DNA of 63,960 nt, from assembly GCF_009649845.1 (NCBI RefSeq), contig NZ_WJIE01000027.1, positions 1-63,960 of the forward strand, in the 5' to 3' direction. The position numbers were made by a program, and so were the translations under genes. Positions 1 through 63,960 of this stretch are shown here, one piece after another. A model generated the notes under the pieces. It was given only the letters and a program-made list of their open reading frames with translations, ran no database searches and had not been told where the DNA came from. The DNA comes from Polyangium spumosum (GTDB lineage: Bacteria; Myxococcota_A; Polyangia; Polyangiales; Polyangiaceae). How positions within the stretch are numbered: the stretch's first letter is position 1; every line of letters starts with the position of its first letter.

Positions 1-295
1 ACTACCTCCGAAGAAAGATCGCCGAAGCAGAAGCCCGCGCCACGCCGCCGAGCTGACATCCCACCCCCACTGCACCAGAGCTCGCGCGAAAACGTCGCGT
101 CGCTGCAGGACAGTGTGCGCGTAGATAGCGGCGCTTCCACGGGGTCGCGCGTTCGGTCTCCATCGAGGACCGTGGCGACGACACGCAACGCACCCTTGTG
201 GAGCTGCACGAGCCCGTCTTCGTGGCGCTTGGATGACCGCACAACGCGAAAACCCGCCAATCTAGGGGTTTTCGTGTCCGGTGTAACCGGCCTCC
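1..295. other. No gene recognised
   Basis: I see no convincing coding region, RNA gene or repeat in this left edge. Open frames here lack recognisable protein features. The sequence just before the downstream lipoprotein gene (AT-richer, about 240-295) may hold its promoter, but no clear -35/-10 pair can be named. Confidence 0.4.
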
Positions 296-895
296 ATGCA
301 CAAGCTCATGACGCTCTCTCTCGCCGCCCTTCTTCTCTCCGCCTGCGCCCCCACGGTCGACCCCGTCCCCGGTTCCGGAGGGGCGGGCGGCTCGTGTTCC
401 TCTTCGTCCTCTGCCGGCGGGTCCGGTGGTGAGGGCGGCTCGGAGCCGTGTCCCGAATGCACGTCGTGTAGCGACAACAAGCTCAACGGCGGGGAGACCG
501 ACATCGACTGCGGCGGCTCGTGGAACGGGATGCCGTGGGGCGATTGCCCCCGTTGCCAGCTTGGGCAGGGCTGCTACTTCCCGAGCGACTGCGCCTCGGG
601 GTTTTGCCTGGCCGACCAGCCCGGCACGTACGGCGTCTGCGCCCCCTACCCCGAGTGCCTGACGTGCGAGCAAAGCCTGAGCTTGCACGAGAAGGAGGAG
701 CACTGCTCCGAGGACGAGGCCACCGCGTACCAGGCGCTCATCGAGTGCGCCTGCGACGCGGATCCCTTCTACGAGATCCCCGAGTGCGGGGATAACTTCT
801 GCGACGGGCTCCCGGCCTCCTCGGCGTGTTCCAACGCCCTGGCCGCTGAATTCAGCGGCGGATGCCACGTCGAATTCGCTGCGTGTATGCAGTGA
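296..895 (+). CDS. Cys-rich secreted lipoprotein, myxobacterial type
   Basis: A 199-residue predicted lipoprotein. The N-terminus has a short hydrophobic signal ending in the lipobox LLSAC, with the lipidated Cys near residue 17. A Gly/Ser-rich linker follows, then a Cys-rich body with the motif NGGETDIDCGG, which is common in myxobacterial surface proteins and recurs in the lipoprotein at 41.1 kb. ATG at 308 (MTLSL) is an alternative start. It lies on the plus strand, opposite to the prophage structural genes, so it could be host or prophage cargo. Molecular function is unknown; the signal and cysteine pattern are seen directly, the surface location is inferred. Confidence 0.75.
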   Translation: MHKLMTLSLAALLLSACAPTVDPVPGSGGAGGSCSSSSSAGGSGGEGGSEPCPECTSCSDNKLNGGETDIDCGGSWNGMPWGDCPRCQLGQGCYFPSDCASGFCLADQPGTYGVCAPYPECLTCEQSLSLHEKEEHCSEDEATAYQALIECACDADPFYEIPECGDNFCDGLPASSACSNALAAEFSGGCHVEFAACMQ

Positions 896-904
896 AAGGC
901 CAGC

Positions 905-992
905 GGCCGAGGGAGGCGCCCCTGAGCAGGAAGCTCTCCCTCGGCCACGGCCACCGTCCTCCGGCTACGTCGCGATGCGTAGCCGGAGGACG
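905..992. terminator. Two perfect hairpins after the lipoprotein gene
   Basis: An 11-bp perfect stem (905-915 with 936-946) is followed by a 15-bp perfect stem (955-969 with 978-992, 8-nt loop). They start 10 bp after the lipoprotein stop and probably end its transcript. No long T-run follows either stem, so this is structure-based evidence only. The second stem overlaps the end of a tiny minus-strand ORF. Confidence 0.5.
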
Positions 993-1078
993 CCAACCGG
1001 TGGCGGGCCAGGGGGCCAGATCCCCGGAAGCCCGAGCCCGACCAGCACGCCCAACAGGAACAAGGTAACACAGATCAT
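965..1078 (-). CDS. Possible 37-aa hydrophobic peptide
   Basis: A 37-codon ORF starting MICVTLFLLGVLVGLGL is preceded by a good ribosome site (GAGGAG, about 7 nt before ATG). The first 20 residues are one hydrophobic helix and the rest is Pro-rich. Its stop codon lies inside the 955-992 hairpin. It might be a small phage membrane peptide or a chance ORF. No family is recognised. Confidence 0.3.
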   Translation of the reverse strand: MICVTLFLLGVLVGLGLPGIWPPGPPPVGVLRLRIAT

Positions 1079-1275
1079 GTTTTCTCCTCGATGAGGCCGC
1101 GAGCACATGCCGTGGCCTCATCGAGGAACGTAGGAGCAGCCAGTCCAGGCGAGAAAAGAGAAGAATGCCCGATCTTTTTCGCTCACGTCCTGGACGTATG
1201 CTGACCGTCCACGTCGTACAGTTGGCGCGCATCGTCCCATATAGGGCCAAAGTGTGCGCAGGAGGCAGAGCCACC

Positions 1276-1368
1276 ATGAACGACCCCAAGGACCCGAAGC
1301 CCACCCCGACCCCCGCTCCCGTCCCGCAGCCGGACGAGCTGCCGAACACACCGCCGGACGAGGGATGA
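1276..1368 (+). CDS. 30-aa Pro-rich peptide, coupled to next gene
   Basis: A 30-codon ORF (MNDPKDPKPTPTPAPVPQP...) with a strong AGGAGG ribosome site 10 nt upstream. About one third of its residues are Pro. Its stop TGA overlaps the ATG of the next gene (ATGA at 1365), so it looks like a translational lead-in for the membrane protein. It may be only a coupling peptide. No function is recognised. Confidence 0.45.
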   Translation: MNDPKDPKPTPTPAPVPQPDELPNTPPDEG

Positions 1369-2036
1369 TCCCCGTCCTCCAGGCGGCGGCCTACCTCGGG
1401 GCCGCCACCCTCTCCCTCGTAGCCCTCGCACGGAAGCACCGACGGCTCGCCGCCTACGTCGGCCTGAGCCTCGCGATGGACCTCGCCCGTCTCGGGCTCC
1501 AGCAGATCCCCAAGGGACCGAAGCCCTACGTCGGCGTGGACAAGCTCTTGTTCTTGACGGACGGCGCCATGTTCCTCGCCCCGCCCATCCTCATGGGATG
1601 GGCGCTCGGCACGCTCCTCTGGCCCGTGGTCGGCCTCTGGGTGGTCGCCGTGGCGAAGGTGGCCGTGAGCTACCCGGAGCTGCGGGGCCCGGCCCTGACG
1701 AGGTTCTACCTCGCCGCCCTGGTGACAGGGCACGTGGCGCTGCTGATAGGTGCTGTCTGGAAGGTTGTCCGAGAAGGCCGGACGATGAGGCGGGAGGAAG
1801 GGCTCTTGCTCGTGCTACTCGCCGTGGGGCTGAGCGGAGCCGGGGTGGCCCTCTGGCACCCCTGGAGGCACGTGAACGCCGTCAACCTGACGGTGTATGC
1901 GCTCCTCTGTCTGGCGTGCTTCTTCTGCAAGAAGCGCAAGGAGAGCGAGCATCGAGGTCTCGACGTCTCGGGAGAGACGACGGAGACGGAGCACGTGACG
2001 GATCCCGCCGAGACCCAGGTAGGCGACGAACGCTAG
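1365..2036 (+). CDS. Polytopic inner-membrane protein, unknown
   Basis: A 223-residue protein with about six or seven hydrophobic helices, starting MIPVLQAAAYLGAATLSLV and ending in a charged cytoplasmic tail (KKRKESEHRG then an acidic region). The start is fixed by the ATGA overlap with the preceding 30-aa ORF. It faces the prophage late genes, with a gap of only about 50 bp to the 3' end of the holin-like gene. It could be a lysogenic-conversion gene or a host gene at the prophage edge. No family was recognised. Confidence 0.6.
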   Translation: MIPVLQAAAYLGAATLSLVALARKHRRLAAYVGLSLAMDLARLGLQQIPKGPKPYVGVDKLLFLTDGAMFLAPPILMGWALGTLLWPVVGLWVVAVAKVAVSYPELRGPALTRFYLAALVTGHVALLIGAVWKVVREGRTMRREEGLLLVLLAVGLSGAGVALWHPWRHVNAVNLTVYALLCLACFFCKKRKESEHRGLDVSGETTETEHVTDPAETQVGDER

Positions 2037-2084
2037 GCTAGCCGCCCCGACCGCCGACAGGATCGAGCACACGTACTCCACGGC

Positions 2085-2471
2085 TCATTGGACTTTGCGC
2101 GAGGTCGGGGCGTGCTCGGACAGGTCCGGAGACGAGCGTCCGGCCATGCGGTCGATCTTTGCATCGATCTTGTCGATGCGAAGGTCGTGGATCTCCTCGC
2201 GGAGTGTTCCGACCTCCTTGCTCACGTGGGTCGTGATGCGGTTCTCTGCGCTGGACAGGCCCTCGCGAAAATCGCGGAGGGCCTCGGGGATCGTCTTCTC
2301 CACGGCGTTGACGAGCGCGGTCGAGCGAGCCTTGTACGACTCCACGAGTCCAGGCCCCCACTTGTGCAGCGCCCAGGCGATCCCGAGCAGGATGAGGATC
2401 GGGATCGTGACACCCAGGCCGATCAGGATCGGGATCAGCGTGTCCCCATGCTTCACGAGCAGCTCGATCAT
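2085..2471 (-). CDS. Holin-like one-TM phage protein
   Basis: A 128-residue protein: a periplasmic N-terminus, one strong transmembrane helix at about residues 13-37 (LIPILIGLGVTIPILILLG), then an amphipathic coiled-coil-like region with acidic and basic residues. It is the last clear minus-strand prophage gene, directly after the fibre genes, where lysis genes often lie. Holin or spanin function is inferred from topology and position only. No adjacent endolysin was recognised. Confidence 0.5.
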   Translation of the reverse strand: MIELLVKHGDTLIPILIGLGVTIPILILLGIAWALHKWGPGLVESYKARSTALVNAVEKTIPEALRDFREGLSSAENRITTHVSKEVGTLREEIHDLRIDKIDAKIDRMAGRSSPDLSEHAPTSRKVQ

Positions 2472-2483
2472 GGACCTTTCCCT

Positions 2484-3824
2484 TCAATCGACCCCGATTT
2501 GCGACCCCGCGAGCCGCGTGTACGTCACGCGCCCCCAGAGGTAGATCGTACCCGCAAGAGCGTCCGTCCCATACTCGGGCGTCAGCTCGATGTAGTACCG
2601 AGACGCGCTGGTATCGACGGCCTCGTTGATGCTCGATACCGTGATGACGTGCGGCGAGTCGTAACTCCCGCCGCCAGGGTCCGTGGCGGTGGCAATGAGC
2701 GTTCCCGCAGCCGAAAACTCGCTCCATCGATAGACGTTCACGACCGGATAGTTCGCGGGCGGAGACCCCCCGTGCGCCGGTGGGTCGATCTTCACTTCTA
2801 CGGTGTCGAGGCGGCACCCGTTGGGGAGGGTGAGAGGGATGATGAGCTTCGCCGACGCCGTGGCCGCCAGGTTGATCCACGTCGAATTGGTCTGCCCCTC
2901 CCACGCCGTCACGGGGCAGTATGGCGTGTTCGAGAGGTACCTCGTCACAGAGACGTCGGCGGACAATCGATACGACGGCGCCGTCACGTAGCCGTGGACC
3001 CGCAGCTCGGCAGGATCGTCGTACAGCTCGGCGACCGTCACCCCGAGCGCGCTCAAAATCATCGGCGGAGTGCTCGCTTCGATGAAGTTGGCCCCGAGGC
3101 TCTCGAAGACAGCTCCCCCCGAGCTGTCACGCATGACGATCGTGCTCGGGGTCAGGACGGATGTCGCGGCATCGAGCTTCGTCTTATCGGCAGCCGATAG
3201 AAATCCTGCCGTCGCACCCGTGGCCGTTTCGTGAAGCGCTCCTCCCGAGAGATTCCCGTGGTTCGCGTCGGCGATCGTCCCGACCTGGATCGAGTCCGGG
3301 TTGACGACGATCGACCCGTCTGCCGCGACGACGTTGTAGCCGCCCCCGGAAAATACGAGCCCCGCCCCAGCGCTCGCAGGGTCGACGACGCCGCCCGAGG
3401 TTCGGATGACCTCGTTGATCTTGGAGACCCAGCCGTAATCGGCATCCCCCTCGGTCGTCTCGTCGAACGCGAGGACGCGCTGCCCCGTCGCCCCCGTCAG
3501 CACGTAAATCCCGAACGTCGTCGCCCATTCCTCGACGTACCGGCCATTCACGTCCCGCTGGTTGTTGACAATCGAGCGGAAGATGAGCGCGCACCCATCG
3601 GAGTCCGCCGGAGCGACGAACGTCGCGGTCTTCGTGACGTGATCGATCAAAAGGCTCGCGTTGATGGTCGCTGCGTCGTGCAGATCATCCGTGTTGGCGC
3701 AGGAGATCGACCACGTGGTGACGCCCGCGAGGTCGGCGAGCTGAATCGTGACCGTGGCGCCAGCAGACACGTCGACCCCGTCGACCGTGCTGTTGCCGTC
3801 GACCGTGCAGATAGGGGATGCCAT
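2484..3824 (-). CDS. Tail fibre / receptor-binding protein 2
   Basis: A 446-residue protein of low Lys/Arg content, rich in Thr, Ser, Ala and Gly, with beta-structured composition. A segment reading HGNLSGGALHETATGATAGFLSAADKTK is typical of phage tail fibre stalks (the LSG...H..AT..AGF..A.DK.K pattern). The C-terminal part resembles the C-terminal domain of the neighbouring fibre (pattern LxLPxGxxLxTVxVxI..., ending in a YTR/LLRV beta strand). It lies 3 bp after the upstream fibre gene, so the two are probably co-translated and assembled on the same baseplate. Confidence 0.75.
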   Translation of the reverse strand: MASPICTVDGNSTVDGVDVSAGATVTIQLADLAGVTTWSISCANTDDLHDAATINASLLIDHVTKTATFVAPADSDGCALIFRSIVNNQRDVNGRYVEEWATTFGIYVLTGATGQRVLAFDETTEGDADYGWVSKINEVIRTSGGVVDPASAGAGLVFSGGGYNVVAADGSIVVNPDSIQVGTIADANHGNLSGGALHETATGATAGFLSAADKTKLDAATSVLTPSTIVMRDSSGGAVFESLGANFIEASTPPMILSALGVTVAELYDDPAELRVHGYVTAPSYRLSADVSVTRYLSNTPYCPVTAWEGQTNSTWINLAATASAKLIIPLTLPNGCRLDTVEVKIDPPAHGGSPPANYPVVNVYRWSEFSAAGTLIATATDPGGGSYDSPHVITVSSINEAVDTSASRYYIELTPEYGTDALAGTIYLWGRVTYTRLAGSQIGVD

Positions 3825-3827
3825 AGC

Positions 3828-5147
3828 TCAACCCTCGTCGTATTCGCTGACCGTGCAGATTGTGGTCACGCGGAGAAGCGAGACCGTCCCATCAACGGTT
3901 CCAGTGGTGTATCGCAACCGGGCCCGATAGGTCTGGTTGACGCGGTCCACCACGACGTCAGGGGACAAATCGATATCGCCGGTTGTCGTTGTCGAGACGC
4001 TGGCGAGGGTAGATCCAGACGCTAGGACCGACAGCGTCACCCCTGGAGATCCAGTACCGGCCCACGAAAACCGAACCGTTTTCAGCGTGCTACCGTGGGG
4101 CGGCGATAGCGTGATCGCAATCTCTTGGGGGAGCGAGCCGTCGAAGGCCGTCAAAATGGTGAACCCGTTGAGTGTGTCCACCGTAGGGCTTTGGTTACCC
4201 CCGCCTCCAAACACCAGCCGCGACGGGACCGCGTTGGTAGCGTCGTAGACGCGGGTCACGTCGCGGGACGTCAGCCGGAGGCGGTTCGAGGAGCCGGCGA
4301 TCGTCGTCGTCCCCGCCAGGTTCGTCGTGGTCGCGACGCCATGGGAGATCGTACCGCCATTGACCGTGAGGCCGGCCGCGAACGTGGGCGTGTTGTTGAA
4401 TGCCCACGTGGCGCCAGCAATGACGGTCGTTGACGACCCATTGTTGTAGAGCGGTGTCGACCCGGAGGCAAAGAGCATTTGGCCGCCGATCGACGCCGTA
4501 GACCCGGAGTTGAGGGTCAGGCTCGACCCGCTCTGGTACGTGCAGACAGCGCCGCTCTGGTAGGTCTGGTTCGAGAGGTTCGCGTGGACGAGCGATGCGC
4601 CTGCTTCGACCAACGCGCCCGCCCCCGGACGCAGGTCGAGGACCCCAGACTCGACGACGAGTCCCGAGTTGCACGTGACCGAGTCGTTGTGCGTGACAGG
4701 GTCATTCGTCGTCAGCGTGCTGTTCGTCGTGACGGCACCGTTCGCGGTAACCGTATTGCTCGTCGTGAGCGCCCCCGTGACCGTGGTCGCGCCGTTCAGG
4801 GCCGTGATGCCGTTGACCGTCAGCGCCCCGAGCGTCGTTGCCCCAGCGACCGAGAGTGTCCCACCGAAGCTCACGGGGCTCGTGGCGTCCGTGGTGAGGC
4901 TCGCGCCCGACAGGAGGTTGATCGAGTTGCCGGCGCCCGAGATGTTCAGCGACCCACCGGAGATCGTCAAAAACCCGCCGGTGGCAATGGTGATTCCACC
5001 GCCGCCCTGGAACGTGATCAACCCCTCGACCGTGTCGCCCGTCTTGTCGACCGCGTTGGCGTGATCGATATCGAGCTGGTTCTGCTGAGCGCTGGTGAGC
5101 TTTTCGTTGACGGCCCAGCCGCCTGGCTTGATTCTCGTGAAGCTCAT
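3828..5147 (-). CDS. Tail fibre protein 1 with beta-repeat shaft
   Basis: A 439-residue fibre. The N-terminal section (SFTRIKPGGWAVNEKLTSAQ..., ...DKTGDTVEG) matches the usual baseplate-attaching start of phage fibres. Residues of about 60-270 are a long run of short Thr/Asn/Gly/Ser beta repeats (such as TVTGALTTSNTVTANGAVTT), expected to form a triple-stranded shaft. The C-terminal domain (from about residue 320) is shared in pattern with the next fibre gene and may be the receptor-binding or chaperone tip. It follows the tail protein I gene, the normal place for fibres. Confidence 0.8.
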   Translation of the reverse strand: MSFTRIKPGGWAVNEKLTSAQQNQLDIDHANAVDKTGDTVEGLITFQGGGGITIATGGFLTISGGSLNISGAGNSINLLSGASLTTDATSPVSFGGTLSVAGATTLGALTVNGITALNGATTVTGALTTSNTVTANGAVTTNSTLTTNDPVTHNDSVTCNSGLVVESGVLDLRPGAGALVEAGASLVHANLSNQTYQSGAVCTYQSGSSLTLNSGSTASIGGQMLFASGSTPLYNNGSSTTVIAGATWAFNNTPTFAAGLTVNGGTISHGVATTTNLAGTTTIAGSSNRLRLTSRDVTRVYDATNAVPSRLVFGGGGNQSPTVDTLNGFTILTAFDGSLPQEIAITLSPPHGSTLKTVRFSWAGTGSPGVTLSVLASGSTLASVSTTTTGDIDLSPDVVVDRVNQTYRARLRYTTGTVDGTVSLLRVTTICTVSEYDEG

Positions 5148-5153
5148 GATTCC

Positions 5154-5876
5154 TCAGTCGAAGCGTTGCCCGTCGAGATTGTTGTCCTCGTCGAGGTAGA
5201 ACCCGGCGCCATTCACTCCGTCGCGAATCCAATCGAATGCGACCCACGCGCCGAAGAGGTTGTCGGCGTCCTCGTAGATTCGGCCCGCAAGCGCGTAAAA
5301 CTCCTCCTCGCTCATCGAATCGGGCTTCGCGAGGAGGATGGCTACGTATGCGACCGTCGAGTAGTACGGGGATAGTTGGGGATCGATCGTGTTGCCGTCC
5401 AGGAACGTCGGTCCCCCGGGGACAGAGCCGCCCCCGGGGACATACGTCGTGGCGTCCATTGGGTCCGTGAAAACGAGCCCCTGGTAGATCGACCCCAGGA
5501 TGGTCGTGAGGTAATCGTTGACGACCTGGAATGTGGTGCCCTTGCCGATGAGGGAGAGCTTCGCGGCGACCCTTCGACGACGATCCTCCAGGTCATCGAA
5601 CCGGCTCGGCGTGATGCCGAGGATTGCCTCCCACCTCGGCAAAAAGTCGGTCGCCTTCTCGGGAAGCCATTGGTTCGCGAGCTTTTGCGTCGCGCCGTAT
5701 AGCTCCCACAGGACGCGGGCCGTCGCGTGGTTCTCGACCCACTTGACCGTCCCCTTGATGACGGCGAGGCTCGTCCCCTCGGCTTCCGCGATGGCGTTCT
5801 GAATGGCTTCGAGGTCGGTCTGACTGGCCGCGCCGAATTTGAAGGGCGCGGGGTTGAAGCCGCCGAGACCGGCCAT
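5154..5876 (-). CDS. Baseplate/tail protein I, Mu gp48-like
   Basis: A 240-residue protein with the helix-rich N-terminus and the LPRWEAILGITP...RRRRVAAKL motif of the tail protein I/YmfQ (Mu gp48) group, which close the baseplate wedge and connect it to fibres. The second half is Gly/Pro-rich and ends FDWIRDGVNG. Gene order (gp47-like, small protein, this, fibres) agrees. The start ATG overlaps the stop of the 162-aa gene by 1 nt. Confidence 0.7.
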   Translation of the reverse strand: MAGLGGFNPAPFKFGAASQTDLEAIQNAIAEAEGTSLAVIKGTVKWVENHATARVLWELYGATQKLANQWLPEKATDFLPRWEAILGITPSRFDDLEDRRRRVAAKLSLIGKGTTFQVVNDYLTTILGSIYQGLVFTDPMDATTYVPGGGSVPGGPTFLDGNTIDPQLSPYYSTVAYVAILLAKPDSMSEEEFYALAGRIYEDADNLFGAWVAFDWIRDGVNGAGFYLDEDNNLDGQRFD

Positions 5877-6364
5877 CAGTAGACCCTCGTGAGGATGTTC
5901 GAGCCCGCGAAATCAGATGCGGCCCCCGCGGCGTCGAAGAGGTACGCGTCGACGATGTTCGGCGCGACCTTCACCACCTGGGCGGTCCCAAAGGTCGACG
6001 AGAGCATGCAGCCTTCCCCGTAGCGGAAGTTCCAGAATTGCGTTTCGCCAAGGAAATCCGTGACGCTCGCCGTGAACGTCAGTCTCCAATGACCCGTCGC
6101 CTGCTTCGTGATGGTCGGGTAGTAGGTCGGGTAGTAGCTCGACGAGCTGCCGACCACGGAATCGAATGTCACGACCGTGCCGTCGCTCCCGTCGTTCGTC
6201 CAAATCACGAACGCGCGCGGGCAGAGACGAGTCATGGCCGCGACGTCGGCCCGGACCTGATTGCTGGCGAGCGCGGGGAGGTCCGTCGTCGGGTCGACGA
6301 CCTCCGTGTAGTCCGACAGAATACCGCCGAAGGTCGACAGGTCATCGATTGCAGGAAGGGTCAT
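5876..6364 (-). CDS. Baseplate-region protein, unknown
   Basis: A 162-residue protein (starts MTLPAIDDLSTFGGILSDY) between the gp47-like and gp48-like genes. It has beta-rich composition with Ser/Thr/Tyr clusters (SSSYYPTYYPT) and a hydrophobic core, like small carbohydrate-binding or baseplate accessory domains of phages. It has no Mu counterpart. It overlaps the next gene by 1 nt, so a tail role is inferred from position only. Confidence 0.6.
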   Translation of the reverse strand: MTLPAIDDLSTFGGILSDYTEVVDPTTDLPALASNQVRADVAAMTRLCPRAFVIWTNDGSDGTVVTFDSVVGSSSSYYPTYYPTITKQATGHWRLTFTASVTDFLGETQFWNFRYGEGCMLSSTFGTAQVVKVAPNIVDAYLFDAAGAASDFAGSNILTRVY

Positions 6365-6375
6365 TTATACCTGCC

Positions 6376-7872
6376 TCACTGCGGGTAAAACGCCAAGAGC
6401 CCCGGGACGGCGATGTACGGGGCGAGCGGGTAGCCGCTCACCACGGGCACGACATCGGGCGTCACATTGAAGTCTGCGTCGAATACCTCTTCGCCCGACT
6501 CGTAGAGCGCGCGGAGGAAGTACGAGCCGACCTGCGACGGCCAGGAAAATTCCTTCTGCGGCTTGCGATAGGCGCGCGGTAGAAGGCCGGGAATCGTGGT
6601 CTTCTCGGCCGGGCCCATCGTCGCGAACGCGTTCAACACAGCGGCGACGTACGCGTCCATGCGCTCGGCGTCCGGAAATACCCAATCCGCCGTTTGCAGG
6701 GGGTCGTTCGTTGTGTTGCTGCGGAAGAAGCCCGTGTCGATGACAATGCGGTACGGCGGGCCGCCGCCGAAGACCTGCGTGATCTTGGCCCTGTAGAGCT
6801 TGTAGTTCGTCGGGCTGACGTAACACACGCGCTGCCCCACGACGGGTGCCGCGTCGGCATTCACGAAGAAGTCGACGGCGGAGTTCACCGTGGTGACCGG
6901 CGCGTAGCCGAGAGACGCATTGGTCGGCCACGGCGTACCGTCGAGCCACCCCCCACCCGGGCCGGGGGGCGATGCTCGCTTCGAGGTCGGCAATGATAGG
7001 CCGAACGTCGTCGCAACCGTGAAACTGTCCGCACTGGTGACAACGATGTCGGCGAACTCGGGAAACGCGCCGAGTACGGCGGGCTTCACGACCGTCTCGA
7101 CGATATCGCTCGGCACGGTCCGGCTCTTGTTCGTCGTCGTCGGCGCTCCCACGACGACAACGTGCAGTGTCGACGGGCCGTAAACGGCCGGGTAGGCAAA
7201 CGATTTCTGAACGAACGTCGACGAATTCTCGGCGGTCAGGTTGACCTGCGACCAATTGCCGCCGCCGGGAGGGTTTCGGTAGTAGTCGAGGAGGCGAGCC
7301 CGGAGGCCCTCGATGGTCTCCTGGTCGACTCCGCCGAGAAGCCCCCCAGACGCCACGAGAGCCGTTGCAGCGACGAAGGGAGGGGCAGAGGACCATCGGA
7401 GGGTCGTCCCCTCGGGCAGGTTCGTTCGGCTGCCCGTGTCGACGGCCCGGATGGACACGAGGTCCCCCGAGCCGTACGCGCCGCCGACGAGGACCTCGTA
7501 CGAGAGGCCCGCGGGGTCGAGGAGCTGCGACCCCGCGGGGATGGCGACAGGGACCGACACGCTCGTCTGGAGGATGATGAAGCCTTGCGAGGGACCCGCG
7601 GGCCGCAAATCGAGCCCCACGATCTTCGCGAGGCGGATGAGATCGTCGTCGAGCGCGCTGTCCGGGAGCTGGGCATTCGCTTTGACGCTGACGAGGTTGT
7701 AGATCTCCTCGCCGAATGCCCCGAGCGCGTCTCCCCTGATGTAGTCGAGCGTCCCCTCGGATACGTTGGGGTTCGCGATCCCGAGGTTGATGAGCCCGTT
7801 CTTGACCGTCCGCGTGTAGTCCCCGCGGATTTGCTCGCGGGTCTTGGTCGTGAACTCTTTGGGGTCAGCCAT
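6376..7872 (-). CDS. Baseplate assembly protein J (Mu gp47-like)
   Basis: A 498-residue protein of the baseplate J / Mu gp47 family, the central wedge component of contractile tails. Family signs include the N-terminal segment ending TLDYIRGDALGAFGEEIYNL, the PAGPSQGFIILQ...IPAGSQLLDPAGLSYEV segment (typical 'aG..l...G..f' beta domain), TNLPEGTTL, and GGVDQETIEGLRARLL ('GgvDeEsdeelR.Rvl'). It overlaps the upstream wedge gene by 8 nt. The C-terminus from about residue 300 is extended compared with Mu gp47 (about 360 aa) and contains a separate beta-rich domain. Confidence 0.9.
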   Translation of the reverse strand: MADPKEFTTKTREQIRGDYTRTVKNGLINLGIANPNVSEGTLDYIRGDALGAFGEEIYNLVSVKANAQLPDSALDDDLIRLAKIVGLDLRPAGPSQGFIILQTSVSVPVAIPAGSQLLDPAGLSYEVLVGGAYGSGDLVSIRAVDTGSRTNLPEGTTLRWSSAPPFVAATALVASGGLLGGVDQETIEGLRARLLDYYRNPPGGGNWSQVNLTAENSSTFVQKSFAYPAVYGPSTLHVVVVGAPTTTNKSRTVPSDIVETVVKPAVLGAFPEFADIVVTSADSFTVATTFGLSLPTSKRASPPGPGGGWLDGTPWPTNASLGYAPVTTVNSAVDFFVNADAAPVVGQRVCYVSPTNYKLYRAKITQVFGGGPPYRIVIDTGFFRSNTTNDPLQTADWVFPDAERMDAYVAAVLNAFATMGPAEKTTIPGLLPRAYRKPQKEFSWPSQVGSYFLRALYESGEEVFDADFNVTPDVVPVVSGYPLAPYIAVPGLLAFYPQ

Positions 7873-8344
7873 TCGGCGTGAACCTCGTGGTGTTCGTCTC
7901 GCCGTTCGTCAGGTTCTTCCACACGACGAGAATCGAGATGGCGGTGACCTTCACGCGCTCGACGTCGACTCGCTCGATGGCGATGAGGCGACGGAGGACG
8001 AGGTCGTTCAGGGCCTCGTTCACGGCGTCGCGGACCTTCTGCGCCGTCGTCTCGGAGATGACCTTGAACTTGAATGCAAAGCCCAGGTTCTTGACGACCG
8101 AGCTACCCCGCAGCGTTCGGAGCGCGAGATAGACTTGCTGCGCCACCGACTCCATTCCCTTGTGCATCCCCGTCTGGGGGTCACGCAAGAGGTCGCCGGT
8201 GATGGTGTCGATGGCCGCCGCGTTCTGCTGGACTCGCTGGTCGTTCAGGTAAAGCTTCCCGGCGCTCGAATTCAGACCGTACGCCTCCCCGACCCCCGCC
8301 CCCGTGCTTCCAGCAGAGCAGGCGCCGAGTCCGAGGTAGGGCAT
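7865..8344 (-). CDS. Baseplate wedge protein, GPW/gp25-like
   Basis: A 159-residue protein whose C-terminal 100 residues fit the gp25/gpW wedge fold: a helix leading to NLGFAFKFKVISETTAQKVRDAVNEALNDLVLRRLI, then alternating beta strands (VERVKVTAISILVVWKNLTNGE). In Mu-like phages gp46 takes this place, right before gp47. Its N-terminus starts with a Gly-rich stretch. It overlaps the gp47-like gene by 8 nt, implying coupled translation. Confidence 0.7.
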   Translation of the reverse strand: MPYLGLGACSAGSTGAGVGEAYGLNSSAGKLYLNDQRVQQNAAAIDTITGDLLRDPQTGMHKGMESVAQQVYLALRTLRGSSVVKNLGFAFKFKVISETTAQKVRDAVNEALNDLVLRRLIAIERVDVERVKVTAISILVVWKNLTNGETNTTRFTPNG

Positions 8345-8348
8345 TGCG

Positions 8349-8687
8349 TTAGAGTCCAGGGCAGGTAGGGGTCGGTAGCTCGATGGTCGGGAGCGACGGA
8401 AGCCCCGGGACGGGAATCGTCACCGGAGGAACCGCGAAGCTCAGGGCCGGCAGACCCGGGAGCCCCAAAGAGGCCGTGGGAATCGCAAGGTCGACGCCGT
8501 CCAAGCTGGGCACACCGGGAATCGGGATGCTCACCGGCGCTACCGAGAGCGACGGTGCCGGCAAGCCCGGGATTCCTATAGGTGATGTGGGCACGGCCAG
8601 CGTGATTTGCGGTGGAATCGACGGGAGCCCGGGGACGGGGACGGTCACCGGCGGTAGGGAGTACGCCGGGAAGGAGCACGCACCCAT
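8349..8687 (-). CDS. PVPGLP-repeat protein, spike-tip candidate
   Basis: A 112-residue protein made of about three imperfect ~32-residue repeats built on the pattern PPVTxPVPGLPSxP...IxLxxPTxPxGIPGLPAPSLS. It has almost no charged residues, about a quarter Pro, and two Cys at the ends. It sits between the gpV-like spike gene and the gp25-like wedge, the usual place of a PAAR-type or metal-binding spike-tip protein. No family is recognised. The repeat is directly visible; the tip role is inference. Confidence 0.65.
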   Translation of the reverse strand: MGACSFPAYSLPPVTVPVPGLPSIPPQITLAVPTSPIGIPGLPAPSLSVAPVSIPIPGVPSLDGVDLAIPTASLGLPGLPALSFAVPPVTIPVPGLPSLPTIELPTPTCPGL

Positions 8688-8689
8688 GG

Positions 8690-9511
8690 TCAGGTTGCGG
8701 CGAAGACGCTCGTGGACGGGACCTGAGCCACGTTGCCCGAGAGGCTGGCGACGGCCGTGAGGGCTGCCGTGAGGGCCGCCAGCGTGGGACCGGGGATGGT
8801 CACGACGCCCGTGCCGAGAGCCCCGGCGAGGGCCGCAAACGCCGCCTGGTAGGCGGTCAGGAGGGCGACGAGCTGCGTAGCGAGAGCGACGGGGTTCGTA
8901 GCGTTCGCCCCGAGAGAGACGTTCGCCCCGTTCAGGGCGAGGGATTGGCCGATGATCGTCGTGTTGCCAGATCCGCCGATCTGGACGTCGGAGTTCGAGA
9001 CGAGCTTGATGCCATCGGCGTCGATGCTCACCGCTCCGTGCTGCCCGGCCGCGATCACGATCTTCCCCTCGCTCGATATCTGGATCAGCACGGGGTCACC
9101 GCTCGACGTGTTCCCCTGCTGGACGAGGATCGTCGTCGTGGCCGTCTCGCCGTCATCCTTGAGGAGGATTCGGCTCGTCCCCTGCCCTTGCGGCCCAGCG
9201 GCGTAGACGCACGTCTCCCCGGGCCCGAGGGTGCCGTAGATGTTCGTACAACGAAGGTCCCGGCTCGCGTAGCAGACGTCGCGGTCCGCCTCTTCCAGGG
9301 AGAGCACCTGACACGCGGGTTTCCCAGGCTCGGCCGAGCTTGGGACCGATGCGAAGCCAACATGCTGCCACCATTCGGCGTTGTCGCACGTCACCTCGCC
9401 GTTGACCGAGTCGCCGAGCTGCACGGAGATGGCACCGTTCGTGGGATTGCGAGCGGCTCCGAGGACGTCTCCCCCGACGTCCCCGTAGCTCGCGAGGCTC
9501 TTTGCAGGCAT
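8690..9511 (-). CDS. Baseplate spike protein, gpV/gp45-like
   Basis: A 273-residue protein. The N-terminal ~120 residues look like an OB-fold baseplate protein (…GEVTCDNAEWWQHVGFASVP). The centre has the beta-helix spike pattern EGKIVIAAGQHGAVSIDADGIKLVSNSDVQIGG. The C-terminus is an Ala/Leu-rich helical segment. The gene order hub (gpD/gp44-like), spike, wedge matches Mu and P2. It pierces the outer membrane at contraction, by analogy. Confidence 0.75.
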   Translation of the reverse strand: MPAKSLASYGDVGGDVLGAARNPTNGAISVQLGDSVNGEVTCDNAEWWQHVGFASVPSSAEPGKPACQVLSLEEADRDVCYASRDLRCTNIYGTLGPGETCVYAAGPQGQGTSRILLKDDGETATTTILVQQGNTSSGDPVLIQISSEGKIVIAAGQHGAVSIDADGIKLVSNSDVQIGGSGNTTIIGQSLALNGANVSLGANATNPVALATQLVALLTAYQAAFAALAGALGTGVVTIPGPTLAALTAALTAVASLSGNVAQVPSTSVFAAT

Positions 9512-9512
9512 G

Positions 9513-10865
9513 TCACACCCCGAGCTGTAGCGTGTGCGGTTTGATGAGCTTGAGCTGCGTCAGCGTCCCCTCGCTGCGCGACTTGATGAACGTCCGCTCG
9601 ACACACCAGAGAGGCTCGTGGATCCCCAGGTAGTCGTCATCGACGTCCACGAGGGTATTCACAGCCCAGGGATATCCGGCGTACGTGTGTCCCATGACCG
9701 TATACGTCGCGACGAGGTATTCCTTCTGCTTCATCGCGAGCTGGCGACGCGCAAAGGCAGCGAGCTGGTCGATGGTCTTGGACTCGTCGTCCTTGATGAA
9801 CATCGGTTTTTGCGTGAACACCGAAACGATGCGGTCCTCCTTCGGCACAAGCTCTTGCCGGATCGGCAACACCGTCACGCCGGGGTATCTCGCGATGATG
9901 TTCGCAGCAGATTTCACCGGCTGCCCCGCCGTGTTCACGGCGACGAGTTCGTTCACCGCGATGCACTTGAGCTTCGTCTTCGCGAGGTCGGCTCCGCTCG
10001 AATGCCCCACCGCGACGATGCACGAGGGTTGAATCTCGACGTTAATGTTCGACTCGCCATCGAGGACGTTGTTCGCCGCCCCGTCGAACTGCCGGATGAC
10101 CTTGTGGATCGCGGGCGTCGTGAAATCCGGGGCGTCGACGATGACGCCGCTCCCGTCGGCCGCCGCCCACATGCGAAGCCCGAGGCGGGAGAGGAGGCGG
10201 TCGATGAGCTGATAGGCTCCCTCGCCGATCCTGGGCTTGAGCTGGTCGAGCGGGAGATTCTTGAGGTCCGGCCGGTTCCGCGAGATCACCTGCGTCACGG
10301 TCGCGGTCTTGAATTGGACCTCCGCGCTCTTCCCGTCCGAGGAGACGACGCGGCTCGTCGCCTCCTTGACGGTGAACGTCTGCGTCTGCGCCTTCCCCCG
10401 CCCCTTGGGGTATCCGGTGACGATGTTGTAGTTCTTGTCGTCGCCTACGTAGATCGTGTCGATGCCGAACTGCCCGAGGATGGCGTAGAGGAAATCGGCG
10501 ACGGTCTGATTGGACGTGATCTTGATCTTGGGGTCGATGCTCGCCGAGACGACGGGCCCGAGGATGTCGCGCCCGCTGATCTGGTACGTCGTGCCGCTCG
10601 CACGGCTGTGAGACTTGCGGACGCGCTCGATGTACCCCGTCGACTGGAGGCGGTCGTTGATGGCGATCTCGATCTTGGCCCCGGCCACAAAGATCTGGTT
10701 GTAGAGCGTGGGGTCGTTGGTCGAGAGCGTGAAATCGAACGCGGCCGTCGGGGAGATGAAATCCTCCCGGATCGTGCATTTGTCCCACGTCTTGACCTCG
10801 AACGAGAGACCTTCGACCCGGAGGACAGCGGTGTCCAGTTCGGATTGACCGTCACGCAGAGCCAA
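9513..10865 (-). CDS. Baseplate hub / late control protein D-like (Mu gp44)
   Basis: A 450-residue protein that fits the Mu gpP(gp44)/P2 gpD tail hub family, related to T4 gp27. Signs include the N-terminal beta domain (VLRVEGLSFEVKTWDKCTIREDFI), the ISGRDILGPVVSASI segment ('GRs...l.d.s'), and VADFLYAILGQFGI. It separates the tape measure and circularisation gene from the spike. Spacing of 1-3 bp to both neighbours indicates one operon. The length matches the family (about 350-450 aa). Confidence 0.8.
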   Translation of the reverse strand: MALRDGQSELDTAVLRVEGLSFEVKTWDKCTIREDFISPTAAFDFTLSTNDPTLYNQIFVAGAKIEIAINDRLQSTGYIERVRKSHSRASGTTYQISGRDILGPVVSASIDPKIKITSNQTVADFLYAILGQFGIDTIYVGDDKNYNIVTGYPKGRGKAQTQTFTVKEATSRVVSSDGKSAEVQFKTATVTQVISRNRPDLKNLPLDQLKPRIGEGAYQLIDRLLSRLGLRMWAAADGSGVIVDAPDFTTPAIHKVIRQFDGAANNVLDGESNINVEIQPSCIVAVGHSSGADLAKTKLKCIAVNELVAVNTAGQPVKSAANIIARYPGVTVLPIRQELVPKEDRIVSVFTQKPMFIKDDESKTIDQLAAFARRQLAMKQKEYLVATYTVMGHTYAGYPWAVNTLVDVDDDYLGIHEPLWCVERTFIKSRSEGTLTQLKLIKPHTLQLGV

Positions 10866-10868
10866 GGG

Positions 10869-11843
10869 TCACGACCTCGGGTAATACTTGACGAGGGTGT
10901 AGGCGGGAATCACGGGACGGGCGCGAGGGAGCGTGGGGTTCAGCTCCAGCAGCTCCGCCACCGTGGTCTTGAGCTGAATGGAGAGCCCCACGAGCATCGT
11001 CGGCCGCTCGGTAATGAACGTGGAGACGTCCTTGTTCGAGGACGTGAGGATCTTCGAGCGGATCTCCCGTAGAGCCACGGCGAGGTTCTGGCAGTTCTGC
11101 CAGATGCGGGCGGCCCCAGCCCCGAGCGGCCCGAGGTTCGTCGTCGTCCCCGTCGTCGCGTCCGTCACGACGACGCTCGCCGCTCTGTCGATGCTGTTCG
11201 CGAGCCGTTGGAGCTTCCCGATCCCGCTGTCGATCTTCGCGATGGCCCGCTGCCCTTGGAGGGTCGTGGAGTCGACGACGGCCGTGAGGCTGTCGACGAG
11301 TTCGGAGAAGCTCTGCTCCCCGTCCTGGGGCGCAAAGACAGACGGTGGAGGATTCAGCGTCCCGAGCTGCGCGTCGAGATCAGCGGCCGTGGACTTCGCG
11401 AACGACCTCTCCGACGGCGTGAACGCTGGCGTCTCCGCGTCGTCGTTCGTCTCGATGAACGATAGGTCGACGAAAACGCCGCCCCGGTTGTCGGGGTTGA
11501 GCGAGACGTCCCACGAGGCGGGCTTGCAGCGGACGGGCCCGTAGAGCGGGTGGTTCAACGTCCCCGTTGTCCGGTCCATCCATGCATCGCGGACCCTCAA
11601 GAACGTCGCGGGGAACAGGTCGTCCCACGTCTCGTTTTTACCTCTCGCAATCGTGGAGGCGACGAAAACGCCCGTGACCTTGTACACGAACGGAGCGCGC
11701 CCAGTACCTTCGACGAACGCCCCGTCTCGGTCCGCTCGCTTGTGGAGCGGAGCATCCTGCGTGCCGCTCTCGGAGATGTTCGCGATGGGGAACGGGATGT
11801 CCCTCCAGGAAGCCTCTTGGAGGGTCGAGAGGATATCGCTCAT
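10869..11843 (-). CDS. DNA circularisation-like tail protein (Mu gpN/gp43)
   Basis: A 324-residue protein. The N-terminal half has the DNA_circ_N pattern (LSTLQEASWRDIPFPIANISES...GAFVEGTGRAPFVYKVTGVF), followed by a long helical middle and a C-terminal LysM-like tail ending AYTLVKYYPRS. In Mu the equivalent gpN joins tape measure and hub; despite its name the role is in tail assembly. It is directly downstream of the tape measure gene (1 bp gap). Confidence 0.75.
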   Translation of the reverse strand: MSDILSTLQEASWRDIPFPIANISESGTQDAPLHKRADRDGAFVEGTGRAPFVYKVTGVFVASTIARGKNETWDDLFPATFLRVRDAWMDRTTGTLNHPLYGPVRCKPASWDVSLNPDNRGGVFVDLSFIETNDDAETPAFTPSERSFAKSTAADLDAQLGTLNPPPSVFAPQDGEQSFSELVDSLTAVVDSTTLQGQRAIAKIDSGIGKLQRLANSIDRAASVVVTDATTGTTTNLGPLGAGAARIWQNCQNLAVALREIRSKILTSSNKDVSTFITERPTMLVGLSIQLKTTVAELLELNPTLPRARPVIPAYTLVKYYPRS

Positions 11844-11844
11844 G

Positions 11845-13962
11845 TCACCTCTCCGTCAGCGGCTTGGTACGAGCTGCGTCGCCAGCGCTGTCACTCAGCT
11901 TTTCGAGGTTCTTCGCGGCACGCTCGATTGACTGCGTGAACTCGTCCCAGTTGACCTTCTTGGCGCCTGCTGCGACGTTCTCCTCCTGCTTGGTGATGGT
12001 GTCGTCGCGGAAGCGCTCCAGGGTGTCCCTGGTGCCCGCGCCCATCCCCTCCCACTTGGAGAAATCGAACCCCGTGTTCTGCTTCGAGATGTAGTCGATG
12101 ATCGCCGTGGCCTGCTCGTCGGCCGTCCCGCTCTGGTTGACCTTCGCCGCACCGGCGATGGGGCTCTGGACGAACTGCTTGAGCCCGGCCTTGTCCGCTG
12201 CGAGCGCCTTGATTGCCTCCTCGCGGCTGACAGCGGCCTCCGGCTCTTCGGCCTTGCTCAGCGCAGCCTCTTGCTGAACGAGCTTCGCAGCGAGCTTCTC
12301 CCGCTTCGCGAGAAGGCCCGGGAGAGCATGCATCTTCGCCCCAGAGTCCGAGCCTCCCTTGATGCCCTCGATTTGCTTGTCGAGATCGTCGAGCTGGCGC
12401 CCCGTGGACTCGGCCTCTTCGAGGGCCTTTGCCTTGGCGATCTCCTTCTGGAGCTTGCGCTTCGTCCGCGTGTCCGTCTCGGGGATGAGCTTCTCGATGA
12501 GGCTCGCGAGGGCCAGGAGGGCGCTCGCCACCGTGGTCGCCGCGGAGGCAATCTGGGGAGCCTTGTTCGCGAACGATTGAATGACCGGCGCGAGCTGGGG
12601 AATGAGCTTCGTCAGCCGGTCCTTGATTTGGTTCATCGCGCTTTCGAGCCTCTCACCGCTCGTCCGCATGACCTTGTTCGCGGCTTCCCGGACGGTCCCC
12701 TCGTCCATCGCCGCCTTGCGCATGCCCTCGAACGTGCGCGTGGCTTCCTCTGCCGCCTTGTTGAGGCTCGCCGTGTCGGTCTTCCCGCCCCCGGCTTTGA
12801 TAGCGTCCTGGAACGACCCCATGAACTGCTTCACGAACGCGGCGCTCGTATCCGAGAGCCCCATGGCCGTGAGGTTCGCCATGTTGCCCTTCGACTTCAC
12901 GAGTGCCGTCCGGATGGCGCTCCCGAGGTCGGCGATTTGGCCTTCCTTGTTCAGGACGCCCTTACCGAGCTTCTTCCCTGCCTCGACGAGGAAGCTGTTC
13001 AGGTTCGTCATCGAGACGTCGGCCTTGCCCGTGACACCGCCCGATTGCAGGGCCGCACCAATCGACGCCATGCGGACGTCGGCGTTCCCAGCGAGGCCCG
13101 CGAAGTTCTTGACCAGCTCGCCGCCGAGACCGGCGATTTCCTTGATCGTGAACTTGCCGCCCTGGATCTGACCTTGCGCGAGCTGCGTGAAGAGCATCTT
13201 TTGCAGGTCTTTCCCGCTCATGCTCTGGTCCGTGTTGTAGATGGCGCTCGTCAGATCGGCCAGCTCGGTAAGGCTCGCCCCGTACGCCTTCGAGAGCATG
13301 GCGAGGTCTTCCATCGCATCGAATGCGAGGCTCGCGTTGCCGGTCTTGTCCGAGAGGCTTGCCGCCGCCTGGGCGGCCTCCATGGCGTCGATGTTCCACC
13401 GGGCTTGCACGGCCCGGGACTTGTCCATGACCTCTTGCGACTTGATTGCGCCGGCCGAGGAGTTCTCCATTTGAACGGCGAACTTCTCCAGGGCGAACGC
13501 CGGCTTGATGACGTCGTTCACCAAGAAGCCGCCGAACTGCTCCAATCCGGCCGTGGCGAGGCTGATGCCCTTGCTCAGCATCGCGAACGCCCCGCCGATG
13601 AGCCCGACCTTGGTCACGAGGCTCCCGAGCCCACCCGTCAGGCGGTCGGCGAATGCTCCCGCACCCTCATTACCGAAGAGAGCGCTCGAATCCCTGCCCG
13701 ATGCCCTCTTGACCCGTGTCCCGACGCTGGGCGCCCCCGTCCCGGGGATGCTGCCCCCGAGGGCGTCGGACATCGCCTTCGCGATCTTCGCTTTGGCCTC
13801 GGCTTCGGCCTTGTAGATGTCGACACGCTTCTTCGAGGCGGCCCTCGCCGTCTTGATGGACTGCGTCTCGATTTGGACGAGGAGGTCCCGCACGCTCACG
13901 AGCGCAGCCTTGACCTCACCGATGCCATCGGCGGTCAGCGCAATGCGGACTTCGGACGCCAT
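11845..13962 (-). CDS. Tail tape measure protein
   Basis: A 705-residue, mostly helical protein with a central hydrophobic segment (KVGLIGGAFAMLSKGISLATAG) and a phage minor-tail domain (MDKSRAVQARWNIDAMEAAQAAASLSDKTGNASLAFDAMEDLAML). It is rich in Ala/Lys/Glu coiled-coil stretches near the C-terminus. Length and position after the chaperone pair identify it. By the usual ~0.15 nm per residue, a tail of roughly 100 nm is expected (inference). Its start overlaps the end of the frameshifted chaperone frame. Confidence 0.9.
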   Translation of the reverse strand: MASEVRIALTADGIGEVKAALVSVRDLLVQIETQSIKTARAASKKRVDIYKAEAEAKAKIAKAMSDALGGSIPGTGAPSVGTRVKRASGRDSSALFGNEGAGAFADRLTGGLGSLVTKVGLIGGAFAMLSKGISLATAGLEQFGGFLVNDVIKPAFALEKFAVQMENSSAGAIKSQEVMDKSRAVQARWNIDAMEAAQAAASLSDKTGNASLAFDAMEDLAMLSKAYGASLTELADLTSAIYNTDQSMSGKDLQKMLFTQLAQGQIQGGKFTIKEIAGLGGELVKNFAGLAGNADVRMASIGAALQSGGVTGKADVSMTNLNSFLVEAGKKLGKGVLNKEGQIADLGSAIRTALVKSKGNMANLTAMGLSDTSAAFVKQFMGSFQDAIKAGGGKTDTASLNKAAEEATRTFEGMRKAAMDEGTVREAANKVMRTSGERLESAMNQIKDRLTKLIPQLAPVIQSFANKAPQIASAATTVASALLALASLIEKLIPETDTRTKRKLQKEIAKAKALEEAESTGRQLDDLDKQIEGIKGGSDSGAKMHALPGLLAKREKLAAKLVQQEAALSKAEEPEAAVSREEAIKALAADKAGLKQFVQSPIAGAAKVNQSGTADEQATAIIDYISKQNTGFDFSKWEGMGAGTRDTLERFRDDTITKQEENVAAGAKKVNWDEFTQSIERAAKNLEKLSDSAGDAARTKPLTER

Positions 13963-14180
13963 TTGTCCTTCCTCGTCTCAGGCTCGATGCCCTCGTCGCG
14001 GGCTTCCTTGGCCTTCAGGATTCGCTCTCGGACTCGTCGGGCTGCCCAGAAGGCGAGTCGCTGCCCGTCGGTGAGGGGACCAGCCTTCGGGCCATAGAAG
14101 TCACGAGCTGAGTCACACCCTCCCAGCTCATAAATGCTAAAGGGAACGCCGACTCCGCGGATGCCAGCCGCTCGATCCAC
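13935..14180 (-). CDS. Tail chaperone extension read by -1 frameshift
   Basis: This frame lies -1 relative to the upstream chaperone and is open across their overlap. It has no ribosome site of its own, and its functional part would begin after the slippery heptamer at 14138-14144, reading PFSIYELGG... to KWRPKSALR. The fused product, from 14638 to 13935, would be about 234 residues. This G/GT arrangement is the standard way long-tailed phages make two tail chaperone forms before the tape measure gene. The charged, helical C-terminus suits tape-measure binding. Confidence 0.8.
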   Translation of the reverse strand: MDRAAGIRGVGVPFSIYELGGCDSARDFYGPKAGPLTDGQRLAFWAARRVRERILKAKEARDEGIEPETRKDKWRPKSALR

Positions 14181-14638
14181 GCCTCCACTTCGGCATCACT
14201 CATCGTCGTGACGATCGGCCCGAGATCCGTCCTCACGACGTTGTATTCCTTCATGAGGACGCCGATCTCGTCGGGCGTGAGGTACTTGCCGATCTCCTCT
14301 TTGCTGCGGAAGAATGACTTCGACACGTCTGCCGGATCTCGGCAGACACGCCAGAGGATCTCGATCGAGGCGCGCAGCTCGAAGATCCGGTTGTAGCCCT
14401 CCGCCATCTCGTCCGACTTGGGCACCTCCTTCAGGTGCTCCTTGAGCATCTTCCGGACGTACTTCTCGGATTCGAGGTTCGCGAGGAAGCTCTCCTCCTG
14501 CGTCATCACCCACATGGCCACCTGAATCGTCTCCCCGTCGATGAGGCGGGGGAAATCGACGAGCCGGTGGGGTCGTGGCGATTGCGTGATCTCGGCCCAG
14601 AGCTGTGCTGTCGAGATGCCTGTGGGAGGCATGCCCAT
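14015..14638 (-). CDS. Tail assembly chaperone (G-type)
   Basis: A 207-residue helical protein (MGMPPTGISTAQLWAEI…) between the tube gene and the tape measure, the typical place for a tail assembly chaperone (Mu gp41-like). The start at 14638 has a ribosome site (AGGGGTGAG) upstream; the longer frame to 14662 is less likely. The last about 55 codons overlap the -1 frame that carries the GT extension. Confidence 0.75.
   Translation of the reverse strand: MGMPPTGISTAQLWAEITQSPRPHRLVDFPRLIDGETIQVAMWVMTQEESFLANLESEKYVRKMLKEHLKEVPKSDEMAEGYNRIFELRASIEILWRVCRDPADVSKSFFRSKEEIGKYLTPDEIGVLMKEYNVVRTDLGPIVTTMSDAEVEAWIERLASAESAFPLAFMSWEGVTQLVTSMARRLVPSPTGSDSPSGQPDESESES
14138..14144 (-). promoter_or_regulatory. 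-1 ribosomal frameshift site C CCT TTA
   Basis: On the minus strand the zero frame reads ttC CCT TTA, a perfect X XXY YYZ slippery heptamer (CCC TTT A). Slipping one base back gives CCC TTT AGC and enters the frame ending at 13935. Position, direction and gene context all match known tail-chaperone frameshifts. The efficiency and any stimulatory structure cannot be judged here. Confidence 0.8.
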
Positions 14639-14660
14639 TGAAGTCTCACCCCTTCTACGC

Positions 14661-14702
14661 AAAAGGGCCGGATAGGTAGACCCTTGCCCACCTATCCGGC
14701 CC
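14661..14702 (-). terminator. Rho-independent terminator after tail tube gene
   Basis: A perfect 13-bp stem (14665-14677 with 14690-14702) is followed on the minus strand by TTTTG. It lies between the tube stop and the chaperone start. It probably reduces transcription after the abundant sheath and tube proteins. Confidence 0.75.
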
Positions 14703-14725
14703 TCGGTTGGCCCTCACGGGCCGAG

Positions 14726-15100
14726 TTACTGCCAGGAACCAGGACCGCCGCGGAAATTGAACTCCAGCTTGGCCTCGGAATCGACCGCGTGGCTGAAGTT
14801 GTCGTCGATGATCGACCCCTTCACCGTGAGGGTTCGACCCGCGGCGAAGACCGTGACCTCGACGATCTCCACGAGGTTCAGATACGGCCCGGGGTCGAGT
14901 TCGAAGTCGGCGCTCGGGACGGCGTTCGACACCGTGATTTCGGTCATCGGACTGCCGGGGCTCTCGCCCGCGTATCCCTTGGCGACCGTCTTCACGGGCT
15001 GCGAGCCGGACGTACGCTTGATGGTGACGCTCGCCTCTTCGGAGAGGAGCAGCGAGTTCACGTAGACGACGGCCTTGGAGTATTGCTGAAGGTTCGCCAT
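14726..15100 (-). CDS. Tail tube protein
   Basis: A 124-residue beta-rich protein located directly after the sheath gene. It has the common pattern of myophage tube proteins of this size: short N-terminus, GxSxPMTEITVSNAVPSADFELDPGPYLNLVEIVEVTVFAAGRTLTVKGSIIDD. The length matches Mu gpM-like tubes (about 118 aa). It is followed by a strong terminator. Confidence 0.85.
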   Translation of the reverse strand: MANLQQYSKAVVYVNSLLLSEEASVTIKRTSGSQPVKTVAKGYAGESPGSPMTEITVSNAVPSADFELDPGPYLNLVEIVEVTVFAAGRTLTVKGSIIDDNFSHAVDSEAKLEFNFRGGPGSWQ

Positions 15101-15111
15101 GGTCTACCTCC

Positions 15112-16635
15112 TCACGCCACCTGGTTGATTTCGTTGGCGATCTGATCGAGGACATCGATCGGTTGCAGCGGGATCGAGACGTTCACTCGGTTCGAGTTCA
15201 CGCCGCTTCGCTGCACTTGCGTGCCCTTCTTGATGTCGGCCGCGTTTTGCAGCATCGCGTCCTCCGCGTAATCGTCGGTCAGCCGATCGACGAGGGCCTT
15301 GACGACCCTCGGCGTGACGACCTTGTTCGTCGACCCTCCGCTCACGATGGGCTCGTTCTTCTTGGGATCGTCCGCCAGGAGCGACCCTCGGAGCTGTGCC
15401 GCCTGCTTCGCCTGGAGGTCGTCGGCGTAGCGGTCGCACACCGTGACCTTGTGGGCATCACGGATGCGGTAGTCGACGACCGAGCCATTCTTGTACCGCG
15501 TCGTGATTCGCTTCACGAGGTAGGTACGCCCGCTCGTACGGACACCGATGGGCGTCACGCCCGCATTGAGGGCGGCCTTGATCTGCGAGCGGGTCGGAGC
15601 CGTGCCCGAGAGCGGAGCCTTGATGCGCCACTGGTCGTTTTGACCATCCCCATAGAAGTTGAAGTTGAGCTTCGGCGGGAACGGCGACTCCTCCAAGGCG
15701 TAGACGGCCGCGTTGTGGGCGGCCATTTCGCAGGGCGGCATGTCGCTGTTCTGGAGCCACACCATTTCGGCCCGGGCCCCGTTCAGCGCGTCCACGATGG
15801 TGATGGTGTTCGCCAGCGTGTCGACGCTGGCCGCGACCATCCGCTGACGGATGTTGTTGAGCGGGAGCGCTTGGGTGTTGATCTGGCCGAAGAGCGCGAC
15901 GAGCTGCGTCTGGTCCTGCGCGGCCGGGGCGATGTAGTAGAACCGCCGAGCGACGATGGTCGTCAGGACCGCCGAGATGTCGTCCGAGACCGTGCCGCCC
16001 GTGACGAGGGTCGAGGTCGTCGGCGTGACGCCGACACCCGAGCCCGAGAACGGGATGATCTTCGCAAAGTACCGGACGAAGTTCGCGCGGAGCCCCTTCT
16101 GCTTCGTCGTGATGGTGATGACGCCCGACGCGTTCGAGGCCGTGACCGGCCAGTGGTCCTTCGCGTTGATTTGCGTCACGGCCGCAGCCGCGACGGTCGT
16201 CGCGGAATCACCCGTGACGAACCCGACGTCACAGAACTCATCGGCGATGAAGATGCGGAGCGTCCCCGCCGACGTCGCCGGACCCGTGATCGTGATCGTC
16301 CCCGTCGCCGCCGTGGCGGAATCCCCCTCGGCGACCGCGATGGCGTAGAGCGGCGTCGTCTGGTTGATTTGCAGGAATCGCCGGACCTGGCGATGAAGCT
16401 CCGAGCCGGCGCCGAACAGGGTGATGGCGTCCTGCTCGGAGGTCATCGAGACGGCGGTGTCGGGGCCGTAGAGCGTGTTGGTCGAGCCCGCGCCCGAGGA
16501 GAGAAGGTTGCCGATGAGCAGGGCGTAGTATTGGCCGTTGCCGATCCCCAGCTCTCCGACTGCGAAGTTGATTTGAGCGTATTCGCCCGGAACGGGATCG
16601 TCGGCGGCGAGCCCCGTGAGCACGATTTCAGCCAT
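15112..16635 (-). CDS. Contractile tail sheath protein
   Basis: A 507-residue protein of the Mu gpL-like sheath family. Features include an N-terminal GEYAQINFAVGELGIG strand, the middle insert with repeated TITITGPATSAGTLRIFI beta pattern, and the C-terminal conserved region YLVKRITTRYKNGSVVDYRIRDAHKVTVCDRYADDL and VNVSIPLQPIDVLDQIANEINQV. The size matches Mu gpL (495 aa). It is the defining gene of a contractile tail and is coupled to the tube gene 11 bp downstream. Confidence 0.9.
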   Translation of the reverse strand: MAEIVLTGLAADDPVPGEYAQINFAVGELGIGNGQYYALLIGNLLSSGAGSTNTLYGPDTAVSMTSEQDAITLFGAGSELHRQVRRFLQINQTTPLYAIAVAEGDSATAATGTITITGPATSAGTLRIFIADEFCDVGFVTGDSATTVAAAAVTQINAKDHWPVTASNASGVITITTKQKGLRANFVRYFAKIIPFSGSGVGVTPTTSTLVTGGTVSDDISAVLTTIVARRFYYIAPAAQDQTQLVALFGQINTQALPLNNIRQRMVAASVDTLANTITIVDALNGARAEMVWLQNSDMPPCEMAAHNAAVYALEESPFPPKLNFNFYGDGQNDQWRIKAPLSGTAPTRSQIKAALNAGVTPIGVRTSGRTYLVKRITTRYKNGSVVDYRIRDAHKVTVCDRYADDLQAKQAAQLRGSLLADDPKKNEPIVSGGSTNKVVTPRVVKALVDRLTDDYAEDAMLQNAADIKKGTQVQRSGVNSNRVNVSIPLQPIDVLDQIANEINQVA

Positions 16636-16667
16636 GTGTTACTCCGAAGGAAGGTAAGCGAAGCGAA

Positions 16668-16922
16668 TCAGGAAGCCTTGAAGGAGATGCCCGCGTGCTT
16701 GGCGGTCTCTTCGTCGGCAGCCTCCAGGCTGCCCGCTCGAAGCTCTTGCAGGTATTCGAGACGGTACGGGACCTCGACGGTTTGCTCCGTCGGGACCCAC
16801 CCGCCGTTCGGCCCCGCCTTCGGGTCGTGCCGGCGGCCCACATAGCGGAGCACGCCTTGCTCGAACGCCCCGAAATCGGGGACGAGGATTGCACCGACGG
16901 TCTTCACCTTGAGTGTCTTCAT
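16668..16922 (-). CDS. Small tail protein, DUF2635-like
   Basis: An 84-residue protein directly upstream of the sheath gene, where Mu-like phages carry a short DUF2635 protein. The sequence (MKTLKVKTVGAILVPDFGAFE…YVGRR…, then VEVPYRLEYLQELRAGSLE) fits the pattern 'P..G..vp.......l......Vp.t.yw...l..G.l'. It overlaps the upstream gene by 4 nt (ATGA), so it is co-translated. Confidence 0.6.
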   Translation of the reverse strand: MKTLKVKTVGAILVPDFGAFEQGVLRYVGRRHDPKAGPNGGWVPTEQTVEVPYRLEYLQELRAGSLEAADEETAKHAGISFKAS

Positions 16923-17635
16923 GGCGTAAAATCCTGCGAAACCTCGACAACCGTCACTTCGTCGTCGGGCGTGCCTTGGGAGACGCTGAGCGTCGTGTCG
17001 ATACCCCCGAGCGGGAGCAATCCGGGGTTGAGCTGTTCCCGCTCCTCGACCTGGAAACTCATCTCCAAGGTCGGAAACACGAGGTCGGTGCGCGGGTTGA
17101 CGAGGTGGCCGAACTGGTAGGAGTCAGGCGCAATCGAGGCGATGCCGCCGTCCCCAAAGACGAGCGCGCCGTTCTGGTAGCTCGGGTCGTACCCCTGCTG
17201 GGTCCGGTCATTGATGACCCTCAAGACCGACCAAAGGAGCGGCGACATGCTCAACATCTGGGCCGCCGTGAGGGTCGGGAGCGCGAAGATGAGCCGCCAC
17301 TCCGTCTTCAGGCGATACCAGGCGACCGTCTTGTCCCTGATGTCCCCGCGGACCCTGTAGAGCGCCAGGAGGGGGAACCGATACTGGGCCTCTTGCAGGT
17401 AGAGCGCGGGGTCGTAGGTGACCGCCTCTGCGACGAGCTTCCCTGCAAGGCCCGAGAGCCCGATTTGCGCCACGAGCGCGTCCCAGTACGCCCCCAGGTG
17501 GAGGTTCAGGACCGCCTTGAAGTAGTCGAGGGCCGTGGCGAGCGCGGGGTCGAGGACGGTCTTGGCCGGCAGGACGGGCGACGCGGGGACCGGGTACGAT
17601 ACCGCGCCAACCTTGAATTCACCGTAGTCGGCCAT
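16919..17635 (-). CDS. Head-tail/tail terminator-like protein
   Basis: A 238-residue protein between the HK97-gp10-like gene and the DUF2635-like gene, the place of the tail terminator in myophages. It is mixed alpha/beta with no membrane segment. The start has no ribosome site but sits 23 nt after copy B of the conserved 19-nt motif found in three prophage gaps. The specific function is inferred from gene order only. Confidence 0.55.
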   Translation of the reverse strand: MADYGEFKVGAVSYPVPASPVLPAKTVLDPALATALDYFKAVLNLHLGAYWDALVAQIGLSGLAGKLVAEAVTYDPALYLQEAQYRFPLLALYRVRGDIRDKTVAWYRLKTEWRLIFALPTLTAAQMLSMSPLLWSVLRVINDRTQQGYDPSYQNGALVFGDGGIASIAPDSYQFGHLVNPRTDLVFPTLEMSFQVEEREQLNPGLLPLGGIDTTLSVSQGTPDDEVTVVEVSQDFTP

Positions 17636-17658
17636 CTATATGGAATCGTGTGCCCGCA

Positions 17659-17677
17659 GCGTGGAATACAGTGGATT
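17659..17677 (-). promoter_or_regulatory. Conserved prophage motif, copy B
   Basis: On the plus strand this reads GCGTGGAATACAGTGGATT. On the transcribed strand it is two TCCAC boxes 10 nt apart. It lies in the gap upstream of the tail-terminator-like gene. Near-copies occur at 23161-23179 and 25904-25922. Copies A and B also share the flank GCCCGCA. It is a candidate activator site or late promoter. Confidence 0.6.
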
Positions 17678-18083
17678 AGCGGACGAGCCTGTTCAGGGCT
17701 CGAACCACGACGCTCGTGGCCTTCTCCATGAACTCCCCAGCAGGTGCCATGAACGGTCGTGCTGCCGCGGGACCGACACGCTTGCGGAAGATGGTCTCGC
17801 CGTTGACGACGAATCGCAGGGCTTTGCCCTTGGCCACGACGGGGCCACGGCCGTGCTCGACCCAGTGGGCGTACTCTGCGCCGGCCACGAGGGAGACTTT
17901 CGGCCCTGCTCGCTCAACGTCGATGCTCTTCTGGAGGGCGCCGCTCTTCTTCGGGACGAGCCTTTTGGCCTCCATCGCGCCAAGCTTGGCGAGGTCCTCC
18001 AGGCCGTCGGCCACCGCATCGTCGAGCCCGCCGATGATGCGATCGAGGTCGGCGATGGCGTCCTTGGCGTCCACCTGAATCAT
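17676..18083 (-). CDS. HK97 gp10-like tail completion protein
   Basis: A 135-residue protein with the HK97 gp10 pattern: an N-terminal helix, then AKRLVPKKSGALQKSIDVER ('a...vPvrTG.Lr.Si'), AGAEYAHWVEHGRG ('y..yvEfGt'), and ARPFMAPAGE ('a.PFl.PA'). These proteins join head connector and tail tube. It overlaps the upstream gene by 4 nt. Confidence 0.85.
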   Translation of the reverse strand: MIQVDAKDAIADLDRIIGGLDDAVADGLEDLAKLGAMEAKRLVPKKSGALQKSIDVERAGPKVSLVAGAEYAHWVEHGRGPVVAKGKALRFVVNGETIFRKRVGPAAARPFMAPAGEFMEKATSVVVRALNRLVR

Positions 18084-18556
18084 GGGTCGCGCGTGGAGGT
18101 CTTCCGGACCGTGAAGTAGAGGGACCAGTTACGGTCGACCTCTTGGGAGATCTTCTTGAACCACGCGCCGGCTTCGATTCCTGGGCCGGTGAGCTTGTAG
18201 TAGACCGAGCGCGGATTCGGCGCCTCGGGAGGATTGAAGTCCTCGACCATGAGGCCACCCGTCACGAAGGGCGGGAACGCGCCCGTGAACTCGGGCGTGA
18301 AGGGACCGACGCGGTAGTCGATGTCCTCCCACGTGCCGCCGGAGGCAACGACGTCCTCCTGCTTGACCCGCCGGACCTTCACGCGCCGGCCCTGAATCTC
18401 CAGGGGATAATCGGTCACCGTTTTGGTCCCGTCGCCGACCGTGTCCCCCGACCAGTCGACGACGCGCATCACGACGTCGTAGCGGCGAAATCCGAGGTCG
18501 GCGAGGAGCACCCGCGCCCCCTCGAAGATGGGCTTGCAATCGTCGACGAGCGTCAC
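18080..18556 (-). CDS. Head-tail joining protein, unknown family
   Basis: A 158-residue beta-rich protein (MTLVDDCKPIFEGARVLLADLGFRRYDV…) in the connector block. It overlaps the gp10-like gene by 4 nt and is next to an 83-aa gene upstream. The position suggests a head closure or stopper protein. No family-specific motif is recognised. Confidence 0.55.
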   Translation of the reverse strand: MTLVDDCKPIFEGARVLLADLGFRRYDVVMRVVDWSGDTVGDGTKTVTDYPLEIQGRRVKVRRVKQEDVVASGGTWEDIDYRVGPFTPEFTGAFPPFVTGGLMVEDFNPPEAPNPRSVYYKLTGPGIEAGAWFKKISQEVDRNWSLYFTVRKTSTRDP

Positions 18557-18557
18557 T

Positions 18558-18809
18558 TCACGGCCTCATCGCCTCTGTGAGGACTCGCCGAAACTCCTCC
18601 ACCTCGTCCGTCGAAGTCCCATTCGCGAGGGCCACGACAACACGAGCGAAAGTGACCCCCGTGGTCACAGATACGACGTGTTGCCCCATGGTGTGAGAGA
18701 GGCAAGCCGCCCACAGCTTGGTCGCAGCGCGAGGGCACCACTCGGCCAGGCTCCCCACGGGTTCGTCGGGTACCAGCTCGATCGACAGTTCGCCTACGTA
18801 GATTTGCAC
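18558..18809 (-). CDS. Small head-tail region protein, GTG start
   Basis: An 83-residue ORF (VQIYVGELSIELVPDEPVGSL…) starting at GTG 18809, or at the preceding in-frame GTG 18812. It ends 1 bp before the next gene and fills the gap from the connector gene exactly. A competing frame (18553-18819) is Arg/Gly/His-rich and looks like a shadow. A connector-associated role is inferred only from place. Confidence 0.5.
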   Translation of the reverse strand: MQIYVGELSIELVPDEPVGSLAEWCPRAATKLWAACLSHTMGQHVVSVTTGVTFARVVVALANGTSTDEVEEFRRVLTEAMRP

Positions 18810-18820
18810 CACCGCACACC

Positions 18821-19285
18821 TCACATGTTCATGAGGAAGCCGAAGCCGCTCGACATCCCGTTCGTCTGCGACCATTGGTCGCCCACATACCCGCCCTTGC
18901 CGAACACGTTGGAGGCGATGGGCACGCCCATGAAGCTCGACAGCGCGGAGACGAGCATCCTGCCGTAGTCGGTCACGCTGTTGAGCTGCGAGTTCGAGAA
19001 GGTACCCTCTCCGCTCGAATCGCCGAACTCGATGCGGTCGTCCGCGCTCTCCACGGCCTTGAGGCCGGCATTCTGGAGAGCCTTGTCGATTTGGGCCGGG
19101 TCGCCAGCGTTCGCGCCCATCACGTTCGCGAGGAGCGTCAGGAGCAGCTCGACCTTGGCTTGGCTCTCGGGACGTGACCCGACGACCTCGATGGCGTTTT
19201 CGAGCCTCGGGTTCGCGTACCGATAGACGTCTGGATACCCCAAATAGAACCGAATGTCGGTCTTCTGAGCCTCGGAAAAGGACAT
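18821..19285 (-). CDS. Head completion/connector-like protein
   Basis: A 154-residue protein starting MSFSEAQKTDIRFYLGYPDVYRYANPRLENAI, then a helical bundle (VELLLTLLANVMGANAGDPAQIDKALQNAG) and a Gly-rich end. Phage head completion proteins of this size often start with the 'iR..LG.pd' pattern and follow the capsid genes. A strong hairpin terminator separates it from the decoration-like gene upstream. Confidence 0.6.
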   Translation of the reverse strand: MSFSEAQKTDIRFYLGYPDVYRYANPRLENAIEVVGSRPESQAKVELLLTLLANVMGANAGDPAQIDKALQNAGLKAVESADDRIEFGDSSGEGTFSNSQLNSVTDYGRMLVSALSSFMGVPIASNVFGKGGYVGDQWSQTNGMSSGFGFLMNM

Positions 19286-19293
19286 GGAACCTC

Positions 19294-19342
19294 AAGAAGG
19301 GGGAAGAGGGAGCCGCCGGGGGAGGAGCGGCTCCCTCTTCCC
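19294..19342 (-). terminator. Hairpin terminator after capsid genes
   Basis: A perfect 16-bp stem (19301-19316 with 19327-19342, 10-nt loop) is followed on the minus strand by CCTTCTTG. It sits between the decoration-like gene and the connector gene. It probably isolates the highly expressed capsid block. Confidence 0.65.
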
Positions 19343-19351
19343 GAGGGAGAA

Positions 19352-19870
19352 TCAGGGCGAGACGAGTTCGATGGCTTCGGAAGTGAACGCCGCCGCGAAG
19401 TGAGCGTTCAGCTTGGCCTTCACGTCGTTCGCCAGGGCGATGACGGACGCGAGGTCCGTGGCATCGGCCGTCGACACGGCGTTCGTCGAGTCCGCCACGG
19501 GGTGACACGACGTGACCACCCTGTGGAGGTTGTACTCCGCCTTCAGCTCGTTGACGGCCGTGATGCACGACGCGAGGTCCGTCGGCGTGGGGGCCGTCAG
19601 GACGTTCGTGGCGTCGGCCGCCATGTGCGCCCCGACTCCGGACGTCGAGGAGCAGGCGGAGGCGATGTGCGCCGTGTAGGCCGCCTGGAGGGCCGTGATG
19701 AGAGCAATCGACGTCGCCAGGTCGGATGCGTTCGCCGTCGAGACGGCCGTGGACGCCGAAGCGTGGAAGACGAGCCCGGCCCGAAGGCGCATCATGTCGA
19801 GGCGCAGCTTGTTGAGCTGCGCGACCGACGCGTCCGCCTTGAGCCCCGTCAGTTTTCGTACGGTGGCCAT
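19352..19870 (-). CDS. Capsid-associated protein with three helical repeats
   Basis: A 172-residue protein containing three copies of a ~45-residue helical repeat: (A/T)xASDLATSIALITALQAAYTAHI, then TDLASCITAVNELKAEYNLHR, then ATDLASVIALANDVKAKLNAHF. His/Cys residues and Ser/Thr/Ala linkers lie between copies. It follows the major capsid gene by 15 bp, so it may be a head decoration or fibre protein. The repeat pattern (DLA...A.aL...yn.H) is known from structural proteins of several large phages, but the exact role is unknown. Confidence 0.65.
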   Translation of the reverse strand: MATVRKLTGLKADASVAQLNKLRLDMMRLRAGLVFHASASTAVSTANASDLATSIALITALQAAYTAHIASACSSTSGVGAHMAADATNVLTAPTPTDLASCITAVNELKAEYNLHRVVTSCHPVADSTNAVSTADATDLASVIALANDVKAKLNAHFAAAFTSEAIELVSP

Positions 19871-19885
19871 GGTTCTTCCTCGCTA

Positions 19886-20917
19886 TCAGGCGATGTCGAC
19901 GTTCTTGCGGACGCCACAGGCGTTCGGACGACGCACGGCGAGCTGCGTGTACGTCTTCATCTGCGCCTTGTCGGAGTCGCCGGTCTTGGCCAGCATTTCC
20001 ATGCGCAGACCGAGCGGGATGTCCTCGAATCCGTCGCTCATCCCCATGTCCATGACCTCGTCGTTCATGCCGAGAACCGGCGAGGCGAGGGGCAGGTATT
20101 CGATCTCGACGAACTCGGAGTTGACGTAGAAGATGGTCGACTCCGTCGCGTCCTTGTCCTCGATGAAGACGCAGCCATCGAACTTGATGGCGCCGACGCC
20201 GCCTTCGAGCTGGACTTGCCCCTTCGCAGTGACGACGCGGTCGGTGCTGTAGAGATAGAACTTCTGCGGATCGAAGAGCGACCCGAGCTTGTTCAGCACG
20301 AAGGGCGAGCAGAACGCGACGTCGGGACGCGAGCCGCTGTTCGTGTAGATCGTCGCGAGATCCGTACGAATCTGGTCGAACGTGAGCGCCGTGGCGGAGC
20401 CGGGGTCGACCACGTAGGGCTGCCAGTATTCGTTGCCGGAGACCGTGCGATCGATGGTCGCGTACGTGTTGTTCGTGAGGCCGATGGCCTGACCGAGCCC
20501 GACGAACTTGTTCGCCGCGTTGCCCGAGTAAAGCTCCTGGTTCATGAGGTCGGCGAGGGCCATCACGCCGCTGAGCATGTTCCTGCGCCACAGGTCGATG
20601 TTGCCCGCGGGCGTACGGCTCGTCCGGGAGGCCGCCTGGGCCAGGCCCGAGACGTGGAAGTTCGAGCGGTACTGACCCCACGTGAGGATGGCCTGGTCCT
20701 GCCCGTCGGAGCCGAAGTTCGTGGCGTCCGCGCCCTCCGCGAAGGACTCGGCCAGAGCGCCGGACTTCTCGGCCGCCCACGCCACGTTCTTCCCCTCGCC
20801 CGGGACGGCGCGAAGGGTCGAGAGCAGGACAGACCGGCGGTTGATCTGTCGAACGATGTCGCCCTTGAAGTTCTGCGCGAGAATCAACAGGGCAAGGGTC
20901 TGCGTCACGTCTGCCAT
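19886..20917 (-). CDS. Major capsid protein (SU10/HK97-fold type)
   Basis: A 343-residue capsid protein. The N-terminal arm (MADVTQTLALLILAQNFKGDIVRQINRRSVLLSTLRAVP), the spine and A-domain region (…MNQELYSGNAANKFVGLGQAIGL…), the LTFDQIRTDLATIYTNSGSRPDVAFCSPFVLNKLGSLF segment and the C-terminal beta strands (FVEIEYLPLASP) match HK97-fold capsid proteins of the SU10-like type. It lies directly downstream of the scaffold gene, with a ribosome site (GAAAGGACGTC) before ATG. Confidence 0.85.
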   Translation of the reverse strand: MADVTQTLALLILAQNFKGDIVRQINRRSVLLSTLRAVPGEGKNVAWAAEKSGALAESFAEGADATNFGSDGQDQAILTWGQYRSNFHVSGLAQAASRTSRTPAGNIDLWRRNMLSGVMALADLMNQELYSGNAANKFVGLGQAIGLTNNTYATIDRTVSGNEYWQPYVVDPGSATALTFDQIRTDLATIYTNSGSRPDVAFCSPFVLNKLGSLFDPQKFYLYSTDRVVTAKGQVQLEGGVGAIKFDGCVFIEDKDATESTIFYVNSEFVEIEYLPLASPVLGMNDEVMDMGMSDGFEDIPLGLRMEMLAKTGDSDKAQMKTYTQLAVRRPNACGVRKNVDIA

Positions 20918-20960
20918 TGCGACGTCCTTTCAATCGAAAGCTAAGAAAGCGTTGGGAGGC

Positions 20961-21611
20961 TCAGAGACGGATGCCGAGCTTCGTCAGCATCATTTCCGTC
21001 TTGGCCAGCGGGTCGATTTCGCCGGATTCGCTCGACGTGCGAGCCGGGGCCTTCACCCCGTAGTTCGGCTTCTTGGCCGCATGGGAGCGGGGGTTCGGAG
21101 GCGGGGCGAACATCGACCCCTCTCGCGACTTGAGCCACTCGGACAGCCCCTCATCGAGGTCCATCTCCCCGTCCTCGTGGACGAACGCGACGGAGCCGTC
21201 CCGCTTCAGCGAGATGCGACCGTCGTGCTTCAGGATCTTGAGGGCGGTATCGAGAGCCTCGGGTCGGACCTTGTCGGCGAGCTTGGCCTTGAGTTCGGCG
21301 TACGCTTCCTTCTCCCGAGCCTTCTCACGTTCCGTCTTGAGCTGGGCCTTGAGGGCAGCCATCTCTTTGCGGACGTCGTCGTCGGGCTTGGGGTCGGATT
21401 CGTCGGCCTTCGTCTTGGGCGCGCTCTGCTGGAGTCCTGCGAGCTTCTCGGCGAGGGACGTCTCGATGGTCTCGGAGAGCTTGCCGAGGTGCCTCTTGAG
21501 ATGGGCACTGACGGCGCTGTTCACGAGGTTCGCGAGCTTCTTGTCGTCCGCCGAGGGCTCATTGCCCTGGGTGCTGTCCGCCGAGGTATCGGTCTCGGGT
21601 CCGTTCGCCAT
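20961..21611 (-). CDS. Capsid scaffolding protein
   Basis: A 216-residue protein, highly charged and almost fully helical, with acidic N-terminus and coiled-coil core (KEMAALKAQLKTEREKAREKEAYAELKAKLADKV), ending in a basic tail (TEMMLTKLGIRL). It lies between portal and capsid genes, 3 bp after the portal stop. The composition, length and place are typical of scaffolding proteins. No protease motif was seen. Confidence 0.75.
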   Translation of the reverse strand: MANGPETDTSADSTQGNEPSADDKKLANLVNSAVSAHLKRHLGKLSETIETSLAEKLAGLQQSAPKTKADESDPKPDDDVRKEMAALKAQLKTEREKAREKEAYAELKAKLADKVRPEALDTALKILKHDGRISLKRDGSVAFVHEDGEMDLDEGLSEWLKSREGSMFAPPPNPRSHAAKKPNYGVKAPARTSSESGEIDPLAKTEMMLTKLGIRL

Positions 21612-21614
21612 GGG

Positions 21615-23135
21615 TCATTCCTCCGGTTTGCCCGGCGGCGTGCCGGGCTCGGAAGTGCGGCCTTTGGGGCCGTTGTCCTGCTCGTCTTCCGGCCCTTGAT
21701 TGGGCTCGGGCGCAGCAGGGGAGTTCTTCTCGTCGGGCGCCGACTCGATTTCCCGCCGGATGTCGTCCTTGGTCCTTTGCTGGACGTCCATCGGCAGGAG
21801 GGCTTCGGCGACCCGGTAATTGAGTTCGCGGTGGAACGTCGGTGAGGGGATCCCAAGGGCCTTCGCCGCCTGGGCGTTGGCGACCAACGTCGTCGCGTCG
21901 ACGACGTTGAATTGGCTCATCCCCTCGATGGAGAACTTGAGATCGACGTCACCGCGGGCGTCGGAGAGAAGCTCGAACGTTCGCTCGATGGCCTCTTTCA
22001 CGAGGGTCGCGTACCCCCGGAGGCAAATCTCTTGCGCCGATGAATCGGCCATCTTCGACAAGCCAGAGCGACCGAGGGCCGACGCGTTGTTGTCGACGGA
22101 CATGGCCATTTGCTGGCTGACCCGGTAAATCTCGTCCTTCTGCGAGGAGATTTCGTCGCGAAGGACGGTCATCGAAGAGCCGGCGGGTTCGGCGAACTCG
22201 AACGAGTCCTCCGGGCCGAGCAAGATGCCGAAGCCGGCGCCAAGCTGGGGCGGTTGCTGAGCGTCCTTCAGCTTGAAGACGCCCATCGCGTACGCGCTTC
22301 GCCGCAGTGACCAACCAAGTGCCGCCGAGAGCCTGAAGTGCTCGACCTGGGCATCGGCCGCCCTGTCGAGGAGCCACAGGCCCTCGGGCATCCGAAGGCA
22401 GAGAATCGGCACCCGGGGGAAGCCGTGCGGGTACGACGCGACGAGAGGGACCTCCGTGTCCCCCTTGGGGCGCTTCTTGGGGTCGTAGCGCAGCTCGTAG
22501 ACCTCGACGCTATCCGGGCCGTAGATGGTCCACGTGTCGATGCAGAGCGTCTCCGAGGCCGGCGAGGGACGGAAGAAGCGATGCGAGAACGTCTTGACCC
22601 ACGCGTAGTCGCCCGTCGTGGGGTCACACTCCCAGTCGTGAACCGAATCGGCATCGACCGGGCACAGACGCGCCCGGTCGAGCCCACGAGCCACCCATTC
22701 GTCACGCGTGACGGGCTCGGGGCCGTCGTCCTGGGGGAACTCCGCGACCCAATACGAGACGCCCTTCACGAGCGCCTGGGTGAACCGGCTCTTGAAAAAC
22801 GTCGTGAGGTCGGTCCCCTGGGCGTCTACGTCCTCCTTGAGGAGCGCGTAGTAGTCGTCGAGTTCGACTTGCTCTTCGCCCCGCGTCGCTCGGATGGCGT
22901 AGGGGGCCGAGAAGAGCTGGCTCGCGTAGAAGTCGATGATGGGCCCGACGTAGCTGCGGTAGCTCGCGTCCCGTTTCCGAATCTCGTAGACCTGGGGGGT
23001 CTCGTATTCGTTCTTGGGGAGGAACACCCCAATCAGGTCGCGAAATAGACGTCCGCCCTGGTAGAGCGCCTGGTATCGCCGGAACAGCTCCACATCGCAG
23101 AGGGGATGCCTCTGCTGTAGGGTTTTCAGCAGCAC
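21615..23135 (-). CDS. Portal protein (DUF4055-like)
   Basis: A 506-residue portal of the DUF4055-like group: N-terminal …FRRYQALYQGGRLFRDLIGVFLPKNEYETPQVYEIRKRDASYRSYVGPIIDFYASQLFSAP, a central GWSLRRSAYAMGVFKL… and a conserved …LSAALGWSL… clip. The C-terminus is acidic and Pro-rich (likely disordered). It starts with GTG at 23135, without a visible ribosome site, 25 nt after motif copy C. The dodecameric portal anchors terminase and connector proteins. Confidence 0.8.
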   Translation of the reverse strand: MLLKTLQQRHPLCDVELFRRYQALYQGGRLFRDLIGVFLPKNEYETPQVYEIRKRDASYRSYVGPIIDFYASQLFSAPYAIRATRGEEQVELDDYYALLKEDVDAQGTDLTTFFKSRFTQALVKGVSYWVAEFPQDDGPEPVTRDEWVARGLDRARLCPVDADSVHDWECDPTTGDYAWVKTFSHRFFRPSPASETLCIDTWTIYGPDSVEVYELRYDPKKRPKGDTEVPLVASYPHGFPRVPILCLRMPEGLWLLDRAADAQVEHFRLSAALGWSLRRSAYAMGVFKLKDAQQPPQLGAGFGILLGPEDSFEFAEPAGSSMTVLRDEISSQKDEIYRVSQQMAMSVDNNASALGRSGLSKMADSSAQEICLRGYATLVKEAIERTFELLSDARGDVDLKFSIEGMSQFNVVDATTLVANAQAAKALGIPSPTFHRELNYRVAEALLPMDVQQRTKDDIRREIESAPDEKNSPAAPEPNQGPEDEQDNGPKGRTSEPGTPPGKPEE

Positions 23136-23160
23136 GTCTATAGGGGTTGCTGTACGTTAT

Positions 23161-23179
23161 GCGTGGAGTAACGTGGATT
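23161..23179 (-). promoter_or_regulatory. Conserved prophage motif, copy C
   Basis: On the plus strand this reads GCGTGGAGTAACGTGGATT; the transcribed strand carries two TCCAC boxes 10 nt apart. It sits in the gap between terminase and portal. Downstream there is CCTATAG just before the GTG start, comparable with CATATAG before the gene after copy B. Promoter function is inferred. Confidence 0.6.
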
Positions 23180-23192
23180 TACGTGCTGAGCG

Positions 23193-24617
23193 TCAGAAAT
23201 TGACGACGCCGCGAGCGCTTTGGCCCATCAAGAGGTCGTGGCAAGCCCAGACGAACGCGTCGAGACGGTCGGGAGACACCGGAGCATCGGGGGTCCACGT
23301 CGTGAGCTGCTTTTCGAGCTTGGGGAACTCGTTCACGAACTTCACACGACCCTTCTGCACGAGGGCCGAGATGGGCATGGCGCGCTGAGCCTTGTCCTTC
23401 TGCGCGTGAACGTCCTTGAGCTTCGGGCTCTTGCCCATGTCCTGGCAGACTTTGCGGACGATGGTGCGGACCAGCTCCCCGCCGAAGTTCGCCTCGTACA
23501 CGAGCGTCGCCCCGTATTTGGCGGATGCCTCGATGGCAATACGGGCCCACTCGTCGGGAGACGCTCGCTTGGAGAGGTCCTTCAGGATGTAGACGTTGGA
23601 GTCGAGCCCGAGGCCGGCGACGATGATGCCGCACTCGCAAGCCGAGTCCTTCGAGGACCCGCTCGGGTCCACCGCGACGACGACCTTGGCCATCGGCATT
23701 GTCTTGCCGTCCGGCGTGACGACGACCGTCTGGCTGGGGTTCTCCTTGACGGTACCCTTGATTCGGTTGTCGGCGACCCATCGGAACTTGAAGAGCGCGC
23801 CGGAGTCGTCGAGCCTGAGCTTGCCATTTAGCTCCTGCTCGCCAAGGTCCGTGTCCTCGTAGATGCTCGCGAGCGTGTCGAGCGTCCCGGGGGCGAGGTT
23901 CGCGGCGTTCTCTCTGGAGGTCCCGAACGTGACGACGGTCCGCTCATTCTCCAGGAGGTTGATCTTCAGGAGGCTCGTCTTGGGGGTCGTCGTGAATATC
24001 GCTTGGGGGTTCGACCCGAGACGATGACCGGGGACGAAGAGAAGCCAGACGTCTTCGAGGTATCGGTAGGCCGCAAGCTCATCGAACCACGCGAAGTCGT
24101 GCTGCGGGCCGCGGAGCCGCTCGGGCTCCTCCCCCGTGTACAAGTGAGCCTCCGCAACGACTTTGCTCCCCCTCTCGAAGTAGACGACGCTGTCGTTCCT
24201 GACGAACCGGGGCTGAATCGGGCTGCTCGGCGGGAAGATCGACAGGAGGCCGCTCTCCCCTCGGAGCATCGTTTTGATGACGTCGCGGTAGGTTGGGGCA
24301 ATCAGGGCGATGCGCTTCGAGAGGCCGTTCTCGACGCGGTATCTGACGTACTCCGCCGCCGTCCTGGTCTTGCCGAAGCCACGGCCAGCGAGGAGGGCCC
24401 AGTATTTCCACCCCAGGGCATGGGGGATGATGCCGTCGGGGGGCGGGAGCTGGTTCGGGCGAGCCCAGATCTTCCACGAGAACGGCAGGAGAGCCCGCTG
24501 CTCGGGTGCGAGCGAGACGTAGAAGGCGCGCAGCTTCGCCTTGTCCTTCTTGAGCGCGTCGATTTTGGAGACGCCCGGCGGCTGCCAGACGTGGGCGGGG
24601 GTGAAGTAGTCGCTCAA
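23193..24617 (-). CDS. terL: Terminase large subunit
   Basis: A 474-residue packaging ATPase/nuclease. The Walker A is GRGFGKTRTAAEYV at about residue 93, the Walker B is FAWFDELAAY, and the C-terminal RNase H-like nuclease starts at VVVAVDPSGSSKDSACECG, with further Asp in the C-terminal half (LDAFVWACHDLL). It overlaps the small terminase gene by 4 nt (ATGA). It cuts and pumps phage DNA into the prohead through the portal encoded just downstream. Confidence 0.95.
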   Translation of the reverse strand: MSDYFTPAHVWQPPGVSKIDALKKDKAKLRAFYVSLAPEQRALLPFSWKIWARPNQLPPPDGIIPHALGWKYWALLAGRGFGKTRTAAEYVRYRVENGLSKRIALIAPTYRDVIKTMLRGESGLLSIFPPSSPIQPRFVRNDSVVYFERGSKVVAEAHLYTGEEPERLRGPQHDFAWFDELAAYRYLEDVWLLFVPGHRLGSNPQAIFTTTPKTSLLKINLLENERTVVTFGTSRENAANLAPGTLDTLASIYEDTDLGEQELNGKLRLDDSGALFKFRWVADNRIKGTVKENPSQTVVVTPDGKTMPMAKVVVAVDPSGSSKDSACECGIIVAGLGLDSNVYILKDLSKRASPDEWARIAIEASAKYGATLVYEANFGGELVRTIVRKVCQDMGKSPKLKDVHAQKDKAQRAMPISALVQKGRVKFVNEFPKLEKQLTTWTPDAPVSPDRLDAFVWACHDLLMGQSARGVVNF

Positions 24618-25114
24618 GCCGTGGGGTCGGAGGACGAATCCTTGTCCTTCTCGTCGGGCGTATCGAGTTCGAGCTTCGCTTCGAGGTCATTCATGAGCTG
24701 AGCGAACTTCTCGCCGTCCGGGGACGCTGCGATGGCCGCCGCCTTGACGAGAATCTTGGTCGCCTCCTGCTGGAGCATGGAGAGCCATCTCCACGTTCGG
24801 AGCGTGTCGCGCTCGAAGTCGGGGACCTTGTTCCAAACCTTCGCCCGCTCCGACCGATACCAATCGATATCTCGGGCGAGCTTGCGGAGTTCGCGGGCGT
24901 AGATCGACCCGAGGTCTTCTTCCCTCTCGACCGGCGCCCCTTGGAGACGCTCGATGTGCGCTTCCAGCGTGCCGCGCTCGATGTAACAGCCGGCGTCCAC
25001 GAGGTACTGCCGGATCTCCTCGAAGGGGAGGTTCTTTTCGAGGACCATGTCCGACACGACAGGGAGGAGGCTGTCGGGGATGCGAGTATCTTTTCGGGGT
25101 CTACCGCGGGGCAT
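24614..25114 (-). CDS. terS: Terminase small subunit-like protein
   Basis: A 166-residue helical protein starting MPRGRPRKDTRIPDSLLPVVSDMVLEKNLPFEEIRQYL, an N-terminal HTH-like DNA-binding region, then a coiled-coil region rich in Arg/Glu and an acidic tail (DTPDEKDKDSSSDP). It is coupled to terL by a 4-nt overlap. The function is inferred from place and composition. Confidence 0.7.
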   Translation of the reverse strand: MPRGRPRKDTRIPDSLLPVVSDMVLEKNLPFEEIRQYLVDAGCYIERGTLEAHIERLQGAPVEREEDLGSIYARELRKLARDIDWYRSERAKVWNKVPDFERDTLRTWRWLSMLQQEATKILVKAAAIAASPDGEKFAQLMNDLEAKLELDTPDEKDKDSSSDPTA

Positions 25115-25126
25115 GGGGGTCGTCTT

Positions 25127-25426
25127 TCAGACGGGCGGGATTGCCGGTGGGGAGTTGGGGGACTTGCGCCCCTCGTAGTAGGCGAGGCACAGGGCCGTTC
25201 CGGAGGGGACCTCGTCGTCGGGAGGCACGCTGCGGATCATGAGGGTTTCGATCTGCCCCGCTGCGATGAGCTTGTAGACGCCTGGGGATCCAGCCAGGAT
25301 CGCTCCCACGGCGGGGCGCCACTTGGTCTCATCGAAGCTCACGCTTGCGGTGTCACCCACGTCCGGTTGCGTGAAGCTCCCCGTCGTGACGGCGATCTGC
25401 GTCGAGCCGGGAGAGATTCGGATCAT
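25127..25426 (-). CDS. Phage small beta-rich protein
   Basis: A 99-residue protein starting MIRISPGSTQIAVTTGSF. Its ATG overlaps the stop of the 148-aa upstream gene by 4 nt. It is beta-rich with few charged residues and resembles small virion or decoration proteins, but no family is recognised. It sits between the 148-aa gene and terS. Confidence 0.55.
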   Translation of the reverse strand: MIRISPGSTQIAVTTGSFTQPDVGDTASVSFDETKWRPAVGAILAGSPGVYKLIAAGQIETLMIRSVPPDDEVPSGTALCLAYYEGRKSPNSPPAIPPV

Positions 25427-25869
25427 TTCCAGAGCAGGTAGAAGTCCTGCAAATCGGACGTGGCGTTGACGCTCGTGATCTCGCAGTCCGGCCAGTAATA
25501 GCCGGCGCTCACGTCGAAGCTGACGGTGGTCCCCAGCGGTTGCGTGATGTTGATGGTGGTCCCCGCGACAATGAAAAATCCGCAGGCCGGATACCCGTAC
25601 GTGGGGATCTGCGCGAGGCAATCGATGCCCTCGGGCGGGACCTCGAAGTAGCGCTTGGCGCCTCGGATGCCGGCCCCGATGACGGGCGTGTTCGGAGTGT
25701 TCGACACGCTGACGGGCCAGGCAAGCTCCCCCGGCTCTCCCTGGTCGACGGTGCCACCCCCACCGCCTCCCTCGACGGCGACCTTGAGGACGCCCTCCTC
25801 CGTGCATTGAGGGCTCCGCCACTGGCCGTTGACCATGGCGGGGTAGGACGACTTGTACTGAACCTGCAT
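25423..25869 (-). CDS. Phage structural-like protein with poly-Gly
   Basis: A 148-residue protein (MQVQYKSSYPAMVNGQWRS…) with a six-Gly run near residue 38 and a beta-rich second half (TINITQPLGTTVSFDVSAGYYWPDCEI). It may be a minor capsid or decoration protein. A ribosome site AGGGAG precedes ATG, and motif copy A lies 34 nt upstream of the start, so this gene may begin a late transcript covering terminase and head genes. Confidence 0.55.
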   Translation of the reverse strand: MQVQYKSSYPAMVNGQWRSPQCTEEGVLKVAVEGGGGGGTVDQGEPGELAWPVSVSNTPNTPVIGAGIRGAKRYFEVPPEGIDCLAQIPTYGYPACGFFIVAGTTINITQPLGTTVSFDVSAGYYWPDCEITSVNATSDLQDFYLLWK

Positions 25870-25903
25870 GTCGGGCTCCCTAAGAGGGATTGGGGAGCCC
25901 GCA

Positions 25904-25922
25904 GCGTGGAATGCGGTGGAAT
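25904..25922 (-). promoter_or_regulatory. Conserved prophage motif, copy A
   Basis: On the plus strand this reads GCGTGGAATGCGGTGGAAT; the transcribed strand has two TTCCAC boxes 10 nt apart. It fills the 52-bp gap upstream of the 148-aa gene. It is a candidate promoter or activator site, shared with 17659 and 23161. Confidence 0.6.
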
Positions 25923-26227
25923 CAGGTGGACTGGCGTTCGAGGCGAGCGAGCCGCGATTCGAGCTGATGGATGCGAGCCTTCAGCCCTTGAATCTCCTCG
26001 CTGTACGGGTCGGTCGCGATGTCAGGGAGGCAGAGGGCCAGCGCCGAGGGGTCGTAGTACCACCGCCACCCGACGCGATGGAGAATCTGCACGCCCCGTT
26101 CGTCCTGGAGCCGGGCGAGGAAGCGTCGAATCCTGTCCCGCGCTCGTTGATTGTACTCCCCGCGCTCGTCCTTGCGGCTACCCCCCGGGACAAGCTCCCA
26201 CAGTTCAGACAGCCGTAGCTGATTCAC
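25922..26227 (-). CDS. Possible HTH/replication-type phage protein
   Basis: A 101-residue protein starting at GTG 26227 (VNQLRLSELWELVPG…) with a strong site GGAGGGG just upstream; it overlaps the upstream gene by 23 nt. It contains RARDRIRRFLARLQDERGVQILHRVGWRWYYD, which resembles a winged-helix unit, and a C-terminal coiled coil (IQGLKARIHQLESRLARLER). A DNA-binding role is plausible but not proven. Confidence 0.55.
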   Translation of the reverse strand: MNQLRLSELWELVPGGSRKDERGEYNQRARDRIRRFLARLQDERGVQILHRVGWRWYYDPSALALCLPDIATDPYSEEIQGLKARIHQLESRLARLERQST

Positions 26228-26795
26228 CGGACCCCTCCTGTTCGGCGTACCGGCGGAGCGTGGCAGCGTATCTCGCATGCACCTCCCCGCGGACGCGCTC
26301 GATGACCTTGTGATGGGATGCGATGTATTTGTGGAGCTGGTCGACGTCCCTGGTGGGGAGCAGGGGCGCGCTCTTCGCGAAGGGGATGGCCCCGATGCCC
26401 GACCCGAAGAGCCCTTCGAGGGACCGCTCGTACTGCCTCTCGCGGAAGAACGCGTCGAGGAAGAGCCTGTCGGTCGGCGGGAGCCGGACGAACCTCGCGT
26501 GAATCTTCCGGGCCTTGCTCGTGGCCCGGAAGATTTGGTCCTGCGTGCGCTTGCGGTCGAGAGCCGCCACGAGCTGGTCCTCCGCGGACCACCACTCGTC
26601 GATGGGGGCCCTCCTGTTCTTGGGCGTCTCGGGGCCTCCAGCGCCCATCATGTGCCCGATGAAGGCCCCGAAGTTCGACACGACGCCCATGTCGCTCTCG
26701 GCCTGCCCATAGAGCCAGACGAGGTCCTCATGGGCGGCGCGAAGCTCCTTGGGGACGTCGGGCGTCAGAGGTCGTGTCTGGTACGGTAGGCTCAC
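26205..26795 (-). CDS. Prophage hypothetical protein
   Basis: A 196-residue soluble helical protein (MSLPYQTRPLTPDVPKELRAAHEDLVWLYGQAES…). It has no recognised motif. The region RKIHARFVRLPPTDRLFLDAFFRER resembles parts of small phage regulators of packaging, but this is weak. It starts 1 bp after the upstream gene, so it is in the same transcript. Confidence 0.55.
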   Translation of the reverse strand: MSLPYQTRPLTPDVPKELRAAHEDLVWLYGQAESDMGVVSNFGAFIGHMMGAGGPETPKNRRAPIDEWWSAEDQLVAALDRKRTQDQIFRATSKARKIHARFVRLPPTDRLFLDAFFRERQYERSLEGLFGSGIGAIPFAKSAPLLPTRDVDQLHKYIASHHKVIERVRGEVHARYAATLRRYAEQEGSGESATAV

Positions 26796-26796
26796 C

Positions 26797-27267
26797 TCAC
26801 CCTTCCTTCTTCGTCTGTGCGGCGAGATACCGCAGGTACGCCATCCCCTTTGGCGTCGGGGGCTGCTGCCCGCCGACCCAAAGCCTTGTCGTGAGGTCGC
26901 TAGGCGTCAGCTCGTCCCCGTCGTGCTCCACGAGGTACTGACGGAGCATCATGCCGTCGATCTGATGCTCCCTCGCGAGGTTGTATGCCTCGACCGAAGC
27001 GTCTTCCCCTTCGAGGAAGGGGAGCGCGAACGGGAGCAGGAACCAGTTGTGTTCGAGGATTTTCTGGCGGATCGACGGGTGCATCCGCTTCGTGTTCCCC
27101 GTCGCCCTCCACATAGTCGGCGGAAAGCCAGGGGCGAACTTATCGAGGAAGACGGCCTCGGGTCGACACACCTTCCCGACGGCGAAACGCTTGACCATCG
27201 AGTCCCCCTCCATCGTCTGGGGGAACGGGTCTTCGATATGGGCGGGGGCCTTGCGGGCAGACTTCAT
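26797..27267 (-). CDS. Prophage hypothetical protein, RBS in palindrome
   Basis: A 156-residue protein (MKSARKAPAHIEDPFPQ…) of no recognised family. The only marked features are a basic N-terminus and a C-terminal helix. Its ribosome site AGGAG lies inside the palindrome at 27267-27287, and the gene follows the sigma factor gene. It may be controlled at translation. Confidence 0.5.
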   Translation of the reverse strand: MKSARKAPAHIEDPFPQTMEGDSMVKRFAVGKVCRPEAVFLDKFAPGFPPTMWRATGNTKRMHPSIRQKILEHNWFLLPFALPFLEGEDASVEAYNLAREHQIDGMMLRQYLVEHDGDELTPSDLTTRLWVGGQQPPTPKGMAYLRYLAAQTKKEG

Positions 27268-27287
27268 GTGCTCCTGCTAAGAGCACA
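27267..27287 (-). promoter_or_regulatory. Palindrome covering the ribosome site
   Basis: A 7-bp perfect inverted repeat TGTGCTC/GAGCACA (7-nt loop) directly next to the ATG at 27267. On the transcribed strand the downstream arm holds AGGAGCAC, so folding would hide the Shine-Dalgarno. It could equally be an operator. Confidence 0.5.
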
Positions 27288-27298
27288 TAATAGCAACG

Positions 27299-27808
27299 TT
27301 ATCGCAGCTTTGCGGCTATTGCGCGGAGCTTTTTTCGACTTGCGTGCAGTTTTTGGCGGACCCTGTTCGCAGTGGTGCCCATCTCTCGCGGCGCTTCCCC
27401 TGCCGCACGACGGAGCAGCATGTCGAAGTGCGCGGAACGCATCCGCCTATCGAGCCGTCGAAGGTAGTCCCTGGCCTCCAGCCACGGGGACGGGTCGGGC
27501 CCCGCAAGCTCCTCGACGTCGAGGCGAACGAAGAGGGCCGCGTCCCGCTTGACCTCGCGGGCGAACCAGTAGGCCCGTCTGGCAGCGACGAGACGCACCC
27601 ATGCGGTGTGCCCTTCTCGCCCCGCTGGGGGGTCACGGATGCGCCCTTCTTCAACGGCGACCAGGAAGGCGAGGATGACTTCCTGGGCGAGGTCGTCCGC
27701 ATCCTTTCGTGGGACCCCCAAACGACAAAGAACCCCCATAGCGACCCGTCGAAGGGCACTCAGTTCGTCGTCGGTGGGGAGCCCGGCCTTATCGCCGGGC
27801 TGGCTCAC
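27299..27808 (-). CDS. Phage-encoded sigma-70-like (ECF-type) factor
   Basis: A 169-residue protein of the sigma-70 superfamily: region-2-like segment DADDLAQEVILAFLVAVEEG ('DaeDl.QevFl'), AWVRLVAARRAYWFAREVKR, and a region-4-like C-terminus (…MLLRRAAGEAPREMGTTANRVRQKLHASRKKLRAIAAKL). It is the most upstream minus-strand prophage gene, divergent from the integrase, so it may switch on the late genes. The start at 27808 precedes a long divergent intergenic region. Confidence 0.75.
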   Translation of the reverse strand: MSQPGDKAGLPTDDELSALRRVAMGVLCRLGVPRKDADDLAQEVILAFLVAVEEGRIRDPPAGREGHTAWVRLVAARRAYWFAREVKRDAALFVRLDVEELAGPDPSPWLEARDYLRRLDRRMRSAHFDMLLRRAAGEAPREMGTTANRVRQKLHASRKKLRAIAAKLR

Positions 27809-28098
27809 GTCATCCGCCTTTGGGTGTGGATGTTCGAGAGCGTTCGGGGTAGATCGGTCATGGGCAAACGGCTCCGAGTCCTTGGGGTTGTCGGCCTTCC
27901 GCCCGGAGAGGGCCTAATCTCTCCGGGCGGTTCTTGTTTGTCCCCGCGTGTGACGAGGACGAACCGGCCAGACTGGATGGGATCACCGTCCGATCGTCAA
28001 GAGTCTTGTTACCGACCCTCAAAAGTCTTGTCTCCGACCCCCAAGAACGGCAGGATGCCCCTCGGAGCGGTTCGAGATGGCCGGGAGAGAACTCGGTC
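27809..28098. promoter_or_regulatory. Divergent control region with 22-bp tandem repeat
   Basis: This region separates the sigma gene (minus) and the integrase gene (plus). It holds two adjacent 22-bp copies at 27997-28018 and 28019-28040 (pattern TCAAxAGTCTTGTxxCCGACCC, 19/22 matches) and a third partial start (CCAAGA). They are likely operators for one or both genes. No repressor gene was recognised nearby. Confidence 0.5.
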
Positions 28099-29199
28099 AT
28101 GACGATTCGCAAGGCAAACCGACGCGGGGAAACCCGCCTGATCGTTGACATTCACTACCGGCGCACAGACGGCTCTCAGGGCCGCTATCGCAAGGACGCT
28201 CATGTCCAGACGATGGCGGGCGCGAGGGCCGAAGAAAGACGTCTCCTCGCCCTCATCGCGACGTACGGGGAGCCGTTCGAGCCCCGTGTCGAGGTCGTCG
28301 TGAAAGAGGCCCCGGCCGTCACGTTCAAGGAGGCCGTGGGCCTGTTCCGCAACGGCAAGGCGGTCACGAGGCTCAAGCCCAGCACGCGGAAGGGCTACGA
28401 GGAGATCCTGGAGACGCGCCTCCTCCCACGGTTCGGCGAGACGCCCATCGACAAGCTGACGTGCTCGGACGTCGAAGGGCTCGACGCCGTGCTCGTAGAC
28501 GAGGGGTGCTCACCCTCGCGGAGGCGGAACGTGCTCATCGTCATCCGCTCGGTCCTACGGGCCGCTGTGGAGGCCAAGAAGCTCTCCGTCATGCCTGACC
28601 TTCCCCCGCTCCCCAAGACGGGCAAGAAGGTTCTCCGCTGCCTCACGGCGGAACAAGTCGAGGCCATCCTCGGCAAGGCCAAGGGCGGGGGTCGCGTGGC
28701 CCTTGCCCTGGCAGCCTACGCGGGGCTCAGGGCCGGCGAGGTTCGCGCCCTCCGATGGGAGGACGTCGACCTTGCTGGCGGCTTCCTCGTCGTCCGCTTC
28801 TCGCACTCGAAGGGTGAAATCTCGACACCGAAGTCGGGACACCAGAGAGAGGTCCCGCTGGCCGCAAGGCTGGCGGAGCTGCTGCGAGAGGTCAGAGGCG
28901 AGGGCCTGGGGCTCGTGACCGTCTCTTCCCGCAAGGAGGCGTGGGGCGAGTGGGGCCTCACGCAGCTCTTCAAGAGAGCCGCCAAGAAGGTCGGCATCGT
29001 GGGCTTCCGCTTCCACGACCTCCGGCACTTCTTCGTGACCGAGCTGTTCAGGCGAGGCGGGTCGGCTCCGGCCGTCCAAGCCCTCGCGGGACACGAGCAC
29101 TTGTCAACGACCTCACGCTACGCCCACGTCGCTCGGGCCGACCTTCGGGACACCGTGGCTCTTCTCGGCCACGGTAACAGTTCGGTAACAAGCTCTTGA
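28099..29199 (+). CDS. int: Prophage tyrosine integrase
   Basis: A 366-residue tyrosine recombinase. The catalytic residues are visible: Arg in AGLRAGEVRALRWEDV, Lys region STPKSGHQREVPL, HxxR in FHDLRHFFVTEL, and the final His/Tyr in GHEHLSTTSRYAHV. The SAM-like core-binding domain lies at about residues 75-160. ATG 28099 fits better than upstream starts, which lack similarity. Its 3' end lies about 50 bp from the tRNA-Lys fragment, so that is its likely attachment core. Confidence 0.95.
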   Translation: MTIRKANRRGETRLIVDIHYRRTDGSQGRYRKDAHVQTMAGARAEERRLLALIATYGEPFEPRVEVVVKEAPAVTFKEAVGLFRNGKAVTRLKPSTRKGYEEILETRLLPRFGETPIDKLTCSDVEGLDAVLVDEGCSPSRRRNVLIVIRSVLRAAVEAKKLSVMPDLPPLPKTGKKVLRCLTAEQVEAILGKAKGGGRVALALAAYAGLRAGEVRALRWEDVDLAGGFLVVRFSHSKGEISTPKSGHQREVPLAARLAELLREVRGEGLGLVTVSSRKEAWGEWGLTQLFKRAAKKVGIVGFRFHDLRHFFVTELFRRGGSAPAVQALAGHEHLSTTSRYAHVARADLRDTVALLGHGNSSVTSS

Positions 29200-29246
29200 C
29201 AAGCGCAAAAAACACGCTGGTTCAGCCGAAAACGGCTCGTACCTCT

Positions 29247-29296
29247 GCGGGCTTTTAACCCGTAGGTCCAGGGTTCGAGTCCCTGTCGACCCACCA
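29247..29296 (+). tRNA. tRNA-Lys(TTT) 3' fragment = attachment site
   Basis: The 3' part of a tRNA-Lys: anticodon stem and loop CTTTTAA (TTT anticodon at 29254-29256), variable loop, a 5-bp T stem (CAGGG/CCCTG) with TTCGAGT, acceptor TCGACCC, A and encoded CCA. The sequence before it does not supply the D arm or the 5' acceptor strand GGGTCGA, so this is not a complete tRNA. It is flanked by two different integrases pointing at it. It is the junction (att core) between prophage and second element. Confidence 0.8.
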
Positions 29297-29301
29297 TCTA
29301 A

Positions 29302-30459
29302 CTAGCCGGAACTGCTGACCTTTTTGGTCCCCACCCCCGGCTGTTCCAGTATTTCTCCACGGACCGGCGAGGGAGCCGGCCCGTCTAGCAGCTCGATGGC
29401 GCCCCGCTTGGCGCTCGGCGACAGGTGCATGTAGCCCATCGTCGTCGAGACATCGCGGTGGCCGGCGAGCTCCTTGATCGCCATCACGGTCGCCCCGCGC
29501 ATGGCGAGGTGCGAGCAGAACGTGTGGCGGAGGATGTGCGGCCCCTCGAGCACGGCGAGGCCAGCTCGCCGCGTTGACTGCCGCATCCAGCGGGCGATCG
29601 TCTTCCCCGTGATCGGCTTGCCGTCGTCCTCGCAGAGCACGCGCTCGCTCCGAAGATGGCGGTACGCCTTGAGGGTTGCGAGGAGCCGCTTCGTGAGACC
29701 TACGGTGCGCCCGCGCCCGCCCTTCGGGGTGGACTCGATGCCCTTCCAGTCCGCGCGCCGGATGTGGAGCTCTTCGCGGCCGAAGTCCACGTCGTTCCAG
29801 CGAAGCGAGATCATCTCGCCCCGACGAAGCCCGGCGTCCGCGCCGAGAAGCACCAGGAGGTGCGCTCCCCAGCCCACCAACTTCGCGCCCTCGACCAGCC
29901 GGTCGAGATCATCGTAGTCGAGGAACGACTTCTCGGGCTTGGGCGCCTTGAGCAGCTCGATCCGGCACGGCATCGCGGGGATGACCTCCCACGACACCGC
30001 GACGCGGAGCAGCTTCCCCAGGACGGACAGGATGTTGTTCACCGTCTTGGCCGAGCGGTGACCCAGCCGCGCCTTGAGCCGCTGGACATCCTCCGTCTTG
30101 ATCTGGTCGAGCTTCTTCGAGCCGAAGTCGGGCTCGAGGTACAGCCGCAGGATCCTCTTCTTCGCGTCGATCCCGCTCGGCTTCTGCCGGTTCGCCTCCG
30201 CGTAGCTCTCGATGAACCGCGGGGCGAACTCCGTGAGCGTGGGCACCTCCTTCTTCTTGGGTTCTTCTGCGGGGCGTGAGAGGGCCTCGAGCAGGAGCTC
30301 ACGCTCCCTCCCCTCACCCCAGCGCTGGGCCTGCGACTTCGTCGACACGGGTGCTCGGCGGCGCTCGCGCACCTCCTCCCCGTTCGGCAGATTGACGCAG
30401 ATATCCACTTCCCAGCCTTCTCGTTGCGACCGCTTGTACGGGCGAACTTTGACCGTCAT
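29302..30459 (-). CDS. int: Tyrosine integrase of second element
   Basis: A 385-residue tyrosine recombinase distinct from the prophage one. The motifs are AGLRRGEMISLRWNDV (Arg), TPKGGRGRTVGL (Lys), HILRHTFCSHLAM (HxxR) and GHRDVSTTMGYMHL (His/Tyr). The N-terminal arm-binding region is basic (MTVKVRPYKRSQREGW), and the core-binding domain runs over about 65-165. The gene ends 6 bp from the tRNA CCA, as is usual for tRNA-integrated islands. Its start overlaps the AlpA/Xis-like gene by 4 nt. Confidence 0.95.
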   Translation of the reverse strand: MTVKVRPYKRSQREGWEVDICVNLPNGEEVRERRRAPVSTKSQAQRWGEGRERELLLEALSRPAEEPKKKEVPTLTEFAPRFIESYAEANRQKPSGIDAKKRILRLYLEPDFGSKKLDQIKTEDVQRLKARLGHRSAKTVNNILSVLGKLLRVAVSWEVIPAMPCRIELLKAPKPEKSFLDYDDLDRLVEGAKLVGWGAHLLVLLGADAGLRRGEMISLRWNDVDFGREELHIRRADWKGIESTPKGGRGRTVGLTKRLLATLKAYRHLRSERVLCEDDGKPITGKTIARWMRQSTRRAGLAVLEGPHILRHTFCSHLAMRGATVMAIKELAGHRDVSTTMGYMHLSPSAKRGAIELLDGPAPSPVRGEILEQPGVGTKKVSSSG

Positions 30460-30773
30460 CGTCGGGTCCTTCCCGGCGATGGCGCTCGTCTTTCGTCGAG
30501 CCAGCTTAGCAGGTTGTCGCGATGGAACAGCACACGACGGCCGAGACGAACGACGCCGGGAAGAGCGCCTCGCTCAGCCATGGCGTAAACCGCCTTCCGC
30601 GTGGTGCGCAGGAGAGCGGCAACCTCGTCGGGCGTGAGCAGCATGGGCAGGGGCCCAGCGGGGGTGCTGCTGGTGGAAGCAGATCGATCGCTCGCAGATT
30701 CGGCGTGTGTCCGGTCCGGTTGGGTTGTCCCCGACTGGCTTCCTCCGGGGCGCTGGCGTCGTTCACCGGCCAT
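30456..30773 (-). CDS. AlpA/excisionase-like HTH protein
   Basis: A 105-residue protein with the MerR/AlpA-type HTH LLTPDEVAALLRTTRKAVYAMAERGALPGVVRLGRRVLFHRDNLLSWLDERR ('lltpeEvA.lLg.s..tvy.l...G.lP..klG.r..f....l..wl'). A shorter start at the internal Met (PMLLTPDEV) would give about 62 residues, typical of excisionases. It is directly upstream of and overlapping the integrase gene, so it probably controls excision or int expression. Confidence 0.85.
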   Translation of the reverse strand: MAGERRQRPGGSQSGTTQPDRTHAESASDRSASTSSTPAGPLPMLLTPDEVAALLRTTRKAVYAMAERGALPGVVRLGRRVLFHRDNLLSWLDERRAPSPGRTRR

Positions 30774-31203
30774 GGCTCACCTCCCCTGCTCGAGGTGTAC
30801 CGGCCAGCGGGAATGGCAGCGTTGAACCTGGGCCTGGGCCGCCGTCGCTGGCGGCTTTCGGTATCGTCGACGTCCGGTGTGTTCTTGTTCTTCTCGTCGC
30901 TCGGGGTCGTGGCTGGACGCGCGCGAAGCGGCGCCGAGCGCTAGCTACTGCGAAGCGCCTCGATATCCGCCACGCCTGGAGGACGCGAAGCTTTCGTGTT
31001 CGGCGTATCGCGGCCTTTCCCCTTGCAGCCGTGGCCGTTGGAGCAAAGGCCAGGATCCCTCTCATGAAGAGTTCGTTGCTCTCCGCCGGAGAGATGTACT
31101 CGTCCTCCGCTGCGGGAGGCTCCTCCTTTCCTTGACGCCGGAGCCACTCGATCTCCTCGTCATCGAATCCGCCATCGAAGTTTGTCGTGACCGTGATGTT
31201 CAT
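30763..31203 (-). CDS. Hypothetical protein of second element
   Basis: A 146-residue ORF overlapping the AlpA-like gene by 11 nt. The first half (MNITVTTNFDGGFDDEEIEWLRRQ…EYISPAESNELF) looks like a real acidic protein. The second half is Arg-rich and of low complexity, so a frameshift or a shorter real protein is possible. The start has a weak GAGG site. No family is recognised. Confidence 0.4.
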   Translation of the reverse strand: MNITVTTNFDGGFDDEEIEWLRRQGKEEPPAAEDEYISPAESNELFMRGILAFAPTATAARGKAAIRRTRKLRVLQAWRISRRFAVASARRRFARVQPRPRATRRTRTHRTSTIPKAASDGGPGPGSTLPFPLAGTPRAGEVSHGR

Positions 31204-31572
31204 TTACAGCCTCGGGTCAGGATGGCGAAGCATAAGAGGAACGATTGCTGGTGCAAGAAGAATTCGACATGCGGAGATGCGAGTAGAACCGCGTTCTTCT
31301 GCGACGGTCTTGTCCCGTGAGACTTCGCGTTCGGCGATAGTTGAGACCTGGCCGCGAGAAAAAAAGACCCACGGACCTCGCAGCCTCCGGCTGGAGGCCC
31401 TCCATCCTTCCACCGGCGTTCAGGCCGGTTAACCTCCCCCACTATAGATTGGTAGGGCACCGGTTCACCGGCTCGACGGGGATAACAGGAGTCCCTCCGC
31501 AGCCGTCAGGCTGCGGCAGGGACATTGGTTCTTTTTTTCGCGACCGCCCTCCGACCTGAGTGAGATCATTAC
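31204..31572. repeat. Palindromic 190-bp region with terminal inverted repeats
   Basis: No protein gene is evident in this gap. At 31353-31369 and 31527-31542 lie near-perfect inverted repeats (CGCGAGAAAAAAAGACC against CGCGAAAAAAAGAACC). Between them are hairpins GCCTCC/GGAGGC (31383-31398), ACCGGC/GCCGGT (31412-31429) and a long stem 31491-31504/31509-31523 with one bulge. Seven Ts end the plus strand and seven As start it, so T-runs face outward on both strands. It may be an origin of replication or transfer, a structured RNA or a MITE. No function is proven. Confidence 0.5.
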
Positions 31573-33636
31573 TCAAGAAGAAGGCCCCGAGGCTCCAGCC
31601 GATCCTGCTGTGGCGTTCTGGCTGTGGCCAAGAAGAACCTCGATCTCTCGCCAGAGACCGGTCCGCCCATACTTCTTCTTTGCCTTCGTGATCGCGACCT
31701 TGCTGACCCGGAGCAGGTCCGCGAGATCCTTTTGCGTGATGATCCCCTGCCGTCCAGCGGCCCGCTCGTTCATCAACGCATCACGGGCCCGGAGAAGGAG
31801 ATCGGGCTTTCGCCCCAGCAGTTCGTCCTCCGTCTTCCGCTCGATGACGAAGTAGGGAATGTCGACGTTCGAGAAGAAGTAGATCGTCTTCTTCTTATGC
31901 GGATCATAGGGCCGGAGGCGGAGCATCGACTGGGCGTACTCGGCCTGGTGGAACGCCCAGAAGACCGAGAAAGGTCCTCGACGGAACCTGCGTTCGATGA
32001 GACGTGTGCCATCGTCGGCCACGACGTAGCCCTCCGAGGAGTCCTGGTTCGGTGAAGGGACGAGCCGGTAGTCGAATGGGTCCTCCCAAGAGGCAGGCGG
32101 CTCCGTCGAGATGTAGGCCCTCGCCCGTGCCTCGATCTCCAGCGGGTGCAGTTCGGGGGCGCCGAGGACGAAGAGCGCGTCGTAGTCTTTCAGCGCATTC
32201 TCACCGCGGTTCGACCAGAAGTACGCTACGTCCTCTTCCTTGACGCTCTCGAGGATCCGCTTCTTCACTTGGGGCTTGGCAGCGAACAGGTGCTTCTGCA
32301 CGATCACGGCGATCTTGTGGCCCGGATTCTCCGCCTTGTACTTGTCGACGATGTCCATCAGCCGGTTGATCGATGGGCTGTTCGGATCCCCGAGCGTGCT
32401 GGCTGGATACCTGTAGTCGATCGTCTGAATGATCCTTGCTGTCTGTTGTGCTTCGACGTGCACGTGAAGGAGTGGCCGGTCAGGAAACATGTAGGCGTAA
32501 AGCAGTTGATCGCAGGTCGCGTCCAGGATGACGATGGGCACTTGTGGCGGGACCGGAGGAATTACCCGCTGCCCGGCAATGATCCCGCCCCTCGACTCGC
32601 CTGACGGCAGGACGAGAACACAGGTCGGTCTTGCCCCGGTGTCGGCTGCCAGGGCATCCGCGAGCTTGTGGAGCTTCGCTCCAAGCCCCTGCCCCCCGAT
32701 GAACTCGAGCTTCTGAATCAGGTACGCCGTGCTCATCGGATCAATTCGACAAACGTGAGCGCCCATGTCCTTGTTCTGCCTTTCGCGCTCGCCACCTTCT
32801 GGCTGTCCGGCGAGAAGACGGGCAGCGGCTCGGATTTGTTCTTCTGCTCGGGGAAGACCGTCGACGAACACATAGCCGAGCTCGCGCAGCAGCACGCGAA
32901 GCTCGATCCGGCGCCGATTGGGAGGCGGATCGTCGAGCAGGTCGGAGACGACCTCGAAGAGCTGTGTAAATGCCCTGGTCGAGAGCTCGCCGAGGGCGAC
33001 CACGTCGGGCGCTTTCAAGGCGGACAAGATCTGATGGATCTCGTACGGCTCCAGCGTGACCGCCTGAAGGACTTCTTTGACGGGCGACTCGTCGATGACG
33101 ACGATTTCACGGCCCTCGAAGAGATACTTGTCGTCGTTGCGCAGGCCCAGCCGAGCGTGCGAGGCGAAGAGCCAAGGTTTCGAGGGTCGCCAGTTCTGGT
33201 ACTTGCACGTGTCACGGTCGGGGCACAACTTGCAGCCCATCCGTTGCTCGAAACGCCCGAGGCCGAACATCTGGAGCGGCTTGATGCGCTTGTCGAACTG
33301 GGAGCAGAAGCCCTCGTCCTCGCGGGAGGGGCGCTTCTCGATGCCAGCATTGCTCGTCACTGCTGTTGTTGTCGCGGGAGGAAGTGGAACCACGCCGAGC
33401 AGAGGCGTGCTCAGGTAACCTTCCACGGCTCCAAGAAGTCTGTTCCGCTCGCCAAACCAGGTGACACGCCGATGCTGAAGGAGCCGGGCGGTGATGTGGC
33501 TCTTGCCCAGCCCACCAGGGGCATCGACGAGCACGATCGGTGCTGGCGCGGCGCTCGGGGCGAGCGCCTCGTTCAGGGCGTGGGTCAACTTGGCCGCGAG
33601 CTCCGCTCGGGCGGTGGCGAGGTCGTTCTTCGGCAT
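31573..33636 (-). CDS. DinG/XPD-like ATPase with Cys cluster and HTH
   Basis: A 687-residue putative helicase. The N-terminal Walker A is VDAPGGLGKSHITARLL at about residue 38. Four cysteines follow (FCSQF at about 110, then CKLC..DTC at about 136-144), spaced like an Fe-S cluster. Then come a SHARLGL segment and Walker B EIVVIDES. The C-terminal half is helicase-2-like (IAVIVQKHLF…, RLRPYDPHKKKTIYFFSN). The last 60 residues form a winged HTH (IITQKDLADLLRVSKVAITKAKKKYG). It may be the replication or transfer helicase of the element. The family assignment is by motif order, not by search. Confidence 0.6.
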   Translation of the reverse strand: MPKNDLATARAELAAKLTHALNEALAPSAAPAPIVLVDAPGGLGKSHITARLLQHRRVTWFGERNRLLGAVEGYLSTPLLGVVPLPPATTTAVTSNAGIEKRPSREDEGFCSQFDKRIKPLQMFGLGRFEQRMGCKLCPDRDTCKYQNWRPSKPWLFASHARLGLRNDDKYLFEGREIVVIDESPVKEVLQAVTLEPYEIHQILSALKAPDVVALGELSTRAFTQLFEVVSDLLDDPPPNRRRIELRVLLRELGYVFVDGLPRAEEQIRAAARLLAGQPEGGERERQNKDMGAHVCRIDPMSTAYLIQKLEFIGGQGLGAKLHKLADALAADTGARPTCVLVLPSGESRGGIIAGQRVIPPVPPQVPIVILDATCDQLLYAYMFPDRPLLHVHVEAQQTARIIQTIDYRYPASTLGDPNSPSINRLMDIVDKYKAENPGHKIAVIVQKHLFAAKPQVKKRILESVKEEDVAYFWSNRGENALKDYDALFVLGAPELHPLEIEARARAYISTEPPASWEDPFDYRLVPSPNQDSSEGYVVADDGTRLIERRFRRGPFSVFWAFHQAEYAQSMLRLRPYDPHKKKTIYFFSNVDIPYFVIERKTEDELLGRKPDLLLRARDALMNERAAGRQGIITQKDLADLLRVSKVAITKAKKKYGRTGLWREIEVLLGHSQNATAGSAGASGPSS

Positions 33637-33719
33637 GGCTGCCCTCCGAAAGGGTTGCCGAACGACGACAGGTGATGGAGAATGAACCTGCTCGCGTCGG
33701 CCAGGATCCCGCGAGTTCA

Positions 33720-33757
33720 GGCCCGGTCAGGGTGGAAGCTGACCGGGCCGTTCTTTT
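33720..33757 (+). terminator. Strong plus-strand terminator hairpin
   Basis: A perfect 11-bp stem, 33720-33730 (GGCCCGGTCAG) with 33739-33749, 8-nt loop, followed by GTTCTTTTT on the plus strand. No plus-strand gene ends here; both neighbours are on the minus strand. It may stop an antisense or small RNA transcript, or act in both directions. Confidence 0.6.
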
Positions 33758-33762
33758 TCAGT

Positions 33763-34725
33763 CTACCAAGGCTCGCCATGGGCGAGCGAGAAGAGAATCA
33801 GCGGCGCGAATTGTTTACGGTTGTGCTCGGTCACCAGCACGAGGTGACCGCTCTTGTCGTCCTTGGCAAACATGCCCAGCCCGCTGCGCCACTGCGGATG
33901 CGTGTAGTCCTCGGGGGCGCTGCTCGCGTCGATGTGGATGTGCCGAGGATGATCACGGCGGAGGATACGCTCGGCGGTTTCCCGGTGCTCCCCGAGCGCG
34001 AGGCTGTCGAGGCAGGCGTAGAACGCGGCCATCTTGTAGATGGGGGCCCGGTGCTTCGTCTGCATCTTCGGGTGCTGCATGGCCGTCCAGACCGTGGCAG
34101 CGAGGGCGCAGATGGGAGCCAACAACGGCTGCTCCCGCAGCCGAGCTGCGCCGTTGAACGTTGCGTCGACCCTGGACGCCAGGAAGCTTGCCAGCGCCTC
34201 CACCGCGGCCCAATCACCCTGCCGGGCCCCGAGAGGGCGCACAGGAGGCGGAGGCGCCTGGGTCTTGCCCGGATTTGGCACGGTAGCCTCACGGGGCACG
34301 GTCACGGTGAGCCGGAACGTATAGAGTGATTGCGCGGGGGCATTCTCATCTCGGCGCCGAGCGTCACCGACCTGGATCATGTCGCCGTTGCGGACGCCCC
34401 ACCACGTGTCGAGCACCTCGCCGGCGGTTTCCCAGACCTCACAGAATTTCTCATCGTCACGAACCCGCAGCCGCCAGGCGGCGTCTCGCCAGCTGCTCTC
34501 GAGGCCGAGCTCTCGGTAGGGCTCGATCCAGCGTTTGGGCGCTCCCTCCACAAGCGGCGGACGCGTGAGCGCACGGACGATCCGGACTGCCACGGATTCG
34601 TCCAGATCCGGCGTGTGCTCGATGAGCGGACTGAGGAGCCCCTCCACCTTGGCCATTTCTTCGTCGGAAGTGCCGGCCAGAACATCCGCAGCAGCGACCC
34701 TGGGCCAAACTCGGATGACCGACAT
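33763..34725 (-). CDS. Second-element hypothetical protein
   Basis: A 320-residue protein starting MSVIRVWPRVAAADVLAG at 34725. The first 170 residues are acidic and helical. A Pro-rich linker (TQAPPPPVRPLGARQ) follows, then a helical domain. The C-terminal part (RRDHPRHIHIDASSAPEDYTHPQW) resembles small domains of phage/plasmid primase-associated proteins, but no family is certain. It lies upstream of the helicase-like gene with a gap of 126 bp and is divergent from the HU-like gene. Confidence 0.6.
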   Translation of the reverse strand: MSVIRVWPRVAAADVLAGTSDEEMAKVEGLLSPLIEHTPDLDESVAVRIVRALTRPPLVEGAPKRWIEPYRELGLESSWRDAAWRLRVRDDEKFCEVWETAGEVLDTWWGVRNGDMIQVGDARRRDENAPAQSLYTFRLTVTVPREATVPNPGKTQAPPPPVRPLGARQGDWAAVEALASFLASRVDATFNGAARLREQPLLAPICALAATVWTAMQHPKMQTKHRAPIYKMAAFYACLDSLALGEHRETAERILRRDHPRHIHIDASSAPEDYTHPQWRSGLGMFAKDDKSGHLVLVTEHNRKQFAPLILFSLAHGEPW

Positions 34726-34848
34726 GATGGAGCTAATAGCGCAAAACCAGAGTGCATGACAGGGCTCGCCGTAATAATCATGAAGAACGAACGCCGCCGC
34801 AGTCGGTGGATCTTGCAGCGATGGACGAAGGCGCGCATCCTGGTCCAC

Positions 34849-35232
34849 ATGCATGATATTGACGAACCGGGCATTGATGCCGATCTGCCCGAAGATGAAG
34901 ACACCGAACCTGCACGCCGACGGTGGACGAAGCGCTTGATCGACAGGGAAGTAGCAATGATCTGCGGTCTGCCGGAGAATACAGTCAACTCGGTGACCGC
35001 AGTCTTTCTGGACGTCACGATGAGTGCCATCGCCGAGAGTGGGAAGCTCTACCTCGACCAGTTCGGCACGTTCACCGTGAAGCAATACAAGGGAAAGGCG
35101 CTGGCGCAGCACCAACTCGGGAAGAGAGTCCCGCGTTCGCACCGGCAGATGCATGGGGACATCAGCAAGAACGAGGTCCGCATCGCGAAGTCGCGCGGCT
35201 TCCGTCGACGGCTCCGGGACATGGGCTGGTAG
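34849..35232 (+). CDS. HU/IHF-family DNA-binding protein
   Basis: A 127-residue protein with an HU-fold region from about residue 25: TKRLIDREVAMICGLPENTVNSVTAVFLDVTMSAIAESGKLYLDQFGTFTVKQY…GKRVPRSHRQ. The FGTF motif and the preceding helix pair are characteristic. The N-terminus is acidic (DEPGIDADLPEDEDTEP), which is unusual for HU. ATG 34780 gives a 150-residue form; neither start has a clear ribosome site. It diverges from the 320-aa gene. It may compact DNA or aid the adjacent integrase or replication. Confidence 0.7.
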   Translation: MHDIDEPGIDADLPEDEDTEPARRRWTKRLIDREVAMICGLPENTVNSVTAVFLDVTMSAIAESGKLYLDQFGTFTVKQYKGKALAQHQLGKRVPRSHRQMHGDISKNEVRIAKSRGFRRRLRDMGW

Positions 35233-35605
35233 CCTTCGACATGCCCCGGAGGGCACCGACAGCCTCGTGGTCCGAGGGGCATCTGGGACGACCGATCCTG
35301 CCCTCCAGGTTCAACCCCCGCATGCTGCAAGTACGCGAAACCATTGATGGTGCGACTCGTTGTTCCTGTCACTGGCTGCCCGACCTGGTCGGCGCTTTGG
35401 CAGGTTTGGACGTCCATTCCGGGCTGGAGGAGAGGAGGGGGCTCGCGCCGTTTCCGTAGGCGAACCGCAGGAAACAAGCTGCATTCGCTTCTTCGGTGTG
35501 ACAAGGAACACAAAGCCGTGCGCGGGCCGCGTTGAGCGGGAAGAGGCTCTGGATGGGGCGGGCTGGCTTGATCGGGCAATGGCGGGTGTGCGGGCGACGA
35601 GAAGG
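35233..35605. other. Intergenic gap, no gene recognised
   Basis: About 370 bp between the HU-like gene and the next minus-strand gene. Open frames here are basic or low-complexity shadows. No promoter, RNA or repeat stands out. Confidence 0.4.
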
Positions 35606-35968
35606 CTACGCGCGTATCCTGCGCCTGCTGACCCGCTTTGGGGCCGCAGCCCTTCGAGCCCCCAGGACCCAGGCGGCGGCCTCCACGCTGGCCTTCTGCA
35701 GGCGAGGAATCACGAACTGGCTGAGCTCTCGCTCCTCGAGCGGCACGCCCACGAAGACCGCCCCAGTTTCCGAGCGCGCACGCTCGAGGACCGTAGCGAG
35801 TTCATCCGATCCCACGAGCTGGGACAGGGCAACGAGCACGGTCCCATCGGAGGCAAACGCAATCGCCGCATCGTGCACGCGTCGATTCTCGGCCGCACGT
35901 GGAATTGGCCCTTTCTTCAGCCGCTTCGCGACAGCGCTCCTGGTCCTTCGTTGGACACCGGGGCTCAT
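35606..35968 (-). CDS. Hypothetical protein, coupled to upstream gene
   Basis: A 120-residue protein, basic at both ends (MSPGVQRRTRSAVAKRLKKGP…, …PKRVSRRRIRA), with a central alpha/beta segment (DGTVLVALSQLVGSDELATVLERARSETGAVFVGVPLEERELSQF). Its ATG overlaps the stop of the 234-aa gene by 4 nt. No family is recognised. Such tight coupling suggests a common function with the upstream protein. Confidence 0.55.
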   Translation of the reverse strand: MSPGVQRRTRSAVAKRLKKGPIPRAAENRRVHDAAIAFASDGTVLVALSQLVGSDELATVLERARSETGAVFVGVPLEERELSQFVIPRLQKASVEAAAWVLGARRAAAPKRVSRRRIRA

Positions 35969-36669
35969 TCTGCGGCGAGCCTCGTGAGCAGGTCGGCCGC
36001 AAGATCAGCGAGCGCCTTGGCCTGGCGGTGGAGGTGCTCCCTTTCCTCCGCCGAGAGCACGCCCTTCGAACACTCCCGCAGCGACTCCTCGGCCGCGCGC
36101 ATCGCCTCGAAAGCCCTCGTGGCCGGAGGTCGATCGCTGCTCTTCGTTGCAGCACGATCCCTTTTCGCCATGTCCTCCGCGCGAATCTTCCCCGTGAGCA
36201 CGCCCGCGAGAAACTGGTCTCGTTTGTCCTCGGGGACCGACTTCAACGCAGTAGAGAGCAGCGCGAGGGCCGTCATGCTGGGCAGCTTTGCGTTCTCCTC
36301 GGCCAGCGGATCGTGCCCCGCGACGATGCGCTGCACGCTCCGCTCGAAGTGCTCGCGGTAATACTTCCAGCCCGCCTTGCTGGCCCTGGCGACCTTCTTG
36401 TACATCGGGGTGCTCTCGACTCCAAGGTGCTGCTGTGCGTACTCCTCCATGTCCTTGCAGCCAGCCTGCTTGAAGAGCTCTTGCTCGCGAATGTAACCAA
36501 ACAGGACTGCGCTGAGACCGCTGGCATTGTGGTACAACCGGAAGACCTTCGGGGTCGTATCGAGGATCTTCTGGACCGAGGCGTCGCCGCCTTGCGGGTG
36601 GTTGCTCGGCGGAGCGACAGCCGCGTCGTTCGAGATAGGGGCGGCAGCGGCACGAGGCTTCTTCGGCAT
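35965..36669 (-). CDS. Helical protein, possibly regulatory or partition-like
   Basis: A 234-residue protein starting MPKKPRAAAAPISNDA at 36669, with a strong AAGGAGA site 8 nt upstream. The N-terminus is Ala/Pro-rich. Residues of about 60-130 (FGYIREQELFKQAGCKDMEEYAQQHLGVESTPMYKKVARASKAGWKYYREHFERS) resemble an HTH-like region ('l...e.f...gy.sf.ey......ls.s..y....v'), seen in regulators of mobile elements. The C-terminus is charged helical. It is divergent from the sigma-54 activator gene. Confidence 0.55.
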   Translation of the reverse strand: MPKKPRAAAAPISNDAAVAPPSNHPQGGDASVQKILDTTPKVFRLYHNASGLSAVLFGYIREQELFKQAGCKDMEEYAQQHLGVESTPMYKKVARASKAGWKYYREHFERSVQRIVAGHDPLAEENAKLPSMTALALLSTALKSVPEDKRDQFLAGVLTGKIRAEDMAKRDRAATKSSDRPPATRAFEAMRAAEESLRECSKGVLSAEEREHLHRQAKALADLAADLLTRLAAE

Positions 36670-36861
36670 GATGATGGTCTCCTTCTCAGTATTCCCGGGC
36701 AAACACGGCGTTCGCCTGGGTCGCTGGAGCCCAACGCAACCTTCGTACCCATGAGACGAGCGACTGTAACCTGTTGATCTTCAAGGCAAAGCGCAGCACC
36801 TCGGAGACCGACGCGCAGCTTTGTTGTTCTGCGCCGCAGCGCCGTGCAGCATCGCGGCGTC

Positions 36862-38253
36862 ATGCAGCAGTCATCGTCCGGTGAGCCCAAGCCGTCGAAG
36901 CTCGCCCAAGCCGCGCTGGATCCGCCGCGGCTCAAGGCCATGGTCCGCGTGTTCCTCGGCAACCCGTTCTTCGATCGTGTCCCTGGAGGGGTGTCCGGGC
37001 TGCTCGACGTTTCGATCAGCGAGATCATCGAGATCGCGAGCAAACTCGTTCTCGACGGGCACCCGCGCGATGCCCGCAGGCTATTGCTGGCTGCAGGACA
37101 TCACAGGATCATCAGCCCCAGCAGCGATGGACACATCAACCCCTTCGCCCTGCTCGGCGACGCCGCGATCAAGCAGATGGGGGTCGACAAGGGTGATGTG
37201 CAGAGCCTTCTCTACGCTGCATTGCGCGTATCCCACGAGCTCAAAGCATTCGTTGGGGTATCCGAGCAAGCTCAGCGTGTGCGCGCAGCAGCATGGGCTG
37301 CATGCTTCGGGCACTCGCTCGAGGACACGCTCGCATTGCGCGACGCGATCTGCGACCAGAACGTCCTCATCCTCGGAGAAACCGGGACGGGCAAAGAGCT
37401 CATCGCACGTGCGATCCAGCAAGGAGCGCTGGGACGAGGAGGCAGCTCCACGCCGATGCAGGTGGTGAACGCCGCCGCCCTGCCCGGCGAGCTCGTCGAG
37501 TCGGAGTTGTTCGGGCATGAAGAGGGCGCCTTCACGGGTGCGGTGAAGAGTAGGAAAGGCAAGATCGTCGAGGCAGACGGGGGAACCATCTTCCTCGACG
37601 AGCTCGGGGACCTCTCGTTCCCCGTGCAAGCAAAGCTGCTCCGCGCAATCGAGACAAACCGGATCACTCCCGTCGGCTCCAACAAGGAGGTCCACGTGAA
37701 TGTTCGGTATATCGCTGCAACATCGCGCCCCATCGAAGAGATGGTAGAACGGGCGACGTTTCGACGAGACCTCTACGAGCGACTCGCTGGCTACGTCATC
37801 AAGATCCCACCTCTCCGCCACCGCCCCGAAGATATCGCTCCCATCGGCCTCCAGTTGGTCGAGAAGTTCATGGATGAGCGTAGGGAGCTTTCCTCTGTCC
37901 TCCGGGGTTTCGGCGATGATGCCAAGGCGTGGGTTCAGAACGAGGCCGGCTCACGCCCATGGCCAGGGAACGTCCGGGAGCTCGAGAATACGCTGCGTTC
38001 GTGGTTGCTCGGGATGCATGCGCACGAAGGCCCCACGCGCAGTGGGAAAAAGGAAGAGAGCCCTGATCCTGCGATTCCCAAGAGAATCCTTCAGAACAAG
38101 ACATCGCTGGACGACGTTCGCGACTGGTACGTCCGTCGGGTCCTCAATTCGGTCCGCGGAAACAAAAGTGAAGCCAGTCGAATCCTGGGCATCGATCGAG
38201 GCACGCTTCAGCGAATCATCAAGGGAGAGGGAGGGACGGACGACGACGCCTGA
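36862..38253 (+). CDS. Sigma-54-dependent transcription activator
   Basis: A 463-residue bacterial enhancer-binding protein. AAA+ motifs: Walker A GETGTGKELIARAIQ, the sigma-54 contact loop EGAFTGAVKSRKGK, Walker B GGTIFLDELGDL, the sensor/arginine region ATFRRDLYERLAGY, and a C-terminal Fis HTH (GNKSEASRILGIDRGTLQRIIKGEG). The N-terminal ~155 residues are not a receiver domain and have no PAS signature. The ATG at 36862 is chosen; one at 36844 is also possible. It is divergent from the 234-aa gene, which may be its target. Confidence 0.9.
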   Translation: MQQSSSGEPKPSKLAQAALDPPRLKAMVRVFLGNPFFDRVPGGVSGLLDVSISEIIEIASKLVLDGHPRDARRLLLAAGHHRIISPSSDGHINPFALLGDAAIKQMGVDKGDVQSLLYAALRVSHELKAFVGVSEQAQRVRAAAWAACFGHSLEDTLALRDAICDQNVLILGETGTGKELIARAIQQGALGRGGSSTPMQVVNAAALPGELVESELFGHEEGAFTGAVKSRKGKIVEADGGTIFLDELGDLSFPVQAKLLRAIETNRITPVGSNKEVHVNVRYIAATSRPIEEMVERATFRRDLYERLAGYVIKIPPLRHRPEDIAPIGLQLVEKFMDERRELSSVLRGFGDDAKAWVQNEAGSRPWPGNVRELENTLRSWLLGMHAHEGPTRSGKKEESPDPAIPKRILQNKTSLDDVRDWYVRRVLNSVRGNKSEASRILGIDRGTLQRIIKGEGGTDDDA

Positions 38254-38275
38254 TCGTTGTTCCTTCCCACGCTGG

Positions 38276-39103
38276 ATGGCGCGGCTCCCACGACTTCGTG
38301 TAGCATCCGAGCGCGTGCCGACGCTCGTCCTCTCGCATCGTTACAGTCCTGACTCGAACGCGCTCTTCTCCGCGGCGATCTCCGTCGGCTGGGACGTCGA
38401 GCGCCTGCACTCGTTCCGCTGCCCAGACGGCCTCGCGGCGCGCGAGCCGGTGTTCTACGGCGAGACAATTCTGGCGGACGCGATCGCGAACGACCTCGGG
38501 ATCACGCTGCTCGAGCCGACGAGCGACTGGCTGCCGCGGTTGCCCGAGCGCCATCGCCTTCGTGACGTGCGTCTCACGACGCTTGCGGAAGCCTTGTCGA
38601 TCCAGGAGCGCGTGTTCATCAAGCCGACCGACGAGAAGTGCTTCCCCGCCCGCGTCTATGCGAACGGAGCCGCGCTCGACCCGGATCCGGTGTTGCCTCC
38701 CGACCTGCCCGTGCTGGTGAGCGAACCGGTCGTATTCGAGGTGGAGTTCCGGTTCTTCGTGCGGGAGCGTGAGGTGGCGGCATTCTCGCCCTACATTTGC
38801 AGTGGGGAGCTCGCTCGGAATGCGGCGGGTGAGTGGGAGGCGGACCGAGCGGAGGTGGAGGCGGCGTCTGCGTCGATCCAAGCGGTGCTCGAGGATGCCG
38901 ACGTGGAGCTGCCTCCCGCGGTCGTCGTGGACGTCGGGCGAATGGCGGGGCGCGGCTGGGGTGTGGTCGAGGCGAACCCCGCGTGGGCATCCGGGCTCTG
39001 CGGATGCGATCCAGCGGCAGTGCTTTCGGTGCTGCGGCGAGCGACCGTGGCGCGGGGCATGTTGTCGGAGGCTGACCGGCGCTGGATGCGCCACGTCGGG
39101 TGA
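38276..39103 (+). CDS. ATP-grasp domain protein (DUF4343-like)
   Basis: A 275-residue protein with ATP-grasp-type features: SIQERVFIKPTDEKCFPARVY (ATP-binding Lys), …FEVEFRFFVREREVAAFSPYI, and a C-terminal PPAVVVDVGRMAGRGWGVVEANPAWASGLCG (metal-binding E-x-N). The GTG at 38315 (VPTLVLSHRY) is an alternative start. A ligase-type reaction joining a carboxylate to a nucleophile is the family role; the substrate is unknown. It lies outside the mobile-element gene set, 40 bp from the M28 peptidase gene. Confidence 0.75.
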   Translation: MARLPRLRVASERVPTLVLSHRYSPDSNALFSAAISVGWDVERLHSFRCPDGLAAREPVFYGETILADAIANDLGITLLEPTSDWLPRLPERHRLRDVRLTTLAEALSIQERVFIKPTDEKCFPARVYANGAALDPDPVLPPDLPVLVSEPVVFEVEFRFFVREREVAAFSPYICSGELARNAAGEWEADRAEVEAASASIQAVLEDADVELPPAVVVDVGRMAGRGWGVVEANPAWASGLCGCDPAAVLSVLRRATVARGMLSEADRRWMRHVG

Positions 39104-39141
39104 GAGACCTGTAGAATCCCAGGAGAAAGGACACCCAGCCC

Positions 39142-40038
39142 ATGGAGCTCCGACGCACGAAGGCCACGACCCATGGTGGCAGCCTGATCGACGCGCTCGC
39201 AGACGTGAGTGAGCCCGAACTCTTCAAGACCGTCGTCGAGCTCGCCGAACCGCGGCACATGTTCGTCCAGCGCGCCCAGAACCGAAAGGCCGCTCAGTTC
39301 ATCGCGGATGCGTTCGAGGAGCTCGGTTATGCCGTCGAGATCGAGGGCGAGCTGCGGAACGTCGTCGCAATGCCGCGCGGGGCCGTCGATCGCCCCCTGG
39401 TCCTCGTCGGCGCCCACTACGACAGCGTGCCCGATACGCCGGGCGCGGACGACAACGCGAGCGGCATCGCCGCCATGCTCGCCTGTGCGCGAGCAGTCGC
39501 GAGCCTCGGGACGTCCTTGCCCGTGGGCTTCGTCGCGTGGAATGGCGAGGAAGACGGGCTCCTCGGCAGCGTCGAATTCGTCGCGCGCCGGCAACCAGCC
39601 GGCGCATCGATCGCTGCCGTGCACGTGCTCGAGATGGTCGGATATGCGAGCCACGAGGCAGGTTCGCAACGAATGCCGCTCCCGGTCCCCGGCGCACCGG
39701 ACGTCGGCGACTTCATCGGTCTGCTCACGAACCAGCGCTCGAACCACCTCGTGGAGCTCGCGGCAAAGCAGGCGGAAGCGCTGGTCCCCGAGCTGCCGGT
39801 CGTGGGACTGAAGGTCTACCTCGGCCTCGAAGGGTGGCTCCCCGTGCTGCATCGGAGTGACCACTCGCCGTTCTGGAAGGCGAAGATCCCGGCCATGCTC
39901 TGGACCGACACCGCGGAATTTCGCAATCCGAACTATCATCGGCCCACGGACACGTGGGAGACGCTCGATTACGCCTTCATGCGCCGCGTGACCCAGCTCC
40001 TCGTCGCGACGGTCGCGCGGCAGGTGCGGACGGGTTGA
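39142..40038 (+). CDS. M28-family zinc aminopeptidase
   Basis: A 298-residue cytoplasmic peptidase of family M28. Zinc ligands are visible: LVGAHYDSV (His), GADDNASG (Asp), GEEDGLLGS (catalytic Glu and Zn Glu), …VLEMVGY (Glu at the Asp position), and NPNYHRPTDT (His). The central insertion (…LTNQRSNHLVELAAKQAEAL) is typical of the YfbL-like group. No signal peptide is seen. It probably releases N-terminal amino acids. It starts 38 bp after the ATP-grasp gene and has a ribosome site (AGGAGAAAGG) upstream. Confidence 0.9.
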   Translation: MELRRTKATTHGGSLIDALADVSEPELFKTVVELAEPRHMFVQRAQNRKAAQFIADAFEELGYAVEIEGELRNVVAMPRGAVDRPLVLVGAHYDSVPDTPGADDNASGIAAMLACARAVASLGTSLPVGFVAWNGEEDGLLGSVEFVARRQPAGASIAAVHVLEMVGYASHEAGSQRMPLPVPGAPDVGDFIGLLTNQRSNHLVELAAKQAEALVPELPVVGLKVYLGLEGWLPVLHRSDHSPFWKAKIPAMLWTDTAEFRNPNYHRPTDTWETLDYAFMRRVTQLLVATVARQVRTG

Positions 40039-40143
40039 TCCCCGTTCGTGCAGGAGTAGCCTGCGGATCGGGGTTCGCGCGCTGAGCTTGCCGCGGCGAG
40101 GGCTGTAGCATCATCTTGGTGTCCTGGAGATGGAGGGGCAATC

Positions 40144-40338
40144 ATGAGGAACGGCAGTGGTCGAAGTGGCGGCGGTGCCAGTACCGCGAGCATCCGCAAG
40201 AAAAAGCCGGCCCCGGGCACACCGGCTGGCGACAACAGAGCCAACCAGCTCAACAAGACGAGCCCGGTCTACTACAAGAGCCGTGGACTCCCCGTCCCTC
40301 CCAACCTGCCCTCGGGCCCCAAGCCGCCGGGTAAGTAA
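40144..40338 (+). CDS. Small basic Gly/Pro/Ser-rich protein
   Basis: A 64-residue protein with a good ribosome site GGAGGGG. It is basic (IRKKKPAP) and carries few hydrophobic residues. No family is recognised. It probably is soluble and unstructured. The function is unknown. Confidence 0.55.
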   Translation: MRNGSGRSGGGASTASIRKKKPAPGTPAGDNRANQLNKTSPVYYKSRGLPVPPNLPSGPKPPGK

Positions 40339-40438
40339 GAAGATCGCAGGTTGACTCCCTACGTCAGGTCCCACGGCTCGCGGCACCTGGGGTACTGACA
40401 TTGGCCATCCGATGCTCTTCTGGGAGCTAAGTGACAGC

Positions 40439-40963
40439 ATGAATTCTCACACCTTCGAGCATCACATCCGCTTGGCGCTTTCGCCTGTGAGCGACGAGGC
40501 GCTGCGCTCAGAAGCTACAGGCATCGAGAAGTATCTTACGTTTTCCGCGACCTGCGAGCGCCGTGGTGTTATGATTGAACCTCGGACGCTGGACCAAGCC
40601 GAGCAACTCCTCTTCGACGAGGGGGATCTATTACCCGCGCTGGCATTCTATTGGCTTAGTGTCTGCGCGGCGATTATTCAGGATAGCATATCTCGTGGCA
40701 CCGTAGCGGCCCTTCTGGTGCCATCCGCCCGACTCATCTTGCCGCTCAGCGTAGAGGATCTATGCGCCGAGATCGGCAGCAACCCATGGAAGAGCGCAGC
40801 GCAACTCTTCGTGGTTTGGGGGGCGGACGCTATGATTTTCAAACGAAAATCGTTCCCTGTCCGCTGCGCCGGGGCGGTGTTCCCAATCATCGACGGCGTT
40901 GGCATGGGCTGGATAGCGGATACACTGGACATGAAACGCTTCAGCCTGTTCTCGAGAACCTGA
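40439..40963 (+). CDS. Unknown protein, lower-GC gene
   Basis: A 174-residue protein (MNSHTFEHHIRLALSPVSDEAL…), mostly helical, with hydrophobic segments (ALAFYWLSVCAAIIQ, VAALLVPSARLILPL) and a Gly-rich end. Its codon use is less GC-rich than its neighbours, which suggests recent transfer. The ATG at 40412 is a possible longer start. Possibly an immunity-like orphan, but that is a guess. Confidence 0.5.
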   Translation: MNSHTFEHHIRLALSPVSDEALRSEATGIEKYLTFSATCERRGVMIEPRTLDQAEQLLFDEGDLLPALAFYWLSVCAAIIQDSISRGTVAALLVPSARLILPLSVEDLCAEIGSNPWKSAAQLFVVWGADAMIFKRKSFPVRCAGAVFPIIDGVGMGWIADTLDMKRFSLFSRT

Positions 40964-41104
40964 GAGCTTATCGCGGGCTCCCGAGTTGGACCGCAGGACG
41001 CCATGAGACGGTGGTGGAAACTCCAGGTGCTGTCTGCCACGGCGCACCTCCACCTCGGATCGTTGGCTCGCGCAGGTACAATGCGTGTGGCCAAGGAGGC
41101 CCGG

Positions 41105-41926
41105 ATGAACCTTCATCGCTTCGTCGCCGCGCTCACCTTCACTCTGCTTCTGCCCGCCTTCTTTGCCCTTCCCTCGTGCACAGATGCGGCATGCGCCGAC
41201 GGCGGCGAGGGCTGCCCGTGTACGACGGGCGTCGAGTGCGGCAGGCCGCCCATGTGCACGGGCTGGATCTGCGACGGCACCTGTCGCAGTTTCAACGAGC
41301 GCGTGGGCTTCCGCTGCGTGATGGATTCGTGTCCCGGCCCGGATAAGTGCCCCGGCGTGTGCGACGGCGCGGGCACGTGCATCGGGTGCCTGCAGGACGC
41401 GGACTGCAAGCCGGGGCATACATGCGAGGTCGGGAACGTGTGCTCGCGGTGCGATGACGAGGTGAAGAACGGGGACGAGACCGACGTCGACTGCGGCGGC
41501 TCATGCCCGCTGTGCCCGGGGACGTGCAACGTGGATGCTGACTGCCCAGGTGGGTACTGTTGGGATGGCCTCTGCGTCCGATGTGACGATGGGATCCAGA
41601 ATGGGGACGAATCGGGCGTCGACTGCGGCTCTTTGCTTGGCCATTGTCCCGTCTGTACAGGTTACAAGTGCGAAACCGACGAGCAATGCGCGACGGGCAT
41701 CTGCGCTGCCGTTGGTGTCTGCTGCAAGGTCGTCTGCGATGGCTGCCAGCAGTGCGAGGTCGATGGGGAATGCGTCCCGATCGCCGGTCCCATCCCATGG
41801 GCCGACTGCCTCCCCGGACAGCTATGTGGCCTGGGTGGGACCTGTGTGTGGAAGGACGGTTATCCCTGCACGAAGAACGAGGATTGCTTCAACCTCGTCT
41901 GCTCGAACGGGATCTGCGGATTCTAG
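41105..41926 (+). CDS. Cys-rich lipoprotein with ETDxDCGG repeats
   Basis: A 273-residue predicted lipoprotein (MNLHRFVAALTFTLLLPAFFALPSC, lipobox LPSC, Cys at residue 25) with a strong AAGGAGG site. The mature part is a string of Cys-rich units including NGDETDVDCGGSCPLCPG and NGDESGVDCGSLLGHCPVC, plus CDDG/CDDEVKNG copies. These repeats are shared with the lipoprotein at 296 and are widespread in myxobacterial cell-surface proteins. It is likely exported and disulfide-rich. Function unknown. Confidence 0.75.
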   Translation: MNLHRFVAALTFTLLLPAFFALPSCTDAACADGGEGCPCTTGVECGRPPMCTGWICDGTCRSFNERVGFRCVMDSCPGPDKCPGVCDGAGTCIGCLQDADCKPGHTCEVGNVCSRCDDEVKNGDETDVDCGGSCPLCPGTCNVDADCPGGYCWDGLCVRCDDGIQNGDESGVDCGSLLGHCPVCTGYKCETDEQCATGICAAVGVCCKVVCDGCQQCEVDGECVPIAGPIPWADCLPGQLCGLGGTCVWKDGYPCTKNEDCFNLVCSNGICGF

Positions 41927-41937
41927 CGCCGGACTCG

Positions 41938-43113
41938 CTATGGCGGAGGAGTGAGCTCCGGGACGCAGCAGTAGGTGACGGGAGCGCCTGTATACGCCGC
42001 GCCGATGACCTCACCCCCGCTGGGCTCGCAGGTACCAGGCTCTGAGAAGATGACCTCGGCCGCCTTGCTCGCGAGCGCCGTGCCCATCGGCAGGTCGACG
42101 CACTTCGGGCCCTCGGTCGAGGGCAGAACGAGAACTCCCTGCTCGTTCGTGCAAGACTCATTCGCATAAGCCCGGACCCGTACCGAGCATGCTCCCCCTT
42201 GCGGATCGCCGCACGTGCAGGCCGAGCAAACTCGCTGCTCCTCGACTTCCGCCCAACCACCATGTCGGTCCGTCCAGCCCGCTGGACACGATGCCACGGC
42301 TCCTAGCCCGTAGGCGACGCGGCAAAGCCTGTAGCCTGGTGGTGGCGGGAGGACGCAGATCCTGGCGATGTCGCAGGTCCCCACGTCGCCGGCCGCGTAC
42401 TCGATGGCCCTCGTTCGAACCGGCGGTGGGAGAGGCTGCCCCTCGGGCGGTATGGCCGGCTCCGCGATGCACGGCGCGACCATGGGCGGTTCGACCACCA
42501 ACGATCGAACGCACGGAGCTCCGTCGCACAGAACGCCTGCTGGGATGGGGCTCGACGAGGAACAACTCCCGTCCCAGTCGGCAGGAGGATCGAAAGGGGT
42601 GAGGGTGGACAGCGAATTGTCTTGACAAGCGGTCGACTTTGCGTTGCACGCGCTCGGCAGGACGCACCCCACGGAGGGCGCCACGCAGGAGCATATCGGG
42701 CACGAAGGTTCAGCGAACGCGACGTCCACCCAGCTCTCGTAGGGCTCGGCAGGAAGTGGCGGCGGCGGAGGATCCGTCTCCTTGCCGAACCACACGTACG
42801 ACGGGTGCCGGTTGAAGCCACCGCTGCCTGGCGTGATGCAGTCTCCAGGGCACGTCGCTCCTGGACCTCCATCATCTTCGCCCGCATCGACCTCGGCGCC
42901 ATCGCCGGCATCCACCTCGGCATCATCGCCAGCATCGGGCGGGCACGCGTACTTCTCCCCTGCCGGGCCGCAGCACGGGACCTCTTCCTGCGCGTCGTTG
43001 TAACAGACGCTGACGAGCTCGATGTTGCCGTCGCAGCTCTCTGCGTCACATGCAGCGAGCCCGAAGGTGATCAACAGGCCGAGGTACGAGGCGAAGGTCT
43101 TGAAAGAGCGCAC
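41938..43113 (-). CDS. Large Cys/Pro-rich lipoprotein
   Basis: A 391-residue protein with a signal peptide ending FGLAACDAESC (lipobox LAAC, Cys at 22). A low-complexity acidic repeat (DAGDDAEVDAGDGAEVDAGEDDGG) follows, then many Cys pairs and Pro-rich segments. It is convergent with the upstream plus-strand lipoprotein gene (11-bp gap) and diverges from the outer-membrane-like gene. A surface-exposed disulfide-rich lipoprotein is likely. No domain was recognised. Confidence 0.7.
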   Translation of the reverse strand: MRSFKTFASYLGLLITFGLAACDAESCDGNIELVSVCYNDAQEEVPCCGPAGEKYACPPDAGDDAEVDAGDGAEVDAGEDDGGPGATCPGDCITPGSGGFNRHPSYVWFGKETDPPPPPLPAEPYESWVDVAFAEPSCPICSCVAPSVGCVLPSACNAKSTACQDNSLSTLTPFDPPADWDGSCSSSSPIPAGVLCDGAPCVRSLVVEPPMVAPCIAEPAIPPEGQPLPPPVRTRAIEYAAGDVGTCDIARICVLPPPPGYRLCRVAYGLGAVASCPAGWTDRHGGWAEVEEQRVCSACTCGDPQGGACSVRVRAYANESCTNEQGVLVLPSTEGPKCVDLPMGTALASKAAEVIFSEPGTCEPSGGEVIGAAYTGAPVTYCCVPELTPPP

Positions 43114-43256
43114 GCGGTAAAACCTAGCCTCCGCGCCTGGACTCCGTCAACGTTCGGACAAACCAATCGTAAGCGCAGCCGCGTTCCGCGAACGCTTGCG
43201 CCTCGTGCGCCCCACGGGCATGCTCCGCGCCAGGGACAAACCTGGTCATTCAGGTC

Positions 43257-44330
43257 ATGCGCGACTCCACTCCACGCCCTTGCAAGGCGCGCCTTCTCCT
43301 CGTCGCGGCGCTGCTCTGCGGCACCTCGGAGGCGGCGGCGCAGCCACCCCAGGTGCTGCCGTGGCGCCTCGACTACGCCCCCGGCCCCAACGCCCCGAAA
43401 AACTGCCCCGACAAGAGCTACATCCAGGCCGCCCTCGCCACGAAGCTCAAGGGGCAAGACCCCTTCACCGACGACGCGTCGCGCGCCATCTCCGTGAAGT
43501 TGGTGCTCACGCCGCAGCGAATCGAGGCGCACATCGAGGCGCAGGACGAGAACGGTGAGATTGTCGCCGAGCACGTCACCCAGGCGGAATCGTGGCGCTG
43601 CGACCAGCTCGCCGATCGCATCGTCTTCTACCTGCGCGACATCATCGACCCACTGACGATCCCGCCCGCGGCCCCGGCAGCTTCGAGCTCGTCTGCAACA
43701 CCCGCGCCTTCCGCGCCTTCATCCGCCGCTCCGCCCCCATCTCCCTCGACTCCTGCTCGCGTCGAGCCGCTTCAACCTGCAGGGGGCCCCTTGGCACCCA
43801 AGGCCGCAGCGCGCTCGGCGGGGCAGCCGCAGCTCGCCATCTACGCGAACATGGGGGCTGCCTGGTGGAGCGCCCCCGAGACCGCCTTGAGCCTCGCGGC
43901 GGGCATCGAGGCGCGGTGGAACTGGCTCTCCATCGGTCTCGAAGGGCAGTACGACCACGCCTGGGCCTTGCCGACGAAGCAGGACGTCGATGCTGAACGC
44001 GCGGGTGTGTCCGCACTGGCGTGTGGGCGTCACGCTCTCTTCTCGTCTCGAACCTTCGCCCGCGCATGCGTCTTCGGCGACGTCGCAATGCTCTCGATCG
44101 ACGCCGAAAAGGAGAAGAGGCCAGATGCAGAGGACGTCACCATCGACGTCGGCGCGCGGCTCGGCGGGGGATTCTGGCTGGCGCGCTTCTTCGCTCTCGA
44201 GCTGTACGGGGACATCGCCTACGTGCCACGCCGGCCGGTGGTCATCGTCGATGGCGAGGAGTTCTGGCGCGCGCCGCGTCTCACTGGCGCAGTCCGGGTC
44301 GGCCTGGTTGTTCCCTTCGACATCCGGTGA
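43257..44330 (+). CDS. Exported outer-membrane-like protein
   Basis: A 357-residue protein with a signal peptide (LLLVAALLCGTSEAAAQ). It has a periplasmic first domain (residues ~30-135), a Pro/Ala/Ser-rich linker (~138-180) and a C-terminal beta-barrel-like half (LAIYANMGAAWWSAP…GLEGQYDHAW…, ending …GAVRVGLVVPFDIR). The gene lies just upstream of the ECF sigma gene, so it could belong to the same envelope-related unit. No named family. Confidence 0.6.
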   Translation: MRDSTPRPCKARLLLVAALLCGTSEAAAQPPQVLPWRLDYAPGPNAPKNCPDKSYIQAALATKLKGQDPFTDDASRAISVKLVLTPQRIEAHIEAQDENGEIVAEHVTQAESWRCDQLADRIVFYLRDIIDPLTIPPAAPAASSSSATPAPSAPSSAAPPPSPSTPARVEPLQPAGGPLAPKAAARSAGQPQLAIYANMGAAWWSAPETALSLAAGIEARWNWLSIGLEGQYDHAWALPTKQDVDAERAGVSALACGRHALFSSRTFARACVFGDVAMLSIDAEKEKRPDAEDVTIDVGARLGGGFWLARFFALELYGDIAYVPRRPVVIVDGEEFWRAPRLTGAVRVGLVVPFDIR

Positions 44331-44362
44331 AGCAGCCGTCGCGCAGAAAGCCGTACGATTTA

Positions 44363-44393
44363 TTGGACGGGTCGCCCATCTCGGCGCGTGTTT
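44363..44393 (+). promoter_or_regulatory. ECF-type promoter-like sequence 1
   Basis: This 31-nt block starts TTGGACGGGTCGCC and ends TCGGCGCGTGTTT. The same sequence occurs at 45675-45705 with about 26 of 31 identical positions and no gap. The -35-like GGACGG and -10-like CGTGTTT elements are about 16-17 nt apart. It directly precedes the ECF sigma gene, so autoregulation is likely. Confidence 0.6.
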
Positions 44394-44399
44394 GTAGTC

Positions 44400-45644
44400 G
44401 TGCGCCTCCTCCTCCCGTTCCTGCATCACGCCAGCGACGCCTTTCTCCGCTTCTACGCGGCGCATCTCCTGACCGTTCTCGGGATCCTGGCTCGAATGGG
44501 CGTGCGCCAGGCGGATGTCGACGACCTCGCGCAGCTCGTCTTCGTGAAGGTCTACAAGAACTTCGACAAGGTCCCATCTGCGGGGGTCGAGGACTGGCTC
44601 GAAATGATCTGCAAACAGCAGGCGGCGGAGCACTATCGCCTCTACCGCCACCGCTTCGAGACCCCCGAGGCAGACGCCGGCGTGGACGTGCCCAGCGACG
44701 AGAACCCGCACGAGCGCTTCGAGCATCATGAGCTCGATCAGGTCGTCAAACGCGTGCTCCAGACCATGGACGCGGAGCTCGTCGACGTACTCGTCAGGGC
44801 CGAGTTCAACGGGGAGTCCCTGCCGAAGATCGCCGCGGCGCTCGGGGTCTCGCGCAACACCGCGCAGGCCAGGCTCGTCGAGGCCAAGGACGTCTTCCGG
44901 CGCAGGGTGAAGAAGATATTCGGCCGGGATTTCACGCCGTTCATGTTGCTGCCTTTCGGCCTCGATACTGTCTTCCGCCCGGAGGACCTCACGCCCGACT
45001 TCATCGAGAAGGCACGGCACGAAGTCTGGCGCCGCGTCGCCCGCGAGCTCGGCTTCGACGAGGTGCTTCCTCCCGTCCTGGCGCCGAGCCCGTCGCCGCC
45101 TTCCGAACCGCCGGCTTCGGGCGAGCGGCTCATCCGAGCGGTCGCGCCCCGGGGCTCTGCGCCTGCCGCTCGGGCCACCGCCAAGGCGGTGCTCGAGCGC
45201 ATCATCAAGCACCCGCTCTTCCTGATCGGTGTCGGCGCCATGGGCGGGGGTGGCGCGGTCGCGCTCTGGCCCCGCGACGAGCCGCCTGCCGCGCGGCATG
45301 CGGTGCCGATGGTACTCTCCGTTGTGGTCGACGAGAGCGGACGTGGGGGAAGCTCCTCTGTCGTCGCGCCCCCGGCCACTCCCGGACCGAGCCCCACCGT
45401 GGTTGTCGTCGCGCCCTCGCGTCCCCCTGCCGGCCCCGTGCCTCTCAACGACCCGGAGACGACAAACCTCGAACAAGCCCGGGAAATGCTCTCGCGCGGG
45501 CAGTTCGCCGAGGCGCTCTCCACGCTGCGCCAGCATGAACAGGACTACAGGGGCAGTCATCACGCGGCGGTCCGGAACAAGTACATCGCCGCGGCGCTCG
45601 AGGGACTGCGGCAAAACGAGCAAAAGAGCAGCAGCCCGCCCTGA
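44400..45644 (+). CDS. ECF sigma factor fused to TM and TPR-like tail
   Basis: A 414-residue protein. The N-terminal 190 residues are an ECF sigma factor: region 2 (VRQADVDDLAQLVFVKVYKNFDKVP, then WLEMICKQQAAEHYR) and region 4 (FNGESLPKIAAALGVSRNTAQARLVEAKDVFRRRVK). The middle is Pro/Ser/Ala-rich. A transmembrane helix (HPLFLIGVGAMGGGGAVAL) precedes a second linker and a helical TPR-like tail (NLEQAREMLSRGQFAEALSTLRQHEQDYRGSHHAAVRNKYIAAAL). GTG 44400 is chosen because the promoter overlaps GTG 44388. Membrane-tethered control is inferred. Confidence 0.75.
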   Translation: MRLLLPFLHHASDAFLRFYAAHLLTVLGILARMGVRQADVDDLAQLVFVKVYKNFDKVPSAGVEDWLEMICKQQAAEHYRLYRHRFETPEADAGVDVPSDENPHERFEHHELDQVVKRVLQTMDAELVDVLVRAEFNGESLPKIAAALGVSRNTAQARLVEAKDVFRRRVKKIFGRDFTPFMLLPFGLDTVFRPEDLTPDFIEKARHEVWRRVARELGFDEVLPPVLAPSPSPPSEPPASGERLIRAVAPRGSAPAARATAKAVLERIIKHPLFLIGVGAMGGGGAVALWPRDEPPAARHAVPMVLSVVVDESGRGGSSSVVAPPATPGPSPTVVVVAPSRPPAGPVPLNDPETTNLEQAREMLSRGQFAEALSTLRQHEQDYRGSHHAAVRNKYIAAALEGLRQNEQKSSSPP

Positions 45645-45674
45645 TAGCCCCTTGCACGCGGGCGTGCACTTTCT

Positions 45675-45705
45675 TTGGACGGGTCGCCTGCGTCGGCTCG
45701 TGTTT
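45675..45705 (+). promoter_or_regulatory. ECF-type promoter-like sequence 2
   Basis: A near-identical copy of the 44363-44393 sequence, located between the sigma gene and the following operon, and 15 nt before the ATG at 45720. It supports control of 45720-49024 by the adjacent sigma factor. Confidence 0.6.
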
Positions 45706-45719
45706 AGAGAGTAAGGGAC

Positions 45720-45941
45720 ATGCGGCTTCTGCGCCGGGCCATGAGCGCCGCCCATGCGGAGGCGTTTGTCCTTGCAATTCATCATCATCCGCAGACGGCC
45801 GCGGTGCAGAGCGCGCATTGGGGTGCGTTCGTCGAGGCATACCACCGCGGTCGCCTGGGGATGGTGATCCGTGCCGGCGACAGCCCCCGTGCTCGGAGGG
45901 TACATGGCCACCGAAAACGAGCAACACGACCGCGCCCGTGA
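45720..45941 (+). CDS. 73-aa ORF after the ECF promoter
   Basis: A 73-codon ORF starting MRLLRRAMSAAHAEAF, with a TAAGGGA site upstream, directly after promoter copy 2. The first half looks like a soluble helix; the C-terminus is Arg-rich and overlaps the next gene by 38 nt. It could be a small protein or just leader sequence. Moderate to low confidence. Confidence 0.4.
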   Translation: MRLLRRAMSAAHAEAFVLAIHHHPQTAAVQSAHWGAFVEAYHRGRLGMVIRAGDSPRARRVHGHRKRATRPRP

Positions 45942-46476
45942 CGTGGCGGGCATCATCAGCGTCGAGCGGCCCTTCGCCCGCACGCTGGGCTGCGGGGAGG
46001 CGCAGCCCGCGCCGAGCTCCACGAGCCCACGCTCGACGACCAGGCCGTCGCCATCGCTGGCAGAGCCGACACAGCCACAACGGCGTCATCGCACGCCCAT
46101 CGAGGAGGTGAACGACGTGTTCCGGCAGCTCCGCATCCCCGAGCTCGCCGACGTCCTGCTGTTCGCGCAGCGCACCCTCGCGGCGCGTGAGGCAGGCCCG
46201 GATCCGTCGGTCATAAGCGAGCTCCTCGCTGCGATGAGCCGGCTTCATCCGGCCTACAAGAACACGCAGGGCGTGCCGCTGCCGATCCTCCGTGGGGCGC
46301 TCGTCGCAGTTCCTCGAGCTGCGCTCGAGGCGGCTCTCCTACGAGCAGAGCGCGAGGGCAGCATCAAGCTCGTCGCCGCCTCGCCCCTCACCCCGTTCAT
46401 CGAGCGGCAGGCGGGGATCCAAGACTCGAAGCGCGGTTTGCTCTACTTCTGCGCTGCTCCCGCCCCAGCGAGATGA
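45904..46476 (+). CDS. Unknown protein with winged-helix-like unit
   Basis: A 190-residue protein starting MATENEQHDRARDVAG; the first ~60 residues are Ser/Pro/Arg-rich. The C-terminal domain contains LRGALVAVPRAALEAALLRAEREGSIKLVAASPLTPFIERQAGI, a 'f...l..a...g.i.L' pattern that recurs twice in the 332-aa protein downstream. It overlaps the HTH gene by 4 nt, so the operon is translationally coupled. Function unknown. Confidence 0.55.
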   Translation: MATENEQHDRARDVAGIISVERPFARTLGCGEAQPAPSSTSPRSTTRPSPSLAEPTQPQRRHRTPIEEVNDVFRQLRIPELADVLLFAQRTLAAREAGPDPSVISELLAAMSRLHPAYKNTQGVPLPILRGALVAVPRAALEAALLRAEREGSIKLVAASPLTPFIERQAGIQDSKRGLLYFCAAPAPAR

Positions 46477-46853
46477 GAACGAGCGTGTCTCGCCGCGAGG
46501 ATCTACACCCGTTTGTCGCCAAGCTAGGTGCACGGATCCGAGATCTCCGCCTCGAGCGAGGGATGTCGCTCGAGCAGCTCAGGAAGAAGACCGGCATCGT
46601 CGTGAGCCACCTTTCACTCATCGAGCGCGGACACGTCGTGCTCACCGTAGGCACCGTCGATCGCATCGCTCGCGCGCTCGGCTTGACGCCGATGTTCTTG
46701 GTGCTGCTTCCCGAGGAGAGCGAGCTCGAGGCGGTCGTCGAGCGGATGGGCCACATGAACGCCGACAAACTCGCGCGGATGTACGAGCGGGTGTCCGCCT
46801 CCAAGAGCCTGCACCTGAAGAAGCCTCGTCCGCGCGGGAGCCACGGCCCGTAG
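46473..46853 (+). CDS. Xre-family HTH regulator
   Basis: A 126-residue protein with a clear Cro/CI-type HTH: FVAKLGARIRDLRLERGMSLEQLRKKTGIVVSHLSLIERGHVVLTVGTVDRIARALGLTPMFLV. The C-terminal ~40 residues are an acidic then basic helix. It is coupled to the upstream gene by ATGA. It may repress or modulate its own operon. Confidence 0.85.
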   Translation: MRTSVSRREDLHPFVAKLGARIRDLRLERGMSLEQLRKKTGIVVSHLSLIERGHVVLTVGTVDRIARALGLTPMFLVLLPEESELEAVVERMGHMNADKLARMYERVSASKSLHLKKPRPRGSHGP

Positions 46854-46890
46854 CGAAAGGTTTGTCCCCTCTTGCGGTTTGGCGCGGAAC

Positions 46891-47889
46891 ATGCGATCCA
46901 GGGTCGCGATGTCCTCCGTGCGTCCGCCTCCCGCGCCGTTCGAGCCCTCGCCTCCGGCCTCGCGAAGGCGGCTCCGATCGGGGCCGGACGCGTTCAGCGT
47001 TCTCTCGCGAGACGGTGCCGCCGCGGTCCTGCTTTTCGCCCGTGCCAAACTCGAAGCTGAGCGTCGGCGTGCACCTGGGCTCGTGAACGCATCCCTTCGC
47101 GCCTTCGCCTCGGGCATGGAGTCAGCGGCTCGCAGCGTGACCGAAGGGGTACATGACGACGGCGTGTTCATTGCACCGCTCTTCCGCCTGCCCCGCGAGC
47201 GTGACGGGGTCCCAGCCTGCCCGACGCTGTCGGCGTTCAAGGCTCGGCTGCTCCAAGCGTACAACCGCGGGCTCCTCGAACTCGCCACGTGCCAGCGCGC
47301 CGAGGACGTGAACCCCTTGGTGGTCGCCGCATCTGCGGTTCGTTCCCGACGAACCACGTTTCATCTCGTGCAGCGATGGTCGCGTCGGACCATGTTCGCC
47401 GCGCTCGACGACGTCGTCGGGGCGCTCTCTCCCAAGGCATACGCCGCCGCAAAAGACTTCGCGCGCAAGGTCCACGAGGATGAAAAGCGCCGCGAAGGGC
47501 GCCCCCGCTTGCTCACGCTGCCGCTCGACGCTTTCGCCGCCCGCGTGCAGGCAGTCGTCAATGAAAGCTCGCACGACGCGCTCATCGTGGAGCTGTTCCG
47601 GGAGCTCGATGACCGCGGTGAGGTGACGGGGCTCGGCCTCTCCGCGTTCAAGGCTCGGCTTCGCGGTGCGCATCGCACGGGCCTGCTCACGCTGCACGCC
47701 TGGCAGGTGAAGGATGGTGTGGAGAACCCGGCCATGCAGGCGTCCGTGGTTGGCCACGAGGGGATGACGCTGCATCTCGTATGCCGCACGGCGGTCCCGT
47801 TGCCCATCCCGTGGGGTCGCCCGGCGCCGCTCTTGGTTCCCGTACCGCGCTGGATCGAAGCATCGCAGGGGCGAATGATGAATGAGTGA
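46891..47889 (+). CDS. Protein with two tandem winged-helix-like units
   Basis: A 332-residue protein. After a Pro/Arg-rich N-terminus it contains two similar ~100-residue units. The first is …IAPLFRLPRERDGVPACPTLSAFKARLLQAYNRGLLELATCQ and the second …IVELFRELDDRGEVTGLGLSAFKARLRGAHRTGLLTLHAWQ. This repeated 'LSAFKARL..A...GLL.L' pattern also resembles the end of the 190-aa protein. ATG 46909 is an alternative start. It overlaps the next gene by 8 nt. No family is recognised; a DNA- or protein-binding adaptor is possible. Confidence 0.6.
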   Translation: MRSRVAMSSVRPPPAPFEPSPPASRRRLRSGPDAFSVLSRDGAAAVLLFARAKLEAERRRAPGLVNASLRAFASGMESAARSVTEGVHDDGVFIAPLFRLPRERDGVPACPTLSAFKARLLQAYNRGLLELATCQRAEDVNPLVVAASAVRSRRTTFHLVQRWSRRTMFAALDDVVGALSPKAYAAAKDFARKVHEDEKRREGRPRLLTLPLDAFAARVQAVVNESSHDALIVELFRELDDRGEVTGLGLSAFKARLRGAHRTGLLTLHAWQVKDGVENPAMQASVVGHEGMTLHLVCRTAVPLPIPWGRPAPLLVPVPRWIEASQGRMMNE

Positions 47890-49024
47890 GTATCAGTATT
47901 ATGAATTTCAGGCGATCGACAGATCTCTCACCGAAAAGGAGATGGCCGAGCTCCGTTCGTACTCGACGCGTGCCCGCATCACGCCAACGAGCTTCGTCAA
48001 CCATTACGAGTGGGGGAACTTCAAGGGCGACGAAGACGCGTGGATGTTCCGCTACTTCGACGCGTTTCTGTATCTCACGAACTGGGGTACGCACGTGTTC
48101 AAAGTGCGCCTGTCCTCGAAGTTCCTCGACCTCGCCGATGTGCGTCCGTATTGCTCGCGAAACAGCCTGACGGCGCGCAAGAACAAAGACCAGGTCGTCC
48201 TGACCTTCACCTCGCAGGATGACGAGGAAGAAGATTGGGACACTGGCGAGGGCATACTGCCGTCACTCATCGCGATTCGTGCGGAGCTCGCCCGCGACGA
48301 TCGTAGGGCGCTGTACCTCGGCTGGTTGCTCGCCGTGCAAGCCGACGAGTTCGACGATGAGGAGCCGGAGCCGCCCGTGCCGCCAGGGATGGGGCAGTTC
48401 AGCGCTTCGCTCGAGGCGTTGGTCGAGTTCCTGCGTATCGACCCGGATCTGCTTCGTGCCGCCGCGGAGACGAGCCCGCAGATGTCGACCCCATCGCCCG
48501 GCCGAAACGAGCTGATGGCTTGGCTCGCCACGCTCCCGCTGGCCGCGAAGGACACGTGGCTCGCCCGCTTGTTCGCCGAGGACACGCTGTCGGTGTCGGC
48601 GGAGTTGCATCGTCGGTTCGTGCAGGACCACGATCCGGCGAAGGCGAGTCTGGCGGCGCCGCAACGACGAACCATCGGCGAGATTCGCCGTATCGCCGAA
48701 AGGCACGCCGTGGAGCGCAGGCAAAACGCCGAACGAGAAGCCGTTGCCGATGCCGACCGACGTCAGCGACAAGCGGCGCGCGAACGGGCGAAGCGTCTGG
48801 ACGCGCTGGTGGGCAAGGAGAAGCAGCTCTGGCTGGATGTCGAGACGCTCGTCACTGCCAAGCAGTCCAAGAACTACGTTGCAGCGGTGGAGGTTCTGGT
48901 TGACCTCCGCGATCTCGCCGCAAGATCGGGAGCGGGGGACTTCGACACGTTGCTGCAGTCTTTTCGGAGCCGGCATGCGCGCAAGGCAACGCTCATGGAT
49001 CGGATCTCGAAGGCCGGCCTGTAG
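47882..49024 (+). CDS. Conserved hypothetical protein (YQYYEFQAIDR type)
   Basis: A 380-residue protein starting MSEYQYYEFQAIDRSLTEKEM, with the sequence STRARITPTSFVNHYEWGNFKGDEDAWMFRYFDAFLYLTNWGTHVFKVRLSSKFLDL. From memory this is a conserved family found in many bacteria, often close to SWIM zinc-finger genes, but of unknown function. The middle (RALYLGWLLAVQADEFDDEEPEPPVPPGMGQFSASLEALVEFLRIDPDLL) is conserved too. The C-terminal third is an Arg/Glu/Ala coiled coil. It is the last gene of the operon that starts at 45720. Confidence 0.7.
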   Translation: MSEYQYYEFQAIDRSLTEKEMAELRSYSTRARITPTSFVNHYEWGNFKGDEDAWMFRYFDAFLYLTNWGTHVFKVRLSSKFLDLADVRPYCSRNSLTARKNKDQVVLTFTSQDDEEEDWDTGEGILPSLIAIRAELARDDRRALYLGWLLAVQADEFDDEEPEPPVPPGMGQFSASLEALVEFLRIDPDLLRAAAETSPQMSTPSPGRNELMAWLATLPLAAKDTWLARLFAEDTLSVSAELHRRFVQDHDPAKASLAAPQRRTIGEIRRIAERHAVERRQNAEREAVADADRRQRQAARERAKRLDALVGKEKQLWLDVETLVTAKQSKNYVAAVEVLVDLRDLAARSGAGDFDTLLQSFRSRHARKATLMDRISKAGL

Positions 49025-49029
49025 AGCGT

Positions 49030-49421
49030 GGTCCTTCGGCTCCCTGTCCTTGCGCGACGACTTTTCTTCGGCTCCCTGCTCTCGCGCGACGAGTTTTCCT
49101 CGCCTCCCTGCCCTCGCGCGACGAGTTTTCCTCGCCTCCCTGCTCTCGCGCGACGAGTTTTCCTCGCCTCCCTGCCCTCGCGCGACGAGTTTTCCTCGCC
49201 TCCCTGCCTCGCGCGACGACTTTTCCTCGCCTCCCTGCCCTCGCGCGACGAGTTTTCCTCGCCTCCCTGCCCCGCGCGACGACTTTTCCTCGCCTCCCTG
49301 CCTCGCGCGACGAGTTTTCCTCGCCTCCCTGCCCTCGCGTGACGAGTTTTCCTCGCCTCCCTGCCCTCGCGCGACGACTTTTCTTCGGCTCCCTCCCTCG
49401 CGCGACGGCTTTTCTTCGGCG
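49030..49421. repeat. 12 tandem copies of a 31-32-bp repeat
   Basis: Twelve head-to-tail units of 31 or 32 bp, each of pattern CCTCCCTGCC(C)TCGCGCGAC, then GAG/GAC, then TTTTCCTCG. The edge copies carry CTTCGG in place of CCTCG at the boundary. There are no unique spacers, so it is not CRISPR. It starts 6 bp after the stop of the 380-aa gene. Unit length is not a multiple of three, and open frames through it look spurious. It may act as a transcription-end or protein-binding array. Confidence 0.8.
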
Positions 49422-49501
49422 CCCGGTCTCACGTACTACGGGGCCCAAGGCGCGATCCACGCGGCCTGCTGGACACGCTCAGGACCGGCAGGGGGCTAAA
49501 A

Positions 49502-49530
49502 GCGGACGGTGCAGCCGTCGAGCTGCACCG
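49502..49530 (-). terminator. Terminator for the DGQHR gene
   Basis: A perfect 9-bp stem (49507-49515 with 49522-49530), 6-nt loop. On the minus strand it is followed by TCCGCTTTTAG. It lies between two convergent genes, so it may work in both directions. Confidence 0.65.
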
Positions 49531-49546
49531 CCCCTGTCTTCTGCGA

Positions 49547-50767
49547 TCAGGCCGCCGTTGCCCCGGGGACGGCCCGCAGAGCCTCGTCCCCCGGTCTGTC
49601 GTCCTTGCCGACCTGCGCCGGCTCGTACCGCCGCTCGTCGATGGCGAGCTCGAGGCCGAGGTGATGCTTGATCAGGTTCGCCGTGAGGATGACGCTCGCT
49701 GCGTTCTTCAAGACCCTGCTGTTCACAACCGCGCGCCCCTCCCACCGCCGATGGGCCCGCGACCAGTCGAGCGTCCCGAGCTTCGTCAGCACGCTCTTCC
49801 AGTCCTCGCGCCGCTCCCGCAGCAGGGCGTTGCCGACGCGACCGAGGGCCTCGAGCACGACCGCATGCGCGTGCACGCACCGATCTCGCAGCGCAGACGC
49901 GCGGATCTTGCCGAGGCCGACCTCGTGCCAGTCCGGCATGACGCGCGTCAGCTCGGTCCAGAACTCGACGGCAATCTGCCTCGCGGTCTCGAAGCTCCCG
50001 CTGAAGCCCGCAAGCAGCGCCCTCGTGGCCGCGTGGATGCTCGCAAGCGCGAAGAGCTTGTTCGACCCGCCCGACACCGAAGTCTTCTCCCCATCGGTGA
50101 GCTGGTGAAAAAGGAAGACGTCACGCACGACGGCGCGCGTGAGTTTCGCGAGCTCGTCGCGATGGTCGTACAAGAGCCCGAGCGAGTTGTTCGGCCGCAC
50201 CGCGAACCGGTTCAGGTCCGCGAACCTCTGCTGCGCCTTCTCGAGGCCCGCGTCGACGAACAACGTCACGCAGATGCTCTCGTCTCCGAGCGATCCCCGC
50301 CTCTTCCTCACGTACTCCTGCGAGAGCGCCATTGCGACGGCCGCCCGCCGATGCTGCCCATCGAGGACCGCAACGGTCATGTCCCGCGGGATGTAGAGTG
50401 TGCCCATGTGGCTCTTCTCGTGACCTGGCTCGAATCGAGGCAGGCCATCGACGGCGCCGACCAGGGCTGGCAGCGTATAGCTCGTCGGATTGCTGGTGAT
50501 GTAGTCGGCGATCTTCGGCACGCGCGTCCTGCTCAAGACCCGCTGCGCCCGAAGCTCGGGCGGCAGCTTCGCATCGACGGGGGCGAACGGCCTGGAGATA
50601 TCCCGGAGCCGCACCATGATCGAGTAATACTCGCCACCGGCCTGCACGCCCCGGATCGCCGGGAACGCCCATTCCGACGCAGTGTCGGTCGCCATCGGCG
50701 CGGCCGGATCGCCGACCGCATTCTTCTTGGCCCTGATATTCTGTATCCGTCCTGCGACCCCCATCAT
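49547..50767 (-). CDS. DGQHR-domain protein (DndB/DpdB-like), IS-fused start
   Basis: A 406-residue protein with the DGQHR core TVAVLDGQHRRAAVAMALSQEY, and the DndB-like segments FAVRPNNSLGLLYDHRDELAKLTRAVV and …RVPKIADYITSNP. Such proteins regulate or take part in DNA phosphorothioate (Dnd) or 7-deazaguanine (Dpd) modification; no Dnd or Dpd enzyme is in this window. The first eight or nine residues (MMGVAGRI) come from the IS66 left end; residues from NIRAKKNAV onward are original. The original ATG is at 53627 (MTKAK|NIRAKK). The IS thus supplies new in-frame ATGs at 50767 and 50764. Confidence 0.75.
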   Translation of the reverse strand: MMGVAGRIQNIRAKKNAVGDPAAPMATDTASEWAFPAIRGVQAGGEYYSIMVRLRDISRPFAPVDAKLPPELRAQRVLSRTRVPKIADYITSNPTSYTLPALVGAVDGLPRFEPGHEKSHMGTLYIPRDMTVAVLDGQHRRAAVAMALSQEYVRKRRGSLGDESICVTLFVDAGLEKAQQRFADLNRFAVRPNNSLGLLYDHRDELAKLTRAVVRDVFLFHQLTDGEKTSVSGGSNKLFALASIHAATRALLAGFSGSFETARQIAVEFWTELTRVMPDWHEVGLGKIRASALRDRCVHAHAVVLEALGRVGNALLRERREDWKSVLTKLGTLDWSRAHRRWEGRAVVNSRVLKNAASVILTANLIKHHLGLELAIDERRYEPAQVGKDDRPGDEALRAVPGATAA

Positions 50768-50818
50768 TCCACATCTGCGTGCATTCGTGCATCTCTCGGG
50801 CCTCGAAGGAGGTTCGTC

Positions 50819-51178
50819 ATGGCTACACGGACGACGAGGACCGAGCGCCGGTGGCGGCGCATCGTGGAGGATTGGCGACAGAGTGGCCTGTCTGCGCGGG
50901 CGTTCGCCAAGGGCAGGGGCGTCAGTGCTGGGATGATCTACGCGTGGAGCAGCCGGCTGGGAAAGCAGGACGCGTCCCTGCCGACCACCGCCTCGCCGAC
51001 GACCGCGCCGAAGTTCCTTCCGGTCGCGATCATCGAGGATACGCCCGCAGTTTCGGCGGAGCGCCCGTCCGTGCTCGAGGTCGTCTTGCCGCGCGGCGAA
51101 GTCATTCGCGTCTCGCCGGGAGCGGACCTCGCCCAGCTCGGCCGCGTCGTCGCGGCCCTGCGCGGAGGTGCAGCGTGA
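50819..51178 (+). CDS. tnpA: IS66 TnpA (HTH accessory protein)
   Basis: A 119-residue protein with the IS66 TnpA pattern RRWRRIVEDWRQSGLSARAFAKGRGVSAGMIYAWSSRLGK, an HTH that binds IS ends, and the C-terminal VLEVVLPRGEVIRVSPGADLAQLGRVVAALR. A strong GAAGGAGG ribosome site precedes the ATG. It overlaps tnpB by 4 nt (GTGA). Confidence 0.9.
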   Translation: MATRTTRTERRWRRIVEDWRQSGLSARAFAKGRGVSAGMIYAWSSRLGKQDASLPTTASPTTAPKFLPVAIIEDTPAVSAERPSVLEVVLPRGEVIRVSPGADLAQLGRVVAALRGGAA

Positions 51179-51534
51179 TTCCGGCACGAATGGCGATCTA
51201 CGTCTCGACCGAGCGGCTCGACTTGCGTCGTTCGTTCGATGGGCTCGCGGGGGCCGTGCGCGAGGTGCTGCGGGAGGATCCGCTCTCTGGTGCGCTGTTC
51301 ATGTTCTTCAACAAGACAGCGGATCGGGTGAAGATCCTCTGGTGGGATCGCACGGGGTTTTGCCTGCTTTACAAGCGGCTCGAGCGCGGGACGTTCCGCG
51401 TGCCCGAGGGGCTCGAGCCGGGCGCGACGTGCATCCCGATCGAGGCCGCCGAGATGGCCAGGCTCCTCGAAGGAATCCAGCTCCCGCCGGCGAAGCAGCG
51501 CATCCGCGCGCTCGATGCGGGTACGGTCAGGTAA
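51175..51534 (+). CDS. tnpB: IS66 TnpB (Orf2 family protein)
   Basis: A 119-residue IS66 Orf2 protein starting at GTG 51175, with the family motif IYVSTERLDLRRSFDGLAGAVREVL…DPLSGALFMFFNKTADRVKILWWDRTGFCLLYKRLERGTF. TnpB is needed with TnpC for transposition. The GTGA overlap with tnpA implies coupled translation. Confidence 0.95.
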   Translation: MIPARMAIYVSTERLDLRRSFDGLAGAVREVLREDPLSGALFMFFNKTADRVKILWWDRTGFCLLYKRLERGTFRVPEGLEPGATCIPIEAAEMARLLEGIQLPPAKQRIRALDAGTVR

Positions 51535-51581
51535 AACTTTCCACTTTACAAGACGCCACGGGACGTATATCAGCACGTCCC

Positions 51582-53229
51582 GTGACAAACCCTGAGCTCG
51601 AGGCCAAGGTCGTCGCTCTGGAGAGCCGCCTCGCGGGCACCTCCCGCGAGCGGGACAAACTTCGCCACGAGCGCGACGAATACCGCAAGCTCTACGAGCT
51701 CGTTAGCATCGAGCTCGACCGCCTTCGGCGCCACATCTTCGGTCGCAAGGCCGAGCAAGTCGATCCGGCGCAGACGCAGCTCGCGTTGAAGGCCGTCGTC
51801 GAGGCGCTCGGCGGGCTCGAGCAGCTCTCCGAGCAGACGTCGAATGAGACGCCGAATGCAGAGACGCCTCCCGAGCAGCCGTCCGGAGAGCGGCTTCCCG
51901 ACGGCAAAAAGCCCAAGCAAAAGGCGCGCAAGGTCACGCCCCATGGGCGGCAAATCCTGCCCGAGCATCTGCCCGTCGAAGAAATCGTGCTCCTTCCGCC
52001 CGAGGTCCAGGGTGAAGAGGCTGCCTCCTTCGTACGGATCGGCGAAGAGGTGAGCGAGACGCTCGAATGGCGGTCCGCGAGCTTCGTGCGAGTCCGGGTC
52101 ATTCGGCCGAAGTTCGCGAGGAAGGGTAAGCCGGAGGAGGGCGTGCGCATCGTGCCCGCGCCCGAGGCGCCGATTCCGCGCTGCATGGCGGGGCCCGGGC
52201 TGCTCGCGCACGTGATCGTGAGCAAGTACGGAAATTCGTTGCCGCTGCACAGGCAGGAGAGGATCTACGAGCGAGAAGGCGTGTCGCTCGCGCGCTCGAC
52301 CCTGTGCAACTGGGTGGGGGCCTCCACGAGCCTGCTCAGGTACATCGTCGACGCGATGGCCGTGGACGCGAAAAACTCGCATTGCATTGCCATGGACGCG
52401 ACCGGTGTGCTCGTGCAGGCGAAGGAGAAGTGCCGCAGAGGCTATTTCTGGGTGCTCGTCGCGGACCGAGACCACGTGCTGTTCCGCTTCACGCCGCGTC
52501 ACACCCAGGACGGGCCGAGAGACTTTCTGCGCGGTTACAAGGGCTACGTCCTCGCCGACGCGCACAATGTCTACGAGCTGCTCTATCGCACCGAGGAAGT
52601 GACCGAGGTCGGATGCTGGGCCCACTGCCGCCGCGGCTTCTTCAAGGCGCTCTCGTCGGACAAGGAGCGGGCCCTCGTCGCGCTCGGGTTCATCGGCAAG
52701 CTGTACGCAATCGACGCCGACACCAAGGAGCTTTCGCCGGCTCGCCGGACGGAGGAGCGCCGAAGGCTCGCGACGCCCGTGATCGAGGCTCTGCATCTGG
52801 CTCGACGTGGAGGAGCTCACGGCATTGCCCAAGAGCCCCATCGGCCAGGCCATCGGCTACGCCCGCAATCAGTGGGTGCCCCTCACGCGATTCCTCGACG
52901 ACGGCCGGCTGCGCCTGGACAACAACCAATCGGAGCTCGAACTCCGCCGGGAGGCTGTCGGCCGAAAGAATTGGCTTTTCGTCGGCAGTGACGAGGGCGC
53001 CGAATGGAACGCCATCGCCGTCTCGCTCATCGCCTCCTGCGAGCTCCACGGCATCGAGCCCTGGGCTTACCTGCGAGACGTATTGATCCTCCTGCCCGAT
53101 TGGCCCCGCGACCGCGTCCTCGAGCTGTCGCCCAAGTACTGGAAGCAAACCCTCGAGCAGACTGACGCTCGTGAGCGGCTCGATCGGAGCCTCTGGAGCC
53201 GCGTCCAGCGTCCGCCGGCCTCGACCTGA
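51582..53229 (+). pseudogene. tnpC: IS66 TnpC transposase, frameshifted
   Basis: This starts at GTG 51582 with the IS66 N-terminal coiled coil (NPELEAKVVALESRLAGTSRERD) and zinc-finger region, and holds the catalytic domain (HCIAMDATGVLVQ, …VLADAHNVYELLYR, GCWAHCRRGFFKAL). At about 52795 the frame breaks: the part from EELTALPKSPIGQAIGYARNQW to …DNNQSELELRREAVGRKNWLF continues in another frame to 53229. The final catalytic Glu region (DNNQSE) lies after the break, so the transposase is likely inactive. One extra or two missing bases would restore it. Confidence 0.85.
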
Positions 53230-53606
53230 CCGCGTACGCGAGCCATCCGAGGTGGTCTTCGGAGCCGCGCCATCCTCGGCGCGGGTTCGGCGGACACGTA
53301 CATTCCGTGCGCCCTTCGATGGCTCACTCGTCGTCGGCGCCATCTCCCCGCTTAGATTGGACGGTCCGGTCAAACCGCGACGCCGCGAAGAGCGTTCTCC
53401 GCCCCCGGGCCGAACGGCGGACGCATCGGCGCCCTTCCCATCCGCGCTCCGACCGCGCGCAGAACCACGCTTTCTCACGGGCTTCGGGCGAGCTGAGTCC
53501 CCCTGGGGTTCATCCACGACGAACTCGTCATGCTGCTGCCGCATCGAGGGCGAAGACTACGCGGCTGCACCGAGGTGCGCCATGATGCGAGTGGCCGAAC
53601 GGATAC

Positions 53607-53627
53607 GATATTCTTCGCCTTGGTCAT
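53607..53627 (-). pseudogene. Original 5' end of the DGQHR gene
   Basis: The original start reads ATGACCAAGGCGAAG (MTKAK) at 53627 downwards, then AATATC up to the target duplication. It is cut off from its gene by the IS. Upstream, the DUF6884-like gene ends 11 bp away, so the DGQHR gene was once the next gene of that operon. Confidence 0.85.
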
Positions 53628-53638
53628 TCAGAACCTCG

Positions 53639-54112
53639 TCACGCTCGTTTTGGTTTCGAACCTTCCGGCGTATGCGCCTTCAGCCACGCCACCCGTGCCC
53701 CGCATCCCCGAATCCCACGCAACGGCTGCTCCGGCCTCGGAAGGTTATGCCAATGCGCTCCATGCACGAGCGCATCGGCATACACCTTCCCGGCCAGGAT
53801 CACGAGCTGCGGAGGCACGCTGAACGACGGCAACACTTCACCGACCGTCCGCGCGCCCCAATCTTCGCGCTCGCTCTTGCGGAGTTTCCGGAGGTTTCGG
53901 TCGTACGGCCGAAGCACGGTCTTCGGAGCGACCGCGCCGTAGAAGGCGGAGACGATGATCACAGCGCCACACGTCTTCTCGGCATATTCGTAGGCCGCTC
54001 GAAACAGCGCCGACGTGTAGAACTCCTTGGCCAGCGCAGGCCTCTTGCTCTTCAACGCTGAGCACCCCACGAGTGCGACCCGTGGGGCGCCCGGCTGTTT
54101 CTCCGTGAACAT
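53639..54112 (-). CDS. DUF6884-like protein
   Basis: A 157-residue protein (MFTEKQPGAPRVALVGCSALKSKRPALAKEFYTSALFRAAYEYAEKTCGAVIIVSAFYGAVAPKTVLRPYDRNL). The 'VaCs..K...pa.A.elYtS.lF..a..yae......ilSA.yGlv.Pd.v..pYd' pattern fits DUF6884, of unknown biochemistry, often on phage and plasmid DNA. It was directly upstream of the DGQHR gene before IS insertion. A link to DNA base modification is speculative. Confidence 0.65.
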   Translation of the reverse strand: MFTEKQPGAPRVALVGCSALKSKRPALAKEFYTSALFRAAYEYAEKTCGAVIIVSAFYGAVAPKTVLRPYDRNLRKLRKSEREDWGARTVGEVLPSFSVPPQLVILAGKVYADALVHGAHWHNLPRPEQPLRGIRGCGARVAWLKAHTPEGSKPKRA

Positions 54113-54128
54113 CCGTGCGACCTCGCTC

Positions 54129-55124
54129 CTACTCGGCGGCGACGCGCGTATCCTTCGCCGCCTCGACTGCGGCCCGTATTGCCGCGCCAATGGGCCCCTT
54201 GAGCGCCTCCCTGGCGCGCTCCCTTCCCTGCCCAAGCGATTCGCCGTTGAACGAGATGTATGCCCCGCTCTGCTTGAGCACGCCGAGCGAGAGACCGACG
54301 TCGATGAGATCACCGGCCGCGTCGATTCCGAGCCCCCAGCGAATGTCGAACTCCGCCTCCCGGAACGGAGGCGCGCATTTGTTCTTCACGACCTTCACGC
54401 GCGTCTTCGCGCCGACCACCTGGTCCCCGAGCTTCAGGGGCCCCACGCGGCGGACGTCCAGGCGCACGCTCGCGTAGAACTTGAGCGCATTGCCGCCCGT
54501 GGTCGTCTCGGGACTGCCGAAGACGACGCCGATCTTGTGCCGGAGTTGGTTGATGAAGATAAGCAGCGTCTCGGCCCGGTACGCGATGGCCGTGAGCTTG
54601 CGCAGGGCTTGGCTCATCAGCCGCGCCTGGAGGCCCATGTGCGCGTCACCCATGTCGCCCTCGATCTCGGCCTTCGGTGTCAAAGCCGCGACCGAGTCGA
54701 TGACGATGACGTCGACGGCGCCGGAGCGCGTGAGCGTCTCGACGATCTCGAGGGCCTGCTCGCCATTGTCCGGCTGCGAGACGAGCAGGCGGTTGACGTC
54801 GACGCCGATGTTGCGTGCGTAGTTCGGGTCGAACGCGTGCTCGGCGTCGATGAACGCGGCGATGCCCTTCGCCTTCTGCGCCTCGTAGAGCGCGTGCAGG
54901 GTGAGCGTGGTCTTGCCCGACGACTCGGGCCCGTAGATCTCCACGATCCTGCCGCGCGGATATCCTCCGATCCCGAGGGCGGCATCGAGCGCGAGCGAGC
55001 CCGTGGGCAAGACGCGCACGCCGCGATCCGGATTGTCGTCCCCGAGGCTCATGATCGCCCCCTTGCCGTACTGTTTCTCGATGGCCTGCAGGGCGCCGCG
55101 GAGAGCGCCGTTGTTCTGCTGCAT
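54129..55124 (-). CDS. recA: RecA recombinase (element-borne copy)
   Basis: A 331-residue RecA. Walker [21 protein letters not shown], Walker [14 protein letters not shown], LexA/ssDNA loop L2 region [35 protein letters not shown], and the C-terminal domain are all present. It is slightly shorter than the E. coli protein (352 aa) and lies among plasmid-like genes, so it is probably an accessory copy. It is followed 16 bp later by the DUF6884-like gene and preceded by a hairpin. Confidence 0.9.
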
Positions 55125-55147
55125 GGTCGTTGGTCCACAAAAGAAGA

Positions 55148-55171
55148 GCGCACCTCCCCGAGAAGGTGCGC
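55148..55171 (-). terminator. Hairpin before recA
   Basis: A perfect 8-bp stem GCGCACCT (55148-55155) with AGGTGCGC (55164-55171). On the minus strand it is followed by TCTTCTTTTG. It separates recA from upstream genes. Confidence 0.5.
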
Positions 55172-55258
55172 CTGTCGAAGCTCCCAGGAGCCGCCATTCG
55201 CGGCGCATCTGGGCTCGGGTGCTTATTCGTGCGATGTCCGGAGGCAGCGCCGTGGTTG

Positions 55259-55582
55259 TTATTCCTGCTTTCGCTCGCGGCTCGCGTGCGTGGTCAGCCG
55301 CTCGAGGAGCGCGAGGGCCTCCGGAATGCGATGATCGCGACGCAGGTCGTCCAGGAGGTCGTTCACGAGGTCGAGGAGCTGGGGAGCCGCCGCGATGAGC
55401 TCGGCATCCGCCTCGATGACCTCCGCGACGAACAGTCCGTTCTGATCACGGATGATGGCCCTGCCTTCCGAGCACGAGGCGATGTGCCAGCGATCCTCCG
55501 AGGGGATGGTGGGCCTCGCCTTCATGCCCGGTTCGGTCGGAGGGCCATCGTCGACTTCCTCGGGCTCTTTGGTGCCGGTCAT
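55259..55582 (-). CDS. Small phage/plasmid-type protein
   Basis: A 107-residue acidic protein ([19 protein letters not shown]…) with the pattern [23 protein letters not shown], common in small mobile-element proteins ('ANArLIAAAPdLLeal'). Its ATG overlaps the stop of the ComM-like gene. Function unknown. Confidence 0.6.
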
Positions 55583-57120
55583 CAGCCACGCCCGAAGACA
55601 GGAGCGAGGAGAACGGCCTCGGCTACGTGCGGCGCGCGGACGACCTCGCTCCCGTCGAGGTCAGCGATCGTTCGGGCCACGCGGAGCACCTTGGTCCGGA
55701 GGCTGGCCGACAGCCCGAGACGCTCGACGGCCTGCTCCAGGGTCCGCTTGCCCTGCGCATCAGGCACAGCGATACGCCCGAGCTCGCGGTCGTTCAACGT
55801 GGTGTTGAGCGAGGAGGCGACCTTCTGCCGCGCCCCGCGCGCATGCTGGATCGTTCGTGCTGCAACGACCCGGTTCCGCACCGTCTCGCTGTTCTCGCCC
55901 TTCGCCTTGCCCCCGAGCTGCGCGACGTCGACAGGCGGCACCACGATCTGCATGTCGACTCGCTCGAAAAGCGGCCCGTGCACTCGCTCCCGATGACGCC
56001 GGATCTGCTCGACGGAACATGTGCACCGCCGTTTCGCGTCCCCGTAGAATCCGCAAGGGCACGCGTGCGTTGCCAGAACCAGGAGAGGACGCGCAGGGAA
56101 AACCGTGCGGCTCTGCCCTCGGATGATGACCGCTTCTCCGTGAGCGAGCGTTGTCTCCAGCAGAGCGAGCGAACTCCGACGGAACTCCGGCAATTCGTCG
56201 AGGAACAAGACGCCGCCGTGGGCGAGGGACACCTCCCCGGGACGCACGGGCTCTCCTCCTCCGACAAGTCCTGCCGGAGCCACCGAATGATGCGGTGCCC
56301 GGAACGGCCGGTTCGTAGCGAGCCCCTGCTCCGAATTGAGCAATCCGGCGACGGAGTGGATGCTCGTGACTTCGAGCGCCTCGTCCGCGGACATCGGGGG
56401 CAGGATCGTGGGGATGCGGCGCGAGGCCATCGTGATCCCAGCACCGGGCGGGCCGACGAGGAGAATCGAATGCTGGCCCGCCGCCGCGATCTCGATCGCT
56501 CGCCGCGTGGAGGCCATCCCGCGCATGTCCGACAGATCGAGCGCCGCAGACTGCTTCGGTCGGAAGGGCAAGCTCGCGCGCTCGAGTTCGCAGGCTCCTC
56601 GCAGGTAGTCCTGCACGGCATCCAACTTCCCCGCCACACGCACGTCGAGCTCCGATGCGCTCGCAGCCTCCGCGAGGTTGGCACGGGGCACGATCGCATG
56701 CTGGATCCCCTTGCTCGCCACACCCCGCAGCGCCGGCAGCACCCCACGAACGGGCCGCACTCCCCCCGAGAGGGACAGCTCGCCGAGCACGACGGCGCCC
56801 GGCAGCGTCTTCTTCTCAAAGGCAAGAATCACTGCTGTCGCAATGGCCAGGTCGAAGAACCCATCATTCCGAAGATCTGCGGGGGAGATCTTGACCGTGA
56901 TGTTGTAGCCGTCGAGCCGCACGCCGACTTGCGCGAGAGCGGAGCGGACGCGTACCTTCGTCTCGCGCAGGCTCACTTCCGCGAGACCGACGAGCTGAAA
57001 CATGCTCGCGCCCGTCTCGATCGTGACGACGATGCTCACGAGCGACGCGACGAGACCCGTGAGCGAGATGGAAAGCACCTCGCTCCGGAGGCACTTCTCC
57101 GATTGGGGATGCTTCCCCAT
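55582..57120 (-). CDS. ComM/YifB-like AAA protein lacking Walker A Lys
   Basis: A 512-residue member of the YifB/ComM Mg-chelatase-like family. Features: N-terminal domain (GASMFQLVGLAEVSLRETKVRVRSAL…), Walker B GGVLFLDELPEF, PCGFYGDAKRRCTCS and …IRRHRERVHGPLFERVDMQI. ComM normally drives branch migration during natural transformation. Here the Walker A reads GPPGAGITMASRR, with Ile in place of the invariant Lys (codon ATC). A good AAGGGAG site precedes ATG 57120. ATPase activity is therefore doubtful. Confidence 0.9.
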   Translation of the reverse strand: MGKHPQSEKCLRSEVLSISLTGLVASLVSIVVTIETGASMFQLVGLAEVSLRETKVRVRSALAQVGVRLDGYNITVKISPADLRNDGFFDLAIATAVILAFEKKTLPGAVVLGELSLSGGVRPVRGVLPALRGVASKGIQHAIVPRANLAEAASASELDVRVAGKLDAVQDYLRGACELERASLPFRPKQSAALDLSDMRGMASTRRAIEIAAAGQHSILLVGPPGAGITMASRRIPTILPPMSADEALEVTSIHSVAGLLNSEQGLATNRPFRAPHHSVAPAGLVGGGEPVRPGEVSLAHGGVLFLDELPEFRRSSLALLETTLAHGEAVIIRGQSRTVFPARPLLVLATHACPCGFYGDAKRRCTCSVEQIRRHRERVHGPLFERVDMQIVVPPVDVAQLGGKAKGENSETVRNRVVAARTIQHARGARQKVASSLNTTLNDRELGRIAVPDAQGKRTLEQAVERLGLSASLRTKVLRVARTIADLDGSEVVRAPHVAEAVLLAPVFGRG

Positions 57121-57161
57121 ATCGACTCCCTTCGGATGATTGATTGTGCAAAGGAAGAAGC

Positions 57162-57189
57162 GGGCCCGGAGGCACATGCCCCCGGGCCC
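57162..57189 (-). terminator. Hairpin before ComM-like gene
   Basis: Stem GGGCCCGG (57162-57169) with CCGGGCCC (57182-57189). On the minus strand it is followed by GCTTCTTCC. It isolates the small upstream gene. Confidence 0.5.
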
Positions 57190-57196
57190 ATTTCGA

Positions 57197-57535
57197 TCAG
57201 AAGACGCCGGACTCCGGACCCGTCCCCGGGTTCACGGGCTCGGCGCCCTCGGGCGGCTCCTGCCCGCCGAGCTTGCCCTTCTCGATGGCGCTCCGCAGCG
57301 CGACGGCCACGTTCGGCATGATGAGCTCGACCTCCTCGGCGAAAAATTCCGTTTCCGCCCGCGTGAGGCGCACGCCCCGCCACTCCTTCCGCCCGCGCCG
57401 CTTGTCCGCCGGCAGCTCGTCCTCGTGGATGTAGACGTGCCCGTCGCTGGCGAGCGCGAACGACGCCATGCACTCTTCCACGCGGTCCTGCTCCTCGGTC
57501 TCCGCGTTCTTCGTGGGCGACTGCTTGGACGACAT
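57197..57535 (-). CDS. Small acidic/charged protein, unknown
   Basis: A 112-residue protein (MSSKQSPTKNAETEEQDRVEECM…) with the sequence DGHVYIHEDELPADKRRGRKEWRGVRLTRAETEFFAEEVELIMPNVAVALRS. It is followed by a strong hairpin. No family is recognised. Confidence 0.5.
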   Translation of the reverse strand: MSSKQSPTKNAETEEQDRVEECMASFALASDGHVYIHEDELPADKRRGRKEWRGVRLTRAETEFFAEEVELIMPNVAVALRSAIEKGKLGGQEPPEGAEPVNPGTGPESGVF

Positions 57536-57554
57536 GTGTCTCCCTGAAAAAGCA

Positions 57555-57587
57555 AATGCGGCGCACGGGAGAACCGCACGCCGCATT
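57555..57587 (-). terminator. Rho-independent terminator after DUF6573-like gene
   Basis: A perfect 9-bp stem (AATGCGGCG, 57555-57563 with 57579-57587). On the minus strand it is followed by TGCTTTTTC. It ends the transcript that starts further right. Confidence 0.65.
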
Positions 57588-57606
57588 CTTGTTGTTGGTT
57601 TGTCGC

Positions 57607-58008
57607 TCAATCCTCTTCGGGCAAGAGGATCGTGATGACCGCCTCGCCATCGTCGCCGGGCCCGATGATGGCCTTCAGGTCGACGAGGGACGGTTCGATC
57701 GCGTCGGTGACGACATACAACTTGTACCGGATCTCAGCTTCATCCGGCCGTTGCAGGGCGGCGCAGCGGAACATCCACAGGATGTCCCAGAGCCTGCCCG
57801 TCGTATCGTTCCCCGCCTCCTCCGCGGCCGGTGACAGCTCGACGTACTTCTCCCAGACGGAGCGCGTCAGCGCCACCGGCGCCTTGATCCCGGCCTGCTT
57901 CGCGAGCACGGTGACGTCGACGAGCGTGCCGTCTTCGAGTGCCTGCGCGCGATTGTAGGCCGCAATCAGGATAAACTCTACACCGACATCATCATCTTCG
58001 TCGCTCAC
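57607..58008 (-). CDS. DUF6573-like protein
   Basis: A 133-residue protein starting at GTG 58008 (overlap of 4 nt with the VWA gene). It contains ILIAAYNRAQALEDGTLVDVTVLAKQAGIKAPVALTRSVWEKYVEL and DILWMFRCAA, matching the DUF6573 pattern ('iysytradAleDGvLvDvs..A.eaGfk.PvavTraVw..yv'). The family is typical of plasmids and phages; biochemistry unknown. Confidence 0.75.
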   Translation of the reverse strand: MSDEDDDVGVEFILIAAYNRAQALEDGTLVDVTVLAKQAGIKAPVALTRSVWEKYVELSPAAEEAGNDTTGRLWDILWMFRCAALQRPDEAEIRYKLYVVTDAIEPSLVDLKAIIGPGDDGEAVITILLPEED

Positions 58009-59174
58009 GTTGCCCCCGCGAGCAACGTGATACTCGAGCCCTCGGTCATCGCCTTGTCGTTGAGCTCGGTGTATTGCGCGGCCTTCTTCCGGAGCGGTGA
58101 GTCCTCCGGGATGGAGCACTCGATCGCCACCGTCCAGAGCCGCGCGCCGATGCTCGCCGCCGCGTCGACCGACTTCTTCTGCTCCTCCTCGTTCCGGTCG
58201 ATGCCGTCCGTGACGAGGATGATGTCGGCGCCGTGCTGGCCCTTCTGCGCGAGCGCCTTCACCTGATCCACCGCAACCCCGAGGGCCAGGCCGATCGCCG
58301 TTCCACCGCTGAGGAAGTGCAGGATCATCTTGACGACCCCCGCGCTGTCGTTGGGCTTCACGATTTGAATCACGGTGGACGTCGCGTAATGGACCACCGC
58401 CACGGGCCGATTCTCCTCCGAGGCGATGCGGGCGAGCGCCACCGCAGCGGCCTTCGCCCACTCGTTCCGGACTCCGGACATGCTGCCGGATTCATCGAGC
58501 GCCAGCACGAGCGGGCCCTTCGACTTCTTCGTCGTTCCCCGGACCGCATACTGCGCAGCCCGGCGAGAGGCGATTCGTTCGAGAGCCACGATCTCGATCT
58601 GCGGGTCGGTCAGAAGCACCGTCTCTGCCGGCAGAAGCCGGGCGACGTCATTGCCCTGCTCGACCGAGTACACCTCGCCCGAGACCCCGTGGACCTTGCT
58701 CGCGTGGGCGCCGCGGAGCGAAGCGAACATGCGACCTGCCAGCCGAGCAATCCGCTCGACCCGATCCATGTCGTCTCCCGCAGCATCTACTTGCCGGACC
58801 TGCGCCCAGGCCGACGAAAGATCCCAGCCGAACCCGTCCGACAGGTGCTTGACCTGCTTCGCCTTCTTATCGAACGTCGCCCACTCCTCGCGGGCGGCGC
58901 TTCGTATCTCGAAGGCCGAGGCACCTTCCGGGACATGCTTCCCCGCCTTCCACAAGAGCCCGAACGCGTAGGCCGCGCCGACCTCGTCGAGGGCGAGAAA
59001 GGCCATGTACTCGGCGGGAACCGTATCCCGCACGGCCTCGGCAAAAGACCGCGTCGGCGGATCCCGCCCGAGCCCCACGATCGCATTCCACAGGTCGCCG
59101 GCCTTCTCCGCGTCCTCGAAGGAAGCCTCCTTGACGCAGAGATGCCGGCGCCTTGCCTGCAAGAACGTGCCCAT
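58005..59174 (-). CDS. ViaA-like VWA-domain protein
   Basis: A 389-residue protein. The helical N-terminal half is followed by a C-terminal von Willebrand A domain. The MIDAS motif is ALDESGSMSG (D-x-S-x-S), with further metal-ligand candidates at …SGGTAIG… and ILVTDGIDRNEEE. It is adjacent to a MoxR/RavA-like AAA gene with a 3-bp gap, the same order as RavA-ViaA in enterobacteria. It probably recruits or targets the AAA protein. Confidence 0.75.
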   Translation of the reverse strand: MGTFLQARRRHLCVKEASFEDAEKAGDLWNAIVGLGRDPPTRSFAEAVRDTVPAEYMAFLALDEVGAAYAFGLLWKAGKHVPEGASAFEIRSAAREEWATFDKKAKQVKHLSDGFGWDLSSAWAQVRQVDAAGDDMDRVERIARLAGRMFASLRGAHASKVHGVSGEVYSVEQGNDVARLLPAETVLLTDPQIEIVALERIASRRAAQYAVRGTTKKSKGPLVLALDESGSMSGVRNEWAKAAAVALARIASEENRPVAVVHYATSTVIQIVKPNDSAGVVKMILHFLSGGTAIGLALGVAVDQVKALAQKGQHGADIILVTDGIDRNEEEQKKSVDAAASIGARLWTVAIECSIPEDSPLRKKAAQYTELNDKAMTEGSSITLLAGAT

Positions 59175-59177
59175 GGC

Positions 59178-60323
59178 CTACGGCAGCGCGTAGCGCTTGG
59201 AGAGGTCGGCCGTGAGCGCGTCGTGGGCCTTCTTGAGCTCGTCGAGCTTCGGCTGGATGCGGGCATGGGCGCGGCGCGACACGCCGTTCTTCAGTATGTC
59301 CTGCACGCGCTTGCCCGCCTCCGTGACCTTGTCCGCGAGCTGGGGCAATGCGGACTGATACGCCGCCGGCTCCGTCGGCCGATTCGCGTATCCGCGGAGC
59401 GCCTCGTCCACGATATCGATGGCCTGCGCGACGACGGAGCGATCGACCGTCTGCAGCACGGCGATGACACGCGCCCGATCCTCCGGCTTGTTCCAGAGCC
59501 CGTACTTCAGGACGGAGAGGTGATCGAGCTCGACCGCTGGCGCATCGTCGAGCCACGCCGCCGCCTTGAGGACACGGGTGAGCGCGATCCACCGCCGATC
59601 CGAGAGGACGAGGCCATCCGCCTTCAGCGCGGTACGGAGCCGGAGCAGCTCCTCGACGGCACGCTGGGGCAGCTCGAGGCGTTGCACGTCTTTGCACGCG
59701 GCATCCCACTCCGCGAGAGCGATCTGCGCCGCGGGCTTGTACTCGGGCGGCGCAGCGACGAGCTGCATCCACGTCGCATTTGCCTGCACGTACTCGACCA
59801 CGTCGCGCAGGAGGAATCGGTCGTAGATCGCCGCGAGGATTTCCTCCTCAGGCAGCTCGTTCGACGCGCCGACGAGAAGCCGCAGGGGAATCGGCTGTCC
59901 CTTGTAGAGCCGCTCGTTCATCGCGCTCAAGAACGCATTGAGCACGCTGTCCGAGCCCTTGAAGACCTCGTCGAGAAAGGCGCACTCGACGGCCGCGAGG
60001 CGGCCATCCAGGTTCCTCTCCCAGAGGTCGTTCTTGAGCGCCGAGAGCTTCACCGGCCCGAAGTACTCGTCCTCGGTGCCGAACTTCGTGACGAGCGTCT
60101 GGAACTTCCGCGCATCCGGAAACGACGCGAGGAACCCGAAGAAGAGCGCGCTCTTCGCCGTGCCCGGAGGCCCGACGAGCAGCGCGTGGCTCTGCGCGAG
60201 CGCGGCGAGCAAGATGCACTCGATCGCGTCCTCGCGCTCCCGGAAAGCCGTGTTGAGCCCATCACGCACGGCGCGGAACCGCGCGCGGACGGAGCCCATG
60301 TCGATGGAACCGTTCTTTTTCAT
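59178..60323 (-). CDS. RavA-like MoxR AAA+ ATPase
   Basis: A 381-residue MoxR/RavA-type AAA+ protein. Walker A GPPGTAKSALFFGFL, Walker B CAFLDEVFKGSDSVLNAFLSAMNERLYKGQP (RavA-like 'FLDEi.K....iLn.LL..iNEr'), sensor region …ASNELPEEEILAAIYDRFLLR. The RavA/ViaA pair remodels protein complexes. Here it is likely an element-borne chaperone system. Confidence 0.85.
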   Translation of the reverse strand: MKKNGSIDMGSVRARFRAVRDGLNTAFREREDAIECILLAALAQSHALLVGPPGTAKSALFFGFLASFPDARKFQTLVTKFGTEDEYFGPVKLSALKNDLWERNLDGRLAAVECAFLDEVFKGSDSVLNAFLSAMNERLYKGQPIPLRLLVGASNELPEEEILAAIYDRFLLRDVVEYVQANATWMQLVAAPPEYKPAAQIALAEWDAACKDVQRLELPQRAVEELLRLRTALKADGLVLSDRRWIALTRVLKAAAWLDDAPAVELDHLSVLKYGLWNKPEDRARVIAVLQTVDRSVVAQAIDIVDEALRGYANRPTEPAAYQSALPQLADKVTEAGKRVQDILKNGVSRRAHARIQPKLDELKKAHDALTADLSKRYALP

Positions 60324-60360
60324 GTTGTGGAGATCCGCGACTGGTTGAAGCCGCGGCGGC

Positions 60361-60390
60361 GCCCCGCCTCGGTGTCACCCGAGACGGGGC
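60361..60390. terminator. Hairpin after DUF6744-like gene
   Basis: Stems GCCCCG/CGGGGC and CTCGG/CCGAG with one mismatch, 6-nt loop. No T-run follows. It might pause or process the transcript. Confidence 0.4.
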
Positions 60391-60405
60391 CGGTTTGTCG
60401 TGCAA

Positions 60406-61350
60406 TCAGTCGTTCACGGCGATGGAGAACGACGGCCCACTGCTCCCACCGCCCGAGAGCTGGCGCTGGAAGCTGTCCTGGAGCTCCTTCACCTTCGTGG
60501 TGATCTTGTCGGAGACCCCGGCGAGCACGCCGCGGTAGAGCTCGGCCTTGGCGACGAGCTCGTTGCAGGCCTGAACCCGCCGCGAGAGCGCGTCCTGCCG
60601 CATGCCGTCGGTCTTGGCCTTCTCGAGGTCCGTGAGGAGCTCGGCGATGTCGGACTCGAGCGCGCTCTGCGCCGCGGACTTCGCGACGGCGAGGTTGTCC
60701 GGCGCGTCATGCATCTCGATGGTGAGCGGCTCGACGTGCAGCTCCTCGAGCGCGGGCTTCAGCCGCTTCCACGTGCCGCAGGACGGCGGCGGAAGCAGAT
60801 AGAGCCCGCCGCGGTTGCGGATGGGCACGCCGGAGAGGGCCTTCACCATAGCGACGAGGACATTCGAGATGTCCCGCGTCTCGCAATGGGTGATGAGGTG
60901 GTTCGCGTGCGCGGCGATGTTCTCGGCGTGTGCGAGGGCCGCTTCGAGCCCGGCGCCTCCCTCGGGCGCCAGGGAGACGATACGATTGCCACCGGAATCG
61001 ACGCGGCACCGCGCGCCGCAGACGACGTTGTCGCCCTTCTCGCCGTCGATCTTGTTCTGGAGGTACACCCCGAACGACGCGGGCGTGTCGACGTTCGGGC
61101 GGGAGAACGGCCGGACGAGGATGTTCGCCGGCCGCTTGACCTCGCCGGCGGCGCGGGAGAGCGCCGTGGCGGGATCCATATCCACGATGAGATGCTCGAA
61201 CTTCTCGGGCTCGAGGAGCTTGCGAGCATCCTCACGGGAGACGTTAATGCGCTCCGTGTTCCATCCGACGATGTCGCCGATATGGCGACCTCCGGCGGCG
61301 GCGACACGGCGCTGGGACCGGGAAAGGGTCGAAGCTGCGCTGCTGGTCAT
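60406..61350 (-). CDS. DUF6744-like protein
   Basis: A 314-residue protein starting MTSSAASTLSRSQRRVAAA. It includes …GVYLQNKIDGEKGDNVVCGARCRVDSGGNRIVSL… and the C-terminal helical part QDALSRRVQACNELVAKAELYRGVLAGVSDKITTKVKEL. This matches, from memory, the DUF6744 family of plasmid/phage elements. Function unknown. The ATG at 61350 is the best supported. Confidence 0.65.
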   Translation of the reverse strand: MTSSAASTLSRSQRRVAAAGGRHIGDIVGWNTERINVSREDARKLLEPEKFEHLIVDMDPATALSRAAGEVKRPANILVRPFSRPNVDTPASFGVYLQNKIDGEKGDNVVCGARCRVDSGGNRIVSLAPEGGAGLEAALAHAENIAAHANHLITHCETRDISNVLVAMVKALSGVPIRNRGGLYLLPPPSCGTWKRLKPALEELHVEPLTIEMHDAPDNLAVAKSAAQSALESDIAELLTDLEKAKTDGMRQDALSRRVQACNELVAKAELYRGVLAGVSDKITTKVKELQDSFQRQLSGGGSSGPSFSIAVND

Positions 61351-61443
61351 GGGATTGTCCGAGGAGAGGACGCAATGCCTTGCAGGCATGCCGTCCGACG
61401 AGAGGGCACCGCAGACGTAGTTCGTCGCGGTAATACGATGTCA

Positions 61444-62121
61444 CTACGCGAAGAGCGTCATGTTGACGACTTCATCGCCCAGCGAGACGGGACGCCGCGC
61501 TGGCCGCTGCGCCCGGTGCACGCTCGTCCGCTGCGCGGGCGGCGTGAGATACACGTGCAGCCCGTACGCGATGTCGCGCGCGGGCACGTGCTGCGAAAGG
61601 AAGTTCAGGCCGCCTCGCCCGTTCTTCCAGCGGAAGTGGAGCCCCTCGGCATCGACCCAGGCAGCCAAGTCGTCATGACGGGAAAGCGCCTCGCCCGCGC
61701 TCCAAAGCGTATGGCGCAGCATGCGGACCTCGAAGGCACGTCCGCCGTGAAACGCAATGAACTTGTGCCCCACATCCGCGAGGATGGCACCGAAGAGAAT
61801 GCTCGGGTCGAGGTGCGCCCGTCCCTCGTGCCACACGGCGGTGCGAGCGAGATGCTCGGCGGCGGAGCAGGCGAGCTGGGCCGCCCGCTCCGCGCGCCTG
61901 GCTTCCTGCGCTTCTGCTCGCCTGTGAAGCAGGGCCTCGAGCTTCGGCCCCACTTCACGGTCGGGTTTGCCGACGAGCTGCTCGAGAGCCTCGCGCTCGA
62001 CCCCGAGGAGAACGGCCACGTGCTCGGACGTCTCCTCGAGATATCGGCTGAGGCTCTTCGTATTGGGCTCCGCGATCCGAAGCGCGCACCGCACCTCTTC
62101 GAGACTGCTACGCCGCGGCAT
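61444..62121 (-). CDS. Element hypothetical protein
   Basis: A 225-residue protein starting MPRRSSLEEVRCALRIAEPN, helical in its first 100 residues and alpha/beta in the second half (AILADVGHKFIAFHGGRAFEVRMLRHTLWSAGEAL…). It overlaps the upstream gene by 14 nt. No family was recognised. Confidence 0.55.
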   Translation of the reverse strand: MPRRSSLEEVRCALRIAEPNTKSLSRYLEETSEHVAVLLGVEREALEQLVGKPDREVGPKLEALLHRRAEAQEARRAERAAQLACSAAEHLARTAVWHEGRAHLDPSILFGAILADVGHKFIAFHGGRAFEVRMLRHTLWSAGEALSRHDDLAAWVDAEGLHFRWKNGRGGLNFLSQHVPARDIAYGLHVYLTPPAQRTSVHRAQRPARRPVSLGDEVVNMTLFA

Positions 62122-62395
62122 GGAGCGGCTCGTGCGGCTCCGGCAGCACGGGCTCGGGCCGATCGAAGTCCGGCGACGGCCCCGGCGCCTGGTCGGGCGC
62201 CCGCTTCGCCTGCGTCGCGAGGCTCTTGAAGAACTCCATGTCGGGCGAATTGTTCTTCGCCGCCCGAGCGATTCGACGGGCGACGGTGTACGGATTCATG
62301 GAACGCGGCACGCGCAGCTCCGTGATGCCGAGCGAGAGGAACATGCGCCGCTCGGCGAGGGTGGAGTAGCGAAGCGTGCGGCCATTGACGCGCAT
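62108..62395 (-). CDS. Small basic protein with strong RBS
   Basis: A 95-residue protein starting MRVNGRTLRYSTLAERRMFL at 62395, preceded by AAAGGAG. The N-terminus is basic; the C-terminus is Pro-rich. A nucleic-acid or structural role is possible. No family is recognised. Confidence 0.55.
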   Translation of the reverse strand: MRVNGRTLRYSTLAERRMFLSLGITELRVPRSMNPYTVARRIARAAKNNSPDMEFFKSLATQAKRAPDQAPGPSPDFDRPEPVLPEPHEPLHAAA

Positions 62396-62420
62396 GGGGA
62401 TCTCCTTTCCGGAAAACAGA

Positions 62421-62463
62421 AGGGCGCCCCGGAGCACGTCATTACGTGCCAGCGGGACGCCCT
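62421..62463 (-). terminator. Imperfect hairpin terminator
   Basis: Outer stem AGGGCG/CGCCCT and inner stem GCACGT/ACGTGC. On the minus strand it is followed by TCTGTTTTC. It lies between two small genes. Confidence 0.45.
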
Positions 62464-62485
62464 GGTCGACATACGATGAACGCTT

Positions 62486-62851
62486 TCAGCGATCCCACAA
62501 CCTGCTGGGCCTCCAGGCCGGCGGCGGCACCTCCTCGTCTTCGTCGAAGAGGTGGCGCTGATGGGGAGGCGGGTACTGGTTGGGGTATTGGGGCGGACCG
62601 TATCGAGGCGCGTGCCGCGTCGGCGCATGCCGGAACGCCAGCATGGCCACGGGCCGGTTTCGCTCGACGAAGACGACACCGGTGAACATGGCCCCGTCCT
62701 CGCTGACGAGCTCGACGCCCGGGGGCGGGCGTGCCGCCTCCCGGAGCCATTCGAGCGTCTCATCGGCGACGGGGGCGATATCCTTGAGGCGGCGCCGCAG
62801 TTCGTCGAACAGCGCCTCGCCGAGGATGTCCCCTACGAGTTGGAGGGCCAG
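62486..62851 (-). CDS. Protein of uncertain start, possible frameshift partner
   Basis: The frame ending at 62486 encodes VGDILGEALFDELRRRLKDIAPVADETLEWL…AMFTGVVFVERNRPVAMLAFRH…, clearly protein-like. The only ATG in it is at 62689, which gives 67 residues, while coding-like sequence extends to about 62851. It may start at a non-ATG codon or be fused by frameshift to the 54-aa ORF upstream. The 62851 end given here is the CTG at the upstream limit. The Pro/His/Tyr-rich C-terminus (PPQYPNQYPPPHQRH) is low complexity. Confidence 0.45.
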   Translation of the reverse strand: MALQLVGDILGEALFDELRRRLKDIAPVADETLEWLREAARPPPGVELVSEDGAMFTGVVFVERNRPVAMLAFRHAPTRHAPRYGPPQYPNQYPPPHQRHLFDEDEEVPPPAWRPSRLWDR

Positions 62852-62997
62852 ATGGCCTCGGTCACGACCGCGAGCACGACGCCGGCCACGAGGGCGGCGG
62901 CGCCTTTCTTCGCCGAATCGTTGGCCATGACGCGCTTGATGAACGAGGCGCCGGGGTTCTCGGGGTTCGACGGGGCGGCATTGGGCGTGGTGGGCAT
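62833..62997 (-). CDS. 54-aa membrane peptide
   Basis: A 54-residue protein (MPTTPNAAPSNPENPGASFI…) with one hydrophobic helix (GAAALVAGVVLAVVTEAIW) and an AGGAG site before ATG 62997. It ends with TAG, while another frame continues with protein-like sequence, so it may be the N-terminal part of a frameshifted gene. Confidence 0.5.
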   Translation of the reverse strand: MPTTPNAAPSNPENPGASFIKRVMANDSAKKGAAALVAGVVLAVVTEAIWPSNS

Positions 62998-63043
62998 GGT
63001 TTCTCCTGATATCTTTCGGATTGGATGGGGACGAGGTGGCCCC

Positions 63044-63160
63044 TCAGCCCAGGCAGATGGTGATGATCTGCGCGGCCATCATGATGACCGCGGCTGCGAT
63101 GCGGAGCGCCTTGCTGACCGCCTTGGGGTCGCGGAGGAAGCTTGCGAGACGAGACATCAT
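63044..63160 (-). CDS. 38-aa membrane peptide
   Basis: A 38-residue peptide (MMSRLASFLRDPKAVSKALR…) with one C-terminal hydrophobic helix (IAAAVIMMAAQIITICLG) and an excellent AGGAGG site 6 nt upstream. It lies 47 bp upstream of the 54-aa peptide gene. It is a small membrane protein of unknown role. Confidence 0.5.
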   Translation of the reverse strand: MMSRLASFLRDPKAVSKALRIAAAVIMMAAQIITICLG

Positions 63161-63218
63161 GGTAACCTCCTGGGTTGTGAGGGGGTTCCTCATGATTCTT
63201 ATCTCCGCAATTTAGCGG

Positions 63219-63806
63219 TTATTGCGAGCCCGATTGACTCGACCATTGGTTCGCGACGAACGAACTGAATCGTCCGGATGCAACCACGATGACGTGGTCG
63301 ACGAGCGGCATTCCAAGCAAGTCCGCGGATTCCTGCACGCGCCGGGTGAGAGCGATGTCCTCGGGCGAGGGGTCCGGATTCCCGCTCGGGTGGTTGTGGA
63401 CCAGGACGAACCCGGACGCGGCGAGCTCGAGGCCGGCCCGAAGGATGTCGGAAGGCCGAACGGCGAGCGCGTGGAGGCCGCCTCGTGCGATGAGGCGAGC
63501 TCCGCGAAGGCCGCCCTGACCGCTGAGCGCGAGGAGGTGCAGCTCCTCGTGCGCGAGCAGACCAATCCGGGGATGGGCCCATATGGCGACATCGTGGCTC
63601 GAACTGATTGCCGTAATATGAACTGCATCGACCAAGCGGCGGCGGCCAAGTTCAAGAGCGGCGGCTACGCGCGTAGCCTCGTCCAGGGTGAGGCCGAAGC
63701 GCTCAGTTAGGGCGGTGGGGGTAAAGCGGGCGAGCGCATTGAGACTGCCGAGAGACTCGAGGACATGGGCTGCGGCGCCGGGGCGCCCGAGCACAAAGTC
63801 GATCAA
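63219..63806 (-). CDS. radC: RadC-family JAB-domain protein
   Basis: A 195-residue RadC/MPN+ protein. The JAMM metal motif is FVLVHNHPSGNPDPSPEDIALTRRV (H-x-H-x7-S-x2-D pattern), preceded by a helix-hairpin-helix-like N-terminus (ALARFTPTALTERFGLTLDEATRVAAALELGRR) and ending LLGMPLVDHVIVVASGRFSSF. Such proteins are common on plasmids, phages and islands; the DNA-related role is unsettled. It is the most upstream gene of the minus-strand series visible here. Confidence 0.85.
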   Translation of the reverse strand: MIDFVLGRPGAAAHVLESLGSLNALARFTPTALTERFGLTLDEATRVAAALELGRRRLVDAVHITAISSSHDVAIWAHPRIGLLAHEELHLLALSGQGGLRGARLIARGGLHALAVRPSDILRAGLELAASGFVLVHNHPSGNPDPSPEDIALTRRVQESADLLGMPLVDHVIVVASGRFSSFVANQWSSQSGSQ

Positions 63807-63960
63807 GTTCTCGTTGGTGGACTGCTCGATGTCCGGAACGTGTCAACGCGAACGAGACAGCGCCGTCGTGAATTCTATGAGGGTGCGGCTACAACAGCGG
63901 CAGCTCGCGCCTCGCGTCGCGGCGTCTTCGCCGCGGCGTGAGGCGCACTCTGGTTTCTGG
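63807..63960. other. Right edge, no gene recognised
   Basis: The last 154 bp hold no convincing gene. It is probably the promoter region of the radC series or part of an upstream gene cut by the window end. Confidence 0.35.

Follow-up and report, generated by a model that had tools for sequence, protein, structure and literature searches.

In the stretch of DNA analysed here, referred to as the window (63,960 nucleotides of a Polyangium genome, G000, of 10.76 Mb in 61 contigs), the gene of a DndB-like protein with a DGQHR domain is split by an insertion sequence of the IS66 family. This is probably an ordinary IS66 insertion that knocks down a dispensable gene, so that the DGQHR protein would be poorly expressed or not expressed at all, while an ATG at the tip of the element may allow some translation. 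The features concerned are the following:

49547-50767, minus strand: chimeric frame MMGVAGRIQ-NIRAKK..., 406 aa, with the entire DndB/DGQHR domain inside
50735-50742, no strand: left copy of the target duplication, 8 bp, GATATTCT
50743-53606, plus strand: IS66-family insertion sequence, 2864 bp, delimited by the exact flanking duplication and assigned by matches to IS66 families
50743-50769: left terminal inverted repeat, equal to the right end at 20 of 27 positions, its minus strand bearing an outward ATGATG
50819-51178, plus strand: tnpA, 119 aa, NF047593 over its cut-off and NF047595 below it, with strong ribosome-site pairing
51175-51534, plus strand: tnpB, 119 aa, PF05717 and NF033819
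51582-53229, plus strand: tnpC (DDE transposase), frameshifted near 52.8 kb, PF03050 split across two frames
53580-53606: right terminal inverted repeat, with outward ATGs at codons 7 and 8, as in all six right ends compared
53607-53614, no strand: right copy of the target duplication, 8 bp, GATATTCT
53615-53627, minus strand: severed DGQHR start, the ATG and ten further bases (MTKA and one base)
53633-53637, minus strand: GAGGT in front of the original start, resembling a ribosome-binding site and separated from the gene body by 2.9 kb since the insertion
53639-54112, minus strand: DUF6884 gene (PF21818), next upstream, start taken as the ATG at 54112
54129-55124, minus strand: recA-family gene (PF00154, TIGR02012), first in the run, start taken as the ATG at 55124

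The ends of the element are fixed by the duplication, whose two copies are perfect and are the sole occurrences of this octamer in the 64-kb window, the other strand holding none. Together with the imperfect inverted repeats (identity at 20 of the 27 outermost positions) and the IS66-type tnpA, tnpB and tnpC, this confirms the proposal of an earlier note on the same DNA, namely that an IS66 element with exactly definable ends lies within the gene. TnpB_IS66 (PF05717) is matched at 113 bits, and the two halves of tnpC match DDE_Tnp_IS66 (PF03050) with 183 and 71 bits. IS66 ends usually begin with GTA.

The earlier note, accurate on almost every point of its observation, overlooked the frameshift of tnpC near 52.8 kb. 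Up to about this point one frame covers the front portion of the DDE domain; the remainder of the gene is read in a different frame, so that the window copy holds no complete transposase frame. Since tnpC is open through its C-terminus in both copies of relative G004, the window's tnpC is regarded as damaged or mis-sequenced, and its broken state is no ground for leaving the IS66 family. No other close copy of the window element was found in its own genome, where the remaining matches are short. One G004 copy and a deletion derivative in G002 are likewise flanked by 8-bp duplications.

When the flanks are joined by script, an uninterrupted gene of 402 aa is recovered (MTKAKNIRAKKNAV..., its N-terminus also given as MTKAKNIRAKKNAVGDPAAPMATDTASEW...). 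The insertion follows base 13 and so splits codon 5 behind its first base. The coordinate 53627, at which the earlier note ends its feature, falls on the A of the original ATG, and the GAGGT lies 5 nt upstream of this ATG. Two Polyangium relatives, G001 and G002, carry empty-site alleles in which the gene is uninterrupted and begins with the same eleven residues, MTKAKNIRAKK. The postulated MTKAK start is thus borne out; relatives that never carry MTKAK, which had been named beforehand as the refuting allele, were not seen, as both empty-site relatives read MTKAK. The supposed close packing of the gene with those preceding it holds as well: the original ATG lies 11 nt past the DUF6884 stop and the DUF6884 ATG 16 nt past the recA stop. 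Because of these gaps DGQHR is taken as the last gene of a recA-DUF6884-DGQHR operon, presumably co-transcribed. The gene order is preserved in relatives, and the next conserved frame past the DGQHR gene, at 47882-49024, is on the opposite strand.

The course of events is as follows. A 2.86-kb IS66 element transposed, with 8-bp target duplication, into the gene that closes the run, at codon 5, and in this way parted the gene body from its own ribosome site and start codon. The oppositely directed transposase genes now stand between the DGQHR gene and the genes preceding it. With the ribosome site and start cut off and the opposed transposase genes interposed, the DGQHR gene is probably expressed poorly or not at all. 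The ATG at the tip may permit some translation, which would fall short of showing rescue.

The chimeric frame itself is real as a frame. The minus strand is free of stops from 50767 to the stop at 49547, and 397 codons from the junction onward are open; the in-frame ATG that the earlier note had placed at the left IS tip therefore exists, and MMGVAGRIQ-NIRAKK... runs for 406 aa. The same ATG recurs elsewhere. An outward ATG 7 codons from the tip, always in one phase, is present in all six left ends compared (the window's, one in G004, one in G005, two in G001 and one in G002, the G001 pair being near-identical neighbours and hence not independent) and, in the same phase, in all six right ends (the window's, two in G004 and one each in G002, G001 and G005). 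A second outward ATG at codon 8 is found in all six right ends and in the window's left end. The outward ATG is a constant part of the inverted repeat of this element, and a frame match is consequently expected in one third of insertions into genes. When seven other IS ends were followed outward, the frames in the ATG phase extended 34 to 150 codons into the flanks, the longest at the window's own right end. The in-frame start in the IS tip is neat but ordinary.

Translation signals were compared by the length of the uninterrupted match to the ribosome-site core within a plausible spacing of the ATG, with 51 unambiguous starts (from 280 kb of the genome) set against 752 internal decoy ATGs. 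For the severed start this length is 5 nt (GAGGT) and for the chimeric ATGs 3 nt; an internal ATG at 50695 has no match. A match of 3 nt is reached by 80% of the starts and 61% of the decoys, one of 4 nt by 41% and 21%, and one of 5 nt by 18% and 6%, respectively. A weak ribosome site does not imply a lack of translation here, since 3 nt is typical of starts and decoys alike and the original start in G001 likewise has just a 3-nt match. By pairing energy, a test with 10 reference starts only, to which the match-length test with its 51 starts was added, the severed start is again the stronger, with -7.8 versus -3.9 for the chimeric ATG, and 52% of 714 decoys pair at least as strongly as the latter.

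At the transcription level, a consensus scan of 49300-55400 found no sigma-70-like promoter (0.4 expected). Within the 150 nt that precede the chimeric ATG, no hexamer pair matches at more than 7 of 12 positions, the commonest background value. These tests addressed the sigma-70 consensus only, and could miss a real promoter because the region before tnpA also scores 7/12, that is, background. The terminator scan returned 10 sites versus 3.0 expected. Among the minus-strand terminator-like sites, three lie within the IS and might halt read-through; two fall inside the DGQHR gene itself, which makes the scan unspecific and of little weight. As the transposase genes are oriented against the operon, read-through from it would yield RNA antisense to these genes.

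Conservation of the gene was followed in six Polyangium genomes. With G002 as outgroup and 13 ambiguous codons dropped, the window branch shows 25 silent and 11 amino-acid-changing codons and the G001 branch 15 and 4. The split on the window branch departs widely from the neutral one (binomial P 4e-8, base-change bias ignored), and the two branches do not differ (Fisher P 0.54). These counts show a lineage under purifying selection with no visible decay, in a pattern that may predate the insertion; they do not prove use, since the divergence may be older than the insertion. Five of the six genomes hold ten copies or fragments of the gene, and G003 gave no match. Five copies look intact (one in G001, three in G002 and one in G004) and five are broken: the window's, a second copy in its own genome (contig 50), a frameshifted one in G005 and two 5'-truncated ones in G004. 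All assemblies except G004 are draft, so that some breaks could be assembly faults. With half of the copies broken, loss of the gene appears to be tolerated.

The main alternative is that of the earlier note, in which transcription starts in or passes through the left end of the IS, translation begins at the ATGATG (50767/50764), and the outcome is a functional DndB-like protein that has MMGVAGRIQ as its tip and escapes operon control. In its favour, the frame is open for 406 aa with the whole DndB domain retained, and the window branch bears the mark of purifying selection, but selection before the insertion is inseparable from selection after it. The altered tip may also be harmless, because the first 20 or so residues vary between paralogues. 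The IS promoter that had been suggested received no support, the consensus scan giving none and the hexamer pair standing at background, in a test that is weak as the region before tnpA scores likewise. Nor was there any sign that the new start had been fitted for use: the 3-nt ribosome-site match is uninformative and no different from that of decoys, and the ATG, present at all 12 ends, is accounted for by the inverted repeat with a one-in-three frame match. This alternative is accordingly considered unlikely. Still less can be said for a restart inside the gene, in which some transcript would reach it and translation would begin at the ATG at 50695 (MATDTASEW...), yielding the whole conserved domain and no IS residue. 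This ATG does precede the domain: its Met lies ten residues ahead of the Pfam match, which starts at residue 34 of the 405-aa frame. It has, however, no ribosome-site match; it is not a conserved start, the position being Ile in G001; and the transcript would still have to pass through or leave the IS. Such a restart is very improbable.

A broader view, quite unlikely in our estimation, would make the inverted repeats of this IS66 group a portable N-terminus, with an outward start codon at both tips in a fixed phase followed by six stop-free codons, such that about one third of gene insertions from either side would give a short-tagged in-frame protein, DGQHR still working as such a chimera outside its operon. 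Among the matches listed in a search of the open-access literature on IS66 outward promoters, start codons, inverted repeats and IS-made fusions (titles and abstract starts), none describes a start codon in the IS66 inverted repeat, and the matches listed for Polyangium insertion sequences or transposases hold nothing on this subject.

The part of the gene downstream of the IS matches PF14072 at 344 bits (cut-off 29), TIGR03233 (DndB) at 368 bits (cut-off 328) and TIGR03187 (DGQHR). It carries all the features singled out in PMC4619093, namely the DGQHR motif, the QR pair and FxxxN. According to the excerpt of PMC4507180, DndB of Salmonella is a transcriptional regulator of dndCDE with a conserved regulatory Cys29. 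However, dndC (TIGR03183) has no match in any of the six Polyangium genomes, that of the window included, and the Polyangium protein is therefore an orphan DndB-like protein, whose equivalog name DndB is not to be read as a function. In the one order-level relative looked at, G117, which has a DndB match, dndC is present. All five Polyangium proteins compared read MVRL or MVHL where two more distant proteins, one of them from G117, show MCPL; the position of this Val or Cys may correspond to Cys29 of Salmonella. By analogy with ParB/Srx-type DGQQR proteins (excerpts of PMC4619093 and PMC11662687), a nucleotide-dependent DNA-binding role may be envisaged. Structure prediction of the chimera from six sequences gave a mean pLDDT of 54, with the first 46 residues low and much of the model likewise, so that no conclusion is based on it, and no PDB sequence was matched by the profile at E 0.1.

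Possible phage connections of the gene were also considered. A phage origin found no support in IMG/VR, where 34 candidate stretches of viral contigs were examined and not one encodes a relative. That the DGQHR run belongs to a contractile-tail prophage lower in the window became less likely, since a match to the tail-sheath gene was seen in two of the six Polyangium genomes and since G005 has the sheath gene and the DGQHR run on separate contigs.

This locus is a clear-cut example of an IS insertion for which relatives still show the empty site, of use chiefly in annotation, where a gene caller could report a DGQHR protein of 406 aa or longer with an IS-derived N-terminus. If the chimera were made, it would demonstrate that inverted repeats alone are able to supply translation starts. 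More interesting than the insertion may be the multi-copy module of recA, DUF6884 and orphan DndB in Polyangium genomes devoid of dndC.

Compared with other DndB/DGQHR-domain proteins (PF14072, TIGR03233, TIGR03187), the Polyangium protein is alike in its full-length domain match above curated cut-offs and in its DGQHR motif, QR pair and FxxxN, and differs in its dndC-less genomes and in the Val found where the two more distant proteins compared have the Cys of MCPL. Outward promoters are attributed to the IS5/IS903 group, the IS3/IS407 group, IS21 and IS256 in the excerpt of PMC3281130, which leaves IS66 unnamed in this respect; like those elements, the window's IS lies directly upstream of a gene deprived of its own start region, but its end shows a start codon alone and no visible promoter. 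With regard to the IS66 family, the element departs in the frameshifted tnpC of the window copy and, by a comparison within Polyangium, in the outward ATG of fixed phase at both tips, whereas it agrees in the tnpA-tnpB-tnpC order, the TnpB_IS66 and DDE_Tnp_IS66 domains, the 8-bp duplication and the length of about 2.9 kb, the same excerpt listing IS66 elements that make 8-bp duplications and measure 2829 and 2731 bp.

The DGQHR gene closes a series of genes that is found repeatedly in Polyangium and lies in the window as follows.

49547-60323, minus strand, MoxR-to-DGQHR run, genes read in the window

The run comprises, in this order, a MoxR ATPase (PF20030), a VWA gene, a small gene, a gene encoding a ComM-like Mg-chelatase family protein (PF01078), another small gene, recA, DUF6884 and DGQHR. 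A second, partial run is present on contig 50 of the same genome (G000), and the relatives G001 and G005 carry one copy each, while G002 and G004 harbor three each. No dndC was found in any of these five run-bearing Polyangium genomes.

The second DGQHR copy and the left end of the window share a repeat.

Contig 50 (locus L029), 2654-3202, second DGQHR copy of G000
Window, 1-127, 127-base repeat end at the left end

This copy is broken off by the repeat at the arginine codon of the DGQHR motif, and no match to the remainder of the gene turned up in the G000 assembly. The first 127 bases of the repeat also form the ends of four other G000 contigs (124 bases at one of them). Since the window starts with the same 127 bases, the contig breaks off at an element present in several copies, which may be another IS; the repeat end has no match among the five other Polyangium genomes.

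The window also holds a prophage.

6376-30459, contractile-tail prophage, baseplate-to-terminase genes on the minus strand
27934-29199, plus strand, prophage integrase gene 1
29302-30459, minus strand, prophage integrase gene 2

Its minus-strand genes encode baseplate, tail sheath, major head, portal and terminase proteins. Among five other Polyangium genomes a single one has a match to the sheath gene, and the contig that carries this match lacks the recA-DGQHR run.

A related IS66 element occurs in G002 as a deletion derivative.

Locus L038 (G002), 1501-2670, 1.17-kb deleted derivative of a related IS66

Its interior is deleted, and the two ends remain together with an 8-bp duplication; it looks as though it had been mobilised or shortened in place.

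Two of the three G004 run copies are disrupted.

Locus L031 (G004), 6399-9057, disrupted run copy
Locus L032 (G004), 8928-12814, disrupted run copy

In both, most of DUF6884 is gone, the gene being shortened or absent, the DGQHR gene lacks its 5' part and a different stretch of DNA lies in the gap. These two copies suggest that an exchange-prone spot lies between recA and the 3' end of DGQHR.
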